In this document: one piece after another, positions 1 through 64,000 of the stretch
Numbering within the stretch: position 1 is the stretch's first letter
Layout of the letters: every line of letters starts with the position of its first letter
From: Myxococcus sp. RHSTA-1-4
GTDB lineage: Bacteria > Myxococcota > Myxococcia > Myxococcales > Myxococcaceae
DNA: 64,000 nucleotides
Assembly: GCF_020037125.1 (NCBI RefSeq)
Contig: NZ_JAIQDG010000012.1
Coordinates: forward strand, 124,001-188,000
Reading direction: 5' to 3'
The notes under the pieces: generated by a model
The model's database searches: none
What the model was told of the DNA's origin: nothing
The model's input: only the letters and a program-made list of their open reading frames with translations
Program-made: the position numbers and the translations under genes

Positions 1-1
1 G

Positions 2-136
2 GAAGCAAAGGAGGAAGCCCAGGAGCTCTGCACGGACGCGCCCGGAGTGGACCGCGAGAAGCTCCACCGCGAGCTGGCCACCGACGCCGAGCGCTTCTTC
101 ACCCGCACCCTGGCGCCCGCGGCTCCGGGCCCTTGA
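2..136 (+). CDS. 3' end of an unknown gene (partial)
   Basis: The frame enters from the left edge already open and ends at a TGA, giving 44 visible residues that start EAKEEAQELCTDAPGV and end TLAPAAPGP. The segment is charged and looks helical, with one cysteine and no recognisable domain, so I give no function. It converges on the GNAT gene, whose stop lies 17 bases downstream on the other strand. Codon choice is strongly GC in the third position, which supports real coding. Confidence 0.6.
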   Translation, partial: EAKEEAQELCTDAPGVDREKLHRELATDAERFFTRTLAPAAPGP

Positions 137-152
137 GTCCGGGCACCGGGCC

Positions 153-827
153 TCAACCGCCCTTCTTCGCCCCCGCCCTGCCCCTGCGCCCACCACCCAC
201 GCGAACCATGACGGTCTCCGGCATGGGGCCGTTGTTGGGGCTGCCCTCCGCATCCGGGGCCACCTTCGGCCTGCGCTTGATGCGCCGGGGCGGCAGCAGG
301 TCTGGCTCGCCGGGGACCTTCTGCGCCATGAAGATGGCGGCATCGAGCTTGTAGAAGTTGCGCGCCCGGTACCACGCCAGGGCGGCCTCGTTGTTCTCCG
401 CCACCTCCAGCACCAGGTGCGTGCAGCCCCGGGTGCGAGCCAGGTGCTGGAGCTGATCCATCATGAAGCTGCCCACCCCGCGCCCCTGGTAGTCGGGGTG
501 CACGGCCAGCTCCTCCACGAAGAGGGGCCGCATGCCCCGCTTCTCGAACCAGCGCGGGTTGACCCAGTTGTCGTCGCCGGTGGCCTCGAAGGCGCACTCG
601 GAATAGCCGACGATTTCCCCGTCCACCTCGTAGAGGAGCTGCTCTATCCAATCGGAGGTGTAGACCTCCATGAAGCGCCGCTTGGAGCGGGGACGCTGGT
701 ACTCCACCGTCTCGCGATTGACGTCGCGGAAGACGAGCTTCAGGAACTCCCAGGTCCGGTTCAAATCACGGCGGTGGATGCGGCGGACGCGCACCTCGAG
801 CGTGTCCTGGGATTTCTCCGTCGGCAT
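153..827 (-). CDS. GNAT family N-acetyltransferase
   Basis: A 224-residue protein with the GNAT fold signature. The motif A segment is VEELAVHPDYQGRGVG, with the QxxGxG acetyl-CoA pyrophosphate loop near residue 117, followed by a helix (FMMDQLQHLA) and the C-terminal YRARNFYKLD strand typical of the family. It should transfer an acetyl group from acetyl-CoA to an amine; the substrate cannot be told. After about residue 170 the chain continues with a basic, Pro/Gly-rich tail (PPRRIKRRPK and GGGRRGRAGAKKGG) that the fold does not need and that might bind nucleic acid or simply be disordered. It stands alone on the minus strand. Confidence 0.85.
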   Translation of the reverse strand: MPTEKSQDTLEVRVRRIHRRDLNRTWEFLKLVFRDVNRETVEYQRPRSKRRFMEVYTSDWIEQLLYEVDGEIVGYSECAFEATGDDNWVNPRWFEKRGMRPLFVEELAVHPDYQGRGVGSFMMDQLQHLARTRGCTHLVLEVAENNEAALAWYRARNFYKLDAAIFMAQKVPGEPDLLPPRRIKRRPKVAPDAEGSPNNGPMPETVMVRVGGGRRGRAGAKKGG

Positions 828-1074
828 ACGCCGCCTCCATAGCAGGATGGAGGAAACCCTCCAGCACTTCCCGGTCCCGGCTGGCGCCCCGCCCGGTGCC
901 GGCCAGCGCCCCGTGCCGGGAAATAGGGGGTTGGACGCCTGTCAGACCTGCGTGTTCCCCTCCTGAAGCCCCCGGACTGGGTGCCGTACGACATCAGGAG
1001 GGTTGCTTGCAGGTGGGGTGGGAGGATGGAATGGGGACAACCAGGCAGCCGCGACACCCACGAGCTCCGACCCA

Positions 1075-3093
1075 ATGACTCGACCCTCCGACGGTGACCT
1101 CCGTACCGACACCGTCTTGCGCAACACCTACAAGATTGTCTCCGTGCTGGGGCGGGGAGGCATGGGCGCGGTGTACCTGGCCCAGCACCTGCGCCTTCCC
1201 GGCAAGCAGGTGGCGGTCAAGGTCCTCCGGGGTGGGGACCAGGTGACGCAGGAGATATTCACCCGCTTCCGCCGCGAGGCGGAGATCGCCTCCCGGCTGG
1301 GGCACCCCAACATCGTCGAGGTGCTCGACTACGACACCCTGGAGGACGGCACTCCGTTCCTGGTGCTGGAGTTCCTGCGCGGCGAGAGCCTCCAGTCCCG
1401 GCTGGAGCGGGGGCGGCTGCCGCTGGACGAGGTGTTCTCCTACACGCGGCAGATGGGCTCGGCGCTCCAGGCGGCGCACGGGGCGGGCATCGTCCACCGG
1501 GACCTCAAGCCGGCCAACGTGTTCCTGGTGCCCACCGACTCCGGCGGGGTGGTGGCTCAGCGCGTGAAGCTGCTCGACTTCGGCATCTCCAAGGTCCTCA
1601 GCTCGGAGACCTTGCAGACGCAGGAAGCCACCATCATCGGCACGCCGCAGTACATGTCGCCCGAGCAGGCGATGGGCAAGAACCGGGAAATCGACGCGCG
1701 GACGGACATCTTCGCGCTCGGGTGCATCGTCTACGAGATGCTGTCCGGCAAGCCCGTCTTCGGCGCGGGCACCCTGGCGCAGATGATCTTCCGCGTCGTG
1801 TACGAGCCGGCCGATCCGCTGGCCCCGCTCTGCCCGGAGGCCCCGGCGCACACCCTCGCCGCGGTGGAGCGTGCGCTGTCCAAGCGCCCGGATGACCGCT
1901 TCCCGGACGTGGCCTCCTTCGTGGAGGCGCTGACGGGCAGCCCGCTGCACACGCTCTCTCCGCAGCCGGGAGCGCAGCCGCTTCCCCGCCCTGCGGCGCC
2001 CCATCCCACTCCGAGCGCCCGGCCCGTCTCGGGCATCGCGCTGCCCTCGGACAACGCGGGCGAGGAAGGCTTCGACGCCACGATTGCACCGGGCAGCGGC
2101 AAGGCCGCCGTCCCGGATACGGGCCGCATGGGCATGGTGCAGCCCGAGCCCTTCGCGGGGGGCGGCACGGGCCGCATGGGCATGGTGCAGCCCGAGCCCT
2201 TCGCGGGGGGCGGCACGGGTCGCATGGGCGCGCCGCTGATGGACCCGCCGGCCCTGGAGCCCACGCTCATCTCCAAGCAGGTCCCCGTCCCTCCGCCGGA
2301 GCGCCCGCCCCAGCCCATCACCGCGGTGACGCCCCCGGTGCAGTCCGTGCCCCAGCAGGGCCCCGCGTCCGTCCAGGGCGTGGCCCCGGGCCAGCCCATG
2401 CACGCCGCGCAGTCCGTGGCCGGGGTCCCCGCGCAGCCCATCGCCGTGGCTCCCGCGCAGGCCATGCAGCCCGCGCCCACCAGGAGCCGTGGCCCGCTGG
2501 TCACCGCCGCGGCCGTGGCGCTCTTCGTCGCCGGTGGTGGCGTGGTCTGGCTGATGAGCCGCCCCGGGACTCCGTCCACGACGCCGGTGAGCGGCCCCCA
2601 GACGACGGCGGTGCAGCGGCCCCCGGCCAACTCCGGCAACGGCACCCCGACGGCCCTGGTGAATCAGCCCCCAACAAACTCCGGCAGCGGCACCCCGACG
2701 ACTGCCGTGCAGCAGCCTCCGCCCGACGTGGGCACGCCGGAGCCGGGCCCTTCCAACACTCCCACGGTGGCCACCACCACGCCGGACAAGCCGGCCACCA
2801 CCACCCGCCCAACGGCGCGCCCGGAGCAGTCCGAGGAAATGCCCGAGCGGGTGCGGGAGCTGCTGGCCGAGGGCGAGCGCGCCCTGGCCGCTGGCGATGC
2901 CGTCAAGGCCATCGCTCTCGCACAGAGCAGCCAGCGCACGGGCTTCGTGGCCAAGGCGTCGTACTCGCTGCTCACCCGCGCCTACTGCAAGCAGAACGAC
3001 CTGAGCAATATCAATGCCCAATGGCCCAAGGTCGCCGCCTCGGACAAGCCCCGGGTCCGCAAGTTCTGCAAGCGGTACGGCACCGAACTCTGA
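1075..3093 (+). CDS. transmembrane Ser/Thr protein kinase (Pkn type)
   Basis: A Hanks-type kinase of 672 residues. Visible motifs are the glycine loop VLGRGGMGAVYLA (about residue 24), the AVKVL lysine (about 48), HRDLKPAN (about 141), DFG (about 168) and GTPQYMSPEQ in the activation segment, so all catalytic residues are present. A Pro-rich juxtamembrane linker follows, with two perfect 16-residue repeats (GRMGMVQPEPFAGGGT). One membrane helix lies near 473-496, then an outside Pro/Thr-rich region with NSGNGTPT-like repeats, and a C-terminal helical segment resembling a TPR pair. The ATG at 1075 was chosen because the kinase fold begins soon after it. In-frame TTG 1003 and GTG 1018 are possible, but the AGGAGGG at 996-1002 is badly spaced for both. 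Two exported-protein genes follow closely and may share its transcript. Confidence 0.9.
   Translation: MTRPSDGDLRTDTVLRNTYKIVSVLGRGGMGAVYLAQHLRLPGKQVAVKVLRGGDQVTQEIFTRFRREAEIASRLGHPNIVEVLDYDTLEDGTPFLVLEFLRGESLQSRLERGRLPLDEVFSYTRQMGSALQAAHGAGIVHRDLKPANVFLVPTDSGGVVAQRVKLLDFGISKVLSSETLQTQEATIIGTPQYMSPEQAMGKNREIDARTDIFALGCIVYEMLSGKPVFGAGTLAQMIFRVVYEPADPLAPLCPEAPAHTLAAVERALSKRPDDRFPDVASFVEALTGSPLHTLSPQPGAQPLPRPAAPHPTPSARPVSGIALPSDNAGEEGFDATIAPGSGKAAVPDTGRMGMVQPEPFAGGGTGRMGMVQPEPFAGGGTGRMGAPLMDPPALEPTLISKQVPVPPPERPPQPITAVTPPVQSVPQQGPASVQGVAPGQPMHAAQSVAGVPAQPIAVAPAQAMQPAPTRSRGPLVTAAAVALFVAGGGVVWLMSRPGTPSTTPVSGPQTTAVQRPPANSGNGTPTALVNQPPTNSGSGTPTTAVQQPPPDVGTPEPGPSNTPTVATTTPDKPATTTRPTARPEQSEEMPERVRELLAEGERALAAGDAVKAIALAQSSQRTGFVAKASYSLLTRAYCKQNDLSNINAQWPKVAASDKPRVRKFCKRYGTEL
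2121..2216 (+). repeat. two perfect 48-bp tandem copies inside the kinase gene
   Basis: Bases 2121-2168 and 2169-2216 are identical, and a third copy begins at 2217 before diverging. Each copy encodes the 16-residue unit GRMGMVQPEPFAGGGT in the cytoplasmic linker of the kinase. The perfect identity implies recent duplication or ongoing copy-number change. Confidence 0.9.
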
Positions 3094-3145
3094 CACACGG
3101 GCCTTTCGCGAAGGGGGGCCCTCTCCGCAGCACGAGGTGATTCGC

Positions 3146-3958
3146 TTGAGAACCATGGTCGCAGTGATTGTCGCGGCGGTCGCGCTGGGGGCCGCACCCA
3201 GCCTGGCGGCTGCCCCCGTGGAGGCGGGCAAGGTGTACTCCGGTACCGAGGGCGAGGAAGTCGCGGTCGTCCCCCTTGCGCCCCGGTCCGACAAGAAGTT
3301 CCTCATCCGCGTGCGCGGCACGGGCTCCGAGTTCGACGGGAAGGTCTTCCCCTACGAGCTGAACGACTGGAGCACCAGCAGCACCGTGCAGCTCAACTAC
3401 AAGACGCAGTGGCACGGCCGGGACTACACGGCCCTGCACGTGCGCGACCAGCGCTACGAGATGTACGTGCCCGGCCGCCAGCAGGCCATCCGCCTCACCT
3501 ACGACGAGAAGAAGACCCAGTCCCTCAAGCCGGAGGAGGTCTACTCGCAGTACCAGAAGCTCCAGAAGGACGGCACGCTGGCGAAGCTGATGGCCTTCGA
3601 CCGCAAGGGCGAGGCCGCGCGCCACGACAAGGACTACGCCGACACGCTCCACGAGATGAACAGCGCGTGCGGCACCTCGGTGTCGGCGGCCATCGACTGG
3701 AGCAGCGTCACCGACGACCACCTCAAGGAGCTGAGCATCTCCAGCTACTGTGACGCCCCGCTCACCGCGATGAAGCAGCTGTGCACCGTCTCCAACATCG
3801 CGAAGCAGACCGTGCGCGAGAAGGTGAAGCAGGTCAGCTGCCGCTTCGGCAACGCCCTGGAGCCGAAGCTCGAGGCGGACCGCGTCATCTGGACGACCCA
3901 CAAGGACGCCAGCAACCAGGACCAACACGCCACCCGGTTCCTCAAGACGAACCTGTAG
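3146..3958 (+). CDS. exported protein of unknown function
   Basis: About 270 residues beginning MRTMVAVIVAAVALGAAPSLAAAP, a clear Sec signal peptide with a likely cut after an Ala-x-Ala. I chose the TTG at 3146 because GAGGTGA (3134-3140) lies five bases before it; the ATG at 3155 is too far from that site. The mature part is soluble and Lys/Asp-rich with three late cysteines (near SACGT, SSYCD, KQLCT and QVSCRF), which might form disulfides in the periplasm. No family is recognised. It sits 52 bases after the kinase gene and 15 bases before another exported protein of similar style, suggesting a three-gene operon. Confidence 0.75.
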   Translation: MRTMVAVIVAAVALGAAPSLAAAPVEAGKVYSGTEGEEVAVVPLAPRSDKKFLIRVRGTGSEFDGKVFPYELNDWSTSSTVQLNYKTQWHGRDYTALHVRDQRYEMYVPGRQQAIRLTYDEKKTQSLKPEEVYSQYQKLQKDGTLAKLMAFDRKGEAARHDKDYADTLHEMNSACGTSVSAAIDWSSVTDDHLKELSISSYCDAPLTAMKQLCTVSNIAKQTVREKVKQVSCRFGNALEPKLEADRVIWTTHKDASNQDQHATRFLKTNL

Positions 3959-3973
3959 CCGGAGCCCTCCCAG

Positions 3974-4798
3974 ATGAACTTCAAGCGATTCGCAGCGGTC
4001 GCGATGTCCCTCGCGTGCGGTGCCTCCCTGGCCGCCGACCCCGTCCAGCCGCCTTGGGGCAAGGAGGAGAACCTCGGCCAGAAGATGCTGATGGAAGCCA
4101 CCTCCGTGTGCACCGACGGCAAGGGGCACTACGTGGTGCTGGCGCCGGAGGACGACGAGAACCGCCCGCGCATGTACTACGGCGACGGGAAGACCTTCGT
4201 CCTGGTGGCCAGCCCGGGCCACTATGCGCCGTCGAACTCCTTCCTGGAGCCGCGCTTCTTCAACAAGTCCGCCAACCCCAACTTCCGCGGCATGGACTAC
4301 CGCGTGATGTCGGAGGTGGAGCTGGACGCGAAGGAGAAGAGCTGCGCCCTGCGCTGCGGCGAGAAGAAGATTCCCCTCACCCTGATGGACGGCGCGGAGG
4401 CCGCGGACCTGCTGCGCAAGGCCACGTACCAGCCCAACCCGCAGAAGTACGCGCCCCACGCGCTGCTGCGTGACACCAAGGGCAACTACTACTTCGTGGA
4501 CCGCGGCTTCCACGAGGCCGACCAGAAGAGCTACCGCGTCTTCATCGGCCAGCGCGGCACCCTGAAGCAGCAGAAGATGACCAACGTCGTCTCGGACTCC
4601 GAGGGCGAAATCTTCTCCACGAAGAAGGGCGAGCTCCGGCTGGTGCTCGACCAGGAGAAGTCCTCCATGTGGATCGAGAACACCAAGAAGTCCTTCGAGC
4701 TGCGCCAGGTGCCCGTCCACGAGAACCTGCCGCTCATCTACAACGACCTGGGTGTGTACGAGGGCGCCCGCCTGGGCACGCCCTGCGACGACCAGTAG
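3974..4798 (+). CDS. exported protein of unknown function
   Basis: A 274-residue protein that begins MNFKRFAAVAMSLACGASLAA, a Sec signal peptide with a predicted cut near ASLAA-DP. The cysteine before the cut is not in a good lipobox position, so I favour a soluble periplasmic protein. The mature chain contains a CALRCGEKK pair and a Trp/Tyr-rich beta-type pattern, but no family is recognised. It follows the previous exported protein by 15 bases and shares its length and general character, so the two may act together, possibly with the upstream receptor kinase; that link is inference from position only. Confidence 0.75.
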   Translation: MNFKRFAAVAMSLACGASLAADPVQPPWGKEENLGQKMLMEATSVCTDGKGHYVVLAPEDDENRPRMYYGDGKTFVLVASPGHYAPSNSFLEPRFFNKSANPNFRGMDYRVMSEVELDAKEKSCALRCGEKKIPLTLMDGAEAADLLRKATYQPNPQKYAPHALLRDTKGNYYFVDRGFHEADQKSYRVFIGQRGTLKQQKMTNVVSDSEGEIFSTKKGELRLVLDQEKSSMWIENTKKSFELRQVPVHENLPLIYNDLGVYEGARLGTPCDDQ

Positions 4799-4815
4799 CC
4801 ACGCGCCTCACGGCG

Positions 4816-4832
4816 CCGGCCCCGCGGGCCGG
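4816..4832 (+). terminator. GC-rich hairpin, possible terminator
   Basis: A perfect 7-bp stem (CCGGCCC / GGGCCGG) with a CGC loop lies 17 bases after the stop of the exported-protein gene. There is no T run, so intrinsic termination is uncertain; such hairpins are common in GC-rich genomes. Confidence 0.4.
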
Positions 4833-4928
4833 GCGGAACGTCTCCACGACGCTCCTCCCGGCCCGTGGCCGTTTCAGTGTCCCCGGCTCGAGGTCCGGGC
4901 GGGAAGCCGGCGGGCCGGCCTTGATTGA

Positions 4929-6278
4929 GTGGCGCGGTTGCGCGAGCCTTCCCCTTCCGCCGTGAGCCATCCCCGCTACTTCGTCCCCCATGCCGCCAGC
5001 GCGGCCGAGCCCGTCCAGTCGGACGCCTCCGCGATAGCGCACGTGGTGGATGCGTTCCGCTTCGAGGCCAGACACCTCCTGGAGCAGGAGTGGATTGTCG
5101 GCATCGACGCGGTGGGCAACGTCCACGTGGTGCCCGCCAGCGCGAGAGACCCGCTCCCCGCCGAGGCGAAGGCGCAGCTCACGCACCACGAGGTCGCCTC
5201 CGGCCGCACGCCCCGGCGCATCGCCGCGGAGGAGCTGTACTTCTTCGCCGTGGAACTGGTGGAGCACCCCTCCGACGCGGAGGGCTTCAACGACCCGGTG
5301 TACCTCTATGGCCACCTGTCGGGCCCGTGGCCGGGTGATGCGCCCACACGCGTGCCGGGGCAGCTCACGGTGACGCGCGGGGACGTGCTGGCCGGGCTGG
5401 TGCACGGCGCGGCGGAGGCCTTCCACTACGTGCAGACGCCGGAGAGCCCCTCCGCGCCGCGCGGCTACCACGCGCTGCTTCCAGGGGACCGCCCCGAGCG
5501 CCTCGCCGAGGGCCGGGGCCTGGTGCTCGCCTGGCCCGCGGTGCCACCCGAGCTGCAGGTGGGCAACGCCTCCAACGGCCCCATGGTGGCGCGCATCCTC
5601 CATGACGTGCTCACGCAGCTCCAGGAGGACGCCCGCGCGCATGGCGGCCCGGAGCCGCTGGCGCGAATGGAGCTGCCCGTCCCCAGCCGCGCCATGGCCA
5701 TCGCGGACCTGGAGCTGCGCGGCTATGAGGTGAAGGGCGACGTGGCCATCCTCCGGCGCAACCACCCGGGCCTCCTCACCCGCATGGCGGAGTGGCTGCG
5801 CGCGGAGAAGGTGAAGGTGCCCACCGAGGCCGGCGCCCCCGGCTTCCTCGAGGTGGCCCGCGCCGCGCTCGCCGCCCTCCCCGGCTGGCCCGGGGAATCG
5901 GAGCGGGTGCTCCGCGCGCTCGTCCGTCCCGGAGGCAGCGCGCCCGTGCCCGTCGGCTCCATGGCCATTCCCGTGGCCGCCGCGGCCGTGGCGCCGCGTC
6001 CCCTGCCCCCTCGCGCGCCACCGAAGCCGCCGCGCCCGGACGAGTGGATGCAGGACTTCCTCAACGCGCACGCCGCGTCACACCCGGGCGGCGCGAAGCC
6101 GAAGCTCACGCGGGCGAAGCCGGCCTTCACTCCGCCTCCCGCGCCCGCGAAGAAGTCCGGCACGCCGGACTGGATGGCGGACTTCGGCGCCACTCGCGGT
6201 GAACCCGCGTCAAAGCCCTCCACGAACACGGCGTCCCCCGCGAAGAAGCCGGATTGGATGAGCGACTTCGAGGACTGA
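4929..6278 (+). CDS. unknown protein with three W-M-x-D-F tail motifs
   Basis: A 449-residue cytoplasmic protein with no recognised domain. Residues 1 to about 345 look globular. The last 100 residues are Pro/Ala/Lys-rich and hold three spaced copies of a short motif: PDEWMQDFLNAH, TPDWMADFGA and KPDWMSDFED, the last at the very C-terminus. Such repeated aromatic/acidic motifs in a disordered tail usually serve as docking sites for a partner, which I cannot name. The GTG at 4929 is the first start; a GTG at 4962 is equally possible because neither has a clear ribosome site. It is followed after 72 bases by the vWA/ATPase operon. Confidence 0.75.
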   Translation: MARLREPSPSAVSHPRYFVPHAASAAEPVQSDASAIAHVVDAFRFEARHLLEQEWIVGIDAVGNVHVVPASARDPLPAEAKAQLTHHEVASGRTPRRIAAEELYFFAVELVEHPSDAEGFNDPVYLYGHLSGPWPGDAPTRVPGQLTVTRGDVLAGLVHGAAEAFHYVQTPESPSAPRGYHALLPGDRPERLAEGRGLVLAWPAVPPELQVGNASNGPMVARILHDVLTQLQEDARAHGGPEPLARMELPVPSRAMAIADLELRGYEVKGDVAILRRNHPGLLTRMAEWLRAEKVKVPTEAGAPGFLEVARAALAALPGWPGESERVLRALVRPGGSAPVPVGSMAIPVAAAAVAPRPLPPRAPPKPPRPDEWMQDFLNAHAASHPGGAKPKLTRAKPAFTPPPAPAKKSGTPDWMADFGATRGEPASKPSTNTASPAKKPDWMSDFED

Positions 6279-6350
6279 GGGTGGGCCGTTGCGGCTCCTG
6301 CCCGCGGGGCGATACCGTCGCCCCCCAATCGCAGGGGGAACAACGACACC

Positions 6351-7286
6351 ATGGGACACGAGAAGCCGGTAGAGCCGTTTTCGGACCTCCACGTGGAGGA
6401 GGGGAAGGTGCGCGCGGTGCTGCTGCACGACCCCACCGTCGAGGGCCTGGACGTCGCCATCTACATGGACGCGTCGGGCAGCATGCAGGACGAGTACAAG
6501 TATGAGCGGCCCCAGCGCACCTTCCTGGAGTGGATTCGCGGCGCGCCGCTGAAGGACCCCGCCAACCAGGTGGAGCCCCAGGTGCAGTGGATGCTCGAGT
6601 ACCTGGCCACCAAGGACCGCAACGGCCAGCTCCGCGTGGCCTACTGGGCCTGCGGCAACTCCGGCCGCGAGGTGGAGGTGGTGGGCGAGCTGAAGGGCGT
6701 GGACGTGAAGCAGTACAAGTTCCCCGGCGCGAAGAAGCTCGGGAACCACACGTACCTGGCCCCCGCGCTGAAGGACTACGTGCGCTACCTCAAGGAGCAG
6801 GTGCCGCAGGGCGCCCGCCGCGGCTGCGCGGTCATCGTCACCGACGGCCAGCTCCACGACGCGGATGAGGTGGAGAAGTTCTCCGAGCAGGTCGCGAAGG
6901 AGATCGCCTCCGGAAAGCTGCCGCGCCTGAACTTCGTGCTGGTGGGCGTGGGTGACGGCATCGACGAGGAGCAGCTCGAGAAGATTGCCCACACCGAGTA
7001 CCCGGGCGTGGGCCACCTGTGGTGCCACCGCATCGCCAAGGAAATCACCCAGGTGGCGGAGCTGGTGGCCGTGCTCGTCGACGAGAACATGACGGTCGCC
7101 GCCGGCGGCACCATCTACGACGACAAGGGCAAGGTCCTGAAGACCTATGAGGGCCGCCTCCCGGCGGTGCTGGAGTTCGACGTGCCCGAGGGCGCGGAGA
7201 GCTTCACCCTGGAGGTGAACGGCCAGCGCTACACCCAGCCGCTGCCGGACGAGGACCACCACGACGAGGACGAGGACCACCACTGA
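6351..7286 (+). CDS. vWA-domain protein with Asp/His-rich tail (copy 1)
   Basis: A 311-residue protein with a von Willebrand A domain. The MIDAS metal site DxSxS is visible as DASGS at about residue 40, with the later VIVTDGQ and VGVGDG strands of the fold. A C-terminal beta-type region (TIYDDKGKVLKTYEGRLPAV onward) precedes the last residues, DEDHHDEDEDHH. No signal peptide or membrane helix is seen, so it should be cytoplasmic. vWA proteins usually bind partners through a Mg2+ ion; the tail looks able to bind transition metals. AGGGGGA before the ATG is a good ribosome site. Its TGA overlaps the ATG of the next gene, a paralog, by one base, so the two are translationally coupled. Confidence 0.85.
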   Translation: MGHEKPVEPFSDLHVEEGKVRAVLLHDPTVEGLDVAIYMDASGSMQDEYKYERPQRTFLEWIRGAPLKDPANQVEPQVQWMLEYLATKDRNGQLRVAYWACGNSGREVEVVGELKGVDVKQYKFPGAKKLGNHTYLAPALKDYVRYLKEQVPQGARRGCAVIVTDGQLHDADEVEKFSEQVAKEIASGKLPRLNFVLVGVGDGIDEEQLEKIAHTEYPGVGHLWCHRIAKEITQVAELVAVLVDENMTVAAGGTIYDDKGKVLKTYEGRLPAVLEFDVPEGAESFTLEVNGQRYTQPLPDEDHHDEDEDHH

Positions 7287-8263
7287 TGGCCGGCCACGAA
7301 GTCATCGTCCGGCCGTTCTCGGACGTGCACCGGATGGGGAACAAGGTCGTCGCCACGCTGCTGCACGACCCGACGGTGGAGGGGCTGGACGTGGCCCTCT
7401 ACATGGACGGCTCGGCGAGCATGGAGGACGAGTACGGGCCTCGCGGCGTGCTGGCGAAGCTGGCGCCCGTGAAGAACCAGGTCGAGCCGGAGATGCGGTG
7501 GATGCTGGAGTACCTCGCATCCAAGGACCGCGACGGCGTGGTGCGCGTTGCGTACTGGGCCACGGGAGACGGCAGCCAGCTGGAGCACGTGGGGGACCTC
7601 ACCGCCTTGCAGGCGAAGGACTTCCGCTTCCCGGGGCCGCGCTTCTACGGCAAGGCCACGGTGATGCTCCCGGTGCTGCGGGACTTCGTGGCCCACATGA
7701 AGCAGCAGGTGCAGACGGGCGCGCGCCGGGGGCTGGCGGTCATCATCACCGACTCGCAGCTCTCGGACGGCAACGACGTGCGGGCCTACGCCACCCAGGT
7801 GGCGAAGGAGATCGCCGCCGGCCGCCTGCCGCGGATGAACTTCGTGTTCGTCGGCGTGGGCGACCAGGTGGATGAAGAGCAGATGGAGGAAATCTCCCAC
7901 GAGACGTACCCGGGCGTGGGCCACCTGTGGTGCCACCGCATCTCCCACCGCATGGAGGAGATGGCGGAGCTGGTGGCGGTGCTGGTGGACGAGACGATGA
8001 CCGTCGCGGCGGGCGGCACCATTTACGACGAGCAGGGCAAGGTCCTGAAGTCGTACGAGGGCCGGCTGCCCGCGGTGCTCGAGTTCGAGGTCCCCGAGAC
8101 GTGCAAGGCCTTCACCCTGGAGGTGGCGGGTCAGAAGTTCACCCAGCCCATCCCCGAGGAGCACGAGGACGAGGACCACCACGAGGAAGAGGAGCCCCAG
8201 CCCGCACCGGTGAGCGCCCCCGCCCCCGCTCCCTCCCGCAAGCACGGCGGCCACCGCCACTAG
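7286..8263 (+). CDS. vWA-domain protein with Asp/His-rich tail (copy 2)
   Basis: A 325-residue paralog of the gene before it. The first residues (PFSDVHRMGNKVVATLLHDP), the MIDAS motif DGSAS at about residue 41, the VIITDSQLSDG and VGVGDQVDEEQ strands, and the TIYDEQGKVLKSYEGRLPAV region all align without large gaps. The tail is again acidic and His-rich (EHEDEDHHEEEE), then continues with Pro/Ala and ends KHGGHRH. The pair clearly arose by tandem duplication. The metal ATPase gene starts 19 bases downstream, which makes a metal-linked role for both vWA proteins likely but unproven. Confidence 0.85.
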   Translation: MAGHEVIVRPFSDVHRMGNKVVATLLHDPTVEGLDVALYMDGSASMEDEYGPRGVLAKLAPVKNQVEPEMRWMLEYLASKDRDGVVRVAYWATGDGSQLEHVGDLTALQAKDFRFPGPRFYGKATVMLPVLRDFVAHMKQQVQTGARRGLAVIITDSQLSDGNDVRAYATQVAKEIAAGRLPRMNFVFVGVGDQVDEEQMEEISHETYPGVGHLWCHRISHRMEEMAELVAVLVDETMTVAAGGTIYDEQGKVLKSYEGRLPAVLEFEVPETCKAFTLEVAGQKFTQPIPEEHEDEDHHEEEEPQPAPVSAPAPAPSRKHGGHRH

Positions 8264-8282
8264 CACCAGGAATCACGACGCC

Positions 8283-11135
8283 ATGTCCGAGCAGAAGAAG
8301 AGCGGTGCGCAGTCCGGCCATGTCCATGGGCCGGGCTGCGAGCATGACCACGCGCATGACCATGACGCCGCTCATGCGCACGGGCATGGCGAGCCTCACG
8401 TCCACGGGCCGGGGTGCAAGCACGACCACGGCCCCTCCCTGGCGGCGGTGAAGCCCGTGGGGAAGCTGTCCTTCAAGGAGCTGAAAATCATCGGCCCCGC
8501 GAAGGCGGAGAAGCACGTCCACGGTCCGGGCTGCAACCACGACCATGACCACGACCACGGTCATGACCACGCGCACGGCGAGAAGCATGTGCATGGCCCT
8601 GGCTGCAACCACGACCACGGTCATGACCATGACCACGACCATGAGCACGGCCCCGGGTGCAGCCATGACCATGGTCACCATCACCCGAAGCCGAAGCGCA
8701 TCCGTCCTCCCGGGAACCGGCCCGCGGAGGGCGGGGGCGCGGCGCTCCAGCTCGACCTGGAGGGCGCGCTGCCGGGCGAGACGGACGACGTGGGCCGCTT
8801 CCAGAAGCTGGAGGCCGCGCTGGAGGCCCACCGGGGCGTCACCGACGTCCACCTCCGGAGAGACCAGGGCTACGCGGAGGTCTGCATCCACTACAAGCCG
8901 GAGCTGGTGAGCGCGACGCAGCTCCTCACCGCCGCGCAGCGCACCGGGGCCGAAGTCTCCGCGCGCTACAAGCACCAGACGTGGTTCGTGCGCGGCATGG
9001 AGTCCGCGGACGCGGCCTCCACCATCGAGACCGGACTCGGGAAGCTGAAGGGTGTCCTCTCCGCGAGCGTGGCGTACGCCAGCGAGCGCCTCGTCGTGGA
9101 GTACGACAGTGAGGAAGTCACGTTGAAGGACGTGGAGGCGAAGGCGAAGGCGCTCGGATACGCGCTGGAGGTGCCCTCGCACGGGCACGCCTGCTCGCAC
9201 CACGCGCACGGGGGAGGCCTGGCGCCCCTGTTGGAGATGCCGCTGGTGGGGGTCTCCGGCGTGCTGCTCCTCGGGGGCTGGCTGCTGGAGCGCTACTTCC
9301 AGGTGTCCCCGCTGGTGCCCACGCTCGTCTGGGCGCTGTCCATGGCGACCGGCGGCTTCTTCGCCATCCGCGGCTCGGTGAAGTCGCTCTTCCAGCTGCG
9401 CATCGACATCGAGACGATGATGGTGGTGGCGGCCCTGGGCGCGGCGGTGCTGGGCGCCTGGTTCGAGGGCGCCTTCCTCCTCTTCCTCTTCGGCGCGGGC
9501 CACGCGCTGGAGCACCGGGCCATGGACCGCGCGCGGCGCTCCATCGAGTCGCTCGGCGCGCTCCGCCCCGAGGTGGCGCGCGTGCGCCGCGGGGGTGACG
9601 TGGTGGAGGTGCCGGTGGGCGAGGTGCAGCGCGGCGAGCGCATCGTCGTGCGCCCCGGCGACCGCGTCGCGCTGGACGGAATCATCCGAGAGGGAAAGAG
9701 CTCGCTGGAGCAGGCGGCGATTACGGGCGAGTCCATCCCCGTCGCCAAGAAGCCGGGGGACGAGGTGTTCTCCGGCACCATCAACTGCGAGGGCATGCTG
9801 GAGGTGGAGGTCACCCGCCTCTCCTCGGAGTCGGTGCTGGCGCGCGTGGTGGACATGGTGGCGGAGGCGGAGGCGCAGAAGGGCCCCAACCAGCGCTTCG
9901 CGCAGCGGCTGGAGCGCATCGTGGCGCCGCTGGTGATGATTGGCGCGGTGGTGTTCCCGGTGGTGCTGATTCTGCTGGGCACGCCGGTGAAGGAAGCCAT
10001 CCTCCGCGCGGTGGCGCTGCTGGTGGCGGCCTCGCCGTGCGCGCTGGCCATCTCCACGCCGTCGGCGGTGCTGTCCGCCGTGGCGGCGGCGGCGCGGGGC
10101 GGCGTGCTGGTGAAGGGCGGCATCTACCTGGAGCTGCTGGCGAAGGTGAACGCCATCGCCTTCGACAAGACGGGCACCCTGACGGTGGGCCGGCCGAAGC
10201 TGCTCGCCACCGCTCCGGCGGAGGGCGTATCGCGCGAGGAGCTGCTCGGCACGGCCGCGTCGGTGGAGTCCCTCTCCGCGCACCCGCTGGCGAAGGCGGT
10301 GGTGGAGGCGGCGGCCGAGGCCGGCATCCAGGCCCCGGCGGGGAGCGATTTGGAGGCCATCCACGGCAAGGGCATCCGCGCGAAGGTGGGTGACGCGCGG
10401 GTGGACGTGGGCAGCCTCGCCCTCTTCGAGGGGCAGGCGGTGCCGGCGGAGATTGCCGCCCAGGTGGACAGGCTGGAGGAGGCGGGCCAGACGACGATGG
10501 TGGTGCGCAAGGCGGAGCGCTTCCTCGGGGTGCTGGGCGTGGCGGACACGCTGCGGCCGGGGGCGCGGCACGTGGTGCACACACTCAAGGAGTCCGGCAT
10601 CGGGCGCACGGTGATGCTCTCCGGCGACAACGCGCGGGTGGCGAAGTCCATCGCCGCGCAGGTAGGCCTGGACGAGGCGCGGGCGCCGCTGATGCCGGCC
10701 GACAAGGTGACGGCGGTGCGGGAGCTGGGCCGTCAGGGCTCGGTGGCCATGGTGGGCGACGGCGTGAATGACGCGCCCGCGCTCGCCGCGGCGGCGGTGG
10801 GCGTGGCCATGGGCGGGGCGGGCTCGGACGCGGCGCTGGAGACGGCGGACGTGGTGCTGATGAGCGACGACCTGTCCCGGCTGCCCTTCGCGCTGGGGCT
10901 GGCGCGCCAGGCCACGGCGGTGATGCAGCAGAACCTGGTCATCTCGCTGGGCATCAGCGGCATCCTCATCATCGCCGCCATCTTCGGCCTCACGCAGATC
11001 AGCCACGCCGTGGTGCTCCACGAGGGCAGCACGCTCCTCGTCGTCGCCAACGGCCTGCGCCTGCTCTTCGTCCGGCCCCACGCCATGACGTCCGCGCCGG
11101 AGCCGGTGGTGGGCGTGCGGCCCGCCGCCGGCTGA
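8283..11135 (+). CDS. P1B-type (P1B-4-like) heavy-metal ATPase with His-rich N-terminus
   Basis: A 950-residue metal-exporting P-type ATPase. Visible are TGES (about 481), SPC in the sixth membrane helix (about 584), the phosphorylated DKTGT (about 628), GDGVND (about 825) and HEGST (about 913) near the C-terminus. SPC together with an HEGGT-like motif is the signature of the P1B-4 group, which moves Co2+ and in some members Zn2+, Cd2+ or Fe2+; the CPC of copper/zinc pumps is absent. The first 136 residues hold five HGPGCxHDH repeats among runs of His and Asp. Two ferredoxin-like HMA domains follow, but the second reads GMESADAAST where metal-binding versions have CxxC, so the usual cysteines are lost. 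It ends an operon with two vWA genes carrying His tails. Confidence 0.93.
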   Translation: MSEQKKSGAQSGHVHGPGCEHDHAHDHDAAHAHGHGEPHVHGPGCKHDHGPSLAAVKPVGKLSFKELKIIGPAKAEKHVHGPGCNHDHDHDHGHDHAHGEKHVHGPGCNHDHGHDHDHDHEHGPGCSHDHGHHHPKPKRIRPPGNRPAEGGGAALQLDLEGALPGETDDVGRFQKLEAALEAHRGVTDVHLRRDQGYAEVCIHYKPELVSATQLLTAAQRTGAEVSARYKHQTWFVRGMESADAASTIETGLGKLKGVLSASVAYASERLVVEYDSEEVTLKDVEAKAKALGYALEVPSHGHACSHHAHGGGLAPLLEMPLVGVSGVLLLGGWLLERYFQVSPLVPTLVWALSMATGGFFAIRGSVKSLFQLRIDIETMMVVAALGAAVLGAWFEGAFLLFLFGAGHALEHRAMDRARRSIESLGALRPEVARVRRGGDVVEVPVGEVQRGERIVVRPGDRVALDGIIREGKSSLEQAAITGESIPVAKKPGDEVFSGTINCEGMLEVEVTRLSSESVLARVVDMVAEAEAQKGPNQRFAQRLERIVAPLVMIGAVVFPVVLILLGTPVKEAILRAVALLVAASPCALAISTPSAVLSAVAAAARGGVLVKGGIYLELLAKVNAIAFDKTGTLTVGRPKLLATAPAEGVSREELLGTAASVESLSAHPLAKAVVEAAAEAGIQAPAGSDLEAIHGKGIRAKVGDARVDVGSLALFEGQAVPAEIAAQVDRLEEAGQTTMVVRKAERFLGVLGVADTLRPGARHVVHTLKESGIGRTVMLSGDNARVAKSIAAQVGLDEARAPLMPADKVTAVRELGRQGSVAMVGDGVNDAPALAAAAVGVAMGGAGSDAALETADVVLMSDDLSRLPFALGLARQATAVMQQNLVISLGISGILIIAAIFGLTQISHAVVLHEGSTLLVVANGLRLLFVRPHAMTSAPEPVVGVRPAAG
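8313..8690 (+). repeat. His/Asp codon repeats, five HGPGC units
   Basis: Repetitive CAT/CAC/GAC DNA encodes five copies of HGPGCxHDH, three of them with a leading HV and separated by His-Asp runs. It is an in-frame metal-binding low-complexity region of the ATPase, with one cysteine per unit. Confidence 0.85.
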
Positions 11136-11156
11136 GCACCTCTCTCCCCGCGGGGG

Positions 11157-11990
11157 CTACCCGCGGACCGTCTTCCGGAAGCTGACCTCAATGAACGTGG
11201 CATCCACCCGGGCGCGAATCTCCGCTCGCGCCTGGAGCAGCTTCGAGACGTTCACCCGGCTCTGGCGGTTCCAGATGATGAAGTCACCGTCCTCGCCGTC
11301 GAAGTTCCACTGGTGCAGGCCCTGGTAGTTCTCGTTGACGGCCTCGTTCCGCGCGTGCGCGAGCACCAGGTAGCCGCCCGTCTTCGTCAACGTCAGCGCC
11401 TGCTCGATGATGCGCACCGGCTCATAGCTGTGGTCGAGCGAGTTCTGGGCCCACACCAGGTCGAACGTCTCCGGGGCGAACCGCGTCGTCAGGATTTCAC
11501 CGTGGCACCACGTGGTGCGGACCGGAGGAGTGACTCCGTACTTCGCCATGACGCGGTCGTACGCATCCGCGAGCGGGTCCACCGCCGTGATGCGAATCTT
11601 CCGGTTGGCGGAGCGCTTGCCCAGCTTCGTCACCGGCCCGGCGCCCACGTCGAGAATCTCGATGATGTCCTCTCCCCCAGGCGGGAGGTAGGCCTCCACG
11701 AAGCTCTGGAGCGGGGTGTCCGGGTCCATGCGGACCTTGTAGTCCTCGGGCCACTCGCCTCCATGGGTCTTGAACCAGTTGTCCCAGAAGGCAATCTCGG
11801 TGGGCAGGGCTTCGGTCCAGAGGGCCTTCGCGTTCTGGGGCTCGGAGGCCTGGGGCGTGGAGGCCTGGGCGGGCACGGCACTGTTGGTGACGCCGTGCGC
11901 GGACGTGGGAATGTCCGCCAACGCCGCATAGAGGCCACGCCGGACGCGGGTGAGCACTTTTCGTGAAATGTCGAGCATGGGCCGCAGCAT
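11157..11990 (-). CDS. class I SAM-dependent methyltransferase
   Basis: A 277-residue protein. Motif I is EILDVGAGP near residue 110, the acidic end of strand 2 is AVDPLA, and FDLVWAQNSLDH is the motif IV region, matching the Methyltransf_11-like fold that binds S-adenosylmethionine. The substrate is unknown. The first 60 residues, Ala/Pro/Ser-rich with a basic start, precede the fold and may be disordered. M1 and M5 are both possible starts and neither has a strong ribosome site. It converges on the metal ATPase gene with 21 bases between the stops. Confidence 0.85.
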   Translation of the reverse strand: MLRPMLDISRKVLTRVRRGLYAALADIPTSAHGVTNSAVPAQASTPQASEPQNAKALWTEALPTEIAFWDNWFKTHGGEWPEDYKVRMDPDTPLQSFVEAYLPPGGEDIIEILDVGAGPVTKLGKRSANRKIRITAVDPLADAYDRVMAKYGVTPPVRTTWCHGEILTTRFAPETFDLVWAQNSLDHSYEPVRIIEQALTLTKTGGYLVLAHARNEAVNENYQGLHQWNFDGEDGDFIIWNRQSRVNVSKLLQARAEIRARVDATFIEVSFRKTVRG

Positions 11991-12291
11991 CGGCCCGGAT
12001 GAATGTCATATCAACACCCTTCCCCGCCGAATCCCAACCCGCGGTCAGTCCCAAAGTCAGTCTGCCTGACAAGTTGAATCCCAGGCGGATGGTCCTCCTG
12101 GCCTCTGGCGCAACGGACTGAGCGCCGCCGCGCCCCGGCCTGTCAGCACAGGCCACATGACGCAACCGCGCCAACGCAGTGCGTCTACGTCACGAGCGCG
12201 TCCCGGCGATGACGTTGGCCTTCCAATGAGCGGCGCCCGTCCGGACGGCGACACGCGTTTCGCTCGCGGGCGCTGGGAGGGAATACGGAAC
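11991..12291. other. divergent intergenic region, no gene
   Basis: This is the promoter region between the methyltransferase and serine dehydratase genes. I see no credible small gene. It holds an inverted repeat at 12137-12154 and a second one (CGGAAC/GTTCCG, 12286-12304) that overlaps the proposed dehydratase start. Confidence 0.6.
12137..12154. promoter_or_regulatory. 7-bp perfect inverted repeat upstream of serine dehydratase
   Basis: GGCCTGT and ACAGGCC are separated by CAGC. It could be an operator for the gene downstream or a transcript hairpin. No factor can be assigned. Confidence 0.35.
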
Positions 12292-13722
12292 GTGGCATGT
12301 TCCGCCCCCATGGCCGTCAGCGTCTTCGACCTCTTCAAGATTGGCATCGGGCCCTCCAGCTCTCACACCGTCGGGCCCATGCGTGCCGCGCGCGCGTTCG
12401 TCCTTCGACTGGCGGAGGCCGGCAAGCTGGAGCGGCTCTGCAAGCTGAAGGTGGAGCTGTTCGGCTCGCTGGGCGCCACCGGCAAGGGCCACGGCAGCGA
12501 CAAGGCGGTGCTGCTCGGCCTGCGCGGTGAGACGCCCGAGGGCGTGGACGTGGAGTCCATTCCCGCGGTGATTGCCCGCTGGCGCACCGAGGGCCGCGTG
12601 CCGGTGCTGGGCCAGCGCGAGGTGACGTTCCGCGACGGCGAGCACCTGGTGATGCACCGCCGCCGCGCGCTGCCCTACCACCCCAACGGCATGCGCTTCT
12701 CCGCCTTCGACGCGGACGGCACGGAGCTGGACGCCCGCGTCTACTACTCCGTGGGCGGAGGCTTCGTGGTGGACGAGTCGGCGGTGCAGGGGCAGGACCC
12801 GCTGCGCCAGGACGGCACGCCGCTGCCCTTCCCCTTCCACTCCGCCGCCGAGCTCCTGGAGCACTGCGACCGCCAGCGCGCGTCCATCAGCTCCATCATG
12901 CTGGCGAACGAGAAGGCGTGGCGGAGCGAGGAGGAGCTTCGCACCGGACTGCTGCGCATCTGGGATGTCATGCAGTCCTGCGTGCGCCGGGGCTGCACCA
13001 GCGGAGGCATCCTCCCCGGTGGCCTCAGGGTGGAGCGGCGCGCCGCCGCCCTGTACCAGCGGCTGCTCAGCCGTCCCGAGGCCGGGCTCACCAACCCGCT
13101 CACGGTGCTGGACTGGGTGAACCTGTACGCGCTCGCCGTCAACGAGGAGAACGCGGCGGGTGGCCGCGTCGTCACCGCGCCCACCAACGGCGCGGCGGGC
13201 ATCATCCCCGCGGTGCTGCACTACTACTGGCGCTTCGTGCCGGGGGCGAACGACGACGGCGTGGTGCGCTTCCTCCTCACGGCCGGCGCCATCGGCGTGC
13301 TCTACAAGGAGAACGCGTCCATCAGCGGCGCCGAGGTGGGCTGCCAGGGCGAGGTGGGCAGCGCATGCTCCATGGCGGCCGGTGCGCTCACCGAGGTGCT
13401 GGGCGGCACGCCGCTCCAGGTGGAGAACGCGGCGGAAATCGCCATGGAGCACAACCTGGGGCTCACCTGTGACCCCATTGGCGGGCTCGTGCAGGTGCCC
13501 TGCATCGAGCGCAATGCCATGGCGTCCGTGAAGGCCATCAACGCCGCGCGCATGGCGCTGTCCGGAGACGGTCGCCACTTCGTCAGCCTGGACAAGGTCA
13601 TCAAGACCATGCGCGACACCGGCCGCGACATGAAGGACAAGTACAAGGAGACCGCGCGCGGCGGGCTCGCCGTCAACGTGCTGGAAGTGGCCAACCTGAG
13701 CGTCGGCCTGCCGGAGTGCTGA
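12292..13722 (+). CDS. sdaA: L-serine ammonia-lyase (iron-sulfur type)
   Basis: A single-chain L-serine dehydratase of about 476 residues that converts L-serine to pyruvate and ammonia. The start [19 protein letters not shown] is the hallmark of the family. The iron-sulfur cluster cysteines are visible in [14 protein letters not shown] and LTCDPIGG...VPCIERN. The chain combines the alpha and beta parts in one polypeptide, as in E. coli SdaA. Two starts compete. GTG at 12292 has GGGAGGGA nine bases upstream, while ATG at 12310 gives the N-terminus closest to known members but has no ribosome site; I took the former. An inverted repeat covers the start and could affect translation. Confidence 0.93.
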
Positions 13723-13896
13723 CGGGGCGCATCCGGCCCGCGGTCCTTTGACGTGCAACGTGGCCGCCGGCAGGGAGGACCCGACGTGGAGAGTCCCGCC
13801 GGTGCCGGGGTGCGCCTTGCGTCGGGTTGCCCGAGCGCTCTAAGACGCGCCCGGGCCCGCTCCCCCACAGGGCCCCCTGTCCAGAGGACACACCCC

Positions 13897-14577
13897 ATGC
13901 TCAAGAAGATCCTCGGCGGCCTCGCGGCCGCCATCCTGGTGCTCGTCGCCGTCATCGCCACCCGTCCCGCTGACTTCAAGCTGCAGCGCACCGCCATCCT
14001 GCCGGTGACGCCGGACGTGGCCTTCGCGCTGGTGAACGACTTCCACCGGTGGAACGAGTGGTCGCCGTGGGACAAGCTGGACCCGAATCAGAAGACCACG
14101 CACTCCGGCGCGGAGTCGGGCACGGGCGCGGTGTACGCCTGGGCCGGCAACGACGACGTGGGCGAGGGCCGGATGACCATCGAGGAGAGCAAGGTCAACG
14201 AGCTCGTCCGAATCAAGCTGGAGTTCATCAAGCCCTTCGAGTCCACGAACACCACCACCTTCGCGTTCAAGCCCGTCGAGGGCGGCACCGAGGTGACGTG
14301 GGCCATGAGCGGCACCAACAACTTCATGAGCAAGGCGTTCGACCTGTTCATGGACATGGACGCGATGGTCGGCAAGGACTTCGAGAAGGGCCTGGCCAGC
14401 ATGAAGGTCGCGGCGGAGGCCGAGGCGAAGAAGCGCGCCGAGGCCGAGGCCGCGCGCGTGGCCGCGGAGAAGGCCGCCGCGGAGAAGGCCGCCGCCGAGG
14501 CTGCCGCCGCCGCCGCCGCTGCCGCCGAGGGCCAGCCCGCCGAGGGCACGCCGGGCGTCGCCCAGCCCACGCCGTGA
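13897..14577 (+). CDS. SRPBCC (START-like) domain protein with membrane anchor
   Basis: 226 residues: an N-terminal hydrophobic segment (LGGLAAAILVLVAVIA) that is a signal anchor or signal peptide, then a ligand-binding fold of the polyketide cyclase/SRPBCC type, recognised by DVAFALVNDFHRWNEWSPW and GTEVTWAMSGTNNFMSKAFDL. From about residue 170 a helical Ala/Glu/Lys tail (KKRAEAEAARVAAEKAAAEK) follows. The ATG at 13897 has AGAGGA upstream; longer in-frame starts lack one. Members bind hydrophobic ligands or act as cyclases, and no specific ligand can be inferred. Confidence 0.8.
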   Translation: MLKKILGGLAAAILVLVAVIATRPADFKLQRTAILPVTPDVAFALVNDFHRWNEWSPWDKLDPNQKTTHSGAESGTGAVYAWAGNDDVGEGRMTIEESKVNELVRIKLEFIKPFESTNTTTFAFKPVEGGTEVTWAMSGTNNFMSKAFDLFMDMDAMVGKDFEKGLASMKVAAEAEAKKRAEAEAARVAAEKAAAEKAAAEAAAAAAAAAEGQPAEGTPGVAQPTP

Positions 14578-14669
14578 AACACGGCTGACGCAATCAACCG
14601 CCGCCCCCGTGCACACGGTTCCGTCGCGGGGCGCGGCCCGGGTTTCCGCGCGCGTCCGCCGGCCGGGGC

Positions 14670-15635
14670 TCAGCCCGGCATCCGCCCCACGTACACGCCC
14701 AGGAAGAACGCCAGCACGGTCAGGCTCACCGCCAGCAGCACCGGGACACCCTTCCGTCGTGCCGTGACGGGAGCCACGACGCGCACCGCTCCCGCGCCTT
14801 CCTCCGGGACGATGATGCGCACCTTGATGACGGCCTGGACGAGCACCTCCTCCACGTCCCGCAGGAAGCGCTCGTACTCCTCCGCCTGCATCTCCAGGGG
14901 CACGCCGTGGTGGGACTCGTAGCGCTTCGCCACCGCCTCGAAGTTGCGGAGCTGCGCCTCGCGCTTCGACACGTCCACCCAGCCGCAAATCAGCGACGGC
15001 GAGTTGCCCTTCCGGGGCACGAGCGAAATCGCCTGCCGGGCCAGCTTCCCTCCCGCGGTGCTCGGCCCTTCCGGCTCGTCGATGCGCAGCACGCGGTGCG
15101 GTCCCCGGCCGTACATCTTGGAGGACATCGCGCCCCGGAGCTGCTCCGCGAGCAGCGCGGAGTGATTCGCGAACATCGTCCGCAGCGCGGGGGGCTCGTC
15201 CTCCGCCGGCATCTTGCCCTTCGCGGGCTCCAGCGGACTCAGCCGCACCACGCCCACCTGCGCCGGCGGAGGGCTCGCGCGCTTCTCGCCGCCACCCTTC
15301 GCGAGCCAGCCCGACGCCTTCTCCTTGCCCCCACGGGCCACCACCGGGGGCTTCTCGGTCCGGATGTCCGTGGGAACATCCAGCGGGGGCAGCTCCTCAT
15401 CACGAGCCCCCCGGCCCGGTGCCGCGCCCCCGCGCGCCTTGCCGCCACGGACGGGCCGGTCCTCCACCGGCCCCATGCGCGTCTCATTGGCGCCCGTCTC
15501 CAGCGGGGCCATGCGCGTCTCCTCGGGCCGGGTGAGGAGCGGGATGTCGCGCGTCGCGTCCGGGTCCTCCTCCAGCGCGACACGCGTCTCCTCGTGCCGG
15601 CTCGGGCCGCCGCCCCGTCTCTGTCCGTTCGCCAT
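14670..15635 (-). CDS. tail-anchored protein with repeated E-x-T-R motifs
   Basis: 321 residues. The first 60 hold four spaced units of the kind (E/D)xTR: HEETRVALEEDPDATRDIP, EETRMAP and NETRMGP. A basic linker follows, then a globular middle of unknown type (about 120-285), and a single C-terminal membrane helix (VLLAVSLTVLAFFLGVYVG) that makes it a tail-anchored protein facing the cytoplasm. Repeated threonines after acidic residues look like phosphorylation sites for Ser/Thr kinases or docking sites for FHA domains; that is inference. GAGGAG five bases before the ATG supports the start. It follows pbpC on the same strand after 128 bases. Confidence 0.75.
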   Translation of the reverse strand: MANGQRRGGGPSRHEETRVALEEDPDATRDIPLLTRPEETRMAPLETGANETRMGPVEDRPVRGGKARGGAAPGRGARDEELPPLDVPTDIRTEKPPVVARGGKEKASGWLAKGGGEKRASPPPAQVGVVRLSPLEPAKGKMPAEDEPPALRTMFANHSALLAEQLRGAMSSKMYGRGPHRVLRIDEPEGPSTAGGKLARQAISLVPRKGNSPSLICGWVDVSKREAQLRNFEAVAKRYESHHGVPLEMQAEEYERFLRDVEEVLVQAVIKVRIIVPEEGAGAVRVVAPVTARRKGVPVLLAVSLTVLAFFLGVYVGRMPG

Positions 15636-15763
15636 GGCCGCTCCTCGTCAGGCCAGGATAACCCGGCCCGGGCCAGGCGGTGACTTCCGGGCACACTGTC
15701 GGGAACCCACCACTCCCGCCTGCGCGCACGCGCATCCAGCGGCGGGGGTGAGCGCCCGGCGGC

Positions 15764-18076
15764 TCAGCGCACCAGGCGCACGCGCAGGGTGCGCACATCC
15801 GAGCGGCCGCGGTCATCCACCGCGCGCACGACGTACGTCCCCGGCCGGGCCGCCCAGTGCAGCGGCTCGCCGCGCGGCGCGGTGCCCACGAGCTGCTCGT
15901 CCACGAACCAGAACACGCGGCGCACGTCCGCGTCCGTCACCACCGCCAGCGGCACCGTCTGGGGCGCGGAGGAGGAAACCCGCAGGTTGTAGTCCACGCC
16001 CTCCTCCGGCGTCGTGATTTGAGGAGGAATGCCCTCGCTCGCGCCCTGCTCCAAATCACAGCTCGAGTCCTCCCGCGGCGGCACGCGCCGCGGCAGGCCC
16101 GCCTTCTGGAACAGGCGCAGCAGGTCCGACGGCCAGAACTCGAACACCTCCGCGCGGGTGAAGGGCCCTGGCACGCAGGCCCGCAGCCCCGTGCGCGTGT
16201 CCACCAGGACCTCGCGGTGCACGTCACACGCGCGGATGGGCGAGGTCCCCGGGATGAACCACGTGCTCGCCTTCCGGTGGCAGTGCGGCCCGGGAAGTCC
16301 TCCGGACAGCGCGCACACGTGGACGCGGCTGAGTCCGGGCGGCGGGGCCCTGCGCACGGTGCGCACGTCGGCATCTCGCGAGCGCACCGAGTCCACCAGC
16401 TCGAACATCAGCGGCGCGGCGGCCGTCTGCCCGACGAAGGCCGGGTTGGGCTGCCCGTCGAAGTTGCCCACCCACACGGCCACCACGTACGGCCCCACCA
16501 CGCCCACGCTCCACGCGTCCCGGAAGCCCGTGGAGGTGCCCGTCTTCCACGCCACCGGCACCGTGTCCCGCGTCCACTCCGGCCGGAAGGACTGCGAGGG
16601 CCGGGGCCCCTTCTCCAGCGCCTCCAGCACCATGAAGCTGGCCTCGGCGCTCAAGAGGCGCACGCCCTCGTCGCGCGGCGCGTCCGTCCCCAGGCGCAGC
16701 GGCCGGAGCACCCCGCCGTTGGCCAGCATGGCGTACAGCTCCACCAGCTCCACCATGGAGACTCCGGCGGAGCCCAACGCCAGGGACAGGCCGTAGTGCT
16801 CCTCGCTCCGCAGCCCGGTGATGCCCGCCTGCTTGAGGAAGCCGTACAGCCCGGGCGCGCGGAGCTGCTTCGCCAGCGCCACGGCGGGGATGTTGCGGCT
16901 GCGCACCAGCGCATCCTCCGCCGCCAGCGGCCCCACGAACTCACCGTCGAAGTTCTCCGGGTCATACCCGCGGAAGCCGGTGGACGCGTCCTTCACCATG
17001 GTGCGCGGGTGGAGCAGCCCCTCGTCGAAGCCGAGCCCGTAGATGAACGGCTTGAGCGCCGACCCGGGAGAGCGCTTCGCCTGCGTGCCGTCCACCTGCC
17101 CGTCGATGGCCACGTCGAAGAAGTCCGCCGAGCCCACCGCCGCGCGCACCTCCAGCGAGCGCCAGTCCACCAGCATGGCCGCCGCGTTGTGGATGCCCAC
17201 CTCGCGCCGCCGCTCCACGTACTGCCGGAGGTGCCGCTCCAGCAGCTTCTGCATGGACAGGTCCAGCGTGCTCCTCACGCTGGAGCCCGCCGGGCTCGCC
17301 CGCAGCGCGCGGCCCACGAAGTGCGGCGCGAGGAAGGGCAGGTCCTCCGGCGCGCGCACCGGAAGCGGCTGGGCCAGCACGGAGCGGCGCTCGGCGTCTT
17401 CCGGATGGAGCGCCACCCAGCGGTCGAAGAGGCGCAGCCTCGCCGCCGTCAGGGCCCCCGCGTCACGGCCCGGGTCCCTGCGCGCGGGGCTCTGCGGGAC
17501 GACGGCCAGGGTGAGCGCCTCGGCCAGGGTGAGGTGCTCCACGCCCCGGGAGAAGTAGACGAGGCTGGCCGCGCCCACGCCCTCCACGTTGCGGCCATAC
17601 GGCGCGAGGTTGAGATACGCCTCCAGGATTTCGTCCTTGGCGTACGTGCACTCGAGCTGGAGCGCCCGCAGCATCTGCCGGAGCTTCCCCAGCGGAGTGC
17701 GGGATTCGATGCCATAGCGGATGCGCGCGAGCTGCATGGTGAGCGTGGAGCCGCCCATGCGGCGCCCGCCCGTGAGGTAGGTGCTCCACACGGCGCGGCC
17801 CAGCGCCACGGGGTTGACGCCGAAGTGCTGGCGGAAGTGCTGGTCCTCGTGGAGCAGCGTGGCCTCCACGAGCGCCGGGGGGATGCGCTCCAGCGGCACC
17901 CAGAGCCGGTACTTCTCGTCCGGCGACAGGGTGAGCCGCAGGAGCCGGCCCTCGCGGTCGAACACCGCCTGCGAGAAGCCCAGCCCCTCGCGCAGCGGCG
18001 GCCGGGGCACCGCGGCGTACAGCACCACGAGCCCCAGCACCGCCCACAGCCCCCGGCGCAACACCTTCCGGCTCAC
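15764..18076 (-). CDS. pbpC: penicillin-binding protein 1C
   Basis: A 770-residue bifunctional peptidoglycan synthase. An N-terminal membrane helix is followed by a GT51 glycosyltransferase domain (ATLLHEDQHFRQHFG, GGSTLTMQLAR). The transpeptidase domain has SALK at about residue 339 as the catalytic SxxK, SRN as the second motif and KTGTSTG as the third. A C-terminal beta domain of the BiPBP_C type ends the protein. The GTG start overlaps the TGA of the alpha-2-macroglobulin gene by four bases (GTGA), which couples their translation. The same gene pair is known in E. coli (yfhM-pbpC), where the macroglobulin is thought to trap proteases that breach the envelope while PBP1C repairs the wall. 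Confidence 0.95.
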   Translation of the reverse strand: MSRKVLRRGLWAVLGLVVLYAAVPRPPLREGLGFSQAVFDREGRLLRLTLSPDEKYRLWVPLERIPPALVEATLLHEDQHFRQHFGVNPVALGRAVWSTYLTGGRRMGGSTLTMQLARIRYGIESRTPLGKLRQMLRALQLECTYAKDEILEAYLNLAPYGRNVEGVGAASLVYFSRGVEHLTLAEALTLAVVPQSPARRDPGRDAGALTAARLRLFDRWVALHPEDAERRSVLAQPLPVRAPEDLPFLAPHFVGRALRASPAGSSVRSTLDLSMQKLLERHLRQYVERRREVGIHNAAAMLVDWRSLEVRAAVGSADFFDVAIDGQVDGTQAKRSPGSALKPFIYGLGFDEGLLHPRTMVKDASTGFRGYDPENFDGEFVGPLAAEDALVRSRNIPAVALAKQLRAPGLYGFLKQAGITGLRSEEHYGLSLALGSAGVSMVELVELYAMLANGGVLRPLRLGTDAPRDEGVRLLSAEASFMVLEALEKGPRPSQSFRPEWTRDTVPVAWKTGTSTGFRDAWSVGVVGPYVVAVWVGNFDGQPNPAFVGQTAAAPLMFELVDSVRSRDADVRTVRRAPPPGLSRVHVCALSGGLPGPHCHRKASTWFIPGTSPIRACDVHREVLVDTRTGLRACVPGPFTRAEVFEFWPSDLLRLFQKAGLPRRVPPREDSSCDLEQGASEGIPPQITTPEEGVDYNLRVSSSAPQTVPLAVVTDADVRRVFWFVDEQLVGTAPRGEPLHWAARPGTYVVRAVDDRGRSDVRTLRVRLVR

Positions 18077-21000
18077 GGCGCGAGCACCGCCACCTTCGAG
18101 CCGACCGAGCGCGCCCGCACGCCGCGGTCGTACATGCCCTCGGCGAAGGCCGGCGGCATCACGAAGCGGCCGGTGTTGGTGGCCTTGATGCGGTAGATGT
18201 ACTCGGTGACGCTGGAGCCCACCCGGCCGTAGAGCACCACCCGGTCCTCGCGGATGTCCACGTACTCGGGCGAGAACGAGGAGCGGTCCGCGCCCACCGG
18301 GGACACCCAGCCGCCCGCGACGGGCTCGGGCTCCTGGTAGTAGTGCTCCTCCTCCTCCCCCTCACCCTCCTCCGCGCCTTCTCCTGCTCCTTCTCCTTCT
18401 CCTTCGTCCTGGGGCTTCTCCATCACCACCTCGAAGCCGCCGGGCAGCAGGTCGGTGATGGCGACGTGCGAGACGGTGTCTCCGAGCGAGCGCAGCTTGA
18501 GGTGGACCTCCACCTCGCCACCGAGCGGCACCTCCGTCACGACCTTGCCGTCCAGCCCCCGCAGCTCGCGCTGCACCTCCAGCTTCTGGAGGATGGGCTG
18601 CGTGGGCAGCTCCAGGTCGTAGCCCGCCTGCGTCACCTGGAAGAAGAGCGGAGCCTCCGTGGAGCCCTCCACGCGGACGGCGGTGGCCTCCTCCGAGAAG
18701 GCCACCCGGGGGAAGAGCCCCTCGGGCAGGGTGAGCGGGCGGAGCTTGTCGGCCACCTTCTCCAGGACGGCGGCGCCGCCGCGCGACGGCATCCCCTGCG
18801 CGCCCAGCGCCTGGGCATACGCGTCCAGGCCGAGGATGGCGTAGGCGGAGGACAGCGTGTTGAAGCGCTCCTCGGTGATGGGCCGGGCCATGGCCACCAG
18901 CATGTCGCCCGTGACGGCCTCGAGCCGCTCCGGGAAGTGGCGCGACAGCAGGAAGAGCACCTGCGAGTCGTAGACCAGCCCGTCATACAGCGCCGCGTAG
19001 TCCATCTGCTGCGGGGCGCCCAGGCGCACGCCCTTCAGCGCGGCCTCCGCCTCCTTGTCCTGCTTGAGCAGCTTGTACGTGGACGCGAGGTACGCGGCCG
19101 TCAAATCCCCGGGCCACTGCTCCTTCGCATTCGTGTCCAGCCACAGCCGCAGCGACGCCACCGCCTTGCTGGACACCTTGCCGTTGCGGGTGAGCACGTA
19201 CTGCGCATAGGCGATGTTGCGCGCCTGGGTGAGGTTGGAGGGCGTGTTGACCGCCAGCACGCCCAGCCAGGTGAGGCCCCGGTTCAGCAAGTCCTGGGGC
19301 ACCACGAAGCCGCGCTCCTTCGCCTCGGTGAGGAAGTGCAGCGCGTAGATGCTCGGCAGCGTGGGCGCGTACGAGTTGGCCGCCCACAACCCGAAGGCGC
19401 CCTCCTCGTTCTGCCGGGTGCGCAGCGTCTGGAGGGCGGTGGCGAAGGACTCCTCGGCCACCTGCGGCCCCTGGCCCAGCAGCTCCTTCCGGCCCTTCAG
19501 CACCACCGCCGGGAAGGCACGGCTGACGAGCTGCTCCGTGCACCCGTAGGGGTACTTCTCCAGGTACGTGGACAGGCCGCGCGCCAGGCCCAGCGGCAGC
19601 GGCGACGCGCTCACCTCCAGCGTCCGGTATGCCCCGTACATCTTCCGGGACACGGCGAGGTCCGCCTTGCCGTCCTTGAGGTGGCCCCCCGCGACGGAGG
19701 TGAGGAAGGGCACCGGCGGACGCACGCTGAGGTCCACCGACTGCTTCACGCGCTCCTTGCCCAGGGACGCCGTGAAGGCCAGCGTCCCCGAGCCGAGCAC
19801 CGTCTTCGCCCGCACGCGGTAGGTGGTGCTCGCCTCACGGCCCTCGTCAATCTTGAGCGGCCGCTTCACCTCGTCCAGCACCTCCAGGTGCTCGGACGTC
19901 TTCAGCTCCAGCACCACCTCCGCGCCCTTGCCGGAGCCGTCCAGGCTGTTGGCCACCGCCACGCCCACGTTGAACTCGTCCCCCGGCGCGACGAAGGTGG
20001 GCACGCTCGGCGTCATCACGAAGGGGCCGCGGATGACGGCGGACCGGCTCGCGGCGCCCACCGACTCCGTGCCCACGGCGACCGCCATCACCCGCAGCTC
20101 GCCGTTGAAGGAGTCGGGCACGTGGTAGACGAGCTCCCTCTCCTTCTCGTCGATGTCGACGATGCCGGACCAGTACGCCACCGGATTGTCCCGCTTGCGC
20201 TTGAAGGGATTCAGATTCTTGCCGATGGCGGCCGCGCCCTCGTCGTCGCCGCCCATGGCGGACACCGCCTTGGAGACGGAGAACTCCGGCAGCAGCAGGT
20301 CCAGAATCTGCCCGGTGCGCACCTCCAGCGCGCGCTTCTTGAAGAAGTGCGCCAGCGGGTCCGGCGTGCGGTAGCCGGCCACCTGGAGGATGCCCTCGTC
20401 CACCGCGAACACCATCACCCTGCCCGCGCGGTTGCCGCGGTAGCGGATGCGGTACGGCTCGCCGGGGCGGGCCTTCTCCGCGCTGGTGAGCGTCACCTGC
20501 AGCGCGCGGCTGTCCCGGCTCACGGAGAACGGCACCACGCCGTAGCTCAGCGGGCTCATGAAGATTTCCTGCGAGTCCATGGCGCGGACGAACGTCACGT
20601 TGACGTAGCCGTTGCCCTCCAGCCCCGGAGGCAGGCGGAGGGTCTGCACGGAGCTGGTGGCGTCCGTCTTGAACCACTTCCACGCGTAGACGCGGTCCCG
20701 CTCGATGGTGATGAGCCCCGCGCCGGTGTACGGCGCCTTGATGCTCAGCTCGATGTCGTCGCCCGGCGCGTAGTCCGCCCGCGCGAGCTTCACCTCCAGC
20801 TCCGCGTTCTTCTCCAGCGCGCGCGTGAGGTTGGCGTGGCCCGCCACGGAGTACTCCACGCGGCTGAGTTCCGTGCCCTCCGCGTCCTTCACCACCACCA
20901 CGAAGTCACCGGGCTGCTCGGTGGACAGCGCGTACTTGAAGCCGCCCTCGCCCAGGGGCAAGTCCCGGGTGCGCAGCACGGTGTCGCGGCGGATGGACTG

Positions 21001-23970
21001 GTAGCGGTACGTGCCGTTGGACTGCTGCGTGAGCACGGACACCCAGCGCCGCTCCACCAGCTCCGCCTTCAGGCCCTGCACCGCCACCTTCTTCAGCTTC
21101 GGGTCCACGGCGATGAAGTCCACCGAGCGGGCGGAGCCCTGGCTCAGGTAGTACAGGCCGCCGTCCGGCTTGAAGCCCACGAGGTACGGCAGCGGCGACA
21201 CCAGCAGGGACGCCTCGGAGGAGACGCCCCGGCCGCCTTCCGCCTCGTAGCCCTCCGCGAGGAAGGACACGCGCCAGGTCGCCTTCTCGAACTTCTCCAA
21301 CCCCAGCTCCACCTCCACCTCGCCGTTCTCGTTGGTGGTGGTTTCCTCCAGGCGCTCGGTGAAGCTGCGCGGGGCCCGCAGGGGGTCATGGAAGATGTAG
21401 CCGGGGTGCTTGCCGAAGCGAGGGTACGCGGGGCTGAGGGACACCTCGGCGGACACGCGCCGGTCCGCGGCGGGAATGCCGAAGAGGTTCTTCAGCGTCA
21501 CCTGGCCCTTGAGGCCCGCCGGGGACACCCAGCCCTCGCCAGGCTCGGCGTTGAAGCGGGTGGTGATGCGCATCCGGTCCGGCAGGAACTCCTCCACGCG
21601 CACGGTGGTGGAGCCCAGCAGGCTGCTCCGGTGGCCGTCCTTCACCACGTACAGGTGGACCTGGTAGTTGCCCGTGGGAGACGTCTCCTCCGTCGTGTAC
21701 TGGAGGCCCTCCAGCCCGACGGCGGAGAGGGAAATCTTCTTCTTGTGCACCTCCAGGCCGCGCGGGTCGATGACGGCCGCCTCCAGGGGCACGCCGGTGG
21801 GCGGGCGGCTCCAGTCGGACGCCTTCACCACCATTCCCACGTGGAAGGTGTCCCCCGGGCGGTAGAGGCCGCGGTCGGAGAAGAGGAAGGCGGAGAGCCG
21901 GTCCGGCGTGGAGCCGCTCTCCACGCCGCCCACGTCGAAGCGGCTGAAGTTGAGCTGCCGGTCGTACCGGTTGACGGGGATGAAGGCGAAGTCCTCGCCC
22001 TTGCGCGCCAGGTAGACGATGGGCGTCCGCTCGCGGACGAAGTCCGTCAGCTTCGGGAAGGCGACGTGGCCGTCCGCGTCCGTGGTGGCGCTCACCACCG
22101 GCACGCCGTTCTTCCCCAGCACGCTCACCGTCACGCCTTCCGCGGGCTGGCCGGCGCCGAGGCTCTGCACGAACACGTCATGCGAGCCGTCCGCGTTGTC
22201 CTTCACGACGAGGCCCAGGTCCGTCACCAGCAGCAGCCGGGCGTCCTCCCTGCCCGTGGGTTGCTTGTGGACCGGGTCCCAGCTCTGCACCTTGAAGAAG
22301 AACAGGCCGCGCCGCGAGGACGGAGCGTTCTCCGGCGTGAGGTAGGGCGTCAGGTCGAAGGCGGCGTACTGCGCCTTGCCGCGCCCGGCGCCCTCCAGCG
22401 GGCGCACCTCGAAGAAGCTCTCGGAGATGTTCTCCTCGTTGAACTGGTACGAGCTGAACTCGGGGTGGGTGAAGCGGCCCTCCGTCTGCGTCACCAGGTG
22501 GTTGAGCTGGTCCGGCAGCACGCGGCTCAGCGAGAAGTGCAGCGCCTTCACGTCGCGAGACAGGACGGTGACCTTCTTCTCGCCCGCCAGGCTGAGCAGC
22601 GCGCCCTCGTGGAGGATGCTCACCTCCTCCGGGAAGGGAGGCACCTGGATGACGGTGTTGTACTCCTCCGCCAGCACGTAGCCACCGGCGGACTTCGTGC
22701 CCTTCTTGACCCGCAGGTAGAGGAAGCGCCCCACGTCCGCCTGGATGCGGAAGCTGTGCAGCGTGGCGTGCTCCCGGTCCGTCGGCACGGCGTCCAGCTT
22801 CAGCTTCGACGAGGTGGCCAGCAGGTCCTCGCCGATGGACTGCACGCCCAGGTTGCTCCAGTGGAAGTCGGGCTCCGCGGGCGCGCCGTTCCGCGCCGCC
22901 CTGTCCCTGGGCAGCAGCCAGACCTGGAGGTTCTTGCGCAGTTCCGCCTCGGTGACGCCCGTGGAGAAGTTGAGCACCAGCACCTGCTCCGGCTCGTAGC
23001 GGTCGTTCCGCACGAGCGACACCTCCACGCCTCCCGTGTGGAAGTACGAGTACATGCCGGGGATGTCGACCTGGCGCGACAGCTTCTCCTGGGTGCCCTC
23101 CCCACCGCGCGCCGCGCGGACACCGGGCGACACCGCCAGCGTCATGCGCTGGGTGCGGTCCGGAATGGGGATGAGGTCGGACTGGATGTAGGCCTGCCCC
23201 TTCAGCTTGTCGTAGGTGACGTTGAACGGCGTGCCCTCGGTGCTCGTGCCGAGCAGGCCCCGCTTCTCCTCGCCCAGGTACAGCGAGAGGTTGCGCACGA
23301 GCGTGGCCGGGTCCACTGGATGGCTGAAGGACAGCGTCGCCACCACGCGCTTCTCCTTCGGATTGCGCGGGTCCTCGTAGAACTGCATGTCGGTGATGGA
23401 CGCGGAGAACGCGGCGGAGCGGAAGCGCGTCTCGTACTCCTTGAGCAGGATGTGGTCCGGGAACAGCGAGCGGTCCAGGACGACCTTGTACTCCTGCCCC
23501 ACGCCCCAGTCCTCGGCCGGAGCGAAGGTGAGCGTCCGGTCATCGGTCCAGCGCCACTCACCGGGGATGGCGGGCGTCAGGGTGATACCGGCCGCGACGG
23601 GCTTGCCAATGGCCTCCAGCCGCGCGACGGAGCCATCGAACCGGAGGTACACCGGGCCCGGCTGCGGCACGTCCTCAAGGCGCGTCAGCATGGGGCTGGT
23701 GGCCTCGAACACGTAGGTCACCGGCTTGGGCCGGCTCTCGTACCAGCGGTAGCCAGCATCCGCGGCGACGACGAGCAGCACCAGGGCGCCGGCGAAGAGC
23801 GCCAGGCGCTTGGGGTGCTGGCGGACCCAATCCGCGGCGCGGCGGGCCACGCGGGAGGTGGCGCGTCCCAGCGTGGCGGCCCAGGGCGGTGGGTTCCAGC
23901 GAAGCTCTCCGAAGACGCGGGTGAGAAGCCGCGGCCGGGGCGGAGTGGGTTCCGATTCGTTTGAGGACAT
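18073..23970 (-). CDS. bacterial alpha-2-macroglobulin
   Basis: A 1965-residue periplasmic protease trap. A membrane helix near residues 45-65 (LALFAGALVLLVVAADAGY) anchors it in the inner membrane; there is no lipobox, unlike E. coli YfhM. The thioester motif is intact: YPYGCTEQLVSR with the reactive cysteine near 1477 and its Gln three residues on. MG-type beta domains precede it and a helical thioester domain follows. A Glu/Gly-rich stretch (GEGEGAGEGAEEGEGEEEE) near the C-terminus is unusual. I chose the ATG beginning MSSNESEPTPP; a longer GTG-started frame adds 24 residues with no support. It lies between a Ser/Thr kinase gene and pbpC on one strand. Confidence 0.93.
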   Translation of the reverse strand: MSSNESEPTPPRPRLLTRVFGELRWNPPPWAATLGRATSRVARRAADWVRQHPKRLALFAGALVLLVVAADAGYRWYESRPKPVTYVFEATSPMLTRLEDVPQPGPVYLRFDGSVARLEAIGKPVAAGITLTPAIPGEWRWTDDRTLTFAPAEDWGVGQEYKVVLDRSLFPDHILLKEYETRFRSAAFSASITDMQFYEDPRNPKEKRVVATLSFSHPVDPATLVRNLSLYLGEEKRGLLGTSTEGTPFNVTYDKLKGQAYIQSDLIPIPDRTQRMTLAVSPGVRAARGGEGTQEKLSRQVDIPGMYSYFHTGGVEVSLVRNDRYEPEQVLVLNFSTGVTEAELRKNLQVWLLPRDRAARNGAPAEPDFHWSNLGVQSIGEDLLATSSKLKLDAVPTDREHATLHSFRIQADVGRFLYLRVKKGTKSAGGYVLAEEYNTVIQVPPFPEEVSILHEGALLSLAGEKKVTVLSRDVKALHFSLSRVLPDQLNHLVTQTEGRFTHPEFSSYQFNEENISESFFEVRPLEGAGRGKAQYAAFDLTPYLTPENAPSSRRGLFFFKVQSWDPVHKQPTGREDARLLLVTDLGLVVKDNADGSHDVFVQSLGAGQPAEGVTVSVLGKNGVPVVSATTDADGHVAFPKLTDFVRERTPIVYLARKGEDFAFIPVNRYDRQLNFSRFDVGGVESGSTPDRLSAFLFSDRGLYRPGDTFHVGMVVKASDWSRPPTGVPLEAAVIDPRGLEVHKKKISLSAVGLEGLQYTTEETSPTGNYQVHLYVVKDGHRSSLLGSTTVRVEEFLPDRMRITTRFNAEPGEGWVSPAGLKGQVTLKNLFGIPAADRRVSAEVSLSPAYPRFGKHPGYIFHDPLRAPRSFTERLEETTTNENGEVEVELGLEKFEKATWRVSFLAEGYEAEGGRGVSSEASLLVSPLPYLVGFKPDGGLYYLSQGSARSVDFIAVDPKLKKVAVQGLKAELVERRWVSVLTQQSNGTYRYQSIRRDTVLRTRDLPLGEGGFKYALSTEQPGDFVVVVKDAEGTELSRVEYSVAGHANLTRALEKNAELEVKLARADYAPGDDIELSIKAPYTGAGLITIERDRVYAWKWFKTDATSSVQTLRLPPGLEGNGYVNVTFVRAMDSQEIFMSPLSYGVVPFSVSRDSRALQVTLTSAEKARPGEPYRIRYRGNRAGRVMVFAVDEGILQVAGYRTPDPLAHFFKKRALEVRTGQILDLLLPEFSVSKAVSAMGGDDEGAAAIGKNLNPFKRKRDNPVAYWSGIVDIDEKERELVYHVPDSFNGELRVMAVAVGTESVGAASRSAVIRGPFVMTPSVPTFVAPGDEFNVGVAVANSLDGSGKGAEVVLELKTSEHLEVLDEVKRPLKIDEGREASTTYRVRAKTVLGSGTLAFTASLGKERVKQSVDLSVRPPVPFLTSVAGGHLKDGKADLAVSRKMYGAYRTLEVSASPLPLGLARGLSTYLEKYPYGCTEQLVSRAFPAVVLKGRKELLGQGPQVAEESFATALQTLRTRQNEEGAFGLWAANSYAPTLPSIYALHFLTEAKERGFVVPQDLLNRGLTWLGVLAVNTPSNLTQARNIAYAQYVLTRNGKVSSKAVASLRLWLDTNAKEQWPGDLTAAYLASTYKLLKQDKEAEAALKGVRLGAPQQMDYAALYDGLVYDSQVLFLLSRHFPERLEAVTGDMLVAMARPITEERFNTLSSAYAILGLDAYAQALGAQGMPSRGGAAVLEKVADKLRPLTLPEGLFPRVAFSEEATAVRVEGSTEAPLFFQVTQAGYDLELPTQPILQKLEVQRELRGLDGKVVTEVPLGGEVEVHLKLRSLGDTVSHVAITDLLPGGFEVVMEKPQDEGEGEGAGEGAEEGEGEEEEHYYQEPEPVAGGWVSPVGADRSSFSPEYVDIREDRVVLYGRVGSSVTEYIYRIKATNTGRFVMPPAFAEGMYDRGVRARSVGSKVAVLAP

Positions 23971-24148
23971 GGGGTGGGGTGCGGCGCGAAGGGCCTGTCC
24001 GGCAGGAGCAAGCCCGGGGCCAACCATCAGGGATGAAACCACGACAGGGGCCGCAATCCGAGGGCCGTGGGCGGCGGACCACGGGCCTGTGCGCGCGGAG
24101 CCACGATGCCGGGAGCTCCGTGGCTGCCCGGCCGCTTGCTCGCGGGCG

Positions 24149-25894
24149 TCAGCGGGAACCGGAAGCGCCCGACTCGCCCGGCCACGGGGTGCGGAAGTGC
24201 CGGTGCGTCCCGGTCCCCGAGGGAGGGGTGTGGCGAGACGGCGGAGCGGGGGACGGAAGCACCTGGGGAGGAGCGCTCCAATCGGGCGGGTCGTTCACCA
24301 CGACCACCGAGGAGCGCGGCGCCAGGAGCCCACTCACCAGCAGCGCGCCCACGAGCAGCGCGCCCACGGACGCGCCCACGAGCACCCAGCGGAACGCTCG
24401 ACGTCGCGAGAGTAACGAAGCGCTCCGGGCTGCCTGGACGGTGGCTTCCTCCACGGGGCCCGCCCCCACCGCGACCACTGCATCCTGGGCAGTGGCCTCC
24501 ATGTGCCCCCGCTCCTCCGCGACAGCCGCCGCCAGGGCGGTTCCTTCCGCGGGCCCCTGCCCTTCCCCGGCTGCAGCGGCCTGGGCGCGTCGGGTCCCGG
24601 AACGGACGTTCCATTCCACGGAGGGAGTCCCCGAGGCCGGGTCCACCAGCCGCCCGGAATGAACGTTCCGTTCCACGGAAGGTGCCCCTGGAGCCCGGTC
24701 CACCAGCCGCCCGGAACGGACGTTCCATTCCACGGAAGGTGCCCCCGGGGCCCGGTCCGCCAGTCGCCCGGAATGGACGTTCCATTCCACGAACGGCTCC
24801 TCCGAGACCCCATCCACCGGTCGCCCGGAATGGACGCTCCATTCCGCAGGAGTCCTCCCTGGGGCCGCGCCCGCCGGTCGCCCGGAATGGACGCTCCATT
24901 CCGCAGGAGTCCTCCCTGGGGCCGCGCCCACCTGTCGCCCGGAATGGGCGTTCCGTCCCGCCGAGGGCGCCCCCAGGGCCCGGTCCGGCCCCGGCGCAAC
25001 GTCCCGGGCGGTCCGCAGGGCGGCGAGCGCCTCGACCGCGGAGCCGAACCGAGCCGAGCGCTTCGGCGCCAGGAGGCGGCGCAAGAAGGTCCGGAGCGTC
25101 TCGGACGCCTGGACATGCTTCTCGAAGGCGAGCGCCAGCCCGTCATCCAGCAGGTCCGCCGGCGCGCGCCCGCTGAGCGCATGGACCAGCGTGGCGCCCA
25201 GCGCGTACAGGTCGCTCGACGGTTCCACCGTCCCGCCGAGCTGCTCCGGCGGCATGTACCCGAACGTCCCCACCAGCGTGGAGCCGTGCGTCACCTCCCG
25301 GGCCAGGTGGCGGGCGGCGCCGAAGTCCACCAGCGCCGTGCGCCCATCGGGGCGGAGGATGAGGTTGGCGGGCTTCACGTCCCGGTGGATGAGCGCGGGA
25401 GTGCGCTGATGAAGCGCCTGGAGCGTCCCCAGCACCTGCCCCGCGAGCGTCCACGCCTCGTCCTCGTCCAGGCGCCGCCGCTCAATGCGCTGCAGGAGGG
25501 ACTCGCCCTCCAGGAACTCCTGGGCGAGGTAGAGCCGGGTGCCCACCCCGCTGCCCTCCCGGAAGCTCGCGAGGAAACGGGGGATGTCCGGGTGGCTCAG
25601 CGAGCGGAGCACCGCCGCCTCGCGCTCGAAGGCGTCGAGCTGCTCGGTGCCGGGCACCAGCGCGAAGAGCAGCTCCTTGAGCGCCACGCGCCGGCCCTCG
25701 GGGTCCTCCGCGAGGTACACACGCCCATGGACCGACTGGGAGATGACCCGCCGGACGAGGTAGCCACCCGGAGCCACGGCCGCGCCGCAGTGGCCGCACC
25801 GGGAGGCCTCCAGGGTGGCCTCGCAAACCACGCACGCGGCCTCTCCGGATGCTTCGACCTCTCGATGGCCCGTCATGGGCTGGACGCGCTCCAC
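24149..25894 (-). CDS. Ser/Thr kinase with zinc-ribbon start and 19-residue repeats
   Basis: 581 residues. The N-terminus carries two CxxC pairs (CVVC and CGHC) that suggest a zinc ribbon. The kinase domain has VALKEL, HRDVKPANL, DFGAARH and GTFGYMPPEQ, but its glycine loop is poor (ISQSVHGRVYLAE, one glycine where three are usual). Between the kinase and one membrane helix (WVLVGASVGALLVGALLVSG) lie seven repeats of 19 residues based on WNVHSGRLVDRAPGAPSVE. A short outside tail follows. I chose GTG at 25894 because GGGAGG lies six bases before it; the ATG at 25876 is less well placed. The frame stays open far upstream, but there it shadows the symporter gene. The alpha-2-macroglobulin gene follows on the same strand. 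Confidence 0.88.
   Translation of the reverse strand: MERVQPMTGHREVEASGEAACVVCEATLEASRCGHCGAAVAPGGYLVRRVISQSVHGRVYLAEDPEGRRVALKELLFALVPGTEQLDAFEREAAVLRSLSHPDIPRFLASFREGSGVGTRLYLAQEFLEGESLLQRIERRRLDEDEAWTLAGQVLGTLQALHQRTPALIHRDVKPANLILRPDGRTALVDFGAARHLAREVTHGSTLVGTFGYMPPEQLGGTVEPSSDLYALGATLVHALSGRAPADLLDDGLALAFEKHVQASETLRTFLRRLLAPKRSARFGSAVEALAALRTARDVAPGPDRALGAPSAGRNAHSGRQVGAAPGRTPAEWSVHSGRPAGAAPGRTPAEWSVHSGRPVDGVSEEPFVEWNVHSGRLADRAPGAPSVEWNVRSGRLVDRAPGAPSVERNVHSGRLVDPASGTPSVEWNVRSGTRRAQAAAAGEGQGPAEGTALAAAVAEERGHMEATAQDAVVAVGAGPVEEATVQAARSASLLSRRRAFRWVLVGASVGALLVGALLVSGLLAPRSSVVVVNDPPDWSAPPQVLPSPAPPSRHTPPSGTGTHRHFRTPWPGESGASGSR
24593..24975 (-). repeat. seven tandem 57-bp repeats inside the kinase gene
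   Basis: The core CGTTCC/CGCTCC recurs at 24607, 24664, 24721, 24778, 24835, 24892 and 24949, exactly 57 bp apart. Each unit encodes 19 residues. Two adjacent units (24835 and 24892) are nearly identical, while the outer ones have drifted. Exact in-frame spacing fits selection for the protein repeat. Boundaries are approximate. Confidence 0.92.
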
Positions 25895-26091
25895 GGTGCA
25901 CCTCCCGGGCGCGGGTGATGCGAACCCCGGGCCAGCGGCCACCACACGCGCCCGCCAGGGGAGCACGGTGAGCGCGCCGCCGTCCACCCCTGGGTGCCCC
26001 GGCCCAGCCCCCAGTGTCCTGGAGGGAGGGTCGTCTTTCGTGGGGCCCAGGCCCACCTTCGCTGCCGTGAGGAGCCCAGGGGCCCGTCGCG

Positions 26092-27804
26092 CTACGCCCC
26101 CGCCGTCACGACCGGCTCCGGCTGCCGGGGCAGCACGGCCTGGAGTCCCAATCCCAGCGCCACCACCAGCGCGCACCCGATGACGTTGAACCACAGGTAG
26201 CCGATGTCGCTGAGCATGAAGAGCGCAATCACCGTCGCCTGCGAGAGCACCGCCGCCCCGAACACGGCATGCCCGCGCACGTGCTTGAGGAAGAAGGCCA
26301 CCAGGAAGATGCCCAGCACCGTCCCGTAGAAGATGGACCCCAGGATGTTCACGGCCTGGATGAGGTTGTCGAGCAGCGACGCGAAGGTCGCGAAGCCCAC
26401 GGCGACCAGCCCCCAGAACACGGTGAACAGCTTGGACGCCACCAGCACGTGCCGGTCGGACGCATCCTGGCGGAACACACGGCGGTAGAAGTCCACCGTC
26501 GTCGTCGCCCCCAGCGCCGTCAACTCGCTGGCGATGGAGCTCATTGCCGCCGCCAGGATGACGGCGATGAGCAACCCGAACAATCCGCTCGGAAGCCAGC
26601 GCTTCACGAACCCGATGAAGATGTAGTCCGAGTCCTTGGTCTCCACGCCCGGCAGCGCGCGTGCCACCACGGCCTTGGCCTCCTTGCGGATGTCTCCCGC
26701 CTCCTTCGAGGAAGCCCGCAGCGCCTCCCGCGACGCGGATGCGGCGGCGGTGTCTCCCGTCTCGCGCGCCGCGAGGTAGCGCTCCACCTCCGCGCGCTTG
26801 GCCGACTGCGCCTGCTCCCACCTCGCCTCGACCGCGGCGTACTCCGCCGCCTGCGCCGTGCCCTGCACGCGCTCGCGGAGCGGCTCGTTGAACAGCAGCG
26901 GCGGCGTGTTGAACTGGTAGAAGACGAAGACGAGGATTCCGACGAACAGGATGAGGAACTGCATCGGAATCTTCAGGACGCCGTTGAACAGCAGCCCCAG
27001 CCGGCTCTCGGAGATGGAGCGTCCCGTCAGGTAGCGGCCCACCTGTGACTGGTCCGTGCCGAAGTACGACAGCGACAGGAAGAGGCCCCCGGTGATGCCG
27101 GACCAGAAGTTGTACCGGTCCTGCACGTCCAGGTCGAAGCTCACCACGTTCATCCGGCCAAAGGCGCCCGCCACGTCCACGGCCTTGCCGAAGGAGATGT
27201 GCTCGGGCAGCCGCCACACGATGACGATGGCGGCCACCACCATGCCGCCCATCATCACCACCATCTGCTGCTTCTGCGTCTGGCTGACGGCCTTGGAGCC
27301 ACCCGTCACCGTGTAGAGGATGACGAGCGCGCCCATGGCCACCACGGTGGGCTCCAGCGGCCAACCGAGGATGGCGGAGAGGATGATGGAGGGCGCGTAG
27401 ATGGTGATGCCCGCCGCCAGCCCGCGCTGGATGAGGAACAGGAACGCGCCCAGCAGCCGGGTCTTCAGGTCGAAGCGCGACTCCAGGTACTCGTACGCGG
27501 TGATGACGTTCAGCCGGTAGTAGATGGGCACGAAGACCGCGCTGATGATGATCATCGCCAGCGGCAGTCCGAAGTAGAACTGCACGAAGCGCATCCCGTC
27601 CTCGTAGGCCTGCCCGGGGACGGAGAGGAAGGTGATGGCGCTGGCCTGCGTGGCCATGACGGACAGGCCGATGGTGGGCCAGCTCAGCTCACGCCCCCCG
27701 CGCAGGTAGTCCTCGCTGGTGCTCGCCTTGCGGTTCTTCCAGATGCCCCACGCGACGATGGAAACCGTCGTCCCGACGAGGACCAACCAGTCGAGCAGTG
27801 TCAC
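26092..27804 (-). CDS. sodium:solute symporter (SSS family)
   Basis: About 570 residues with some 13 membrane helices. The family pattern is clear at the start (LRGGRELSWPTIGLSVMATQASAITFLSVPG: a sodium-site helix) and at YRLNVITAYEYLESRF. A soluble helical insert of about 80 residues rich in Ala/Glu/Arg lies between helices near residues 310-390, which is longer than usual. The substrate is unknown; the family carries sugars, sialic acid, amino acids or acetate. The GTG start overlaps the TGA of a 54-residue membrane protein by four bases. Small partners of this sort are known for other SSS transporters (YjcH with ActP, YhdT with PanF). Confidence 0.9.
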   Translation of the reverse strand: MTLLDWLVLVGTTVSIVAWGIWKNRKASTSEDYLRGGRELSWPTIGLSVMATQASAITFLSVPGQAYEDGMRFVQFYFGLPLAMIIISAVFVPIYYRLNVITAYEYLESRFDLKTRLLGAFLFLIQRGLAAGITIYAPSIILSAILGWPLEPTVVAMGALVILYTVTGGSKAVSQTQKQQMVVMMGGMVVAAIVIVWRLPEHISFGKAVDVAGAFGRMNVVSFDLDVQDRYNFWSGITGGLFLSLSYFGTDQSQVGRYLTGRSISESRLGLLFNGVLKIPMQFLILFVGILVFVFYQFNTPPLLFNEPLRERVQGTAQAAEYAAVEARWEQAQSAKRAEVERYLAARETGDTAAASASREALRASSKEAGDIRKEAKAVVARALPGVETKDSDYIFIGFVKRWLPSGLFGLLIAVILAAAMSSIASELTALGATTTVDFYRRVFRQDASDRHVLVASKLFTVFWGLVAVGFATFASLLDNLIQAVNILGSIFYGTVLGIFLVAFFLKHVRGHAVFGAAVLSQATVIALFMLSDIGYLWFNVIGCALVVALGLGLQAVLPRQPEPVVTAGA

Positions 27805-27965
27805 GCGTATGCCTCGGTGAGGGCCCAGAACAGGGCGACGAACAGGACGAAGGTGCCAAGCACCACGAGGTAGATGTTGCGCCACGAGCCGAGCAGCGGC
27901 GGCGCGTCATCCATCTCGGGCCGCGGCGCGGCGGGCTTCTCCAGGGAAGGACCAGGTGTGCTCAT
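27801..27965 (-). CDS. small single-helix membrane protein, probable symporter partner
   Basis: 54 residues: a Pro-rich cytoplasmic start (MSTPGPSLEKPAAPRPEMDD) and one membrane helix (IYLVVLGTFVLFVALFWAL). It overlaps the gene on each side by four bases (ATGA with the PIG-L gene, GTGA with the symporter), so all three must be translated together. The arrangement matches small accessory subunits of SSS transporters; the sequence itself is too short to place in a family. Confidence 0.75.
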   Translation of the reverse strand: MSTPGPSLEKPAAPRPEMDDAPPLLGSWRNIYLVVLGTFVLFVALFWALTEAYA

Positions 27966-30448
27966 TGCGCGAGGATGTTCGCCAGGAGGCGGTAGGCGCC
28001 GGGCACGCCGGCGGGGAGCTGACGGAAGAAGGCCAGCCCCGTGTACACGAAGGCGCCCTTGCCATGACGGGCGACGAGAAGTGAGCCCTGAAGAGGAGCC
28101 TCGCCCGCGTCGCTCATGGCGAACACGGGCCGGTAGCGCGAGTCCCAGGTGGAAGCGAAGTAGAGACCGCGCTCCTGCACCCAGCCCTCGAAGTCCGCCG
28201 CGCTCAGCGTATTGGGCCCCCGCAGCAGCGGCTCGCTCGGGGCGACGGGAGACATCGCCGCCGTCTCGTCCGTCACGCGCTCCCGGCCAATCTCCAGCGG
28301 GTACGGGCCGACGAAGGTGGTGAGCGGGCCCACGCGGCTGTTGGTGTTGTACTGCACCACCAGCCGCCCGCCCCCCTCCACGTACTTCAGCAGCCGCTCG
28401 CGGTGCACGGCGAGGCGCGGGTTGGCGTTGAAGGCGCGCACGCCGACGAGGATGGCCTCGAAGCGCTCCAGCCGCTCCCCGGCGAGCCGCTCCTCGGGCA
28501 GCACCGTCACCTCGTACCCCACCGCCGCCAGGCTCTCCGCCACGCGGTCCCCCGGCCCGGGGATGTAGCCCACGCGCTTCACCTTCGTGGCCAGCGAGAA
28601 GGGCACCAGCGTCGCCTCCGAGGGCTGGCGCACCGCCTGTGGAGGGATGTGCTCGTACGACACCGTCCGGACCCGCCATGACTCGGTGCGGCCGCCGCTC
28701 TCCACGACGGCGCGCAGGCGGCCCTTTCCCGTGGCCCCCTTCGGAGGCGTCACCTTGAAGACGACGGTGCGCTCGTCACCACGCGCGGCGAGCTGGAACG
28801 GAACCTCGGAGGGTTCCACGCGCCAGCCCTCGGGCACTTCCAGCCGGGCCTTGCCGCTGGCCTCCGCGCGGCCCGCGGCCAGCACGACGGACACGGATTG
28901 GGCCCCGCCGTTGGGGAACATCAGCACGTCCCGCTCCAGCGTCGCGGTGACGGCGGGGACGATTTCGAAGGCGCGGTACAGCTCGCCGCGCACCGGGTCC
29001 GTCCACACGAACACCACCGGCCGCGTCGCGCTGAAGCGCCGGCCGTTCGCCTCGTAGACGAACGTCACCGCCAGCGCGGGCTCGCCCTCGGGCTGGCCGG
29101 TGAGCGCGCGGTCCGCGCCCTCCAGCGTGTAGAGGCCGCCGGTGACGGGCTTGCGCAGCCAGTACGGCGTGGAGATGGCCGCGTCCTGGGGGAGCGCCAT
29201 CTTCCGCGTCAGCTTGAAAGGCGCGTGCCCGGCCAGCTCCGTGTTGGCCACCACGGACTCGCCGCCCGGCAGCGTCACGCTCACCAGCCGGAGCGCGGCG
29301 GGCGAGCGGTTCAGCGCCATCAGGTTCAGCTCCACCTGGGTGCCCGGCACCGCCGTGGGCTCCGCCGCGCGCGCCTCGAGGAACAGCCCCGCGCAGGCGG
29401 CGATGAGGGCCTCCGTCTCGCGCAGCTTGTACGCCTTCCACGGGTTGTCGTCCGGCAGCGAGGACAGCGCCTCGTGGACGCGCACCAGCGCGGGGACACC
29501 TCGGTGGGGCGCGCGCGGGTCGAACCCCTTCTGCGCCTCGTCCACCGCGCGGGCCACGGCCTCGGCGCCGCTCCAGCGCTTCCACGAGAAGTCCAACCCC
29601 TCGAACACGTCGCCCTTCGGGCGCGTCCCGGCCACGGGCGTGAAGTACTCCAGCAGCGGCCCGCGCGCGGCCGGCACGCCGAAGCCCTGGCTCTTGTGCT
29701 GACTTCGGCTCTCCGCCGAAATCTCCCCCCAGGAGCGCCCGAGCAGCGGGTCGTAGCCCCCGACGTCCACCTTCAGGTAGCCGGACATGTCGGCGCCCGG
29801 CGCCAGGTTCCAGGTGGCCGCGTTGTTCAGCAGCCGGTCCGCCTTCCAGGGCTTCACCTCCGCGAGCTGCTCGGGGAAGCGCTTCGGGTCGGCCGCGGCG
29901 GCGAAGGCCTCCTCGGCGAGGAGCGCGGAGGCGGTGTGGTGGCCATGATTGGGAGGCTTCGTGGTGAAGCGCGTCACGATGACGTCCGGCCGGAAGCGGC
30001 GGATGGCGAGCACCACGTCCGCCAGCACCTCGTCGTGTCCCCAGATGCGCAGCGCCTCGTCGGCGCTCTTGGTGTAGCCGAAGTCGCGAGCCCGGGTGAA
30101 GAGCTGCTCGGCGCCGTCCACGCGGCGCGCCGCGAGCAGCTCATACGTGCGGATGAGCCCGAGCAGCTCGTCCTGCTCGGTGCCGATGAGGTTCTGCCCA
30201 CCGTCGCCGCGCGTGAGGGACAGGTAGCCCGCGCGCAGGCCGCGCTCGCCCACCAGCCACGCCAGGAAGCGGGTGTTCTCGTCGTCGGGGTGGGCGGCCA
30301 CGTAGAGCACGCTGCCCGTCACCCCCAGCCGACGCAGGCCCGCCGCGATTTCCCCCGCGTGCGGTTGCCGGGGCGCCTGCGCGAGTGCCGTCGACCCGAC
30401 TCCAAGACTCATGACCAGCGCCATTCCAAAGGTGAGCAGGTTCCGCAT
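27962..30448 (-). CDS. exported PIG-L (LmbE-like) deacetylase, multidomain
   Basis: 828 residues with a signal peptide (MRNLLTFGMALVMSLGVGSTALAQA). The PIG-L zinc motif AHPDDE is near residue 51, and the distal HGHHTAS supplies the third zinc ligand. Members hydrolyse N-acetyl groups from amino sugars. After the catalytic domain, roughly from 300 on, come beta-sandwich regions and a C-terminal part resembling a class I amidotransferase or ThuA fold (VGYIPGPGDRVAESLAAVGYEVTVL ... GGRLVVQYN), so it is about three times the length of a simple LmbE protein. Its stop overlaps the small membrane protein start. With the symporter it suggests outside deacetylation of a sugar followed by uptake, which is inference. 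Confidence 0.85.
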   Translation of the reverse strand: MRNLLTFGMALVMSLGVGSTALAQAPRQPHAGEIAAGLRRLGVTGSVLYVAAHPDDENTRFLAWLVGERGLRAGYLSLTRGDGGQNLIGTEQDELLGLIRTYELLAARRVDGAEQLFTRARDFGYTKSADEALRIWGHDEVLADVVLAIRRFRPDVIVTRFTTKPPNHGHHTASALLAEEAFAAAADPKRFPEQLAEVKPWKADRLLNNAATWNLAPGADMSGYLKVDVGGYDPLLGRSWGEISAESRSQHKSQGFGVPAARGPLLEYFTPVAGTRPKGDVFEGLDFSWKRWSGAEAVARAVDEAQKGFDPRAPHRGVPALVRVHEALSSLPDDNPWKAYKLRETEALIAACAGLFLEARAAEPTAVPGTQVELNLMALNRSPAALRLVSVTLPGGESVVANTELAGHAPFKLTRKMALPQDAAISTPYWLRKPVTGGLYTLEGADRALTGQPEGEPALAVTFVYEANGRRFSATRPVVFVWTDPVRGELYRAFEIVPAVTATLERDVLMFPNGGAQSVSVVLAAGRAEASGKARLEVPEGWRVEPSEVPFQLAARGDERTVVFKVTPPKGATGKGRLRAVVESGGRTESWRVRTVSYEHIPPQAVRQPSEATLVPFSLATKVKRVGYIPGPGDRVAESLAAVGYEVTVLPEERLAGERLERFEAILVGVRAFNANPRLAVHRERLLKYVEGGGRLVVQYNTNSRVGPLTTFVGPYPLEIGRERVTDETAAMSPVAPSEPLLRGPNTLSAADFEGWVQERGLYFASTWDSRYRPVFAMSDAGEAPLQGSLLVARHGKGAFVYTGLAFFRQLPAGVPGAYRLLANILAQ

Positions 30449-30590
30449 CCGGGCGGACCCTATAACAAGGCCCTCGCACTCGCGCGTGCCACGTTCAAAC
30501 GACATGACGCGGACGGCCAGGGAATAAGTACGGCGCTCGCTTGTCCGTTCCCGTGCCGGCCTCCATCGGACCTGTTATCAAGCACGACCC

Positions 30591-32216
30591 GTGACGTCCT
30601 CGTTCTCCGCCGAGTGGCTCCGAGGAGATGCGCGCGCGCTCTCCTTCCTCCCCGACCGCTACCGCCACCCGGCCGCCCGGGCCGAGGCCGTGGCCGCCGC
30701 CGCGTCGCGCACCGTGTCCCCCGCGCTGCTCGACGTGCTCGTGGCCCGCAACGCGCGCCTCGCGCCCAGCCCCGCCCGCGAGCGCAACCTGGAGCTGCTC
30801 TCCCGTCCCGGCACCGTGGCCGTGGTGACCGGGCAGCAGATGGGGCTCTTCCTCGGGCCGCTCTTCACGCTCTACAAGGCCGCCGCCGCCATCGTCGCGG
30901 CCCGCGCGCTCTCCCGGGAAACGGGCCGGCCCTGCGTGCCCGTCTTCTGGCTCCAGACGGAGGACCACGACCTCCCGGAGATCGACCACTGCTTCATCCC
31001 CCGGGCCACCGGGGGGCCGCTGCGCGTGGCGCTGGACCTGCCCGGCGCGGCCACCTCGCGCGCCCCCATCGCCCACCGCCGCCTGGGCCCGAGCGTCACC
31101 GCCGCCCTGACCACGCTGCGCAACGAGCTGGGTGACGAGCCCCACGCACAAGAGCACCTGTCCCTGCTTGAGCGCGCCTACCGTCCCGAGGCCACGCTGG
31201 CGGAGGCCTTCACCGAGGTGCTCTCCACGGTGTTCGCCGAGGAGGGGCTCATCTTCCTCGACCCGAGGGACGCACGGCTCGCGCCGCTCGCCGCGCCCGT
31301 GCACCGCCGCGCCATCCAGGAAGCGGCGGTCATCTCCGACACGATGTCCGCCCGGGTGAGGGCGCTCTCCGACGCCGGCTTCTCCGAGCAGGTCCACATC
31401 CGCCCCGGCTCACCGCTCGGCTTCTTCTCCCCGGATGCCATCGATGGCCCGCGCTACCGCCTGGACCCCGCGGGTCCCGGCCGGTGGAACCTCGCGGGCC
31501 ACCCGGAGAATGGCACCGTCACCACGGACGCGCTCCTCGGCTGGCTGGAGCGGGAGCCGCTGCGCTTCACCACCTCCGCCCTGCTGCGCCCCCTCCTCCA
31601 GGACACCTGGCTTCCCACGGCGGCCTACGTCGGCGGCCCCGGCGAGGTTGCCTACTTCGCGCAGCTCGCGCCCCTCTACGCGCACGCGGGCCTTCCGATG
31701 CCGCTCGTCGTGCCGCGGGCCCGCTTCCGCGTGCTCGATGACCGCGCCCGGCGGTGGCTGGGCAAGCTGGGCCTCCGGCCCGACGAGGTGAACACGCCGC
31801 GCGACGAGCTGCTCACGCGCCTGGCCGCCCGTGACGCCAGCCAGCCCCTCGAGACGCCCGAGGCCCTGGAGGCCCGCCTCTTCGGCGCCTTCGCGTCGGA
31901 GCTGGACCGCCTGGGTGACTCGCTGCTCGCGCTCGACCCGGCGCTCCAGGACGCGCTCCAGCGCACCCGGGGAACCGTCCGCGTCGCCGTGTCCCGGCTC
32001 GCGGGAAGGTACGGCCGCGCGCTCACCCGGCGCGACGGCGTCACCGCCGAGCGGGTGGACCGCCTGCGCACCTGGCTCACCCCGGAGGACGCGCCGCAGG
32101 AGCGCGTCCTCGGGCTGCCCTACTTCGCCTGCCGCATCGGCACGCGCGCGTTCACGCGGCAGGTGCTCGATGCGTGCGTGCCCTTCTCCGGCGCGCTCCA
32201 GGACTTGACGCCATGA
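30591..32216 (+). CDS. bshC: putative cysteine ligase of bacillithiol synthesis
   Basis: 541 residues, the usual BshC length. Family signatures include [10 protein letters not shown] at the start, [20 protein letters not shown] and [15 protein letters not shown]. BshC adds cysteine to glucosaminyl-malate, the last step in making bacillithiol, the low-molecular-weight thiol of Bacillus, Deinococcus and some other groups. GTG start. The stop overlaps the bshB1 start by four bases (ATGA). The 142-base gap to the divergent PIG-L gene holds the promoter region. Confidence 0.93.
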
Positions 32217-33010
32217 GCGAGCCCTACGGCATCGACGTCCTCGCCTTCGGTCCCCACCCGGACGACGTGGAGTTGTTCTGTGGAGGCCTCCTCGCGCGCA
32301 TGGCGGCGTTGGGCTACCGCACCGGCATCGTGGACCTGACGCGCGGGGAGAAGAGCTCGCGCGGGACTCCGGAGACGCGGGCACGGGAGACGGAGGCGGC
32401 CTCCCGCGCGCTGGGCCTGTCCCTCCGGGAGAACCTGGGCCTGCCGGACGGCTGGCTCAGCCCGTGGGCCGGCTTCGAGGCACCCGAGGCCGAGCGCGCC
32501 CACACCTCCGCCGTGGCCCGCGTGGTGGAGGTCCTGCGCCGGCTCCGCCCGGAGCTGGTCGTCGTCCCCTGGGAGGAGGAGCGCCACCCGGACCACGAGG
32601 CCGCCAGCGCGCTGGTGACGCGTGCGCTGTTCTTCGCCGGAGTCCGCAAGTTCGAGGCGGAGCCACCCGGCGCGCCCTTCACGCCCCGGCAGGTGCTCTA
32701 CTATCCGCTGCGGCACCTGGCCGAGCCGAGCTTCGTCGTGGACGTGTCCTCCGTGTACGAGCGGAAGCTGGCGGCGGTCCACTGCTATGCCAGCCAGGTG
32801 CAGCCGCGCCCGGACGCGCCGCCGACACTGGTGGGCTCGCCGCTGTCCCTCTCCTCGCTGCAGGCGCGGGACGCCTTCTACGGCGCGCAGGTGGGCGTCT
32901 CCCACGGCGAGCCCTACGTCGTCCGCGAGACGCTGGGACTGAGCGACCCGCTGGACCACTTCCGCCGGAATAGCTTCGCGCGGCCCCTGTTCTTCCCCCA
33001 ACGCCGATGA
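32213..33010 (+). CDS. bshB1: bacillithiol biosynthesis deacetylase
   Basis: 265 residues of the PIG-L/LmbE family in its short, BshB form: [13 protein letters not shown] holds the zinc ligands and HPDHEAAS the third histidine. BshB removes the acetyl group of N-acetylglucosaminyl-malate. The start ATG at 32213 overlaps the bshC stop, and its own stop overlaps the bshA start, again by ATGA. Position between bshC and bshA makes the assignment safer than sequence alone would. It is cytoplasmic, unlike the exported PIG-L protein encoded divergently nearby. Confidence 0.92.
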
Positions 33011-34170
33011 CCGAACCGCTCAATGTGGCCATCACCTGCTTTCCCACCTTCGGTGGCAGCGGCATGGTCGCGACCGAGATTGGACTGGCCATGGCGGACC
33101 GCGGGCACCGCGTCCACTTCATCGCCAAGGACCTGCCGGTGCGCCTGCACGGCACCAGCCGCAAGGTCTTCTTCCACGAGGTGACGGAGAGCGACTACCC
33201 GGCGCTCCAGCACTCCAGCACCTACCCCATCGCCCTGGCCTCCAAGATGATTGAGGTCGCCAGCTACGAGCGCCTGGACGTGCTGCACGTCCACTACGCG
33301 GTGCCCCACGCCACCGCCGCATGGATGGCGCGCGAGGTGCTGGGGGACAAGGCACCGCGCATCGTGACGACGCTGCACGGGACGGACACCACGCTGGTGG
33401 GCATCGACCCCAGCTACCTGCCCATTACCCGCTTCTCCATCCTGCGCAGCGACGCGGTGACGGCGCCCTCGGACTTCCTCCGTCGCGCGACGTGGGAGGG
33501 CTTCGGCATTCCCGAGAGCTTCCCCATCGAGGTCATCTTCAACTTCGTGGACACGCAGCGCTACGCGCCGGTGAGAGAGCGCGCGGTCCTGCGGCCGCTC
33601 TTCCCGGACCTGCGCGAGCCGGAGCCGGTGCTCATCCATATCTCCAACTTCCGGCCGGTGAAGCGCATCACCGACGTGGTGGACGTCTTCACGGAGGTCC
33701 ACCGCCAGCGTCCCTGCCGGCTGGTGATGATTGGCGACGGCCCCGAGCGCTCGCCCGCCGAGCGCCGCCTCCGGGAGCTGGGCCTGGAGGACCGTGTCGC
33801 CTTCCTGGGCAAGCAGGACCGCTTCGAGGAACTGCTCGCCGCCGCGGACGTCTTCCTCCTCCCCAGCGAGCAGGAGAGCTTCGGGCTCGCCGCGCTGGAG
33901 GCGCTGAGCTGCGGCATCCCCGTGGTGGCGAGCGACATCGGCGGCATCCCCGAGCTGGTGACGCCGGGAGAGACGGGGCTGCTCGCGCCGGTGGGGGACA
34001 CGCGGGCCATGGCCCGGCACGTGCTCACCCTGGTCGAGGACCCGGCCCGCTGGAAGGCCTTCTCGCGCCGCGCGCGGGAGCAGGTGCTGGAGCGCTTCCG
34101 GCTCGGCCCCGCCATCGACCGCTACGAGGCGCTCTATCGCCGGCTCGCGGCGGGGGCGCCCCGTCGCTGA
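33007..34170 (+). CDS. bshA: N-acetyl-alpha-D-glucosaminyl L-malate synthase
   Basis: 387-residue GT4 glycosyltransferase. The BshA-type start (NVAITCFPTFGGSGMVATEIG), the HVHYAVPHA segment and the C-terminal SEQESFGLAALEALSCGIPVV nucleotide-sugar site are all present. It joins UDP-GlcNAc and L-malate, the first committed step of bacillithiol synthesis. It closes the bshC-bshB1-bshA operon, in which every junction is a four-base overlap. The DUF2911 gene converges on it from the other strand 31 bases downstream. Confidence 0.94.
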   Translation: MTEPLNVAITCFPTFGGSGMVATEIGLAMADRGHRVHFIAKDLPVRLHGTSRKVFFHEVTESDYPALQHSSTYPIALASKMIEVASYERLDVLHVHYAVPHATAAWMAREVLGDKAPRIVTTLHGTDTTLVGIDPSYLPITRFSILRSDAVTAPSDFLRRATWEGFGIPESFPIEVIFNFVDTQRYAPVRERAVLRPLFPDLREPEPVLIHISNFRPVKRITDVVDVFTEVHRQRPCRLVMIGDGPERSPAERRLRELGLEDRVAFLGKQDRFEELLAAADVFLLPSEQESFGLAALEALSCGIPVVASDIGGIPELVTPGETGLLAPVGDTRAMARHVLTLVEDPARWKAFSRRAREQVLERFRLGPAIDRYEALYRRLAAGAPRR

Positions 34171-34200
34171 GGGCCCCCGCGCACGGTAGCGGCGGCGCGG

Positions 34201-35049
34201 CTACTTCTTGCCCTTCCACTCCGCGAGGGCCTTGGAGACCTGGTCGCGGAAGAAGAAGCCCTTGTCGTTCTGGCCCAGGTCCCAGGACGCCTGCGCGGCC
34301 TTGCGGGCCTCGGCGTACTTGCCCATGCGCGCCAGGATGTCGGCGCGAATCCACTGGTTGTACCAGGTGGACTGGATGGCCACGGACGCATCCGCATGCT
34401 TCAGCGCGGCGGCGTAGTCCTTGGTGGACTCGGCCACGTGGCGGGCCATGTTGGCGAGCATCCGGGAGGAGCTGACCACGGCGGTCTGCATGCCGGCCTG
34501 CACGTGCGCGGCGGTGTCCACCTTGATGGGCACGGAGACGCGCAGCTTCTCCCACTCCATGTCGAGCGACGTCGCGTCATCGGTGGTGTTGCTGAAGAGG
34601 AACGCCAGCCGCTCGCGGAGGGGAATCTCGGTGGTGGTGGCGTCGACGGTGACGAGGTCCTGGGCCGGGTCATACGGCTTGAGGCCCGCCCAGATGGTCA
34701 GGTCCTTGTTCAGCATCATCTTCCAGCCCTTCTGCGAGGGCAGGGTGACGATGGTGTAGGTGCCCGCGGGGACGGGCTTGCCCCCGAAGGTGACGTCACG
34801 GCTGAAGGTGATTTTCGAGGCCGCGTTGGCGCCGGTGCGCCACGCCTTGTCGAAGGGCACCAGGTCGCCCCATACCTTCCGGCCCTTCACGCCAGGGCTG
34901 GAGTACTCGATGGAAATCTCCGTGACGCCCACCTCCTGCATCACCTTGGCGGCGGGGCTCGCGGCGGGGAGCTTGAGCTGGGCGGCCGCGGGCGTGGCCA
35001 CCAGGGCCACCAGCGCGGAAAGCAGACATCCGAGGGCAACGTTCTTCAT
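34201..35049 (-). CDS. exported DUF2911 protein
   Basis: 282 residues beginning MKNVALGCLLSALVALVATPAAAQ, a Sec signal peptide. The core from about residue 30 to 170 matches the DUF2911 pattern: VTEISIEYSSPGVKGRKVWGD, PFDKAWRTGANAA and TYTIVTLPSQKGWKMMLN. The remaining C-terminal 90 residues look helical, similar to a short TPR region (HADASVAIQSTWYNQWIRAD). The family has no established function. GAGGACG before the ATG supports the start. It stands alone between the bshA gene and a small lipoprotein gene. Confidence 0.88.
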   Translation of the reverse strand: MKNVALGCLLSALVALVATPAAAQLKLPAASPAAKVMQEVGVTEISIEYSSPGVKGRKVWGDLVPFDKAWRTGANAASKITFSRDVTFGGKPVPAGTYTIVTLPSQKGWKMMLNKDLTIWAGLKPYDPAQDLVTVDATTTEIPLRERLAFLFSNTTDDATSLDMEWEKLRVSVPIKVDTAAHVQAGMQTAVVSSSRMLANMARHVAESTKDYAAALKHADASVAIQSTWYNQWIRADILARMGKYAEARKAAQASWDLGQNDKGFFFRDQVSKALAEWKGKK

Positions 35050-35171
35050 CGTCCTCACTTCGTCCTTTCTCAACCAGGCAGGTTGAAGAGCCGGCGGAGT
35101 GTATAGATGAGTCCCCGGGCCGCCACACGTTTCCCTTCAGCCCGCACCGCGTCATGGCGCGAGCCCGCGCG

Positions 35172-35384
35172 TCACCAGCCCTTGACACCTCCGCCGCCCG
35201 GAGCCGGTGCGCCCGCGTCACGCTGCGCGCCACCGGCTGTTCCCGCATCCGCGGAGCCGGAGCCGCCCGTTCCTTCTTCCGTCTGACCGGAGCGCTCCCC
35301 CGAGCCCCGGCTCTCGCAGCCCGTGGCGCCGCCCAGCAGCGCACCGCCCATCACCAGCACCTGGAACAGCTTCTGGTAGTCCAT
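35172..35384 (-). CDS. small lipoprotein
   Basis: 70 residues from the ATG at 35384: MDYQKLFQVLVMGGALLGGATGC, a signal with a plausible lipobox (GATGC). The mature 48 residues are a low-complexity Gly/Ser/Ala-rich chain with no fold visible. Such short lipoproteins are frequent in myxobacteria. No function can be assigned. The longer upstream extension of this frame has no start signal and was left out. Confidence 0.55.
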   Translation of the reverse strand: MDYQKLFQVLVMGGALLGGATGCESRGSGERSGQTEEGTGGSGSADAGTAGGAQRDAGAPAPGGGGVKGW

Positions 35385-35560
35385 GTCCGGCCCGTACCTT
35401 TCCGGCGGCGGGTCCCCCGCGCGCCACTCAGGAGGAGGCCCCACCCTACCCCGGGTGCGGGACTCGCGGCCCCTGCCCCGCGGGCCGACGCGTGGACGTG
35501 GACACTCCGGAGCAGAGAGGTGTTCCCCCTCGCCTCCGGGGTGGTCATGCTGTGTGCACG

Positions 35561-36844
35561 ATGAAGCTCACGCGGCTCGTGGTCCACCACTACCGAAACG
35601 TCACGCCCGGCACCGAGCTCGTGTTCAGCCCGGCACGAAACCTGGTGCTGGGCGAGAACGGCACCGGGAGGACCACGCTGCTGGAGCTGCTCGCCACGGT
35701 GGTCGGCTCGGACTTCTCCGGCCTCATCCACGAGGCCTTCGCCCTGGAGTACGAGCTGTCCTTCCCGGGGATGAAGCTCCACGTCTACGTCCGCAACGAG
35801 CAGCCCTCCGCCACCCCGGAGCCGGAGGCCCCTCCCCGCAAGGGCGCGGAGCTGCTGCCGCTGCGGACTCCGTCGGCGGAGGGACTGGGGCTCCACCCCC
35901 GCCTCGAGGTGGACCTGCGGCTCATGTCTCCCGCCGTCCACCTGGGGATGCGCGCCGACAACGAGGGCCTCGACTGCAAGGTGGACGGTGAGCCCGTCTG
36001 GTCGCGGGCCATGCAGTGGTCCCTGCTGGACCGCTCGGTGTGGACGCTGCTGTTCATGACGGCGCAGTACATCGACCGCGACCTGAAGGAGCGGCTCAAG
36101 GACCTGCTGCGCCGCACCTTCCTGCTGGCGCCCCAGCGGTTCGACGAGGCGCTCGGGATGTTCGAGCGCATCGGCCACATCCGGTACGCCATGGAGGTGC
36201 GGGACGGAGAGGTGTTCCCGCTCGGGCTGATGGCCCTGCCCACGTGGATGCCGGGGTGGCTGCGCGAGCAGGTGGAGCGCGAGGCACCGCCGGACGTGCT
36301 GGAGCTGAGGCATGACGCGCTGGAACGGAGCTTCCTGGCGCGCTTCGTCGCGCTGGCGGGCTTCGCGGCCGGGACGTTCCGCGTGGAGGTGCAGGAGAAG
36401 CGCTCGTTCGAGAACGGCGGCCGGGTGGGCTTCGGCGGGTTCGGCTTCCACTTCAGGCGGCTCGACGGCCGGGGACTGTCCCACGCGGAGCTGGGCTTCG
36501 GGCAGAAGCGGCTGCTGTCCTTCCTCTACTACCTGGATGTGAATGAGGACTTCGCCATCCTGGACGAGCTGGCCAATGGCTTGCACCCGCGCTGGGTGGA
36601 AGCCAGCATGCGCGAGCTGGGGACGCGGCAGGTGTTCCTGGCCAGCCAGAACCCGCTTCCCTTCGAGCACACGCGGTACGCCTCGGCGGAGGAGCTGCGG
36701 GCCTCGCTCCTGCTGTGCGGCGCGGGCCCGGAGCGCATCGACTGGGCCAATCCCTCGCGAGAGGCCGCGGGCCGGCTCTTCGACGCGTACCGGCTGGGGG
36801 CGCGTCCGCTGGCGGCGCTGCTGCGCGAGCAGGGGCTGTGGTGA
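35561..36844 (+). CDS. AAA-type ATPase (AAA_15/AAA_21, RecF/OLD-like) with Walker A Arg
   Basis: 427 residues. The start MKLTRLVVHHYRNVTPGTELVF is typical of RecF-, SMC- and OLD-like ATPases that lead overcoming or DNA-repair systems. The Walker A motif reads GENGTGRTTLLE (residues 31-42), with Arg 37 where lysine is nearly always found. The ABC-like signature is LGFGQKRLLSF and Walker B is FAILDELANGLHP (Asp 335, Glu 336), both intact. It may bind ATP without efficient hydrolysis, or arginine may serve. No nuclease domain or partner gene is next to it; the neighbour is a hydrolase on the other strand. Confidence 0.8.
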   Translation: MKLTRLVVHHYRNVTPGTELVFSPARNLVLGENGTGRTTLLELLATVVGSDFSGLIHEAFALEYELSFPGMKLHVYVRNEQPSATPEPEAPPRKGAELLPLRTPSAEGLGLHPRLEVDLRLMSPAVHLGMRADNEGLDCKVDGEPVWSRAMQWSLLDRSVWTLLFMTAQYIDRDLKERLKDLLRRTFLLAPQRFDEALGMFERIGHIRYAMEVRDGEVFPLGLMALPTWMPGWLREQVEREAPPDVLELRHDALERSFLARFVALAGFAAGTFRVEVQEKRSFENGGRVGFGGFGFHFRRLDGRGLSHAELGFGQKRLLSFLYYLDVNEDFAILDELANGLHPRWVEASMRELGTRQVFLASQNPLPFEHTRYASAEELRASLLLCGAGPERIDWANPSREAAGRLFDAYRLGARPLAALLREQGLW

Positions 36845-36856
36845 GCGGACTGGGCG

Positions 36857-37801
36857 TCAGAAGCGCCCCGCGCGGGCCTCGTCGAAGTCCACCCGGTGCT
36901 TCATGTAGAGGGTGTCCAGCATGTGGTTGCTGATGGGGTTGAGGTTGCCGTCGGTGAAGCGGTGCACCACGGCGCCCTTGCCGGCGTCCTTGAGGAAGGC
37001 GAGCGGGTCGATGCTGCCGCCCAGGCCCGTGAGCGTGGGCACCGGGTCGGCGTCGTTGATGTAGTGCACGTACCTGGGCCCGTCCGGGTAGCGCGTGGAG
37101 GCGGCGCCGAAGGTCTCCACGTTGAGCCTGCTCATCAACTGCTCGGTCTGGGCCTTGGACATCCCGTCCTCGATGCGCAGCCGGCGCTGCACGTCGAACA
37201 GAGCCCGCGCGGTGATGAGGCCGCCCTGGCTGTAGCCCATGAGGTGCACTTCACGGCCGGCCTTGAGCTCGTTGTAGACGGTGTCCGCCAGCGTATCCAC
37301 GGCGGGGTTGTGGCCCTTGTCCAGCTTGTCACCCACGCACTGCGCCAGGTCCGTCACCAGCCCCTGGGTGGCGTTGTGGATGCCGATGACTCGCGCGTCC
37401 GCGGTGTCCGCGATGGACTGCATCTCGCGAAGCTGCCCCTCCATCGGCGTCATGATGCCGTTGACGTAGAGGATGCTCTTGGAGGGGTTCGGGTTGTCGA
37501 GCGGCGTGACGGCGGGGATATCTTTCAGCGACGTGCCGGGCGGGAAGGACTGCCCCTTGGCGCCGACGAACTTTCCGTCGCTCATCCGGTCCGGCTTCGC
37601 ATCGCCGCCGAAGAGGCGCTGCACCTCGCGAAGGTGCGAGGCCTCGAAGACGTCCGCGCCCATCTTCACGAAGCGGGGGATGTCGGCCAGCCCCTGCTTC
37701 GCGGCGTCCACCACTGAGTCGAGGAGGTTCTTCGGCGCCGCCGCGGACGTCTTGGCCGGAGCGGGGCTGAAGAGATTGCGGCTGCGGTCGATGAGGCTCA
37801 T
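36857..37801 (-). CDS. lipase-like alpha/beta hydrolase
   Basis: 314 residues. LYVNGIMTP forms the oxyanion strand region, HLMGYSQGGL the nucleophile elbow (Ser about 191), NDADPVP a likely acid, and ISNHMLDTL a likely catalytic histidine. The first 85 residues precede the fold. There is no signal peptide, although the fold recalls lipases delivered to other cells by contact systems. GGGAGG five bases before the ATG is an excellent ribosome site. Its start lies beside one copy of a 15-bp repeat that also occurs beyond the toxin/immunity pair. An effector role is possible but only suggested by this setting. Confidence 0.75.
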   Translation of the reverse strand: MSLIDRSRNLFSPAPAKTSAAAPKNLLDSVVDAAKQGLADIPRFVKMGADVFEASHLREVQRLFGGDAKPDRMSDGKFVGAKGQSFPPGTSLKDIPAVTPLDNPNPSKSILYVNGIMTPMEGQLREMQSIADTADARVIGIHNATQGLVTDLAQCVGDKLDKGHNPAVDTLADTVYNELKAGREVHLMGYSQGGLITARALFDVQRRLRIEDGMSKAQTEQLMSRLNVETFGAASTRYPDGPRYVHYINDADPVPTLTGLGGSIDPLAFLKDAGKGAVVHRFTDGNLNPISNHMLDTLYMKHRVDFDEARAGRF

Positions 37802-37837
37802 GGGGACCTCCCGCCTACGGAGCAAATGGGCCTGCCC

Positions 37838-37852
37838 ACCATTTTCTCAAAT
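37838..37852 (+). repeat. 15-bp direct repeat, left copy
   Basis: ACCATTTTCTCAAAT occurs here and at 40283-40297 in the same orientation, on either side of the toxin and immunity genes. In both copies GTGCCCGG follows after 15 or 16 bases. The AT-rich core stands out in this GC-rich DNA. It could be a recombination footprint or a shared promoter element. Confidence 0.75.
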
Positions 37853-37988
37853 CCCATTCCGGAGTTGCGTGCCCGGGGGAGACCCTGGGCAGGCGCCCAG
37901 AGCGGGTCATCAGTGCCCCGGCCCCTCGATGCCGTAACGTCACGCCCCGAGACCCGTGGTGAGCGGGCGCCAGGACTGGGGGCGTACG

Positions 37989-39356
37989 GTGACATTCCAG
38001 AGGGTGCTGTCGCTGTGCCTGCTGTTGTGCGTCATGGGCTGCGCGAGCAATCGCGTGGTGCGGCTGGACACCGGACAGGGGCGCCCGCTGGAGTACGCGG
38101 CGCCCTCCTGGGACAAGTCCGTCGACATCGACGAGGGCGAGTTCCAGGAGGCACTGGCCCGGCTGGTGCTGGAGGTGCCCCTCTCCATCCGCACGTCCCA
38201 GGCGGGCTGGCTGGTGCGCACCGCTTCTCCGGGCCATGGCGCGGCCATGGACGGGGTGTGGCAGTTCGCGCTGCGCAGGGACTACGGGCGCTGGTGCCGG
38301 GCCTACGAGGCCCCGGGTGACTGCCTCTCCCTGCTGGAAGACGGCCTGGGCTTTTCGGCCACGGACAGGCTGGCGGTGGCCCTGGGCCTGTCGCTGGACC
38401 CCATGCACGAGAGCATCGCCGAGGCCCTGGAGGACACCTTCAGCCCCACGCTCTTCAAGGCCGTCGTGGTGTCGGCGCTGGTCTCGTGGGCCATCCTCGC
38501 GGCCAACCCCGAGCCCGTCTTCACCAAGGCGGCGGCGGTGCTGGCCGTGGTGCTGGTCGCATACCTCGGCGTCGACGCCTTCCTCGAGGTGGTGCGAGCC
38601 TGCTCGGAGCTGAAGGAGGCCACCGACAGGGCCACCACGTTCCAGGAGCTCGACGCGGCCGGCGCGCGCTTCGGCCGGGTGATGGGAGCGGAGGGGGCCC
38701 GCGTCTTCGTGCTGGTGGCGACGCTGCTGGTGAGCAGGGGCACGGCCGGGGGCGCTTCATGGCTGGCGACTCGGTTGCCCCGGCTGCCTCGCTTCTCGGA
38801 GGCGGCGGCGCTGGCGGCACGTCAGGTGGGGGTGCGGCTGGAAGCCGCCGCGGAGGTGACGTCCGTGGCGGTGGTGGAGGGCCAGCTCGTCATCACCCTG
38901 GCCCCCAACGCGGTCGCCATGGCGGCGATGGGCAATGGGAACCCGGGCGTGAAGCTGCTACCGACAGGCGGCCCGGGAGAATGGGTGCAGGTGAATGAGT
39001 CGATGCCCGAAGCGGCTCGCGCCTACCAGGAACGGGTGACGGGAACGCCCAGGGGCTATGCGTACCGGGTGAAGGGGCGCGGTGAGGAAGCGGACTTCGA
39101 CGGCTTCGACCCGAAAGAAGACGTCCTGTTGGAGGCCAAGGGCTACAATCTGGCGAAGTTCTTCAACGACTCATTCGACCCCAAGGGCTTCTTCAAGGGT
39201 GCGAACAAGTTCCTTGAACAGGCCCAGCGGCAGCAGAGGGTTGCCCATGACAGGCGCGTCCGTTGGGTCGTCGCTGAGCAGAAACTCGCGGATGCTCTGC
39301 GCAAGCTCTTCGCCCGGTATAACTTACACAAGGTCGACGTCATTCACCTCCCGTGA
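37989..39356 (+). CDS. SitA5-like lipoprotein toxin (Tox-REase-5)
   Basis: 455 residues from GTG 37989: MTFQRVLSLCLLLCVMGC, a lipoprotein signal with Cys 18 as the lipidated residue. The middle is hydrophobic, with two membrane-like segments (VVVSALVSWAILAANPE and AAVLAVVLVAYLGV). The last 100 residues match a restriction-endonuclease-like toxin of the Tox-REase-5 type: ADFDGFDP followed by VLLEAKG (Glu 382, Lys 384), the D...ExK catalytic set. In Myxococcus, SitA lipoproteins are passed to neighbours by TraA-dependent outer-membrane exchange and kill those lacking the matching SitI. The immunity gene lies 17 bases downstream. The toxin domain DNA is visibly more AT-rich than the front. Confidence 0.85.
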   Translation: MTFQRVLSLCLLLCVMGCASNRVVRLDTGQGRPLEYAAPSWDKSVDIDEGEFQEALARLVLEVPLSIRTSQAGWLVRTASPGHGAAMDGVWQFALRRDYGRWCRAYEAPGDCLSLLEDGLGFSATDRLAVALGLSLDPMHESIAEALEDTFSPTLFKAVVVSALVSWAILAANPEPVFTKAAAVLAVVLVAYLGVDAFLEVVRACSELKEATDRATTFQELDAAGARFGRVMGAEGARVFVLVATLLVSRGTAGGASWLATRLPRLPRFSEAAALAARQVGVRLEAAAEVTSVAVVEGQLVITLAPNAVAMAAMGNGNPGVKLLPTGGPGEWVQVNESMPEAARAYQERVTGTPRGYAYRVKGRGEEADFDGFDPKEDVLLEAKGYNLAKFFNDSFDPKGFFKGANKFLEQAQRQQRVAHDRRVRWVVAEQKLADALRKLFARYNLHKVDVIHLP

Positions 39357-39373
39357 CAAGGACTGGACCAGCC

Positions 39374-40096
39374 ATGAATGACACCTACTACGCGGGAGTT
39401 TATTGGCTCCCTCGAAAAGAGCCTGTCGAAACATGCGCCCATCGTGCGGCAGAGCTCTTTCGGAGGCTCGGACCGGCAGAGCCGACCTGGAGCCAGTGGC
39501 ACGAGACGGGAAATTCCTTCGCGGATGCACGCAAGCGCCAGGTGTCCACGGATACAAGAAGCTTTGAAAAGCTGTTTCAGAAAAAGAGGAATCGGATTGG
39601 GAATGACGAATTCCGGTTCTGGCTATGGGCAGGCGAGCACCCCAATGAGACAACATCGGTCAGCGCCGCCTGCGGCTCTGACGACCCGTGGTCGAGCCCA
39701 GCCTGCGTTCTCATGCCCCCTCACAAAGGCGGCGCGGCGGAACGGATTCTGACTGCCTCGGTGCTGGCCGAAGTCGTGCGCGCAATGGCCCTGGCCTATG
39801 AACCCGACTGTGGAGTGGCCACGTCGGATTTGCACCGGGACACGGCCTGGCAGCGCCCACCGATAGGCACCTTCACCGGCTGGATAACGTACCTCTCGCG
39901 CCAACGCGGCACCGTGCCCCCACTCCCCGCCCCCGTACGCATCGAGCCCGTCGAGGACAAGGGCACCCTCATCATCCTCACCCCCGAGCGCTTCACCGCC
40001 TCCAGCCCGGAGCACGTCGCCCTCGCAGCCCGCGTCCAGGAGCTGCTCGACAGGGCCGGCCTGCTGCGCCCGCTGCAACAACCCGTGCCGAAGTAG
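39374..40096 (+). CDS. SitI5-like immunity protein (Imm52)
   Basis: 240 residues matching the Imm52 pattern: YYAGVYWLPRKEPVETCAHRA at the start, TWSQWHETG, FRFWLWAGE and SAACGS. It should bind and block the Tox-REase-5 domain encoded just upstream. It is cytoplasmic, with no signal or membrane helix. The ATG at 39374 was chosen as the first start that leaves this conserved N-terminus intact. Its first half has more A and T than neighbouring genes, as is usual for immunity genes that move between strains. Confidence 0.85.
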   Translation: MNDTYYAGVYWLPRKEPVETCAHRAAELFRRLGPAEPTWSQWHETGNSFADARKRQVSTDTRSFEKLFQKKRNRIGNDEFRFWLWAGEHPNETTSVSAACGSDDPWSSPACVLMPPHKGGAAERILTASVLAEVVRAMALAYEPDCGVATSDLHRDTAWQRPPIGTFTGWITYLSRQRGTVPPLPAPVRIEPVEDKGTLIILTPERFTASSPEHVALAARVQELLDRAGLLRPLQQPVPK

Positions 40097-40474
40097 AGGC
40101 GGGAAGCACCAGCCCCCCACCTCGCGCCGGGAACGCACCTGCGACACCCGCCAGGTGGCGGAAGCTGACGTGGGGCGAAGTCTTGACGGAGGCCCTCCAG
40201 AAACGCGCTCCAGGCCGCACGCAACCAGGTGCGCGCCCAGGGGAAGCATCAGCCCTGGCCAATGGCTCTCACCCACGCCAGAACCATTTTCTCAAATACT
40301 GCTCAGCTCCCTGTGCCCGGTGCGAGTAGGGCCGCTGGCTCGCACCTGAAGCGGCGCTCATGCGGAGCCAGCACGTCAGACACAGGCTGGAGACTCACCC
40401 TGCCGAGGCGTACCATTCCTCATCCGCATTGCCATATCGACAGGGCTTCCCCCCTCCCTGAGCCTTCGACATCC
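40097..40474. other. 378-bp gap, no gene; right copy of a repeat
   Basis: No frame here has coding character or a ribosome site. It holds the right copy of the 15-bp repeat (40283-40297) and the presumed promoter of the LysM gene. The right half is less GC-rich than its surroundings. Confidence 0.6.
40283..40297 (+). repeat. 15-bp direct repeat, right copy
   Basis: Identical to 37838-37852 and in the same orientation, 2445 bp apart. GTGCCCGG follows 15 bases later, compared with 16 in the left copy. Confidence 0.75.
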
Positions 40475-41092
40475 ATGACTCGCAAGTACACCGTCCGGGA
40501 AGGCGACTGCGTCTCCAGCATTGCCCACGCACATGGACTGAGCCCCCAGCACGTCTGGGAGGCTCCCGAGAACGAGCCCCTGCGCCGTGAGCGGACGAGC
40601 CCACACGTGCTCAAGCCCGGCGACGAGGTCGTCCTGCCGGACAAGACGGAGCGCTGGGTGCCCTGCGCGACGGGAAGGACGCACACCTTCAGGCTCAAGG
40701 GCATTCCGGAGCGCTTCCGCCTCCGCCTGCACGAGGACGGCGGACCGCGGGCGCGAGTGCCCTACCGGCTCGTCATCGGAGACGTCACGCACGAAGGGGA
40801 GACGGACGACAAGGGCCTCATCGAGTGCGCGATTCCTCCCGGCGCCCGCGAGGCCCGGCTGGAGGTCGGCGGCGAGGAATACACGCTGTCCCTGGGGACG
40901 CTCCAGCCCGTGTCCACGGACGAGGGACTGCGCGCGCGCCTGGCCAACCTCGGCTACCTGGAGGATGACTCCGGCGGGGACGAGGCCCTCACCCAGGCGG
41001 TCACGCGCTTCCAGGCCGAGCACGGGCTGATGCCCAACGGCACGGTGGACGAGACGACGCGGGAGAAGCTGAGGGAGGCGCACGGTGTCTGA
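40475..41092 (+). CDS. LysM and peptidoglycan-binding domain protein
   Basis: 205 residues. A LysM domain lies at about 4-52 (YTVREGDCVSSIAHAHGLSP ... LKPGDEVVLPD), a beta-type middle at about 60-145 (LVIGDVTHEGETDDKGLIEC), and a PG_binding_1 domain at about 152-203 (LRARLANLGYLEDD ... AVTRFQAEHGLMPNGTVD). There is no signal peptide, so binding to the cell wall would require another export route or occur in a target cell. It overlaps the start of the giant metallo-beta-lactamase-fold gene by eight bases. Similar LysM/PG-binding proteins often precede effector genes in secretion loci, which is the best guess for its role. Confidence 0.85.
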   Translation: MTRKYTVREGDCVSSIAHAHGLSPQHVWEAPENEPLRRERTSPHVLKPGDEVVLPDKTERWVPCATGRTHTFRLKGIPERFRLRLHEDGGPRARVPYRLVIGDVTHEGETDDKGLIECAIPPGAREARLEVGGEEYTLSLGTLQPVSTDEGLRARLANLGYLEDDSGGDEALTQAVTRFQAEHGLMPNGTVDETTREKLREAHGV

Positions 41093-44000
41093 GAGCGAGA
41101 CTCCCTCCGCCCCCCCGAAGCGCCGCCGGCTCGGCCACGTCGCGCGCGGTGGTGAGCTCAACACGCTCAACATCCGCTTCCCCGGCCGCTACTACGCGTT
41201 CGTCACGGAGCGCGAGGGGACCGACGACGACACGCTCTACCTGCGCCTGGAGTGCGTCGAGCGCGACTGGATGGACAAGGTCTGGAGCGAGCTGGAGAAG
41301 ATGTTCGCCCCGGGCGACTTCCTCAACTTCTTCAACTCCGTCATCAACGGCCGGAAGTTCGAGGACTTCTACGACGCGGCGACGCTCGACCAGCTCAACA
41401 TCTTCTACGTCGTCTATTACTGGTTCCTGCGGCGGGTCATCGACGGCGGGAGGGACTTCGCGCCGGTGTCCGTCTTCGAATTCGAGCTCGCGCCCGGCGA
41501 CCCTCTCCGGGATGGCGTGGACGAGACGGACTGGTTCCACCTGGAGCTGCAGGCCGCACCGGACAGCACCCGCCCCGACGACGACTTCGTGCGAGCCGGG
41601 CGCGTGCGGCGCTCGGGCGCGCACCTGGTGCGTGGCTTCACGCCGGACACGGACGCACCGCCGGTGGAGCGGTGGATGCGCCGCTTCGTGCGCGTGGAGG
41701 ACAGCTCGGGCGGCGCGCTCACCCAGGGCGCGCTCAAGGCGCTGCACTTCCCGCTTCCCGCGCCGCCCCTCCCCCCGCCTTCGACGCCGGGAGGTCCGGG
41801 AGGCGGCGGGCGCCGGGTGCCGGAGCCGCCCCTGGACGGCCCGCTCTCCGTCCCCTCCCTGCAGCCCATTCCCATCCCGGTGGTTGCCCGCGCCGCCACG
41901 CCGGCGCTGGCCCGGTGGATGCGCTCCGCCGCCAGCGAGCTGTCCCGCCACGTGCGCGCCATCACCAACACGGTGACGGACTTCTTCGACGACTGGATGC
42001 CCCCCGGCGGACCGGCGCTCGCGCTCGCGGGCGGCCCTTCACTTCCGGGATGGAGAGAGACACCGGGCAAGCGAGGGGCCGCGTCACGCCCGCGTCCTCC
42101 CCCGCCCACGGCCCACTGCTACATCGGTGACGGCAATCCCAATCCGATGGACGCGTCGGACCCCAACGCGAGCTTCGCGCCCTTCGTGGGGCTGTTCAAC
42201 GTGGGGCAGGGCTCGTGCTGCGTGCTGTATGACAACCAGGGGCGCGCCATCGTCTATTACGACTTCGGCAGCCCGGCCAACGGGCAGCAGGCGACCTTCC
42301 CCGTCATCCCCCAGGGCCACTGCGTGGGCCCGTGCATGTGCAACGGCCCGCTCATCATCCTGTCCCACTGGGACATGGACCACTGCGACCTGGGCCGCTT
42401 CTACCCGGAGTCCTTCCGGTGCCGGTGGCTCGCGCCCCAGCAGCACATGGGGACCGCCGTGTGCCGTGACACCGTCGCGCGGGTGGTGCACGACGGCGGC
42501 GAGTTCTACATCTGGACGGCCTCGGGGCGGCCCGGAACTGCCGCCACGCCTCGCGGCACGCCGAGTTCCTGGGACCGCCCGGGTGGCAGCCACATGCGGT
42601 TCCCCTGGGGCTTCATCGAGCGGAACTACCGCGATACCGCCCAGAACCCGCTCGCCGCGGGCTCGGACCCACGCAACAACTCCGGGCTGGCGCTATACGT
42701 CTGTGTCCGTGACGCGCCCGGCGTCGCGGCCGTCGGCGCGGGCCCCGTGGCCACCGACGCCAACAACCTGGGAGGCGCCGGCCGCGGCCTGGTCACCATT
42801 GGCGGCGGCGCGCCTCCCGGCTGGGTGGGCGCGGCCTTCGGCGGGCCCGCGCTCCCCGGCGTCCCCGGCGGCCTGGCCGCCTTCCTCGCGGCGATGCAGC
42901 CGGGCGGCGGCGCCCCCAACCCCGCGGCCCTGGCGGCCCGGCAGCAGTCGCTGGCCGCCACCGCGGCGGTGGGCCCCGCGGCGCCTGGAGCGGGGCTGCC
43001 CGCCCGCCAGCGGCTGGTCATCGCCGCGCTGGCCGTGGCGCAACCGGCGCTCGCCCCCGCCGTGGCGGTGGGCCTGAGCCGGGCCGCGGAGGTGGCCGCC
43101 GCCGCGGCGGCGGGCGCGGGGGGAACCCTGGCGCAGGTCGCGGCGGCCGCCGGCGCGGCCGTCATCGTCGAGGGCGGAGCCCCCGGGACGGGGCTGCCCA
43201 CCTTCAACGCCATCGGGGTGGCGGCCGCGGGCGGCGCCCCGCTGGCACCGGGTGGCGCCGACGCACTGGCGCTGGCCGCCGTGCAGGGCGCCATCGCGGG
43301 GGCCCCGGCCGTCTCCCCCGTCGTCACCGCGGCGAACACGGCGGCCGCCGCGCCGGTGCTGGGAGGGGCGGAGGCCGTGAAGGCCGCGGTGATGGCCGTG
43401 GCGCGGACGCAGGCGCCCCCGCTGGTCGCGGCCCGGCCCGGCCTGTCCCTGGAGGGAGAGGTGGCCCGCGCCGCCGGCGTCGACAACCCGGTGGCCGTCT
43501 GCAACGCCGTCGCGCCCCCGCTGCCGCAGACGCTCCAGGGCGAGGCGCCCTTCCACGCCAACGAGCGCTTCGTGCTCCTCACGGGAGACGTCAACTACGG
43601 CTTCATTCCCGCGCAGAAGCGTCCCTTCGCGCCGCCCGCCGCCGTGGCTCCCGGAGCGGCGGTGGCGCTCCCGTACGCCCCCACGGCCCACCCGCCCGTC
43701 GTCGTGGGCCTCACCGCCACGCACCACGGCTCCAACAAGGTGGGGCAGAACCTCCTCGAGCCGGCCAGAATCCCCTGGGCGCCCAACACCCCGGCCACCC
43801 TCTCGGCCGCCGTCGCGCACCAGGCGGCGGCGCTGCCGGGCTCCAACCTCCGGCGCACCGCCACGGCCGCGGCGGCCGCGGCGGCGCTCGGGCCCGTCCC
43901 ACCAGCGAACCTGGCCCAGCTGGCCGCGGCGGCGGAGCAGGCCGCGCACACCGCCAGCCTCGTGGGGCCCGGCACGGCGCTCGAGGTGGCGCGCGCGGCG

Positions 44001-47000
44001 GCGGCGGCGGTCGTGCTGGAGGCTGGCGCTCCCGGCACGCTGCCGGGCCAGTTCACCCTCCTGGGCAACGTCTCGGCGGGCGCCGTGGCCCCCGGCGCAC
44101 TGGCCGGCGCGACGGCCGCGGCCTGGGGCGCGGTGATTGCCGCCCTCGGTGGAGGCGGCGCGGCGGCCGTGGCGGGGCTGGCCCCCGTGACGGCGGTGCC
44201 AGGAGGACCCGAGGTGGTCCGCGCGGCCACGGAGGCCGTCCTCATGGACGCGGCGCCACCGGCCGCCCACGTCACCGCGGCACGGAGGGCGGTGAAGGGT
44301 GCCCACGAGAACGTGAAACCCGGAGCCCCCCAGCCGGTGCTGCTGGCCGTCGCCGCGGCCGTGACGGTACGGCAGAGCCTCCACGCCGGAGGCGCAGTCG
44401 CCCAGGCGGGAGCGACGGCCATTGCCGAGGCCTCCGAGGTGGGCATCACCGCGGGCGCGTTGGGCGCGGCGGCGGCCATCGCCGGAGCCGGCATCGCGCA
44501 CCTGCCCGGGGCGGCCGCCGGCTTCATCACCACCGCGGTCGCCGCCATTCCCAACCCACCGCTGGCGGCGGTGCAGGCGGCGCTCGGCGCCGCTCCGAGC
44601 ATCCCCATCGACCCGGCGAACACGGCGGTGGCGGTGGCCAACGCCTTCGTCGGCGTGGCACCGGAAGTGGTGCTGGACGCGATGCTGTCCCGAGGAAACC
44701 CGACGACGGGGGCGACGCAGTTTCCCCTCTCCGTCGTGGAGATTGCCGCCGCCCTCGCGGCGCTCGGGCCCGCGGCGCCCTTCGACACGGTGGCCCAGGT
44801 CGTCGAGGCGGCGCGCGCCGCGCAGAACGGGCAGACCGCGGGGGCGCCCGTTGCTTCCGGACTCGCCCACGCGGCCGCGGACCGCATCGGCTACTCGTAC
44901 GGCGTCTCCAGTCAGACGGGTGGGGCGCTGGCGGTGCCTCCCTTCCCGCACCGGTACCCCTCGCAGGGCGTGGGTCATCCCGCGCACCTCGCCATCGACA
45001 AGTACCGCCGGCGCGGCTGGGCGGCGCGGCGCAACACCAGCATGTACGCGGACCAGAGCACCCAGCCGGACGACAGCCCTCGCGGGCACCTGGCCCTGGG
45101 CTGGGAGGTGGCCCCGGCCTACGAAGGCCCGCTGCGGCCGGCCGCGGCCGTGGCGGGCACCATCTCCCGCGCCTGTGACGGCTGCGCGGAGGTGGCGTCT
45201 GCCCGCGCCACCGCGGCCCTGGGCATGGCCCCGGCCACCGCGGTCGCCACCGCCATGGGCGTGGTCCCCGCCGCCGCAGCAGCCGCGCCGCCTGCGCCGG
45301 CCGCCGTCAACGCCGCGGGCCTGGGGCGGCTGAGCGTGCCGGCCGCGCGAGCGGCACAGCGGAGCCTGGTACCCACCACCGCGGCGCGCGCGGCGGTGGC
45401 CCACGCCACGGCCGCGGTGGCGGGAGTCGCCGCGGCGAATGCCACACCCGCGTGCATGCGCGCGACCCGCGCGGTGCTGACGGCCTGGTGGCCGGCGGGA
45501 ATGGCGCGTGCGGACGTCGCGGGAGGAGGACTGCCATCCATGGCGGCCCAGGGCCTCGTGGCGCTGAACCCGATGGTGGGGGCCACGGCCGCCGAGGCGG
45601 TCACCGCGGCACAACTGGCGGTGACGGGCGCGGGCCTGGCCCTGCCCCCCGCGGACCTGTCCGCGATGCTGGCGGCCACGGCGGTGTCGCTCGGAGAGGC
45701 GGTGCCCCAGGCCATCGCCGCGGTTGTGGCCCTGCTGCCAGGGACAGCCGCCTCCGCGACCCTGGGCGCCAATGCGGCCAACCAATGCGCCGGCGGGCCC
45801 CGGTTCACGGCGGCCATCCTCGGAAGCGCGCATGCCGTCGCGCTCGGCGCGGGCCTGCCCGCGGCCGTCGCGGCCTCGGTGGCGGCCGGCTCCGCCATGG
45901 CGGAGGGCGCCCCCAACCCCGCGGACCTGGACGCCGCGGCCAACCTCGTCGCGGGCGCGGCCCCGGTGGCGCCTGGCTACCACGCCCTCATGGGCGGGCT
46001 GGTCAACGTCCCCCCGCCGGCCATCCCCTCGGCCGTCGCCGCGGTCCTCGCGGCCAGTGCGGCGGTTGCCAACGCCGGCGTGGTCCCCGCCGCGCCCGTG
46101 GAGGCGGGAATCTGCTACGCCGCCGCGGCGGCCACCGTGCCGGGCGTGGCTCCGGCCGCAGCGGAGGACTGCGCCAGCCTGCTCGTCGGCGCCGCCCTTC
46201 CTCCCGTCGCAGTCAACGCGGCCAACGCCGCCACGGTGGCGAACTCCAGCGCGGAGGCGGGAGCCGCGGTGGCCGCCGCCGCCGCCATCATGACCGCCGC
46301 GGGCACGGCCCCCGCCGCGCCCGTGGATGCCGCGGTCTGCTACGCCGCCGCCGCCGCGGCCGTCACCGCCGCGGCCGTGAATGCCGGCCTCGCCGCCGAT
46401 GCGGCCGTGGGCGCCATCACCGCCGCCGCCGTCCCCGCCGTCGGCGCCACGGCGGTGGCGGCCGCCAACGCCATGAACTCCACCCCGGAGGCCAGCGCGG
46501 CGGTAGCGGCCGCCCACGCGCTCGTCACGGCCGACGGGCTGGCCCTGCCCGCCGCGGCGCAATCCGCCGAGTGCTACGCCGCGGCGGCCGCGGTCGCGGG
46601 CATCCCGGCGGCGGACGCGAACGCGGCCGCGGGGAGCATCGCCCTGGGCGTGGTGAACGCTGCCACGGACGCGGCCACCGCACAGGGCGCGGGTGCCGCC
46701 GCGGACGCCTCCGCCACCGTCGCGGCGGCCATGGCCGTCACCCAGCTCGCCCTGGGAGGTCCCGCCAACCACCGCGCTGTCGCGGCCGCGGCGGGCGCCT
46801 CGGTCATCGGCATCACCGCCGCCCAGGTCGACCTGGCCGCCAATGCCCTGAGCGCGGGCATGGGCAACCCCATCTCCATCGCCATCTCCGAGTCCACGTC
46901 GCTTCAAGCCTCGGGGGCCACACCCGAGGCGGCGGCGGCACTGGCCACCGTCCGCGCGCTCGAGCCGCGCAGTGCGCCCCTGGCCGCGGCGGCCGCGGCC

Positions 47001-47063
47001 AGCGCGGGGGTGGCTCCCGGAGACGCGGCGGCGGCCACGGCCATCCGCATCTTCAACACCTGA
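41085..47063 (+). CDS. giant Ala-rich protein with split metallo-beta-lactamase core
   Basis: 1992 residues. Residues 1-350 form a unique N-terminal region with a Pro-rich linker. A ComEC-like metallo-beta-lactamase fold starts near 365 (FVGLFNVGQGSCCVLYD), with metal ligands in LSHWDMDHCD (about 427). The next core pieces appear only at about 830 (LLTGDVNYGF), 879 (ATHHGSNK) and 1288 (HRYPSQGVGHPAHLAIDKY). Between them are about 260 and 370 residues of Ala/Gly/Pro-rich sequence, and 1340-1992 is again Ala-rich. The Ala-rich parts carry diverged repeats; a CYAA motif recurs at about residues 1677, 1752 and 1830. No signal peptide. GTG start, overlapping the LysM gene. A nuclease or hydrolase effector is possible, but no function is established. 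Confidence 0.8.
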   Translation: MSESETPSAPPKRRRLGHVARGGELNTLNIRFPGRYYAFVTEREGTDDDTLYLRLECVERDWMDKVWSELEKMFAPGDFLNFFNSVINGRKFEDFYDAATLDQLNIFYVVYYWFLRRVIDGGRDFAPVSVFEFELAPGDPLRDGVDETDWFHLELQAAPDSTRPDDDFVRAGRVRRSGAHLVRGFTPDTDAPPVERWMRRFVRVEDSSGGALTQGALKALHFPLPAPPLPPPSTPGGPGGGGRRVPEPPLDGPLSVPSLQPIPIPVVARAATPALARWMRSAASELSRHVRAITNTVTDFFDDWMPPGGPALALAGGPSLPGWRETPGKRGAASRPRPPPPTAHCYIGDGNPNPMDASDPNASFAPFVGLFNVGQGSCCVLYDNQGRAIVYYDFGSPANGQQATFPVIPQGHCVGPCMCNGPLIILSHWDMDHCDLGRFYPESFRCRWLAPQQHMGTAVCRDTVARVVHDGGEFYIWTASGRPGTAATPRGTPSSWDRPGGSHMRFPWGFIERNYRDTAQNPLAAGSDPRNNSGLALYVCVRDAPGVAAVGAGPVATDANNLGGAGRGLVTIGGGAPPGWVGAAFGGPALPGVPGGLAAFLAAMQPGGGAPNPAALAARQQSLAATAAVGPAAPGAGLPARQRLVIAALAVAQPALAPAVAVGLSRAAEVAAAAAAGAGGTLAQVAAAAGAAVIVEGGAPGTGLPTFNAIGVAAAGGAPLAPGGADALALAAVQGAIAGAPAVSPVVTAANTAAAAPVLGGAEAVKAAVMAVARTQAPPLVAARPGLSLEGEVARAAGVDNPVAVCNAVAPPLPQTLQGEAPFHANERFVLLTGDVNYGFIPAQKRPFAPPAAVAPGAAVALPYAPTAHPPVVVGLTATHHGSNKVGQNLLEPARIPWAPNTPATLSAAVAHQAAALPGSNLRRTATAAAAAAALGPVPPANLAQLAAAAEQAAHTASLVGPGTALEVARAAAAAVVLEAGAPGTLPGQFTLLGNVSAGAVAPGALAGATAAAWGAVIAALGGGGAAAVAGLAPVTAVPGGPEVVRAATEAVLMDAAPPAAHVTAARRAVKGAHENVKPGAPQPVLLAVAAAVTVRQSLHAGGAVAQAGATAIAEASEVGITAGALGAAAAIAGAGIAHLPGAAAGFITTAVAAIPNPPLAAVQAALGAAPSIPIDPANTAVAVANAFVGVAPEVVLDAMLSRGNPTTGATQFPLSVVEIAAALAALGPAAPFDTVAQVVEAARAAQNGQTAGAPVASGLAHAAADRIGYSYGVSSQTGGALAVPPFPHRYPSQGVGHPAHLAIDKYRRRGWAARRNTSMYADQSTQPDDSPRGHLALGWEVAPAYEGPLRPAAAVAGTISRACDGCAEVASARATAALGMAPATAVATAMGVVPAAAAAAPPAPAAVNAAGLGRLSVPAARAAQRSLVPTTAARAAVAHATAAVAGVAAANATPACMRATRAVLTAWWPAGMARADVAGGGLPSMAAQGLVALNPMVGATAAEAVTAAQLAVTGAGLALPPADLSAMLAATAVSLGEAVPQAIAAVVALLPGTAASATLGANAANQCAGGPRFTAAILGSAHAVALGAGLPAAVAASVAAGSAMAEGAPNPADLDAAANLVAGAAPVAPGYHALMGGLVNVPPPAIPSAVAAVLAASAAVANAGVVPAAPVEAGICYAAAAATVPGVAPAAAEDCASLLVGAALPPVAVNAANAATVANSSAEAGAAVAAAAAIMTAAGTAPAAPVDAAVCYAAAAAAVTAAAVNAGLAADAAVGAITAAAVPAVGATAVAAANAMNSTPEASAAVAAAHALVTADGLALPAAAQSAECYAAAAAVAGIPAADANAAAGSIALGVVNAATDAATAQGAGAAADASATVAAAMAVTQLALGGPANHRAVAAAAGASVIGITAAQVDLAANALSAGMGNPISIAISESTSLQASGATPEAAAALATVRALEPRSAPLAAAAAASAGVAPGDAAAATAIRIFNT
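46023..47063 (+). repeat. diverged 72-79-residue Ala-rich repeats
   Basis: About four degenerate units, each with Ala-rich helices. The codons for CYAA begin at 46113, 46338 and 46572, that is 75 and 78 codons apart. Further, weaker units seem to extend upstream through the rest of the Ala-rich region. Nearly all Ala codons are GCC or GCG. Confidence 0.65.
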
Positions 47064-47077
47064 CCCGATTCACGTGC

Positions 47078-47374
47078 CTACGAGGGAGAGGGAATGGACG
47101 CCTCCTCCATCTCCTCCCTCCACATCCCCTGCAGCCCCCGCCGGACCTGCGTGAGGATGTCGATGCGGAGCTGGAGCCAGTCCATGTCCCGGTTCGGCCC
47201 CCGCTCGTAGTCATGCGCGGGGAACCAGGTCGTGGCACTCGCGGCCCGGAGGGCGAAGCGCGCCTCCTGCTTCTGGTACGTCACCCGGAAGCCCTTCACC
47301 CGGCCCACCTCGATGAGGTCCCGGGTGATGGCCTTCGCCTGCCGCTCCGCCTCTTCCGCCCATTCCGAAGCCAT
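47078..47374 (-). CDS. small protein of unknown function
   Basis: 98 residues, MASEWAEEAERQAKAITRDL..., a helical start followed by a beta-type part (FRVTYQKQEARFALRAASAT) and a helical, acidic end. No family is recognised. The ATG at 47374 was chosen because GAGGAGGAGG lies five bases upstream; a TTG at 47395, which overlaps the previous stop, would add seven residues. It is the second gene of a pair with the membrane protein upstream and converges on the giant Ala-rich gene. Confidence 0.7.
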   Translation of the reverse strand: MASEWAEEAERQAKAITRDLIEVGRVKGFRVTYQKQEARFALRAASATTWFPAHDYERGPNRDMDWLQLRIDILTQVRRGLQGMWREEMEEASIPSPS

Positions 47375-47391
47375 GCTCGCCTCCTCCTCGC

Positions 47392-47841
47392 TCAATGGGG
47401 TGCCGGCGGTGGAGGCTCGCTCCCCTCCGGCTGGGAGACCCGCTGCTCCACGTGCTTGCGCATCAGGCGCTTCGTCGCGGTCTCCTCCTCCTCTGTCTTC
47501 TGCCGCCGCCGCACCAGGCCCTGCGACTCATCCATGAACCAGAACACCACGCGGAAGAAGGCCGCGATGACGGTGACCAGCAGGGAGGAGAGGAACCAGC
47601 GCAGCGCGCTCCCCAGCCAGCCCCCCACCACCACGTCGATGGCGTACGTGCCCGTCAGCGGCACCAGCGCGAAGGCCACGTAGTGGGAGATGCAGTAGGG
47701 GCAGGACACCAGGTAGCCCAACCACGTCTCCTGCCCCCCCAGCCGCTCACGCAGCGGGGCGAAGATGCGCTCCTTGGCGAGGGTCTGCGACACGCCCATC
47801 ACCACGGCGGAGACCGCGAAGAGCTGGAAGAGACGCACCAT
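47392..47841 (-). CDS. DUF1360-like small membrane protein
   Basis: 149 residues with three to four membrane helices (VSAVVMGVSQTLA, LVSCPYCISHYVAFALVPL, VVVGGWLGSALRW, LLVTVIAAFFRVVFWF) and a charged cytoplasmic tail ending in a Pro run. The CPYCISH motif resembles the C-P-x-C region of DUF1360 (YjcA) proteins, which is a tentative match. It is followed at once by the 98-residue protein, so the two likely form an operon. The divergent sigma factor gene lies 313 bases away. Confidence 0.7.
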   Translation of the reverse strand: MVRLFQLFAVSAVVMGVSQTLAKERIFAPLRERLGGQETWLGYLVSCPYCISHYVAFALVPLTGTYAIDVVVGGWLGSALRWFLSSLLVTVIAAFFRVVFWFMDESQGLVRRRQKTEEEETATKRLMRKHVEQRVSQPEGSEPPPPAPH

Positions 47842-48154
47842 CCTCCCAAGGTGGCGATGACGCGCGAGGGAAGGAGGAGCACGCCCGGCGTGCGAGGGCC
47901 CGCCTGGCTGGACGCACCTGCTCGCACCCGCCCGGCACCACCCTCCCGTCCGGTGCTGAACGGTCGGAAGAGTCTTCGGAAAGCCCCCTGTAAAAGCTAC
48001 CGGGTACCGCCCCTAAGCACCGCCGGCCCTTTGTGCAAACCCGCGTATCCACTCGAAAACGGAGCCTCGCGGCCGTGGCATGTGCATTGCGACAGGCCCC
48101 CCCGTTCGCAGTGACGCGGTCCCCCAACCCGATCTCTTTTCCCCGAGAGACACC
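47842..48154. other. divergent 313-bp intergenic region
   Basis: No gene is supported. It holds the leader of the sigma factor gene with a sigma-54 promoter match at 48076-48090. Confidence 0.6.
48076..48090 (+). promoter_or_regulatory. sigma-54 promoter match
   Basis: TGGCATGTGCATTGC fits the sigma-54 consensus TGGCAC-N5-TTGC, with the required GG and GC exactly ten bases apart. It lies 64 bases before the ATG of the RpoH-family sigma gene, a normal distance. Transcription would begin near 48102. Control of sigma genes by sigma-54 is known in Myxococcus biology. Confidence 0.6.
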
Positions 48155-49042
48155 ATGCAGGCTACCAACTCCTTCTCGTCCCCTGACTCCCTCTCCACCT
48201 ACCTCTCGGAGATCAACCGGTACCCGCTGCTCACCCAGCAGCAGGAGCAGGAGCTGTCGCGGCGCTTCCGGGCGGGCGACCTGGCCGCGGGCCACCAGCT
48301 CGTCACCGCCAACCTTCGCTTCGTGGTGAAGGTGGCGTACGAGTACCGCTCCTACGGCCTGAAGATGTCCGACCTCATCCAGGAGGCGAACATCGGCCTG
48401 ATGAAGGCGGTGCAGAAGTTCGACCCGGACAAGGGCATCCGCCTCATCTCCTACGCGGTGTGGTGGATTCGCGCGTACATCCAGAACTGCATCCTCAAGA
48501 ACTGGAGCCTGGTGAAGCTGGGCACCACGCAGGCGCAGCGCCGGCTGTTCTTCAGCCTGGCCCGCACGCGCCGCGAGCTGGAGAAGCTGGGCGCCGGCGA
48601 GGGCCACATCGTCAACGCCGAGGAGATTGCCCGGAAGCTGAACGTGAAGGCCTCCGAGGTGCGGGAGATGGAGCAGCGCATGGGCGGCAGGGATTTGTCC
48701 CTGGACGCGCCCATGGGCGAGGACGGTGACGCCACCCACCTGGACTTCGTGGAGTCCGACTCCGCCTCGGCGGTGGACGAGGTCGCCGACAAGCAGCAGG
48801 CAGACCTCACGCGCGAGCTCGTGCAGCGGGCGCTGCGCCGTCTGGACCCGCGCGAGCGCTTCATCATCGAGCAGCGGGTGATGGGCGACGCGGAGATGAC
48901 CCTCAGCGAGCTGGGCGAGCACTTCGGCTTCTCGCGCGAGCGCGCCCGCCAGCTCGAGATTCGCGCCAAGGACAAGCTCAAGGCCGCCCTGGCCGCGCTG
49001 ATGGCCGAGGCCGGCGTGGACGAGGCGACGCTCGCCGCCTGA
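48155..49042 (+). CDS. RpoH-family (sigma-32) RNA polymerase sigma factor
   Basis: 295 residues of the sigma-70 class. Region 1.2 is [16 protein letters not shown], region 2 includes [17 protein letters not shown] and [21 protein letters not shown], and the RpoH-box segment reads [16 protein letters not shown]. Region 4 has [16 protein letters not shown] and [16 protein letters not shown], the helix-turn-helix. Myxococcus has several RpoH-like factors (SigB, SigC) acting in heat shock and development; which one this is cannot be told here. The ATG at 48155 is preceded by GAGAGA. A sigma-54 promoter match lies 64 bases upstream and a strong hairpin follows the stop. Confidence 0.93.
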
Positions 49043-49055
49043 GCCACGAAGCCCA

Positions 49056-49087
49056 CGCCACGGGAACCGCTTCCGGCGCCCGTGGCG
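49056..49087 (+). terminator. hairpin terminator between convergent genes
   Basis: CGCCACGGG and CCCGTGGCG form a perfect 9-bp stem, with a 14-base loop that can itself pair CCG with CGG. It sits 13 bases after the sigma gene stop and 17 bases from the SDR gene stop on the other strand. It may serve both directions, though no T run follows. Confidence 0.5.
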
Positions 49088-49104
49088 CGTCCGTTGCCCC
49101 GGCT

Positions 49105-49929
49105 TCAGCGGCGGGGCAGCCCGTAGATGGACATCACCATGTGCTCGAAGGTGCGCGACGGCAGCAGCGTCTTGGCCATCAGCGCGACGCGCTGGGACAG
49201 GTGGCCCACGGTGTAGCGCACCCGCACGCGCCGCTTCTCCGTCAGCGCCAGCACCTTGCGCGCCACCGCCTGGGGCGCGATGCCCTCGCCCTCCTCCGCC
49301 TCCACCGCCTTCAGCACCTTCATGAAGAGCTCGCGGTACGCGGAGCCGGGGCCGGACTCGCGCGCCTTCACCCGGTTCTCCCGGACGCGCGTGCGCACGT
49401 CGCCGGGCTGCACCAGCGTGGCCTCGATGCCGAAGGGCGCCACCTCCTGGCGCAGGCTCTCCGTGAGCCCCTCCAGCGCGAACTTGCTGGCGCTGTAGAG
49501 CCCCTGGAAGGGCAGCCCGGCCGCGCCGCCCAGCGAGCTGATGTTGACGATGAGCCCCGACTGCCGCGCCCGCATGGACGGCAGCACCGCCTTGCACACG
49601 CGCAGCACGCCGAAGAAGTTGGTGTCGAGCTGCTGCTGCGCCTCCTCGATGGAGACGTCCTCCACCGCGCCCGCCATCACGAAGCCGGCGTTGTTCACCA
49701 CCACGTCGATGCGCCCCTCGCGCGCCAGCACCATGTCCACCGCGCGCTGGACGGAGTCGTCACGCGTGACGTCCATCTCCAGCATCTTGTAGTGCTCACC
49801 GTCGGGAGTGGGCCGGCGGCTGGTGCCGTAGACGGCGTGGCCATTCGCGCCCAGCAATTCCGCGCAGGCCTGGCCGATGCCAGAGGATGCGCCGGTGATG
49901 AGGACCACCCTGCTTCGAGAGTTGCTCAT
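49105..49929 (-). CDS. short-chain dehydrogenase/reductase
   Basis: 274 residues of the classical SDR type. TGASSGIG (residues 13-20) binds NAD(P), NNAG is present, and the catalytic set is Ser in NISSLGG and Tyr/Lys in YSASK. An Arg after the first strand (TSRR) favours NADP. The C-terminal part (residues 190-274) is basic and may contact membrane or substrate. The ATG has AGGAG five bases upstream. The substrate cannot be inferred from context. Confidence 0.9.
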   Translation of the reverse strand: MSNSRSRVVLITGASSGIGQACAELLGANGHAVYGTSRRPTPDGEHYKMLEMDVTRDDSVQRAVDMVLAREGRIDVVVNNAGFVMAGAVEDVSIEEAQQQLDTNFFGVLRVCKAVLPSMRARQSGLIVNISSLGGAAGLPFQGLYSASKFALEGLTESLRQEVAPFGIEATLVQPGDVRTRVRENRVKARESGPGSAYRELFMKVLKAVEAEEGEGIAPQAVARKVLALTEKRRVRVRYTVGHLSQRVALMAKTLLPSRTFEHMVMSIYGLPRR

Positions 49930-50192
49930 GCGTGCTCCTGCTCAGGGGTGATGCTCCTTATTAACGCCCAGAAACAGGAACTTGTGGACTTGCCGGACAA
50001 AAAACAGACACATGCCTGCCTGTATGCCAGGGCATTGAAGGTTTTCACTGGCACGTTTGAAGGTTTGCGCGCGGGTTGAAATACAGACAGTCTCACCCAC
50101 CGTTTGACACATCCCGTCAGGACGTGGAGTGCGTCATTTCCAGCGCCATGCGTCGGGTAGGACGCACGGACACGGGTGACGAACCACCCAGG
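49930..50192. other. intergenic region with a 22-bp-spaced direct repeat
   Basis: This 263-bp region upstream of the SDR gene is clearly more AT-rich than its surroundings. TTGAAGGTTT occurs at 50035 and 50057, two helical turns apart, and ACAGACA at about 50004 and 50082. These could be operator half-sites. No gene is supported. Confidence 0.4.
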
Positions 50193-51437
50193 TCAAGTCT
50201 TGGCGGATGAGACAGGCGGGCGCATGCCGGGGTGGCTCCGCCACAGGGCCATGGCCACCAGCAGGGACACTCCGGCGGCGGCGACGCCGCTGAGGAAGGG
50301 CGCGCCGGGGTGGAAGCGCGAGTAGAGGAAGCCGCTCCACACCGGGCCCACCACGCGCGCCAGTCCGCCCGCCGACTGTGCGATGCCGAGCACGCCGCCC
50401 TGCAACTCCGGCCCGGCGAGCGCGGAGGCGAGGCTGGCGAGCACGGGCTGCAACATGCCCATGCCCGTGCCCACCAGCACCATCGCCACCACCAGCCAGG
50501 CGGGCTGGGCCGCCAGGGCGATGCACGCCAGGCCCGCTCCCATGAGGACGATGCCCAGCACCACCAGCGTGAGGCTTCGCGCCACGCGCGTCAGCCAGTC
50601 GATGGCGAAGCCCTGCAACACGAAGGACATCAACCCGAGCAACGCGAACAGGCGCCCCACCTCCCGCCCGCTCCAGCCGAAGCGCTCCTGCGCCAGCAGC
50701 CCCAGTGACACCTGCAGGTTCGTCATCCCGATGAACGTCAGGAAGAAGAGCGCGAGCACGGGCGCGATGCCCGGCTGGGCCAGCGCCTGGATGAGCGACA
50801 CCCGCCGCCGCTCCGGCATGGGCGTGGCGTGCGGCGCGTGGCGCGGGTGCGTCTCCGGGAAGAGGAAGAAGACGCCCAGCAGCGCGGCCGCCGCGAACAC
50901 CGCCGCCGCGAGCGGTGGCGCCCACTCGCCCCAGACGTGGAGCTGGCTGCCGATGACGGGCCCCAGCACCATCCCCAGCCCGATGCCGGCGCCCACGCGC
51001 CCCAGCCCCGCCGCCCGCGCGCCGGGCTCCGTCACGTCCGCCACCGCGGCCGAGCACGCTGCCAGGTTGCCCGCGGTGGCGCCCGCGAGCAGCCGCGAGA
51101 CGAAGAGCACCGGCAGCAGGTGGACGTACGTGGAGTACGCGAAGAGCGCCATGGAGAGCGCGTTGCCCAGCAGGCTCAGCAGGATGACGGGGCGCCGGCC
51201 CACGCGGTCCGACAGCCGCCCGAGCACCGGCGTGGCCACGAGCTGGGCGGAGGAGAACAGGGCGAGCAGCACGCCCGCCGTGGTGGCCGAGCCCCCCATC
51301 GACTCCACGTAGAAGGGCAGCAGCGGGATGATGAGCCCGAAGCCCACCAGGTCCAGGAAGACGGTGAGGAAGACGAGCGCCCTCACCCGGCGCTGGAGGG
51401 TGAGGGGCACGACGGGAACTGACGTGGGCACGTCCAT
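50193..51437 (-). CDS. MFS transporter (DHA1-type efflux)
   Basis: 414 residues with 12 membrane helices. The family motif between helices 2 and 3 is LGRLSDRVGRRPVILLS, and helix 5 has the antiporter motif C-like GVGAGIGLGMVLGPVIGS. It resembles drug and metabolite exporters of the DHA1 group. The ATG beginning MDVPTSVPVV was chosen; longer frames run into the start region of the divergent histidine kinase. That gene begins 176 bases away, so they share a control region and the kinase pathway might regulate this pump, which is inference. Confidence 0.88.
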   Translation of the reverse strand: MDVPTSVPVVPLTLQRRVRALVFLTVFLDLVGFGLIIPLLPFYVESMGGSATTAGVLLALFSSAQLVATPVLGRLSDRVGRRPVILLSLLGNALSMALFAYSTYVHLLPVLFVSRLLAGATAGNLAACSAAVADVTEPGARAAGLGRVGAGIGLGMVLGPVIGSQLHVWGEWAPPLAAAVFAAAALLGVFFLFPETHPRHAPHATPMPERRRVSLIQALAQPGIAPVLALFFLTFIGMTNLQVSLGLLAQERFGWSGREVGRLFALLGLMSFVLQGFAIDWLTRVARSLTLVVLGIVLMGAGLACIALAAQPAWLVVAMVLVGTGMGMLQPVLASLASALAGPELQGGVLGIAQSAGGLARVVGPVWSGFLYSRFHPGAPFLSGVAAAGVSLLVAMALWRSHPGMRPPVSSAKT

Positions 51438-51613
51438 GTGCCGGACGATGCCCTCCTCCGCCGGGCGGCTCCAGTTCTTCGGCCAGCCGTCGGCCGCTGG
51501 AACGAACGGCCCCCACCCTCCCTGCCCGTCATCGCCTCCGTCCAGGTGCCTACGTTCATCATGGGCATTCCTCGCGGGTGGCGGCCCCGCGAGGTGGGGA
51601 AGGCGGTGGTGTG

Positions 51614-54130
51614 ATGGCCCACGGCAACTTCGTCCGGCTGGCGGCTCCGCTTCTTCCAAGAGCCGTCCTCGTGGGCCTCGTCTATGCCGCGCTGGCGGCG
51701 CTCAGCGACAAGTACTTCTATTCCGACCCCGCCCGGTTCCTGGCGTTCTGGCTGCCCGCCGGCTTCACCCTCGCCCTGCTGCTGCGGACACCGGCACGGA
51801 CCTGGCCCGCCTGGCTCGCGGCCATCTTCTTCACGGAGACGCTGCTCCAACTCCTCGTCCACGGGCGCCCCGCGCCGATTGCCCTGGCCTGGGGCATCGC
51901 CGATAGCATGGAGCCCCTCCTGGGAGCCTCGCTGCTGCGCGCCGTCCTCCGGCGCCCGGTGACGCTCACCCATCCCCGGGAGGTGCTCGCGCTGGTGGGG
52001 CTGGGGGCCCTGCTCCCCGCCATGGTGAGCGGGCTCCTGGCCGCGGCGGCCGCCGCGCGCTGGCTGGCTCCGGACGTGCCCTTCCTGACGTGGTGGACGA
52101 GCTGGTGGCTGGGGGACGCGCTCGGCGTGGTGCTGGTGGGCCCGTTCTTCCTCACCGTCTTCCCCCTTCCGCGCATCCGCTTCTGGCGCCGCGTGGAGGC
52201 GGTGGTACTGCTGCTGCTGCTCGCGGTGCTCAGCCAGTGGGTGTTCAGCATCCCCTCCGTGCCCGGCACCCGCGGGCTGCTGCCCACCGTCTTCATCGTC
52301 CTCTATGCCGCCTTCGGCTTCTTCGTGTGGGCGGCCCTGCGCTTCGGCGTGCTGGGGGTGTCCACCGCCACGGGAGTGCTGGCCTTCATCGCGGGTTGGA
52401 ACGCGGGCCGGGGGCTGGGCCCCTTCCAGCTCAGCGAGGCCACGCCCCACGAGGCGCTCGTGGCCACCCAGGCCTTCCTCGCCGTCTTCAGCATCCTGGC
52501 CCTCATGCTCGCCGCGGCGCTGCGGGAGCGGCGCCGGGTGGAGCGCGGGCAGCGGCTGCTCGCGGACGCGAGCGCGATTCTCGCCGAGTCGCTGGATGAC
52601 ATGGCGCTCGCGCGCGTCGCCCGGAGGGTGGTCCCCGAGCTGGCGGATGCGTGCGTGCTGTCGCTCCGGCACGGCGGCCCGTCGGACCTGGTCCCCGTGG
52701 GCGTGGCGGGCGAGCGGAATGCCCTGGAGTGGCTCCTGCCCAGACGCGATTCCGACGCCACGCGGCCCATGGCCACGACCACCGTCGCGGCCGCGGCGTC
52801 GCCCCGGGAAGGCATGCAGCTCACGCTCCCGCTCGACAGCCAGGGCCATGTCCTGGGGCAGCTCGCGCTCTTCCGCACCGCACCCGGGCGCGGCTTCGAG
52901 CGGGAGGACCGCGCCCTCGCCGAGGAGCTCGCCCGGCGCTGCTCGCTGATGATTGAGCGCGCCCAGCTCCACGACCAGCTCGCGGGCGCGGTGCGGCGCG
53001 CGCAGGAGTCCCTGGCCCAGCTCGACACCGTGCTCCAGACGGCCCTCATCGGCTTCGCCTTCTTCGATGCCGACCTGAGGTGCCTGCGGGCCAACGAGGC
53101 CTTCCTCCACCTGCTCGGCCTGGGTGGGGACCTCCCGGAAGAGCGCCGGGCCGGGGACATCTGCTCCGACCTGGTGCCCCTCCTCCACCGGACCCTCCAG
53201 CTTGGAGAGCCGGTGATGGAGCGGGAGCTGGAGAACCGCTCGTTCGGGGAGGAGCGGTACCTGCTGGCCAGTGGATTCCCCGTCCGGTCCTCGGCGGGAA
53301 GGGCGCCGTTCGGCGCCGGCGTGCTCGTCCATGACATCACCGACCGCAAGCGCATGGAGGGGGTCCACACCCGGCTCCTGCGCGAGGCCCGGGCGGCGAT
53401 TCGCGCGCGCGACGAGTTCCTCACCCTGGCCGCGCACGAGCTGAAGACACCGCTCACCCCGCTGGCGATTCGCATGGAGTCGCTCGCGGGCCGGCTGCGG
53501 CCGGACCACCCCGCCGAGGCGAAGACGCTGGACGGGCTCCGGGCCCATGTACGGCGCCTCCAGCGCCTCATCGAGCACCTGCTCGAAGCCGCCCAGGTGG
53601 ACACGGGACAGCTCTCCATCCGGCTCGCGCCCGTGCCCCTCCACGCGCTGGTGCGCTCGATTTCGACGAGCTTCCCGCGCCTGGGCACCTCGCACGTGCT
53701 GGACTTGCAGACGGGAGGCTGCGAGGTCTGGGTGCTGGGAGACCGGCTCCGCCTGGAGGAGGTGCTGCTCACCCTGCTGGAGAACGCCGTCAAGTACAGC
53801 CCGGAGGGAGGCACCATCCGCATGACGCTCGGCATGGCGGGAGACGAGGTCCAGGTGGCCGTGTCCGACCCGGGCGTGGGCATTCCTCCCGAGCAGCGGG
53901 CCCATGTCTTCGACCGCTACTTCCGGGGCAGCAACACGCCCGTGCAGTCCTACGGCGGCCTGGGCCTGGGGCTGTACCTCTGCCGCAACATCCTGGAGTC
54001 CCACGGCGGACGCATCTGGGTGGACAGCGAGGTGGGCCAGGGCTCCACCTTCACCTTCTCGCTCCCCCTGCTGCGGGCCACCAAGGCGCCCCCCAGGCAC
54101 GAGACGGCCCCGTCCCCCTGGGCGAGCTGA
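51614..54130 (+). CDS. membrane sensor histidine kinase (MASE1-GAF-PAS)
   Basis: 838 residues. An N-terminal MASE1-type sensor with about eight membrane helices (to residue 300) is followed by a GAF-like domain (about 315-465) and a PAS domain (about 475-590, LDTVLQTALIGFAFFDADLR). The HisKA domain has the phosphorylated His 608 in AAHELKTPL. The HATPase part shows ENAVKYSPEGG, DPGVGIPPEQ and GGLGLGLYLC. No receiver domain is attached and no response regulator gene is adjacent, so it is an orphan kinase. The ATG at 51614 was preferred over the GTG at 51611. Confidence 0.9.
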   Translation: MAHGNFVRLAAPLLPRAVLVGLVYAALAALSDKYFYSDPARFLAFWLPAGFTLALLLRTPARTWPAWLAAIFFTETLLQLLVHGRPAPIALAWGIADSMEPLLGASLLRAVLRRPVTLTHPREVLALVGLGALLPAMVSGLLAAAAAARWLAPDVPFLTWWTSWWLGDALGVVLVGPFFLTVFPLPRIRFWRRVEAVVLLLLLAVLSQWVFSIPSVPGTRGLLPTVFIVLYAAFGFFVWAALRFGVLGVSTATGVLAFIAGWNAGRGLGPFQLSEATPHEALVATQAFLAVFSILALMLAAALRERRRVERGQRLLADASAILAESLDDMALARVARRVVPELADACVLSLRHGGPSDLVPVGVAGERNALEWLLPRRDSDATRPMATTTVAAAASPREGMQLTLPLDSQGHVLGQLALFRTAPGRGFEREDRALAEELARRCSLMIERAQLHDQLAGAVRRAQESLAQLDTVLQTALIGFAFFDADLRCLRANEAFLHLLGLGGDLPEERRAGDICSDLVPLLHRTLQLGEPVMERELENRSFGEERYLLASGFPVRSSAGRAPFGAGVLVHDITDRKRMEGVHTRLLREARAAIRARDEFLTLAAHELKTPLTPLAIRMESLAGRLRPDHPAEAKTLDGLRAHVRRLQRLIEHLLEAAQVDTGQLSIRLAPVPLHALVRSISTSFPRLGTSHVLDLQTGGCEVWVLGDRLRLEEVLLTLLENAVKYSPEGGTIRMTLGMAGDEVQVAVSDPGVGIPPEQRAHVFDRYFRGSNTPVQSYGGLGLGLYLCRNILESHGGRIWVDSEVGQGSTFTFSLPLLRATKAPPRHETAPSPWAS

Positions 54131-54170
54131 GTCTGTTGTTACACGGAAAGCGGATGCTTCTGGACCTCCC

Positions 54171-54185
54171 TTGACAGAGCGTCAA
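54171..54185. promoter_or_regulatory. inverted repeat with a -35-like TTGACA
   Basis: TTGAC-AGAGC-GTCAA is a perfect 5-bp inverted repeat 75 bases before the lipoprotein start. Its left arm contains TTGACA, the ideal -35 box, but no good -10 box lies at the right distance. It may be an operator. Confidence 0.35.
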
Positions 54186-54259
54186 GTGTCGCTGGACGCT
54201 GGATGCCAGCCCGGTCGTGCGTCGACTCCTCAGCGATGTCCCCCGCTTCGCGAGGTCTC

Positions 54260-57200
54260 ATGCGTCCACTTCCCCCCGGAGTGCCGTGGCCTGCCCGCGC
54301 GTGCGCACTGCTGCTGCTGTGCGCCGCGTGTGGAAGCACCGAGCTCGACACCACCCGCCTTGCCCCGCCCCCCAGCACCCTCGGCGAGGCCTTCTTCGGC
54401 GTCCTGTGCGACCGCATGGGCGCGCTGATCCTGCCCGAGGACCTGTCGGGCGCCTCCTTCCGCGGCGTCTGCCACCGGAGCCTGGACGGAGGGTACGCGG
54501 ACGGCGTGGACACGTCGCTGCTGCCGGCCCCCTCCGCGGACGCGGTGGACTCGCGCGAGGCGAAGCGCGCGGAGGCCGTGGCCCGGCTGGCGGCACTGGC
54601 CCGGCAACGCCCGCGCGTGGTGGCCGCGCTGGATGCGCTCTTCCCGGACACCGGGGTGCCGGTACGGGACGTGTCCAACCCGGACGCCGCGCTGACGTGC
54701 GGCCCGGGGACACCGGCCGAGGCGCGGCTCCATGACGAGCTGGCGGCGCTGCTGGGGCGCATGACGGCCCTGTACGGCGACGGCACGCTGCCGGACACGA
54801 CGCGCGCGCTGGGCACTTGGCTGGAGTCCTTCGAGTCCTCCCCCGAGGCGGCCCGCGCCTGGGCCACGCTGGATGCGCGACAGGGCTATCAGCCACCGGA
54901 GCGGGTGCTCGGGCTGATGCGGCCGCTGCTCACGTACCCGGGGCTGCGGGACGTGCTGGACACCACCACCCGCGCCGTGGGGCCCACGTCCACACCCGGC
55001 CCCGCTCGCGCCGCCTTCACGTCCCTGCTGGAGGTGGTGCACCACGAGCTGCGCACCCTGGCGCCGGAGTCCCCCCGCGCGCCACTGTTGGTGACGCGAG
55101 ATGACCTCGCGCGGCGGGACGTGGTGTCCCGCCCGCGCACCGGGGCGGAGCTGCTGTCCACCCTGCTGCTCACCGAGGCGGGGCCCGCGCCTTCCGGGCC
55201 TCCGGTGCTGGCCGTGCGCAGGGATGGGCGTGGCGTGGCGGCCGTGGCCTCCCCGGGGCTGCCCTTCGCGGACGCGAACGCGGACGGGCTCCCGGACGTG
55301 GACGCGCTCGGCCGGTTCATCCGGGGCTCCACCGCGCCCGTGCCCACGCCCTTCCCCGTGCCGGGCCTCGTGGACACCGCCGAGCGCGACGCCGGGGGCC
55401 GCGTCCGCGCCGGGCCGGACAACGCACCGCTGTACGCCTACGTCGACGCGCGGCACACGCTGCTGGGGCAGGTGCTCTCAGAGGTGCGGCCGATGCTCGC
55501 CGTGGACGGCACGCACCCGCGAAGCACGGTGGCGGAGCTGCTGGACGGACTGCCCGTCCTGCTGGGGCCTCGCGACGGGGCGGCGACGCGCACGCGCGAC
55601 TACCCTCCCGTCACCGTGGCCTATGACGGCTTCCGCGCGGACGAGGCACCGCTGCTGGACCTGGTGCACGCGGGCGCCCAGGTGCTGGGACAGCCCTCCG
55701 CGGACGACACGCTGGCGCTGCTGCGCACGCTGGCGGCGGACCACCCGGGCGAGGTGGCACGGCTGGTGGGACTGCTCCGGTTCCTCTCCCGCACGGCGGA
55801 CGCGCACCCGGAGGCGGAGCTGAAGGCGGGCAACACGCTGCGGGACGACCTGCTGGACGTGGCGGTGGAGATTGCCCGCGAGCCGGGGCTGCTGGAGGAC
55901 GTCCTGAAGGCGCTCGCACGGCCGGAGTCGCAGGGGCTGGGTCAGGCGCTCGCGAGCCACATGGAGCACCGCGACGCCATCACCTACGACCGGAATGCGC
56001 TGAACGGCCCAGCGCTGAACGCGTCCACGGGAGAGCACGGCAACCCGCGCACGCCGGTGGACCGGACGCAGCCGGACGCGGGGGCGAACCGGAGCATGCT
56101 CCAGCGCTTCCTCAACGTCGTGCACGACGCCAACGGGGTGACCTACTGCAACAAGGCCAACGCGGTGGTGCACGCGCGTGGGGTGGACCTCATCGGGGAC
56201 ATCGACCTGCCGCTGTTCGGCGGGACGTATCGCGAGTGCGAGGTCTTCAAAATCGACAACATGGCCGTGTTCTACCTCCAGTCCATCGTGGGCAAGGCTC
56301 GGCTGTACCTGCGGCCGAGCATCCTCCGGAACGGAGTCCTCGGCATCGGCGCGACGACGGTCAGCGTGTTGGAGCAATCCAGCGGCATCACCGGCTTCTG
56401 GACGCCGGGCAACAGCCGCGACTTCCGCCCGAAGCCCGAGTGGATCAACCGCACGCTCGTGTTCGACCAGGTGAATGACAGCCCCACGTCCACCGGAAGG
56501 AACTACATCACCCACCGCTTCCTGAGGGACTTGCAGGGCACCCAGCTCGGCAGCTCCGTCTGCGCGGAGCGCGTCATCGACGACCCGGACCCGGGCGCGC
56601 CGGATGCCGCGCCAGACGGCAAGGTCCGGGGCCTGCGGACCTGTCCCGAGGGCGAGTGGTTCCTCCAGCGCACACCGGACTCGATGATGGTGCTGGAGAC
56701 CGAGGGCTTCTACACGGCCATCCGCCCCCTGCTGCTCGCCTTCACCATGCGAGACCGCGAGGACCTGTTCATCCAGGTCATGGAGGCGCTGCACCGGCAC
56801 TGGGCGACCGGGCTCGCGCCGGAGAGGGAGTGCCGGCTGACGCGCCAGCCGGGCGACACCCGGCCGATGTGCTCCCAGGCGGGAGTGTCCCGGTACGAGC
56901 GGCTCGTGGCGGAGTTCCTGCGCGGGGATGCCATGGGAAGCCTCCAGGCCCTGACGCAGCGGCTCCAGGCCACGCAGGTTCCACACTGCATGGCGGTGGA
57001 TGCGGCGACACGGCGGTGCACCCGGACCGAGACGTGGGACGGCGTCAGGGTCATCGCGGAGCTGGTGCGCACGGCCATCGACCCGGACCGCGCCGGCCTG
57101 GCGGGCCTGACGGACCGGCATGGCAATGCCACGCACCTCCGGCAGGACGGGGTGACGCGGGCCCAGGTGACGCCGCTGTCCCTCCTCATCGACGCCTTCG

Positions 57201-58048
57201 CGGCGGAGCACCCCGGCGGGCCGGACCGGCGCGCGGCCTGGGACAGCGCCCTGTCGCGGCTGTCGGACCAGTTCCTCACGGTCCAGGGCGAGCGCGAGTC
57301 GTCCTCGTTCGCCAACCCGCTGGTGCCACGGCTGCTCCCCCCGGCGCTGGACCTGCTGCGCTCGGAGCTTCACGCGCGCTGCCCCGACACCTTCGTGCCG
57401 CCCCATGCGCGGTGCGCGTGGATGCGGGACACCCTCACCCAGGAGACCCGGGACGCGCTGGGCGGACCGCTGCTCGCCACCGGCTGGGACTTCCTGGAGG
57501 CGGCACGAGGCGACGCGGCGCTGCGGGCCCAGGTGGACGCGCTGGCGGACTCCCTGTTGGACCCGGACTCACCGGACGGCGCGTGGCCCGCGCTGCTGGG
57601 GACCTCGGTGGACGTGATTCAGTGGCTCGCCTCCGACGGAAGGCAGCGTGTGGCGCTGGCGCATCTGGGCGCGGAAGCCCTGAAGGCCGATGACGTGGTG
57701 GACTCGGCGCTGACGCTGGGGCGCCGCGTCGCGGGCAAGGCGTACGCCGGCGACGGGACGACCCGCGTCTGCGCGCGGGAGATGGACCCTCACGACGTGC
57801 TGCCCGGCGTGCTCGCGAGGCTGGTGACGCCCACGGAGATACCGGGTGAGGCGGCGCCACGGACACCCTGGGAGGTCCTCACCGAGGCGGTGGCGGACAT
57901 CCAGCGTGAGGTGCCGGGACAGCCGGAGCCTCGCTCTGCGGAGGACTACCAGCGCATTGCCCGGGAGCTGGCGTCCTTCCTGCTCGACCCGGAGCACGGG
58001 CTGGAGCGGTTCTACGTGGTGGCGAACCAGGCCGGAGGTGCACCGTGA
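54260..58048 (+). CDS. large outer-surface lipoprotein of unknown function
   Basis: 1262 residues. The signal is MRPLPPGVPWPARACALLLLCAACGS with a lipobox ending in Cys. The rest is a mostly helical, soluble chain with some calcium-loop-like Asp/Asn segments (FADANADGLPDVD near residue 340). No domain family is recognised. The ATG at 54260 has GAGG five bases upstream. Its TGA overlaps the GTG start of the FadL-like porin by four bases, so the two are made together. A role as a partner of the porin, at the outer membrane, is the simplest reading. Confidence 0.8.
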   Translation: MRPLPPGVPWPARACALLLLCAACGSTELDTTRLAPPPSTLGEAFFGVLCDRMGALILPEDLSGASFRGVCHRSLDGGYADGVDTSLLPAPSADAVDSREAKRAEAVARLAALARQRPRVVAALDALFPDTGVPVRDVSNPDAALTCGPGTPAEARLHDELAALLGRMTALYGDGTLPDTTRALGTWLESFESSPEAARAWATLDARQGYQPPERVLGLMRPLLTYPGLRDVLDTTTRAVGPTSTPGPARAAFTSLLEVVHHELRTLAPESPRAPLLVTRDDLARRDVVSRPRTGAELLSTLLLTEAGPAPSGPPVLAVRRDGRGVAAVASPGLPFADANADGLPDVDALGRFIRGSTAPVPTPFPVPGLVDTAERDAGGRVRAGPDNAPLYAYVDARHTLLGQVLSEVRPMLAVDGTHPRSTVAELLDGLPVLLGPRDGAATRTRDYPPVTVAYDGFRADEAPLLDLVHAGAQVLGQPSADDTLALLRTLAADHPGEVARLVGLLRFLSRTADAHPEAELKAGNTLRDDLLDVAVEIAREPGLLEDVLKALARPESQGLGQALASHMEHRDAITYDRNALNGPALNASTGEHGNPRTPVDRTQPDAGANRSMLQRFLNVVHDANGVTYCNKANAVVHARGVDLIGDIDLPLFGGTYRECEVFKIDNMAVFYLQSIVGKARLYLRPSILRNGVLGIGATTVSVLEQSSGITGFWTPGNSRDFRPKPEWINRTLVFDQVNDSPTSTGRNYITHRFLRDLQGTQLGSSVCAERVIDDPDPGAPDAAPDGKVRGLRTCPEGEWFLQRTPDSMMVLETEGFYTAIRPLLLAFTMRDREDLFIQVMEALHRHWATGLAPERECRLTRQPGDTRPMCSQAGVSRYERLVAEFLRGDAMGSLQALTQRLQATQVPHCMAVDAATRRCTRTETWDGVRVIAELVRTAIDPDRAGLAGLTDRHGNATHLRQDGVTRAQVTPLSLLIDAFAAEHPGGPDRRAAWDSALSRLSDQFLTVQGERESSSFANPLVPRLLPPALDLLRSELHARCPDTFVPPHARCAWMRDTLTQETRDALGGPLLATGWDFLEAARGDAALRAQVDALADSLLDPDSPDGAWPALLGTSVDVIQWLASDGRQRVALAHLGAEALKADDVVDSALTLGRRVAGKAYAGDGTTRVCAREMDPHDVLPGVLARLVTPTEIPGEAAPRTPWEVLTEAVADIQREVPGQPEPRSAEDYQRIARELASFLLDPEHGLERFYVVANQAGGAP

Positions 58049-59463
58049 AGCCGTCCACGTCCATTCCCGCGGTCCTCCTCACCGCCCTCCTCCTCCCCCT
58101 GCTCGCGGGGGCCAGCGGCCTCTATGTGGGGGACCGCGGCGTCCGTCCACTGGGCCGTGGTGGGGCCTTCGTCGCGGGCGCGGATGACCTGGGGGCGCTC
58201 TGGTACAACCCGGCGGGCCTGGTGGACGCGGGCACGGGCGTGCTGCTGGACGCCTCGTGGGTGAGCTTCTCCGCGGACTACACGCGCCGGGTGCGGCTGG
58301 CGGACGGCGCGGGCGCCACGTGGGAGAGCGCCATGCCCGCCGTGCGGGGCACATCCGCCTTCCTCCCCATCCCCACGCTCGCGGGGGCCCGGGCCTTCGG
58401 TGAGCGGAAGCAATTCGTGGTCGCAGCGGGCGTGCTCGCGCCCCAGGTGGCCCTGATGAGCTACCCGCTGTCGCTGGAGGACGGCAGCCCCTCTCCGTCA
58501 CGCTACTCGCTCGTCACCCTGGACGGCTCCCTGCTGGCCATTCCCGGCGTCTCGGCGGCGTACCGCCCCTTCGACTTCCTCCAGGTGGGCGCGGGCGTGA
58601 GCGTGATGGTGGGCAGCTTCGCGGCGCGGACGGTGTTCGCCACCAGCCCGCCGGACCGCCTCCTCTCCGCGCCGGAGGACCCGTCCTACGACGCGCTCGC
58701 GGAGCTGAAGGCCACGGGCCTGCTGGCGCCGAGCGCGAACCTCGGCATCATCCTGCGCCCGAGGCCCTGGCTGCGCGTGGGGCTGAGCGGGCAGCTCGGG
58801 TACTCGCTGGACGCGCCGGCCACGGTACGGGTGCGGCTGCCGAGCGCCGACGTATTCGCCCGCGCGCGGCAGGAGGGCGACACGGCGCGGATGCGCATGA
58901 AGCTGCCGGCCATCCTCCGGGCGGGTGTGGAGGCGCGGCCCCTCGAAGCGCTGCGGGTGGAGCTGGGCTACGCGCGCGAGCTGTGGTCGTCCCATCAGTC
59001 CATCGACATCCTCCCGGAGGACGTGCGCATCCTCGACGTGACAGGCATCCCGAGCCCATTCCAGGTGCCGGCCGTCTCCATTCCGCGCCGGTTCAAGGAC
59101 AGCCAGTCCTTCCGGCTGGGAGGCGAGTACGCCCTCACCGTGGGCGCGTTCGCTCTCGATGCACGCGCGGGCCTCAGCTACGAGCAGAGCGCCATTCCCG
59201 CCGCCTACGTATCGCCGCTGACGGTGGACACGGACAAGGTGTCGGGCTCGCTGGGCCTGGGCCTGCGGGTGGGCGGGCGCTGGCGGCTGGACGCGGTGTA
59301 CTCACAAGACTTCGGAGGGCGCCGCGAGGTGACGCCCTCCGAGGCCGCGATGCCTCGCATCAACCCGCTGGCCGGTGAGGACTTCCCGGCGGACACCGTC
59401 AACGGAGGCAGCTACAGCACGCGGACGCGCATCCTCGGCGCCGGCCTCCAGTACCAGCACTAG
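58045..59463 (+). CDS. OmpP1/FadL-family outer membrane protein
   Basis: 472 residues with a signal peptide (VLLTALLLPLLAGASG). The family mark near the N-terminus is GRGGAFVAGADDLGALWYNPAGL, followed by alternating beta-strand patterns and a C-terminal strand ending in LQYQH. FadL proteins let hydrophobic compounds, such as fatty acids, cross the outer membrane. The start is GTG, in GTGA with the upstream lipoprotein stop. Its TAG stop shares the palindrome CTAG with the stop of the convergent gene. Confidence 0.88.
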   Translation: MKPSTSIPAVLLTALLLPLLAGASGLYVGDRGVRPLGRGGAFVAGADDLGALWYNPAGLVDAGTGVLLDASWVSFSADYTRRVRLADGAGATWESAMPAVRGTSAFLPIPTLAGARAFGERKQFVVAAGVLAPQVALMSYPLSLEDGSPSPSRYSLVTLDGSLLAIPGVSAAYRPFDFLQVGAGVSVMVGSFAARTVFATSPPDRLLSAPEDPSYDALAELKATGLLAPSANLGIILRPRPWLRVGLSGQLGYSLDAPATVRVRLPSADVFARARQEGDTARMRMKLPAILRAGVEARPLEALRVELGYARELWSSHQSIDILPEDVRILDVTGIPSPFQVPAVSIPRRFKDSQSFRLGGEYALTVGAFALDARAGLSYEQSAIPAAYVSPLTVDTDKVSGSLGLGLRVGGRWRLDAVYSQDFGGRREVTPSEAAMPRINPLAGEDFPADTVNGGSYSTRTRILGAGLQYQH

Positions 59464-60284
59464 CCGCCCGACATCCAGGCCTGGAAGCGCTGGGCGGAGG
59501 CGGGGAGCTGCTCCACCCGGCACCAGTCGACGAGGCAGAGCTGGTGCCGCGTGGCGAGCGCCGCCAGCAGGCGCGCGTCTCCTTCGACGGCCGCACCGGC
59601 TCCCGCGCCGTGGAGCCCCAGCACGGCGACACGCCCTGCCTCCTGCGTGCCGTACAGCGCGAGCCCCGAGGGCAGCTTCACGGCGAAGCCGTCCTCGACG
59701 AGTCCGGCGACGCCCTGGAACGCGATGCCGTCGAGCCACGTCGCGGCCTCACCCAGGGCGCTCCTCAGGTCCGCCAGGGTGAGCAGCGTTCCCTCCAGCG
59801 GAGAAACCACCGCCTTGCGCATGTGGAGCGCATCGAAGCCGGGGCCCTTGCGGTGCTCGGTGTGGATGCGCTCGACGGCCCTCAGGTCCTCCTCGATGGC
59901 CCCCTGGTGCAGGAGCGTCACCAGCTCGACCTGCCGCCAGTCATCCTCGTGCAGCTCGAGCACCCGCCGGCCCAGCTTCGTCGAGCCCTCCTCGATGGAG
60001 GGGAGCTGCTCGCAGAGGGTGGGCAGCGAATAGAGGATGTCGCGAGGGTTCGCCGTCTCGATGCGCACCTCCCGCATGTCGATGCGCAGCGTTCCGCTCG
60101 CCCGGAACTCGCGGGCCGTCATGGGGGAGGCGGAGACGACCTGATAGGAGCGGCCCTCAATCTGGAACGTGGTGGAGGCCTCGAAGCTCTGGGGGAGGTT
60201 CGAGGCGGGCATCTCCGCTTCCCCCATGAGCTGGCCCGACTGCGCGTCGAAGAACTTCACGTGGATGGTGGAGTGCTCTGCCAT
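59460..60284 (-). CDS. cytoplasmic protein of unknown function
   Basis: 274 residues from the ATG at 60284 (MAEHSTIHVKFFDAQSGQL). A beta-type first third (STTFQIEGRSYQVVSASPMT) is followed by a mixed alpha/beta part with GLHGAGAGAAVEGD. No signal, membrane helix or known domain is visible. The frame is open farther upstream but lacks a start there. It converges on the porin gene, and their TAG stops overlap within one CTAG. Confidence 0.7.
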   Translation of the reverse strand: MAEHSTIHVKFFDAQSGQLMGEAEMPASNLPQSFEASTTFQIEGRSYQVVSASPMTAREFRASGTLRIDMREVRIETANPRDILYSLPTLCEQLPSIEEGSTKLGRRVLELHEDDWRQVELVTLLHQGAIEEDLRAVERIHTEHRKGPGFDALHMRKAVVSPLEGTLLTLADLRSALGEAATWLDGIAFQGVAGLVEDGFAVKLPSGLALYGTQEAGRVAVLGLHGAGAGAAVEGDARLLAALATRHQLCLVDWCRVEQLPASAQRFQAWMSGG

Positions 60285-60346
60285 CCCCCCAGCGTAGCGT
60301 GGTCCGAGCCAGGGAGCATGGGAGTCCCTGGTCCAGGCAGAGCGGC

Positions 60347-61576
60347 ATGAGCGATAACCGGGGGTGTCCACGTCATTGGAGGACGTCGCTGCTCCGCCCC
60401 GCCCCCTTCTCGCTGCTGCTGACCGCGCTGACGCTGGCCCACCTCGCCGGCTGCCTGCTGCTGGCGGCGGTGTTCTTCGCGCCGCCCCGGTCACCCGCGC
60501 TCGTGCACTTCTTCAAGGGCATCCTGCGGGAGTACAGCCTCGTCCTGCTGGTGCCCGCGCTCCTGACGGCCCTGCTCGCGGCTCGCGGTTGGCGCGCCGG
60601 GGAATGGAGCTGGCTGCGCTGGGGTGCCGGTGCCGCCGCGCTGCTCGTCTTCTTCGCCGCGGTGTGGCCCGCGCTGTCCGCGTGGCGGATGGCGAGGGCC
60701 CACGACATTCCCCTCGGCCCGCGCGACTACTTCCGGCCGCTCGTGGGCCACCGGCCGCTCCCGAGCCAGACGGTGCGCTTCGCCACCCTCGAAGGGGTCG
60801 ACCTACACGCCGACCTCTTCCTTCCCGGCGCCCCGGCGTCCGGTCCCCGCCCCGCCGTCCTCTACCTCCACGGCGGTGGATGGAGCGGTGGAGAGCGCGG
60901 CCATGCCCGCGCCTGGGCCGACTTCTTCACCTCACGGGGCTACCCGTTCATCAGCCTCGACTACCGGCTCTTTCCGCCGGCCACCGGGCTGAAGGCGCCG
61001 GGGGACGTCCTGTGCGGCATCGGCTGGGTGAAGGCCCATGCCGCCACCTACGGCATCGACCCGGACCAGCTCGTCCTCTTCGGCGAGTCCGCGGGCGGGC
61101 ACCTCGCCACGCTCGCCGGCTACGCCGCAGGTGACCCGCGCCTTCCGCCCTCCTGCGAGGCTGGGGACACGTCGGTGAAGGCCGTCATCAGCTTCTACGG
61201 CCCCAGCGACCTGATCTTCGAGGCCGAGCACATCGGCCCGGGCACGCGGCGGCAACTCGAGGGCTTCACGGGTGTGCCGTTGGAGGGCCACCAGGAGCTG
61301 TACGCCCTGCTCTCCCCGCTCACCCATGTGGGCCCGAAGGCTCCGCCCACGCTCCTCCTGCACGGCGGGGCCGACAGCGTGGTGCCGCTCCACGCCTCAC
61401 GGGCGCTGGCCGCCCGGCTCGAGCAGGCCGGCGTGCCCCACCAGTTCTTCACGCTGCCGTACGCGGAGCACGCCTTCGATGTCTGGGATGGCGGCTTCGG
61501 CCGGCAGCTCGCCCGGGCCCTGGTGGACCGGTTCCTCCAGCGGCACGTGCCCGCCGGCGGCCCGCGTCGGCCCTGA
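60347..61576 (+). CDS. membrane-anchored alpha/beta hydrolase (HSL/BD-FAE type)
   Basis: 409 residues. Three hydrophobic segments at about 15-115 form an N-terminal membrane part. The hydrolase domain has the oxyanion motif LYLHGGGWSGG, the nucleophile in FGESAGG (Ser about 248), an acid in GGADSVVPLH and the histidine in YAEHAFD, the complete triad of hormone-sensitive-lipase-like esterases. The substrate is probably an ester of a small acyl group. The ATG at 60347 was chosen as the start nearest the first helix; upstream codons lack a ribosome site. Confidence 0.85.
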   Translation: MSDNRGCPRHWRTSLLRPAPFSLLLTALTLAHLAGCLLLAAVFFAPPRSPALVHFFKGILREYSLVLLVPALLTALLAARGWRAGEWSWLRWGAGAAALLVFFAAVWPALSAWRMARAHDIPLGPRDYFRPLVGHRPLPSQTVRFATLEGVDLHADLFLPGAPASGPRPAVLYLHGGGWSGGERGHARAWADFFTSRGYPFISLDYRLFPPATGLKAPGDVLCGIGWVKAHAATYGIDPDQLVLFGESAGGHLATLAGYAAGDPRLPPSCEAGDTSVKAVISFYGPSDLIFEAEHIGPGTRRQLEGFTGVPLEGHQELYALLSPLTHVGPKAPPTLLLHGGADSVVPLHASRALAARLEQAGVPHQFFTLPYAEHAFDVWDGGFGRQLARALVDRFLQRHVPAGGPRRP

Positions 61577-61611
61577 GCCGGAGCACGTCGAGACAGCGGC
61601 CACAACACGAG

Positions 61612-62103
61612 TCAGCGGAAAGCATCGACGATATAGGCCGCAGCGGAAGAGCCTTCGAGGATAGCCATCCCGGGCTTCGACTCGGGCAGCTTCCGCATCT
61701 GGTCGCGGCTGAGCCGGGCCACCGCGCAGATGGGAACCTTCTCGCTGTCCGGAGGATGGGCCTCGTACCACCGGATGACGACCTGCGGGCCGCCCGTCCA
61801 GACCTGCCCGTACAGACGGGTCGTCGATTCAAGCGTCCCAAGCTCTTCGTCCAGCATGCTCTCGATAGGTCCGTCGTAGAGAGAGATGCGCCTCGCGTCG
61901 AGCTGGTTCGCGTCGAGGGCCACCCAGGCCGAATCCCCGACGCGCAGCTTCATGTAGCGCATCGCCTTCTTGGCTTCCTCGGAGCACTCCTGCGGCCCCG
62001 GTGTGCCATCCGGGCGCAGTGCAACACCTCCCGTCGTGGTGCAGCCGGAAGACGTGGCAAGCAAGACGAGGGAGCCGAGCAGCAGGGCCTTGGTCGTGGG
62101 CAT
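61612..62103 (-). CDS. small lipoprotein following a DUF2381 gene
   Basis: 163 residues: MPTTKALLLGSLVLLATSSGCTTT, a signal with a cysteine in a weak lipobox context. The mature protein of about 140 residues has no recognised domain. A GTG at 62112 would add three residues. It starts within 12 bases of the stop of the DUF2381 gene, so the two form an operon. Base composition is less GC-rich than in neighbouring genes. Confidence 0.75.
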   Translation of the reverse strand: MPTTKALLLGSLVLLATSSGCTTTGGVALRPDGTPGPQECSEEAKKAMRYMKLRVGDSAWVALDANQLDARRISLYDGPIESMLDEELGTLESTTRLYGQVWTGGPQVVIRWYEAHPPDSEKVPICAVARLSRDQMRKLPESKPGMAILEGSSAAAYIVDAFR

Positions 62104-62114
62104 GAGCGGCACTT

Positions 62115-63047
62115 CTACTGCCGAATCAGCGTGTGATCCACCGCAACGGCCACCTGGAGGAGACCGTCTCCACGGAAGAGCTGGAGGGCAAGATCGGTGA
62201 GCTGTCCCTGGTCCGTCAGAAATGCGCTCTTGTCCACGACAACCGCGATCTTTCCCGACTGACCAGGAACGAGTATGGGCCGGTCCATGCGAAGCGCGAA
62301 GGGCCGAGCCGTGGAGTTGGTGAAATCCCGGGTCAGGTAGGCACCGTCGAACGTCCAGGGCTCGCCATGGTCGGTGTTCGTCAGGTGAACCACGACCGCC
62401 GCCTTCCCGGGGCCCTCGTAGAAATCGACCCGGGTGTCCATGTCCTCGTTCTTCGAGCGCCAGCGCCTCTTGAGGCGGAAAGGCGTCTTCTTCACCTCAC
62501 CATTCGCGAGCAGCGTCGCGAGGGCGTGATCGACGGAGTTCTCCTCCTTCTTGAGCCGCTCGTTCTCGTCGCTCAGCTTTCGCTCCCTGTTGAGCGAGTC
62601 GTAAAGGGACGAAAGGACGGCGTTGTAGCTGTCGAGGTCCCTGAACACGTTGACCTGGTAGTCGATCCATCCCCCGTCCTCGCGACTCCGGGACCGCACG
62701 AGGAGCATGAGCTCCGTCCCGTCAACGAACGCCACGCGCAAGGGAAGCGCCTCACCACCAGCGAGATCACGTAGCGGCTCCAGCACCACCTTCTTGCCAC
62801 CCACGAGCGGCGGCTCGAAACGACCCTTCCAGGACTGGAGCTCCGTCCTCGCCGGGTCGACGTCTTTCTCGAAACGCAGCACCGTCGCCACCTGCCCGGC
62901 AACGAAGATGGACGGCGCCTGCTGGCCTGGATGCTCAGGCACCTTGAGGGTCCGAATCGTGAGGGTCTCATTCATGTCCCGGGCCAGAGCAGGAGAGACC
63001 ACCAGGGCAAGAAACAGACCACACCTGAAAAGTGAGGAGGTGCGCAT
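62115..63047 (-). CDS. DUF2381 (TIGR02268) exported protein
   Basis: 310 residues with a signal peptide (MRTSSLFRCGLFLALVVSPALA). The body matches a paralogous family described from Myxococcus xanthus (DUF2381): a beta-rich N-terminal half (TLTIRTLKVPEHPG ... FVAGQVATVLRFE), a charged coiled-coil (NRERKLSDENERLKKEEN), and a C-terminal beta half. In relatives, these genes often lie beside Ser/Thr kinase genes; none is adjacent here. The function is unknown. It is the first gene of a pair with the lipoprotein gene downstream. Confidence 0.85.
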   Translation of the reverse strand: MRTSSLFRCGLFLALVVSPALARDMNETLTIRTLKVPEHPGQQAPSIFVAGQVATVLRFEKDVDPARTELQSWKGRFEPPLVGGKKVVLEPLRDLAGGEALPLRVAFVDGTELMLLVRSRSREDGGWIDYQVNVFRDLDSYNAVLSSLYDSLNRERKLSDENERLKKEENSVDHALATLLANGEVKKTPFRLKRRWRSKNEDMDTRVDFYEGPGKAAVVVHLTNTDHGEPWTFDGAYLTRDFTNSTARPFALRMDRPILVPGQSGKIAVVVDKSAFLTDQGQLTDLALQLFRGDGLLQVAVAVDHTLIRQ

Positions 63048-63245
63048 GGGCTCAACCAACCTAACAAGGTGGGTCTGAGCGTAGCAACCAGAATACCCCG
63101 CTTGTCGGGTGTGGAGCCGCACCTCGTTCGGGCCATGCATCACACCCGTCCCGCCCCCCACTCAAAGCAGGTGAGGGACGGCGGAAACCATTCCCGGTTG
63201 CCGCGACCTCATTCCAACCCGACACAACCCTCAGGAGTCACCAGC

Positions 63246-63437
63246 ATGCAGCGCACCACCGAGTCGTCGCAGATCTCCTTCGAGCTGAAGGACAGCCAGC
63301 TCAAGTCCATCGAGCAGTCGCGCCAGTCGTCCAACGGCAAGCTGACCATCAAGACCGCCGTCCGCGCCGGCGCGTCCACGGGGTTCGACTGCATCTACTT
63401 CGCGCGCAACGCCCCGTTCGCGCCTGAGCACCTGTAA
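63246..63437 (+). CDS. 63-residue peptide, possible RiPP precursor
   Basis: 63 residues: a charged, Ser/Gln/Glu/Lys-rich front (MQRTTESSQISFELKDSQLK) and a back half, from about residue 41, with Gly, one Cys (49) and aromatic residues: GASTGFDCIYFARNAPFAP. AGGAG lies nine bases before the ATG, so translation is likely. A ferritin-like enzyme gene starts 35 bases downstream. A short leader-like front and a residue-rich back next to a possible tailoring oxygenase fits a ribosomal peptide precursor. It could also be an unrelated small regulatory protein. Confidence 0.65.
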   Translation: MQRTTESSQISFELKDSQLKSIEQSRQSSNGKLTIKTAVRAGASTGFDCIYFARNAPFAPEHL

Positions 63438-63472
63438 CCCGGCCCCGTGAGAGAGACAGGGAGGATGTGTCC

Positions 63473-64000
63473 ATGAATGTCGTTGCTGAAGTCACCCTGG
63501 AAGCGCTCAAGCAGCATCAGCTCGGGCCGCTGGAGCGTTATAGCGAATGCCTCAGGAACACCTTCGAGGCACATCCTCCCCCTTTCAGCGTCGCCTGGTA
63601 CGGCGACCAGTTCCGGGAGATGGCGAGAGACCGCGAGTGGTTCGCGAACATCATCGTGGGCAATGCGTCCACCGAGGGCTGGGGCTCCGGAAAGCTCTGG
63701 TACCTCGCGGGGAAGACCCACGAGGAGCACGTCTCGGTCCTCATCCAGCAGCACGCGATGGATGAGGCGCGCCACTCCCGGATGTACTCGAGCATGGTGG
63801 AGCGCATCTTCCCCGGCACGGTGGGCGATGCGCTCCGGAGCGAGCTCAAGACGCTCGCGCCCATCTACCGCGCCGACGACAAGCCGGAGCGGCTGCCGCC
63901 CTACTCCTACCAGGCCATCCTGGACAACCTGCTCCAGATGAACGTGGCCGAAATCCGCACCATGGTGAACCAGATGCTGGCGCGCCCGGTGCTGCTGACG
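63473..64000 (+). CDS. ferritin-like (diiron) protein, partial
   Basis: 176 residues before the window ends. The segment NASTEGWGSGKLWYLAG ... THEEHVSVLIQQHAMDEARHSRMY supplies Glu 68 and Glu 98-x-x-His 101, the first half of an E...ExxH diiron site. NVAEIRT (Glu 160) may begin the second half. This pattern occurs in oxygenases, N-oxygenases (AurF-like) and ribonucleotide reductase-like enzymes. GGGAGG nine bases before the ATG supports the start. The right end is cut off, so the second ExxH and the full length cannot be seen. Confidence 0.75.
   Translation, partial: MNVVAEVTLEALKQHQLGPLERYSECLRNTFEAHPPPFSVAWYGDQFREMARDREWFANIIVGNASTEGWGSGKLWYLAGKTHEEHVSVLIQQHAMDEARHSRMYSSMVERIFPGTVGDALRSELKTLAPIYRADDKPERLPPYSYQAILDNLLQMNVAEIRTMVNQMLARPVLLT

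Follow-up and report, generated by a model that had tools for sequence, protein, structure and literature searches.

RiPP classes take their names from the class-defining maturase, and we know of no class that is defined by a ferritin-like diiron oxygenase. Several described systems come near. In the MNIO (DUF692) RiPPs, represented in the excerpts available by the methanobactin, 3-thiaglutamate and biphenomycin-like pathways, a short precursor adjoins a multi-iron oxidase and further tailoring enzymes. Haem-oxygenase-like diiron oxidases (HDOs), according to one review (PMC13108848), play a part in ribosomal peptide modification, with thioamidated peptides cited, so that some precedent exists for diiron enzymes close to RiPPs; the same review treats ferritin-like diiron oxygenases as a class structurally distinct from HDOs. 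Among the matches listed from the open-licence literature, available as excerpts, there was neither a RiPP class with a ferritin-like diiron maturase nor a pairing of precursor peptide with IucA/IucC, and the available portions of PMC12703449, PMC13108848, PMC9867215 and PMC13060819 contain neither, which is limited evidence of novelty.

The locus considered here begins at the right-hand end of a 64,000-nucleotide stretch of DNA (the window, G000:C33:124001-188000) from the 11.2-Mb genome of Myxococcus sp. RHSTA-1-4. The hallmark of a RiPP, a gene-encoded short precursor adjoining dedicated maturation genes, is present at this locus. The layout recalls the MNIO RiPPs, but its enzyme belongs to the helical, ferritin-like diiron proteins, and none of ten locus proteins matches DUF692 (Pfam, E 0.1). 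Unlike the HDOs, the enzyme has ferritin-like ligands, though UndA and CADD score Z ~13 against its model. With AurF, MiaE and the aldehyde-deformylating oxygenases it shares the ferritin-like fold, two ExxH motifs and a set of four Glu and two His, but it scores below the gathering cut-off of the AurF family (PF11583; 22.9 vs 29.6 bits) and matches no solved structure by sequence at E 0.01 or better. The export genes resemble NHLM/NHLP systems (TIGR03796, TIGR03797, TIGR03794) in combining an HlyD protein with two ABC proteins, of which one bears a C39 peptidase; however, the best NCBIfam match of the C39-ABC protein, TIGR03796 (NHLM_micro_ABC1), reaches 203 bits, far under the cut-off of 853, and the window peptide matches no family. 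Some relatives (type B, below) resemble NIS siderophore pathways in that IucA/IucC and an FhuF-domain protein come right after the enzyme, but there the synthetase is partnered by a ribosomal peptide and a diiron enzyme, and the ten proteins of the window locus give no IucA/IucC match in the Pfam scan (E 0.1). The window locus is likely to be a RiPP-type operon. It would represent one branch of a class, widespread and apparently undescribed, that has a ferritin-like diiron enzyme as its common maturase and the peptide as its putative substrate.

The peptide gene

The gene P0001 (63246..63437, + strand) runs from ATG to TAA, encodes 63 amino acids (MQRTTESSQISFELKDSQLKSIEQSRQSSNGKLTIKTAVRAGASTGFDCIYFARNAPFAPEHL) and is preceded by an AGGAG stretch. 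The sequence-only reading had placed a 63-residue peptide 35 bases ahead of a diiron-type enzyme, and the spacing holds: the enzyme ATG is at 63473, behind a GGGAGG stretch. The product is precursor-like, and the gene stands beside the enzyme gene in six myxobacterial loci. On the same strand, residues 1-42 (63246..63371) form a proposed leader ending in VRAG, and residues 43-63 (63372..63434) a proposed core, ASTGFDCIYFARNAPFAPEHL, which includes the family motif YFARNAPF (residues 51-58, 63396..63419; pattern [FY]-x-[AS]-x-N-x-x-[FY]). All six aligned peptides of the window type have C-I-[YF]-F-A-R-N-A-P-F-A in common. A C39 cut after residue 42 is proposed because VRAG is unchanged across these six and a C39-ABC gene lies downstream; in the relatives L060 and L096, VTGG and LNGG stand just ahead of the core.

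The front of the peptide had been called leader-like, and segments of the form I-S-F-[DE]-L and G-x-[VIL]-K-x-G-K-L do recur before the core in precursors of other phyla (alignments read by eye). The back half had been described as rich in Cys and aromatic residues. This is true of P0001, but what is conserved family-wide is an Asn-containing motif, not Cys. P0001 matches no Pfam family at E 0.1 and no NCBIfam family at E 1. Nor does it match NF050152, the model of ApyA aminopyruvatide-related precursors; among ten relative peptides this model finds only the leader of L070 (residues 4-24 of the precursor at 7453-7689), weakly and below the cut-off (16.2 vs 40 bits). Leaders may, to judge from such a similarity, be common to different classes.

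Is P0001 a chance or untranslated reading frame? This was rejected because the peptide is conserved and because its motif precedes the enzyme at 31 of 35 loci but was found at 1 of 983 control ORF starts (below). Beside the enzyme, identity to P0001 is 79-87% in four congeners and 45% in Corallococcus, and GFDCIYFARNAPFAPEH is identical in all five closest genomes. Pooled over the ten pairs of these five genomes, pN is 0.076 and pS 0.147, with pN exceeding pS in one pair (G000/G109), which is a weak test by itself.

The diiron enzyme

The enzyme gene (+ strand) occupies 63473..64000 and runs on to window-equivalent 64228; in L003, whose position 1 is window 63001, it spans 473-1228. The window ends inside it, as had been noted, after 176 of 251 codons. 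In two plasmid records the enzyme is labelled 'hypothetical protein'. The predicted iron ligands E68, E98, H101, E160, E197 and H200 are invariant in all 26 aligned relatives, and by sequence the set matches four-Glu/two-His diiron sites with two ExxH motifs. An AlphaFold2 model (pLDDT 90.6, pTM 0.88) is all helical. Foldseek returned no match to the model at E 0.001, ferritin-like proteins appearing at E 0.07 or worse. With VIA-align, MiaE-type and aldehyde-deformylating oxygenases came top (Z 14.6, rmsd 3.2-3.5, 176-188 residues aligned), with haem-oxygenase-like CADD (Z 13.6) and UndA (Z 13.4) close behind; helical bundles inflate Z, and these scores support the fold of the enzyme, not its function. 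The modelled helical bundle, with its two ExxH helices and two further predicted Glu ligands, places the enzyme in the ferritin-like diiron superfamily.

Genes to the right of the window

Any export or protease genes had been expected to the right, and they are found past position 64000. From the peptide gene to a JmjC gene the locus forms a closely spaced, co-directional run on the + strand. The enzyme is followed by an enterochelin-esterase-like hydrolase (L003 1257-2498; Pfam Esterase 86.1 bits, Enterochelin_N 56.9), an HlyD protein (2500-3690; HlyD_3 52.6), a C39-peptidase ABC transporter (3687-6440; Peptidase_C39 68.8, with ABC_tran), a second ABC transporter (6437-8617; ABC_tran) and a JmjC protein (8629-9825; JmjC_2 91.4). 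The two ABC_tran domains score 73.0 and 69.4 bits. All of these named domains exceed the Pfam cut-off; the membrane domains of both transporters fall under it. The hydrolase also passes NCBIfam NF007758 (enterochelin esterase) at 231 bits against a cut-off of 222, and its best solved match is the enterochelin esterase 2b20 (E 7e-38); unlike the setting of such an esterase, no iron-uptake genes were identified in the window locus. The JmjC protein is similar in sequence to NO66 (best solved match, E 1.5e-23), MINA and the L16 arginine hydroxylase, but differs from them in lying in a peptide cluster. Predicted catalytic residues are present by sequence: Cys25, His105 and Asp121 of the C39 domain, Ser292 and His392 of the esterase, and the HxD motif of the JmjC protein. 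The suggestion of a candidate new peptide natural product locus thus gains support from the exporter genes, the conserved pair and the lack of a family match, modification of the peptide being what we infer.

Two further genes lie downstream at L003 9963-11896: P0008, for which no family was found, and P0009, a weak match to haem-oxygenase-like proteins (16.2 vs 28.9 bits). They were considered for the core gene set and left out: among the four congeners, both are near full length in G105 alone, G109 and G095 have fragments of P0008 only, and G114 has neither (20-kb stretches searched). They are possibly a separate second oxidase module.

Conservation among myxobacteria

The enzyme occurs in 9 of 145 genomes of the order sample (E 0.001 or better) and in 9 of 195 of the phylum sample of G000, the nine genomes being the same. 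A peptide of the P0001 kind accompanies it in eight of the nine, six found by sequence search, from which peptide matches at E > 0.02 in other genomes are excluded, and two by reading of ORFs. All four congeners that have the enzyme keep all seven genes, from peptide to JmjC, in collinear order, with 74-86% identity for six of the proteins. Corallococcus exercitus (G060, the same locus as L056) has six of the seven genes in the order HlyD, C39-ABC, ABC, esterase, peptide, enzyme, and no JmjC relative grouped with its locus; the different order indicates that the gene set outlived a rearrangement. G079 and G075 carry enzymes that are 38 and 37% identical to that of the window, in another gene context, and in both a 59-residue ORF ending NFVAWNCPFDECR[TV]PKR lies ~112-114 bases upstream of the enzyme. 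In G121, a partial enzyme gene (28% identity), lacking a motif ORF, lies at the end of a contig.

A wider family with a shared motif

A scan with the enzyme alignment of a collection holding one genome for each of 84,980 species returned 25 loci, two of them myxobacterial loci already known; the scan used two short peptide patterns and so reaches only relatives that carry at least one of them. Plasmid searches gave four records, three from Rhizobium and one from Dolichospermum, a set that excludes H2, a second R. leguminosarum plasmid. The loci fall into six phyla: Myxococcota, Cyanobacteriota, Pseudomonadota, Actinomycetota, Acidobacteriota and Rokubacteria. At E 1e-20 the enzyme was found in 1 of 339 sampled genomes of the phylum of G196 (Moorena) and in 1 of 349 of the order of G206 (Burkholderia), the single hit being the centre genome both times. 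Together with the 9 of 195 above, these counts indicate a family that is rare and patchy in these samples.

A script for the motif ([FY].[AS].N..[FY]; ORFs of 30-170 aa on the strand of the enzyme, with their end at most 700 bases upstream of it) was positive at 29 of 33 enzyme loci and at 1 of 983 other mechanical ORF starts (at least 150 aa, same loci; 20 with a looser pattern). The four failures are L069 and L071 (Shewanella), L096 (Dolichospermum) and L097, where an annotated 71-aa gene carries FVAMNSPF and the mechanical ORF was probably too long. After L097, L098 and the partial G121 are counted, 31 of 35 enzyme loci have a motif peptide upstream, a figure to be read with the motif having been recognised in the same loci beforehand, the loci being related, L057 and L078 being tandem copies and the ORFs being mechanical. 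Conserved pairs of this peptide and enzyme, which the sequence-only reading had proposed to search for, are therefore the rule both in the order sample and in most relatives elsewhere, and enzyme homologues are not mostly without the peptide.

What does the motif look like? The window has YFARNAPF. FVAVNAPF is found in Sphingomonas, Rhizobium and Chromobacterium, FVALNSPF and FVAMNSPF in Nocardia, Saccharothrix and Rhizobium, and YRAWNASF, in three copies, in Kitasatospora. Heptad repeats such as FTACNAAFTACNAAF occur in Sorangium, Moorena, Pseudoduganella, Pyrinomonadaceae and Caulobacter, and Paraliomyxa has eight copies of Y[DN][AP]CNAAY. Over the last motif of 31 loci, position 1 is F (23) or Y (8), position 2 mostly V, position 3 A (30) or S (1), position 4 R (7), C (7), L (5), W (4), V (4), M (3) or F (1), position 5 N (31), position 6 A (21), S (8) or C (2), position 7 P (24), A (5), S (1) or H (1), and position 8 F (30) or Y (1). 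Positions 1, 3, 5 and 8, four of the eight, are demanded by the pattern, so that their constancy is partly by construction. Of 32 precursor-like peptides, 31 bear the motif, the exception being L096, with a partial motif (FAIRNHTL after LNGG). An aromatic residue stands four before the Asn in all 32 candidate precursors; for 31 the search pattern itself required the Asn, and the one pattern-independent case, L096, agrees (FAIRN). A Cys-centred modification as the family rule was rejected because the residue before the Asn varies among R, C, L, W, V, M and F.

Eight of the 31 motif peptides, two of them from the tandem Sorangium copies, contain 3-8 copies of the motif, in heptad register in seven (Kitasatospora is the exception), as is expected for a multi-core substrate. 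The close pairing of peptide and enzyme genes across phyla would also suit a peptide that is an accessory or regulatory subunit of the diiron enzyme, MmoB-like and itself unmodified. The multiple copies do not fit such a role, nor does the AG or GG that precedes the core in L060, L096 and all six peptides of the window type, or the C39 exporter at the window locus and, by reading, downstream in L060, and we regard a subunit as very improbable.

Partner genes by branch

The genes that accompany the pair differ among the branches. Type A, with ACN-repeat precursors, has GNAT and methyltransferase genes in L057, L078, L058, L059, L060 and L070, a grouping by BLAST with Pfam run on L070 only; neither gene was found on the short contig of L073, also of type A. 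In type B (L061-L065 and L067), IucA/IucC and an FhuF-domain protein come directly after the enzyme; the IucA/IucC domain of L061 scores 63.0 bits in Pfam against a cut-off of 25, the five further loci being grouped by BLAST only, and the synthetase of L062 has no solved-structure match by sequence. In type C (L066, L068, L072, L074, L075 and L076) the enzyme is followed by a nucleotidyltransferase-like protein, under the Pfam cut-off in the two tested, and a phosphonopyruvate-decarboxylase-like gene is present in L066, L068, L072 and L074 and missing from L075 and L076. The R. leguminosarum type C locus has asnB, cytidylyltransferase, TauD, aepY and aepX annotated around the pair. Type D has an Asn synthase in L053, L054, L077 and L079 (found also in type C L068 and L074), with PhyH in L054, L077 and L079. 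Type E is the window branch, with esterase, HlyD, C39-ABC, ABC and JmjC. In Dolichospermum the enzyme is followed by a JmjC-like protein 29% identical to that of the window. A link between JmjC and an Arg before the Asn, suggested by FARN of the window type and FAIRN of Dolichospermum, was dropped, with too few cases and FVARN in L065, where no JmjC ORF was noticed on the 5.6-kb contig.

On a tree of 29 enzymes, in which near-copies favour clustering, the types taken together need 7 changes, against a mean of 18.3 for shuffled labels (0 of 200 as low), and types cross phyla. Type A alone needs 4 changes, no better than shuffled labels (117 of 500 as low). The window branch forms a clade of six (starred) and adjoins the repeat-type enzyme of L060 with weaker support. 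L058, which has an in-frame stop, was omitted from the enzyme alignment (A2) and the tree; L067, L071, L078 and L098 are in neither, and L046, L096 and L097 are in the tree only. L048, L052 and L055 were dropped as duplicates of L056 or L046.

The C39/ABC/HlyD export genes by themselves would fit an ordinary secreted, unmodified bacteriocin-like peptide, with its exporter beside an unrelated oxygenase by chance. The enzyme-peptide pair persists, however, in loci with other partners, so that the pair and not the exporter is the constant part, and of the explanations weighed here this one is the hardest to credit. By eye, no C39 exporter is seen in the listed type B loci or around the R. leguminosarum type C locus, and not all branches need therefore be secreted RiPPs.

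Pearlin pathways build a small-molecule product on a peptide scaffold. Here, too, the peptide could be a scaffold on which the motif residue is converted and from which a small molecule, amino-acid derived, phosphonate or siderophore-like, is released. The listed type B loci, which conserve just peptide, enzyme and IucA/IucC synthetase, are in keeping with this, as are the type C locus amid genes for PEP mutase, phosphonopyruvate decarboxylase, cytidylyltransferase, TauD and asnB (L068 likewise) and the Shewanella loci, where a carrier-protein-like ORF (by reading) lies near the enzyme and the motif peptide was not found. But the C39 exporter and HlyD of the window branch fit a secreted peptide and the tandem repeats a multi-core product, and a general Pfam scan of 25 non-peptide proteins and 6 peptides gave no lantibiotic-dehydratase-like (PEARL-type) domain. 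A scaffold role is thus improbable, though less so than a subunit.

A proposed pathway

Gene linkage, the motif, the ligand residues and the family assignments above cut-offs are observed; from these we infer what the substrate is, where and how it is oxidised, where the leader is cut, and everything that follows in a RiPP-type pathway. The diiron enzyme would recognise the ribosomal precursor (leader ISFEL...GKL...VRAG; core [FY]-x-A-x-N-x-x-[FY]) and oxidise the core motif. The motif Asn is put forward as the site because it is the sole constant residue with a functional group, and we give it, provided that the core is modified at all, about an even chance; the change would be a beta- or N-hydroxylation. 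The JmjC 2-oxoglutarate oxygenase of the window branch is probably responsible for a second hydroxylation, at another residue. Its JmjC relatives are hydroxylases of Arg or His in ribosomal proteins, which makes Arg54, adjoining Asn55, a candidate second site. The enterochelin-esterase-like (Fes-like) hydrolase may serve in trimming or in (de)acylation. To judge from the domains and the invariant VRAG, the C39 domain would cut after VRAG and the ABC/HlyD machine export a peptide of ~21 residues. In other branches the IucA/IucC synthetase, the GNAT and methyltransferase, or the phosphonate genes would act after the same first step; several of these partners belong to group-transfer or hydroxylating families and might extend the oxidised group.

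A more specific proposal is that the Asn side chain is N-oxidised or hydroxylated to a metal-binding or nucleophilic group, that siderophore-type enzymes (IucA/IucC, GNAT, Fes-like) follow, and that the products are ribosomal siderophore-like metallophores, with the tandem repeats as multidentate chelators. This is speculative and rather unlikely. A ribosomal peptide acting with an IucA/IucC synthetase would unite two pathway logics that are usually separate. A single motif shared by 31 loci of six phyla, whose partner enzymes are interchangeable, would open a new route into genome mining, and with the small type B peptide-enzyme-synthetase units and the tandem-repeat precursors the first reaction can be tested directly in E. 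coli.

Individual loci

In Shewanella (L069 and L071) the enzyme relative is present and the motif peptide was not found, so that the enzyme family can act on something else. ORFs resembling phosphonate enzymes, a radical SAM protein, a carrier protein and a sulfatase lie around it (~205-15014). On the tree the L069 enzyme falls within the type C enzymes, and in these loci the substrate may have moved from peptide to carrier protein.

Sorangium cellulosum So ce26 (L057 and L078) has two near-identical repeat-precursor clusters ~13.4 kb apart. In Moorena bouillonii an enzyme gene with an in-frame stop stands beside an apparently intact repeat precursor (L058, 10001-10741), and a second, partial copy of the enzyme with two stops lies elsewhere in the genome (L095); it is possible, from these sequences, that the enzyme genes are decaying. 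On plasmid unnamed2 of R. leguminosarum ATCC 14479 (L097), typed as conjugative, the pair and its phosphonate genes lie ~9 kb from repABC, and other Rhizobium replicons (L074, L098) carry similar peptide-enzyme pairs.
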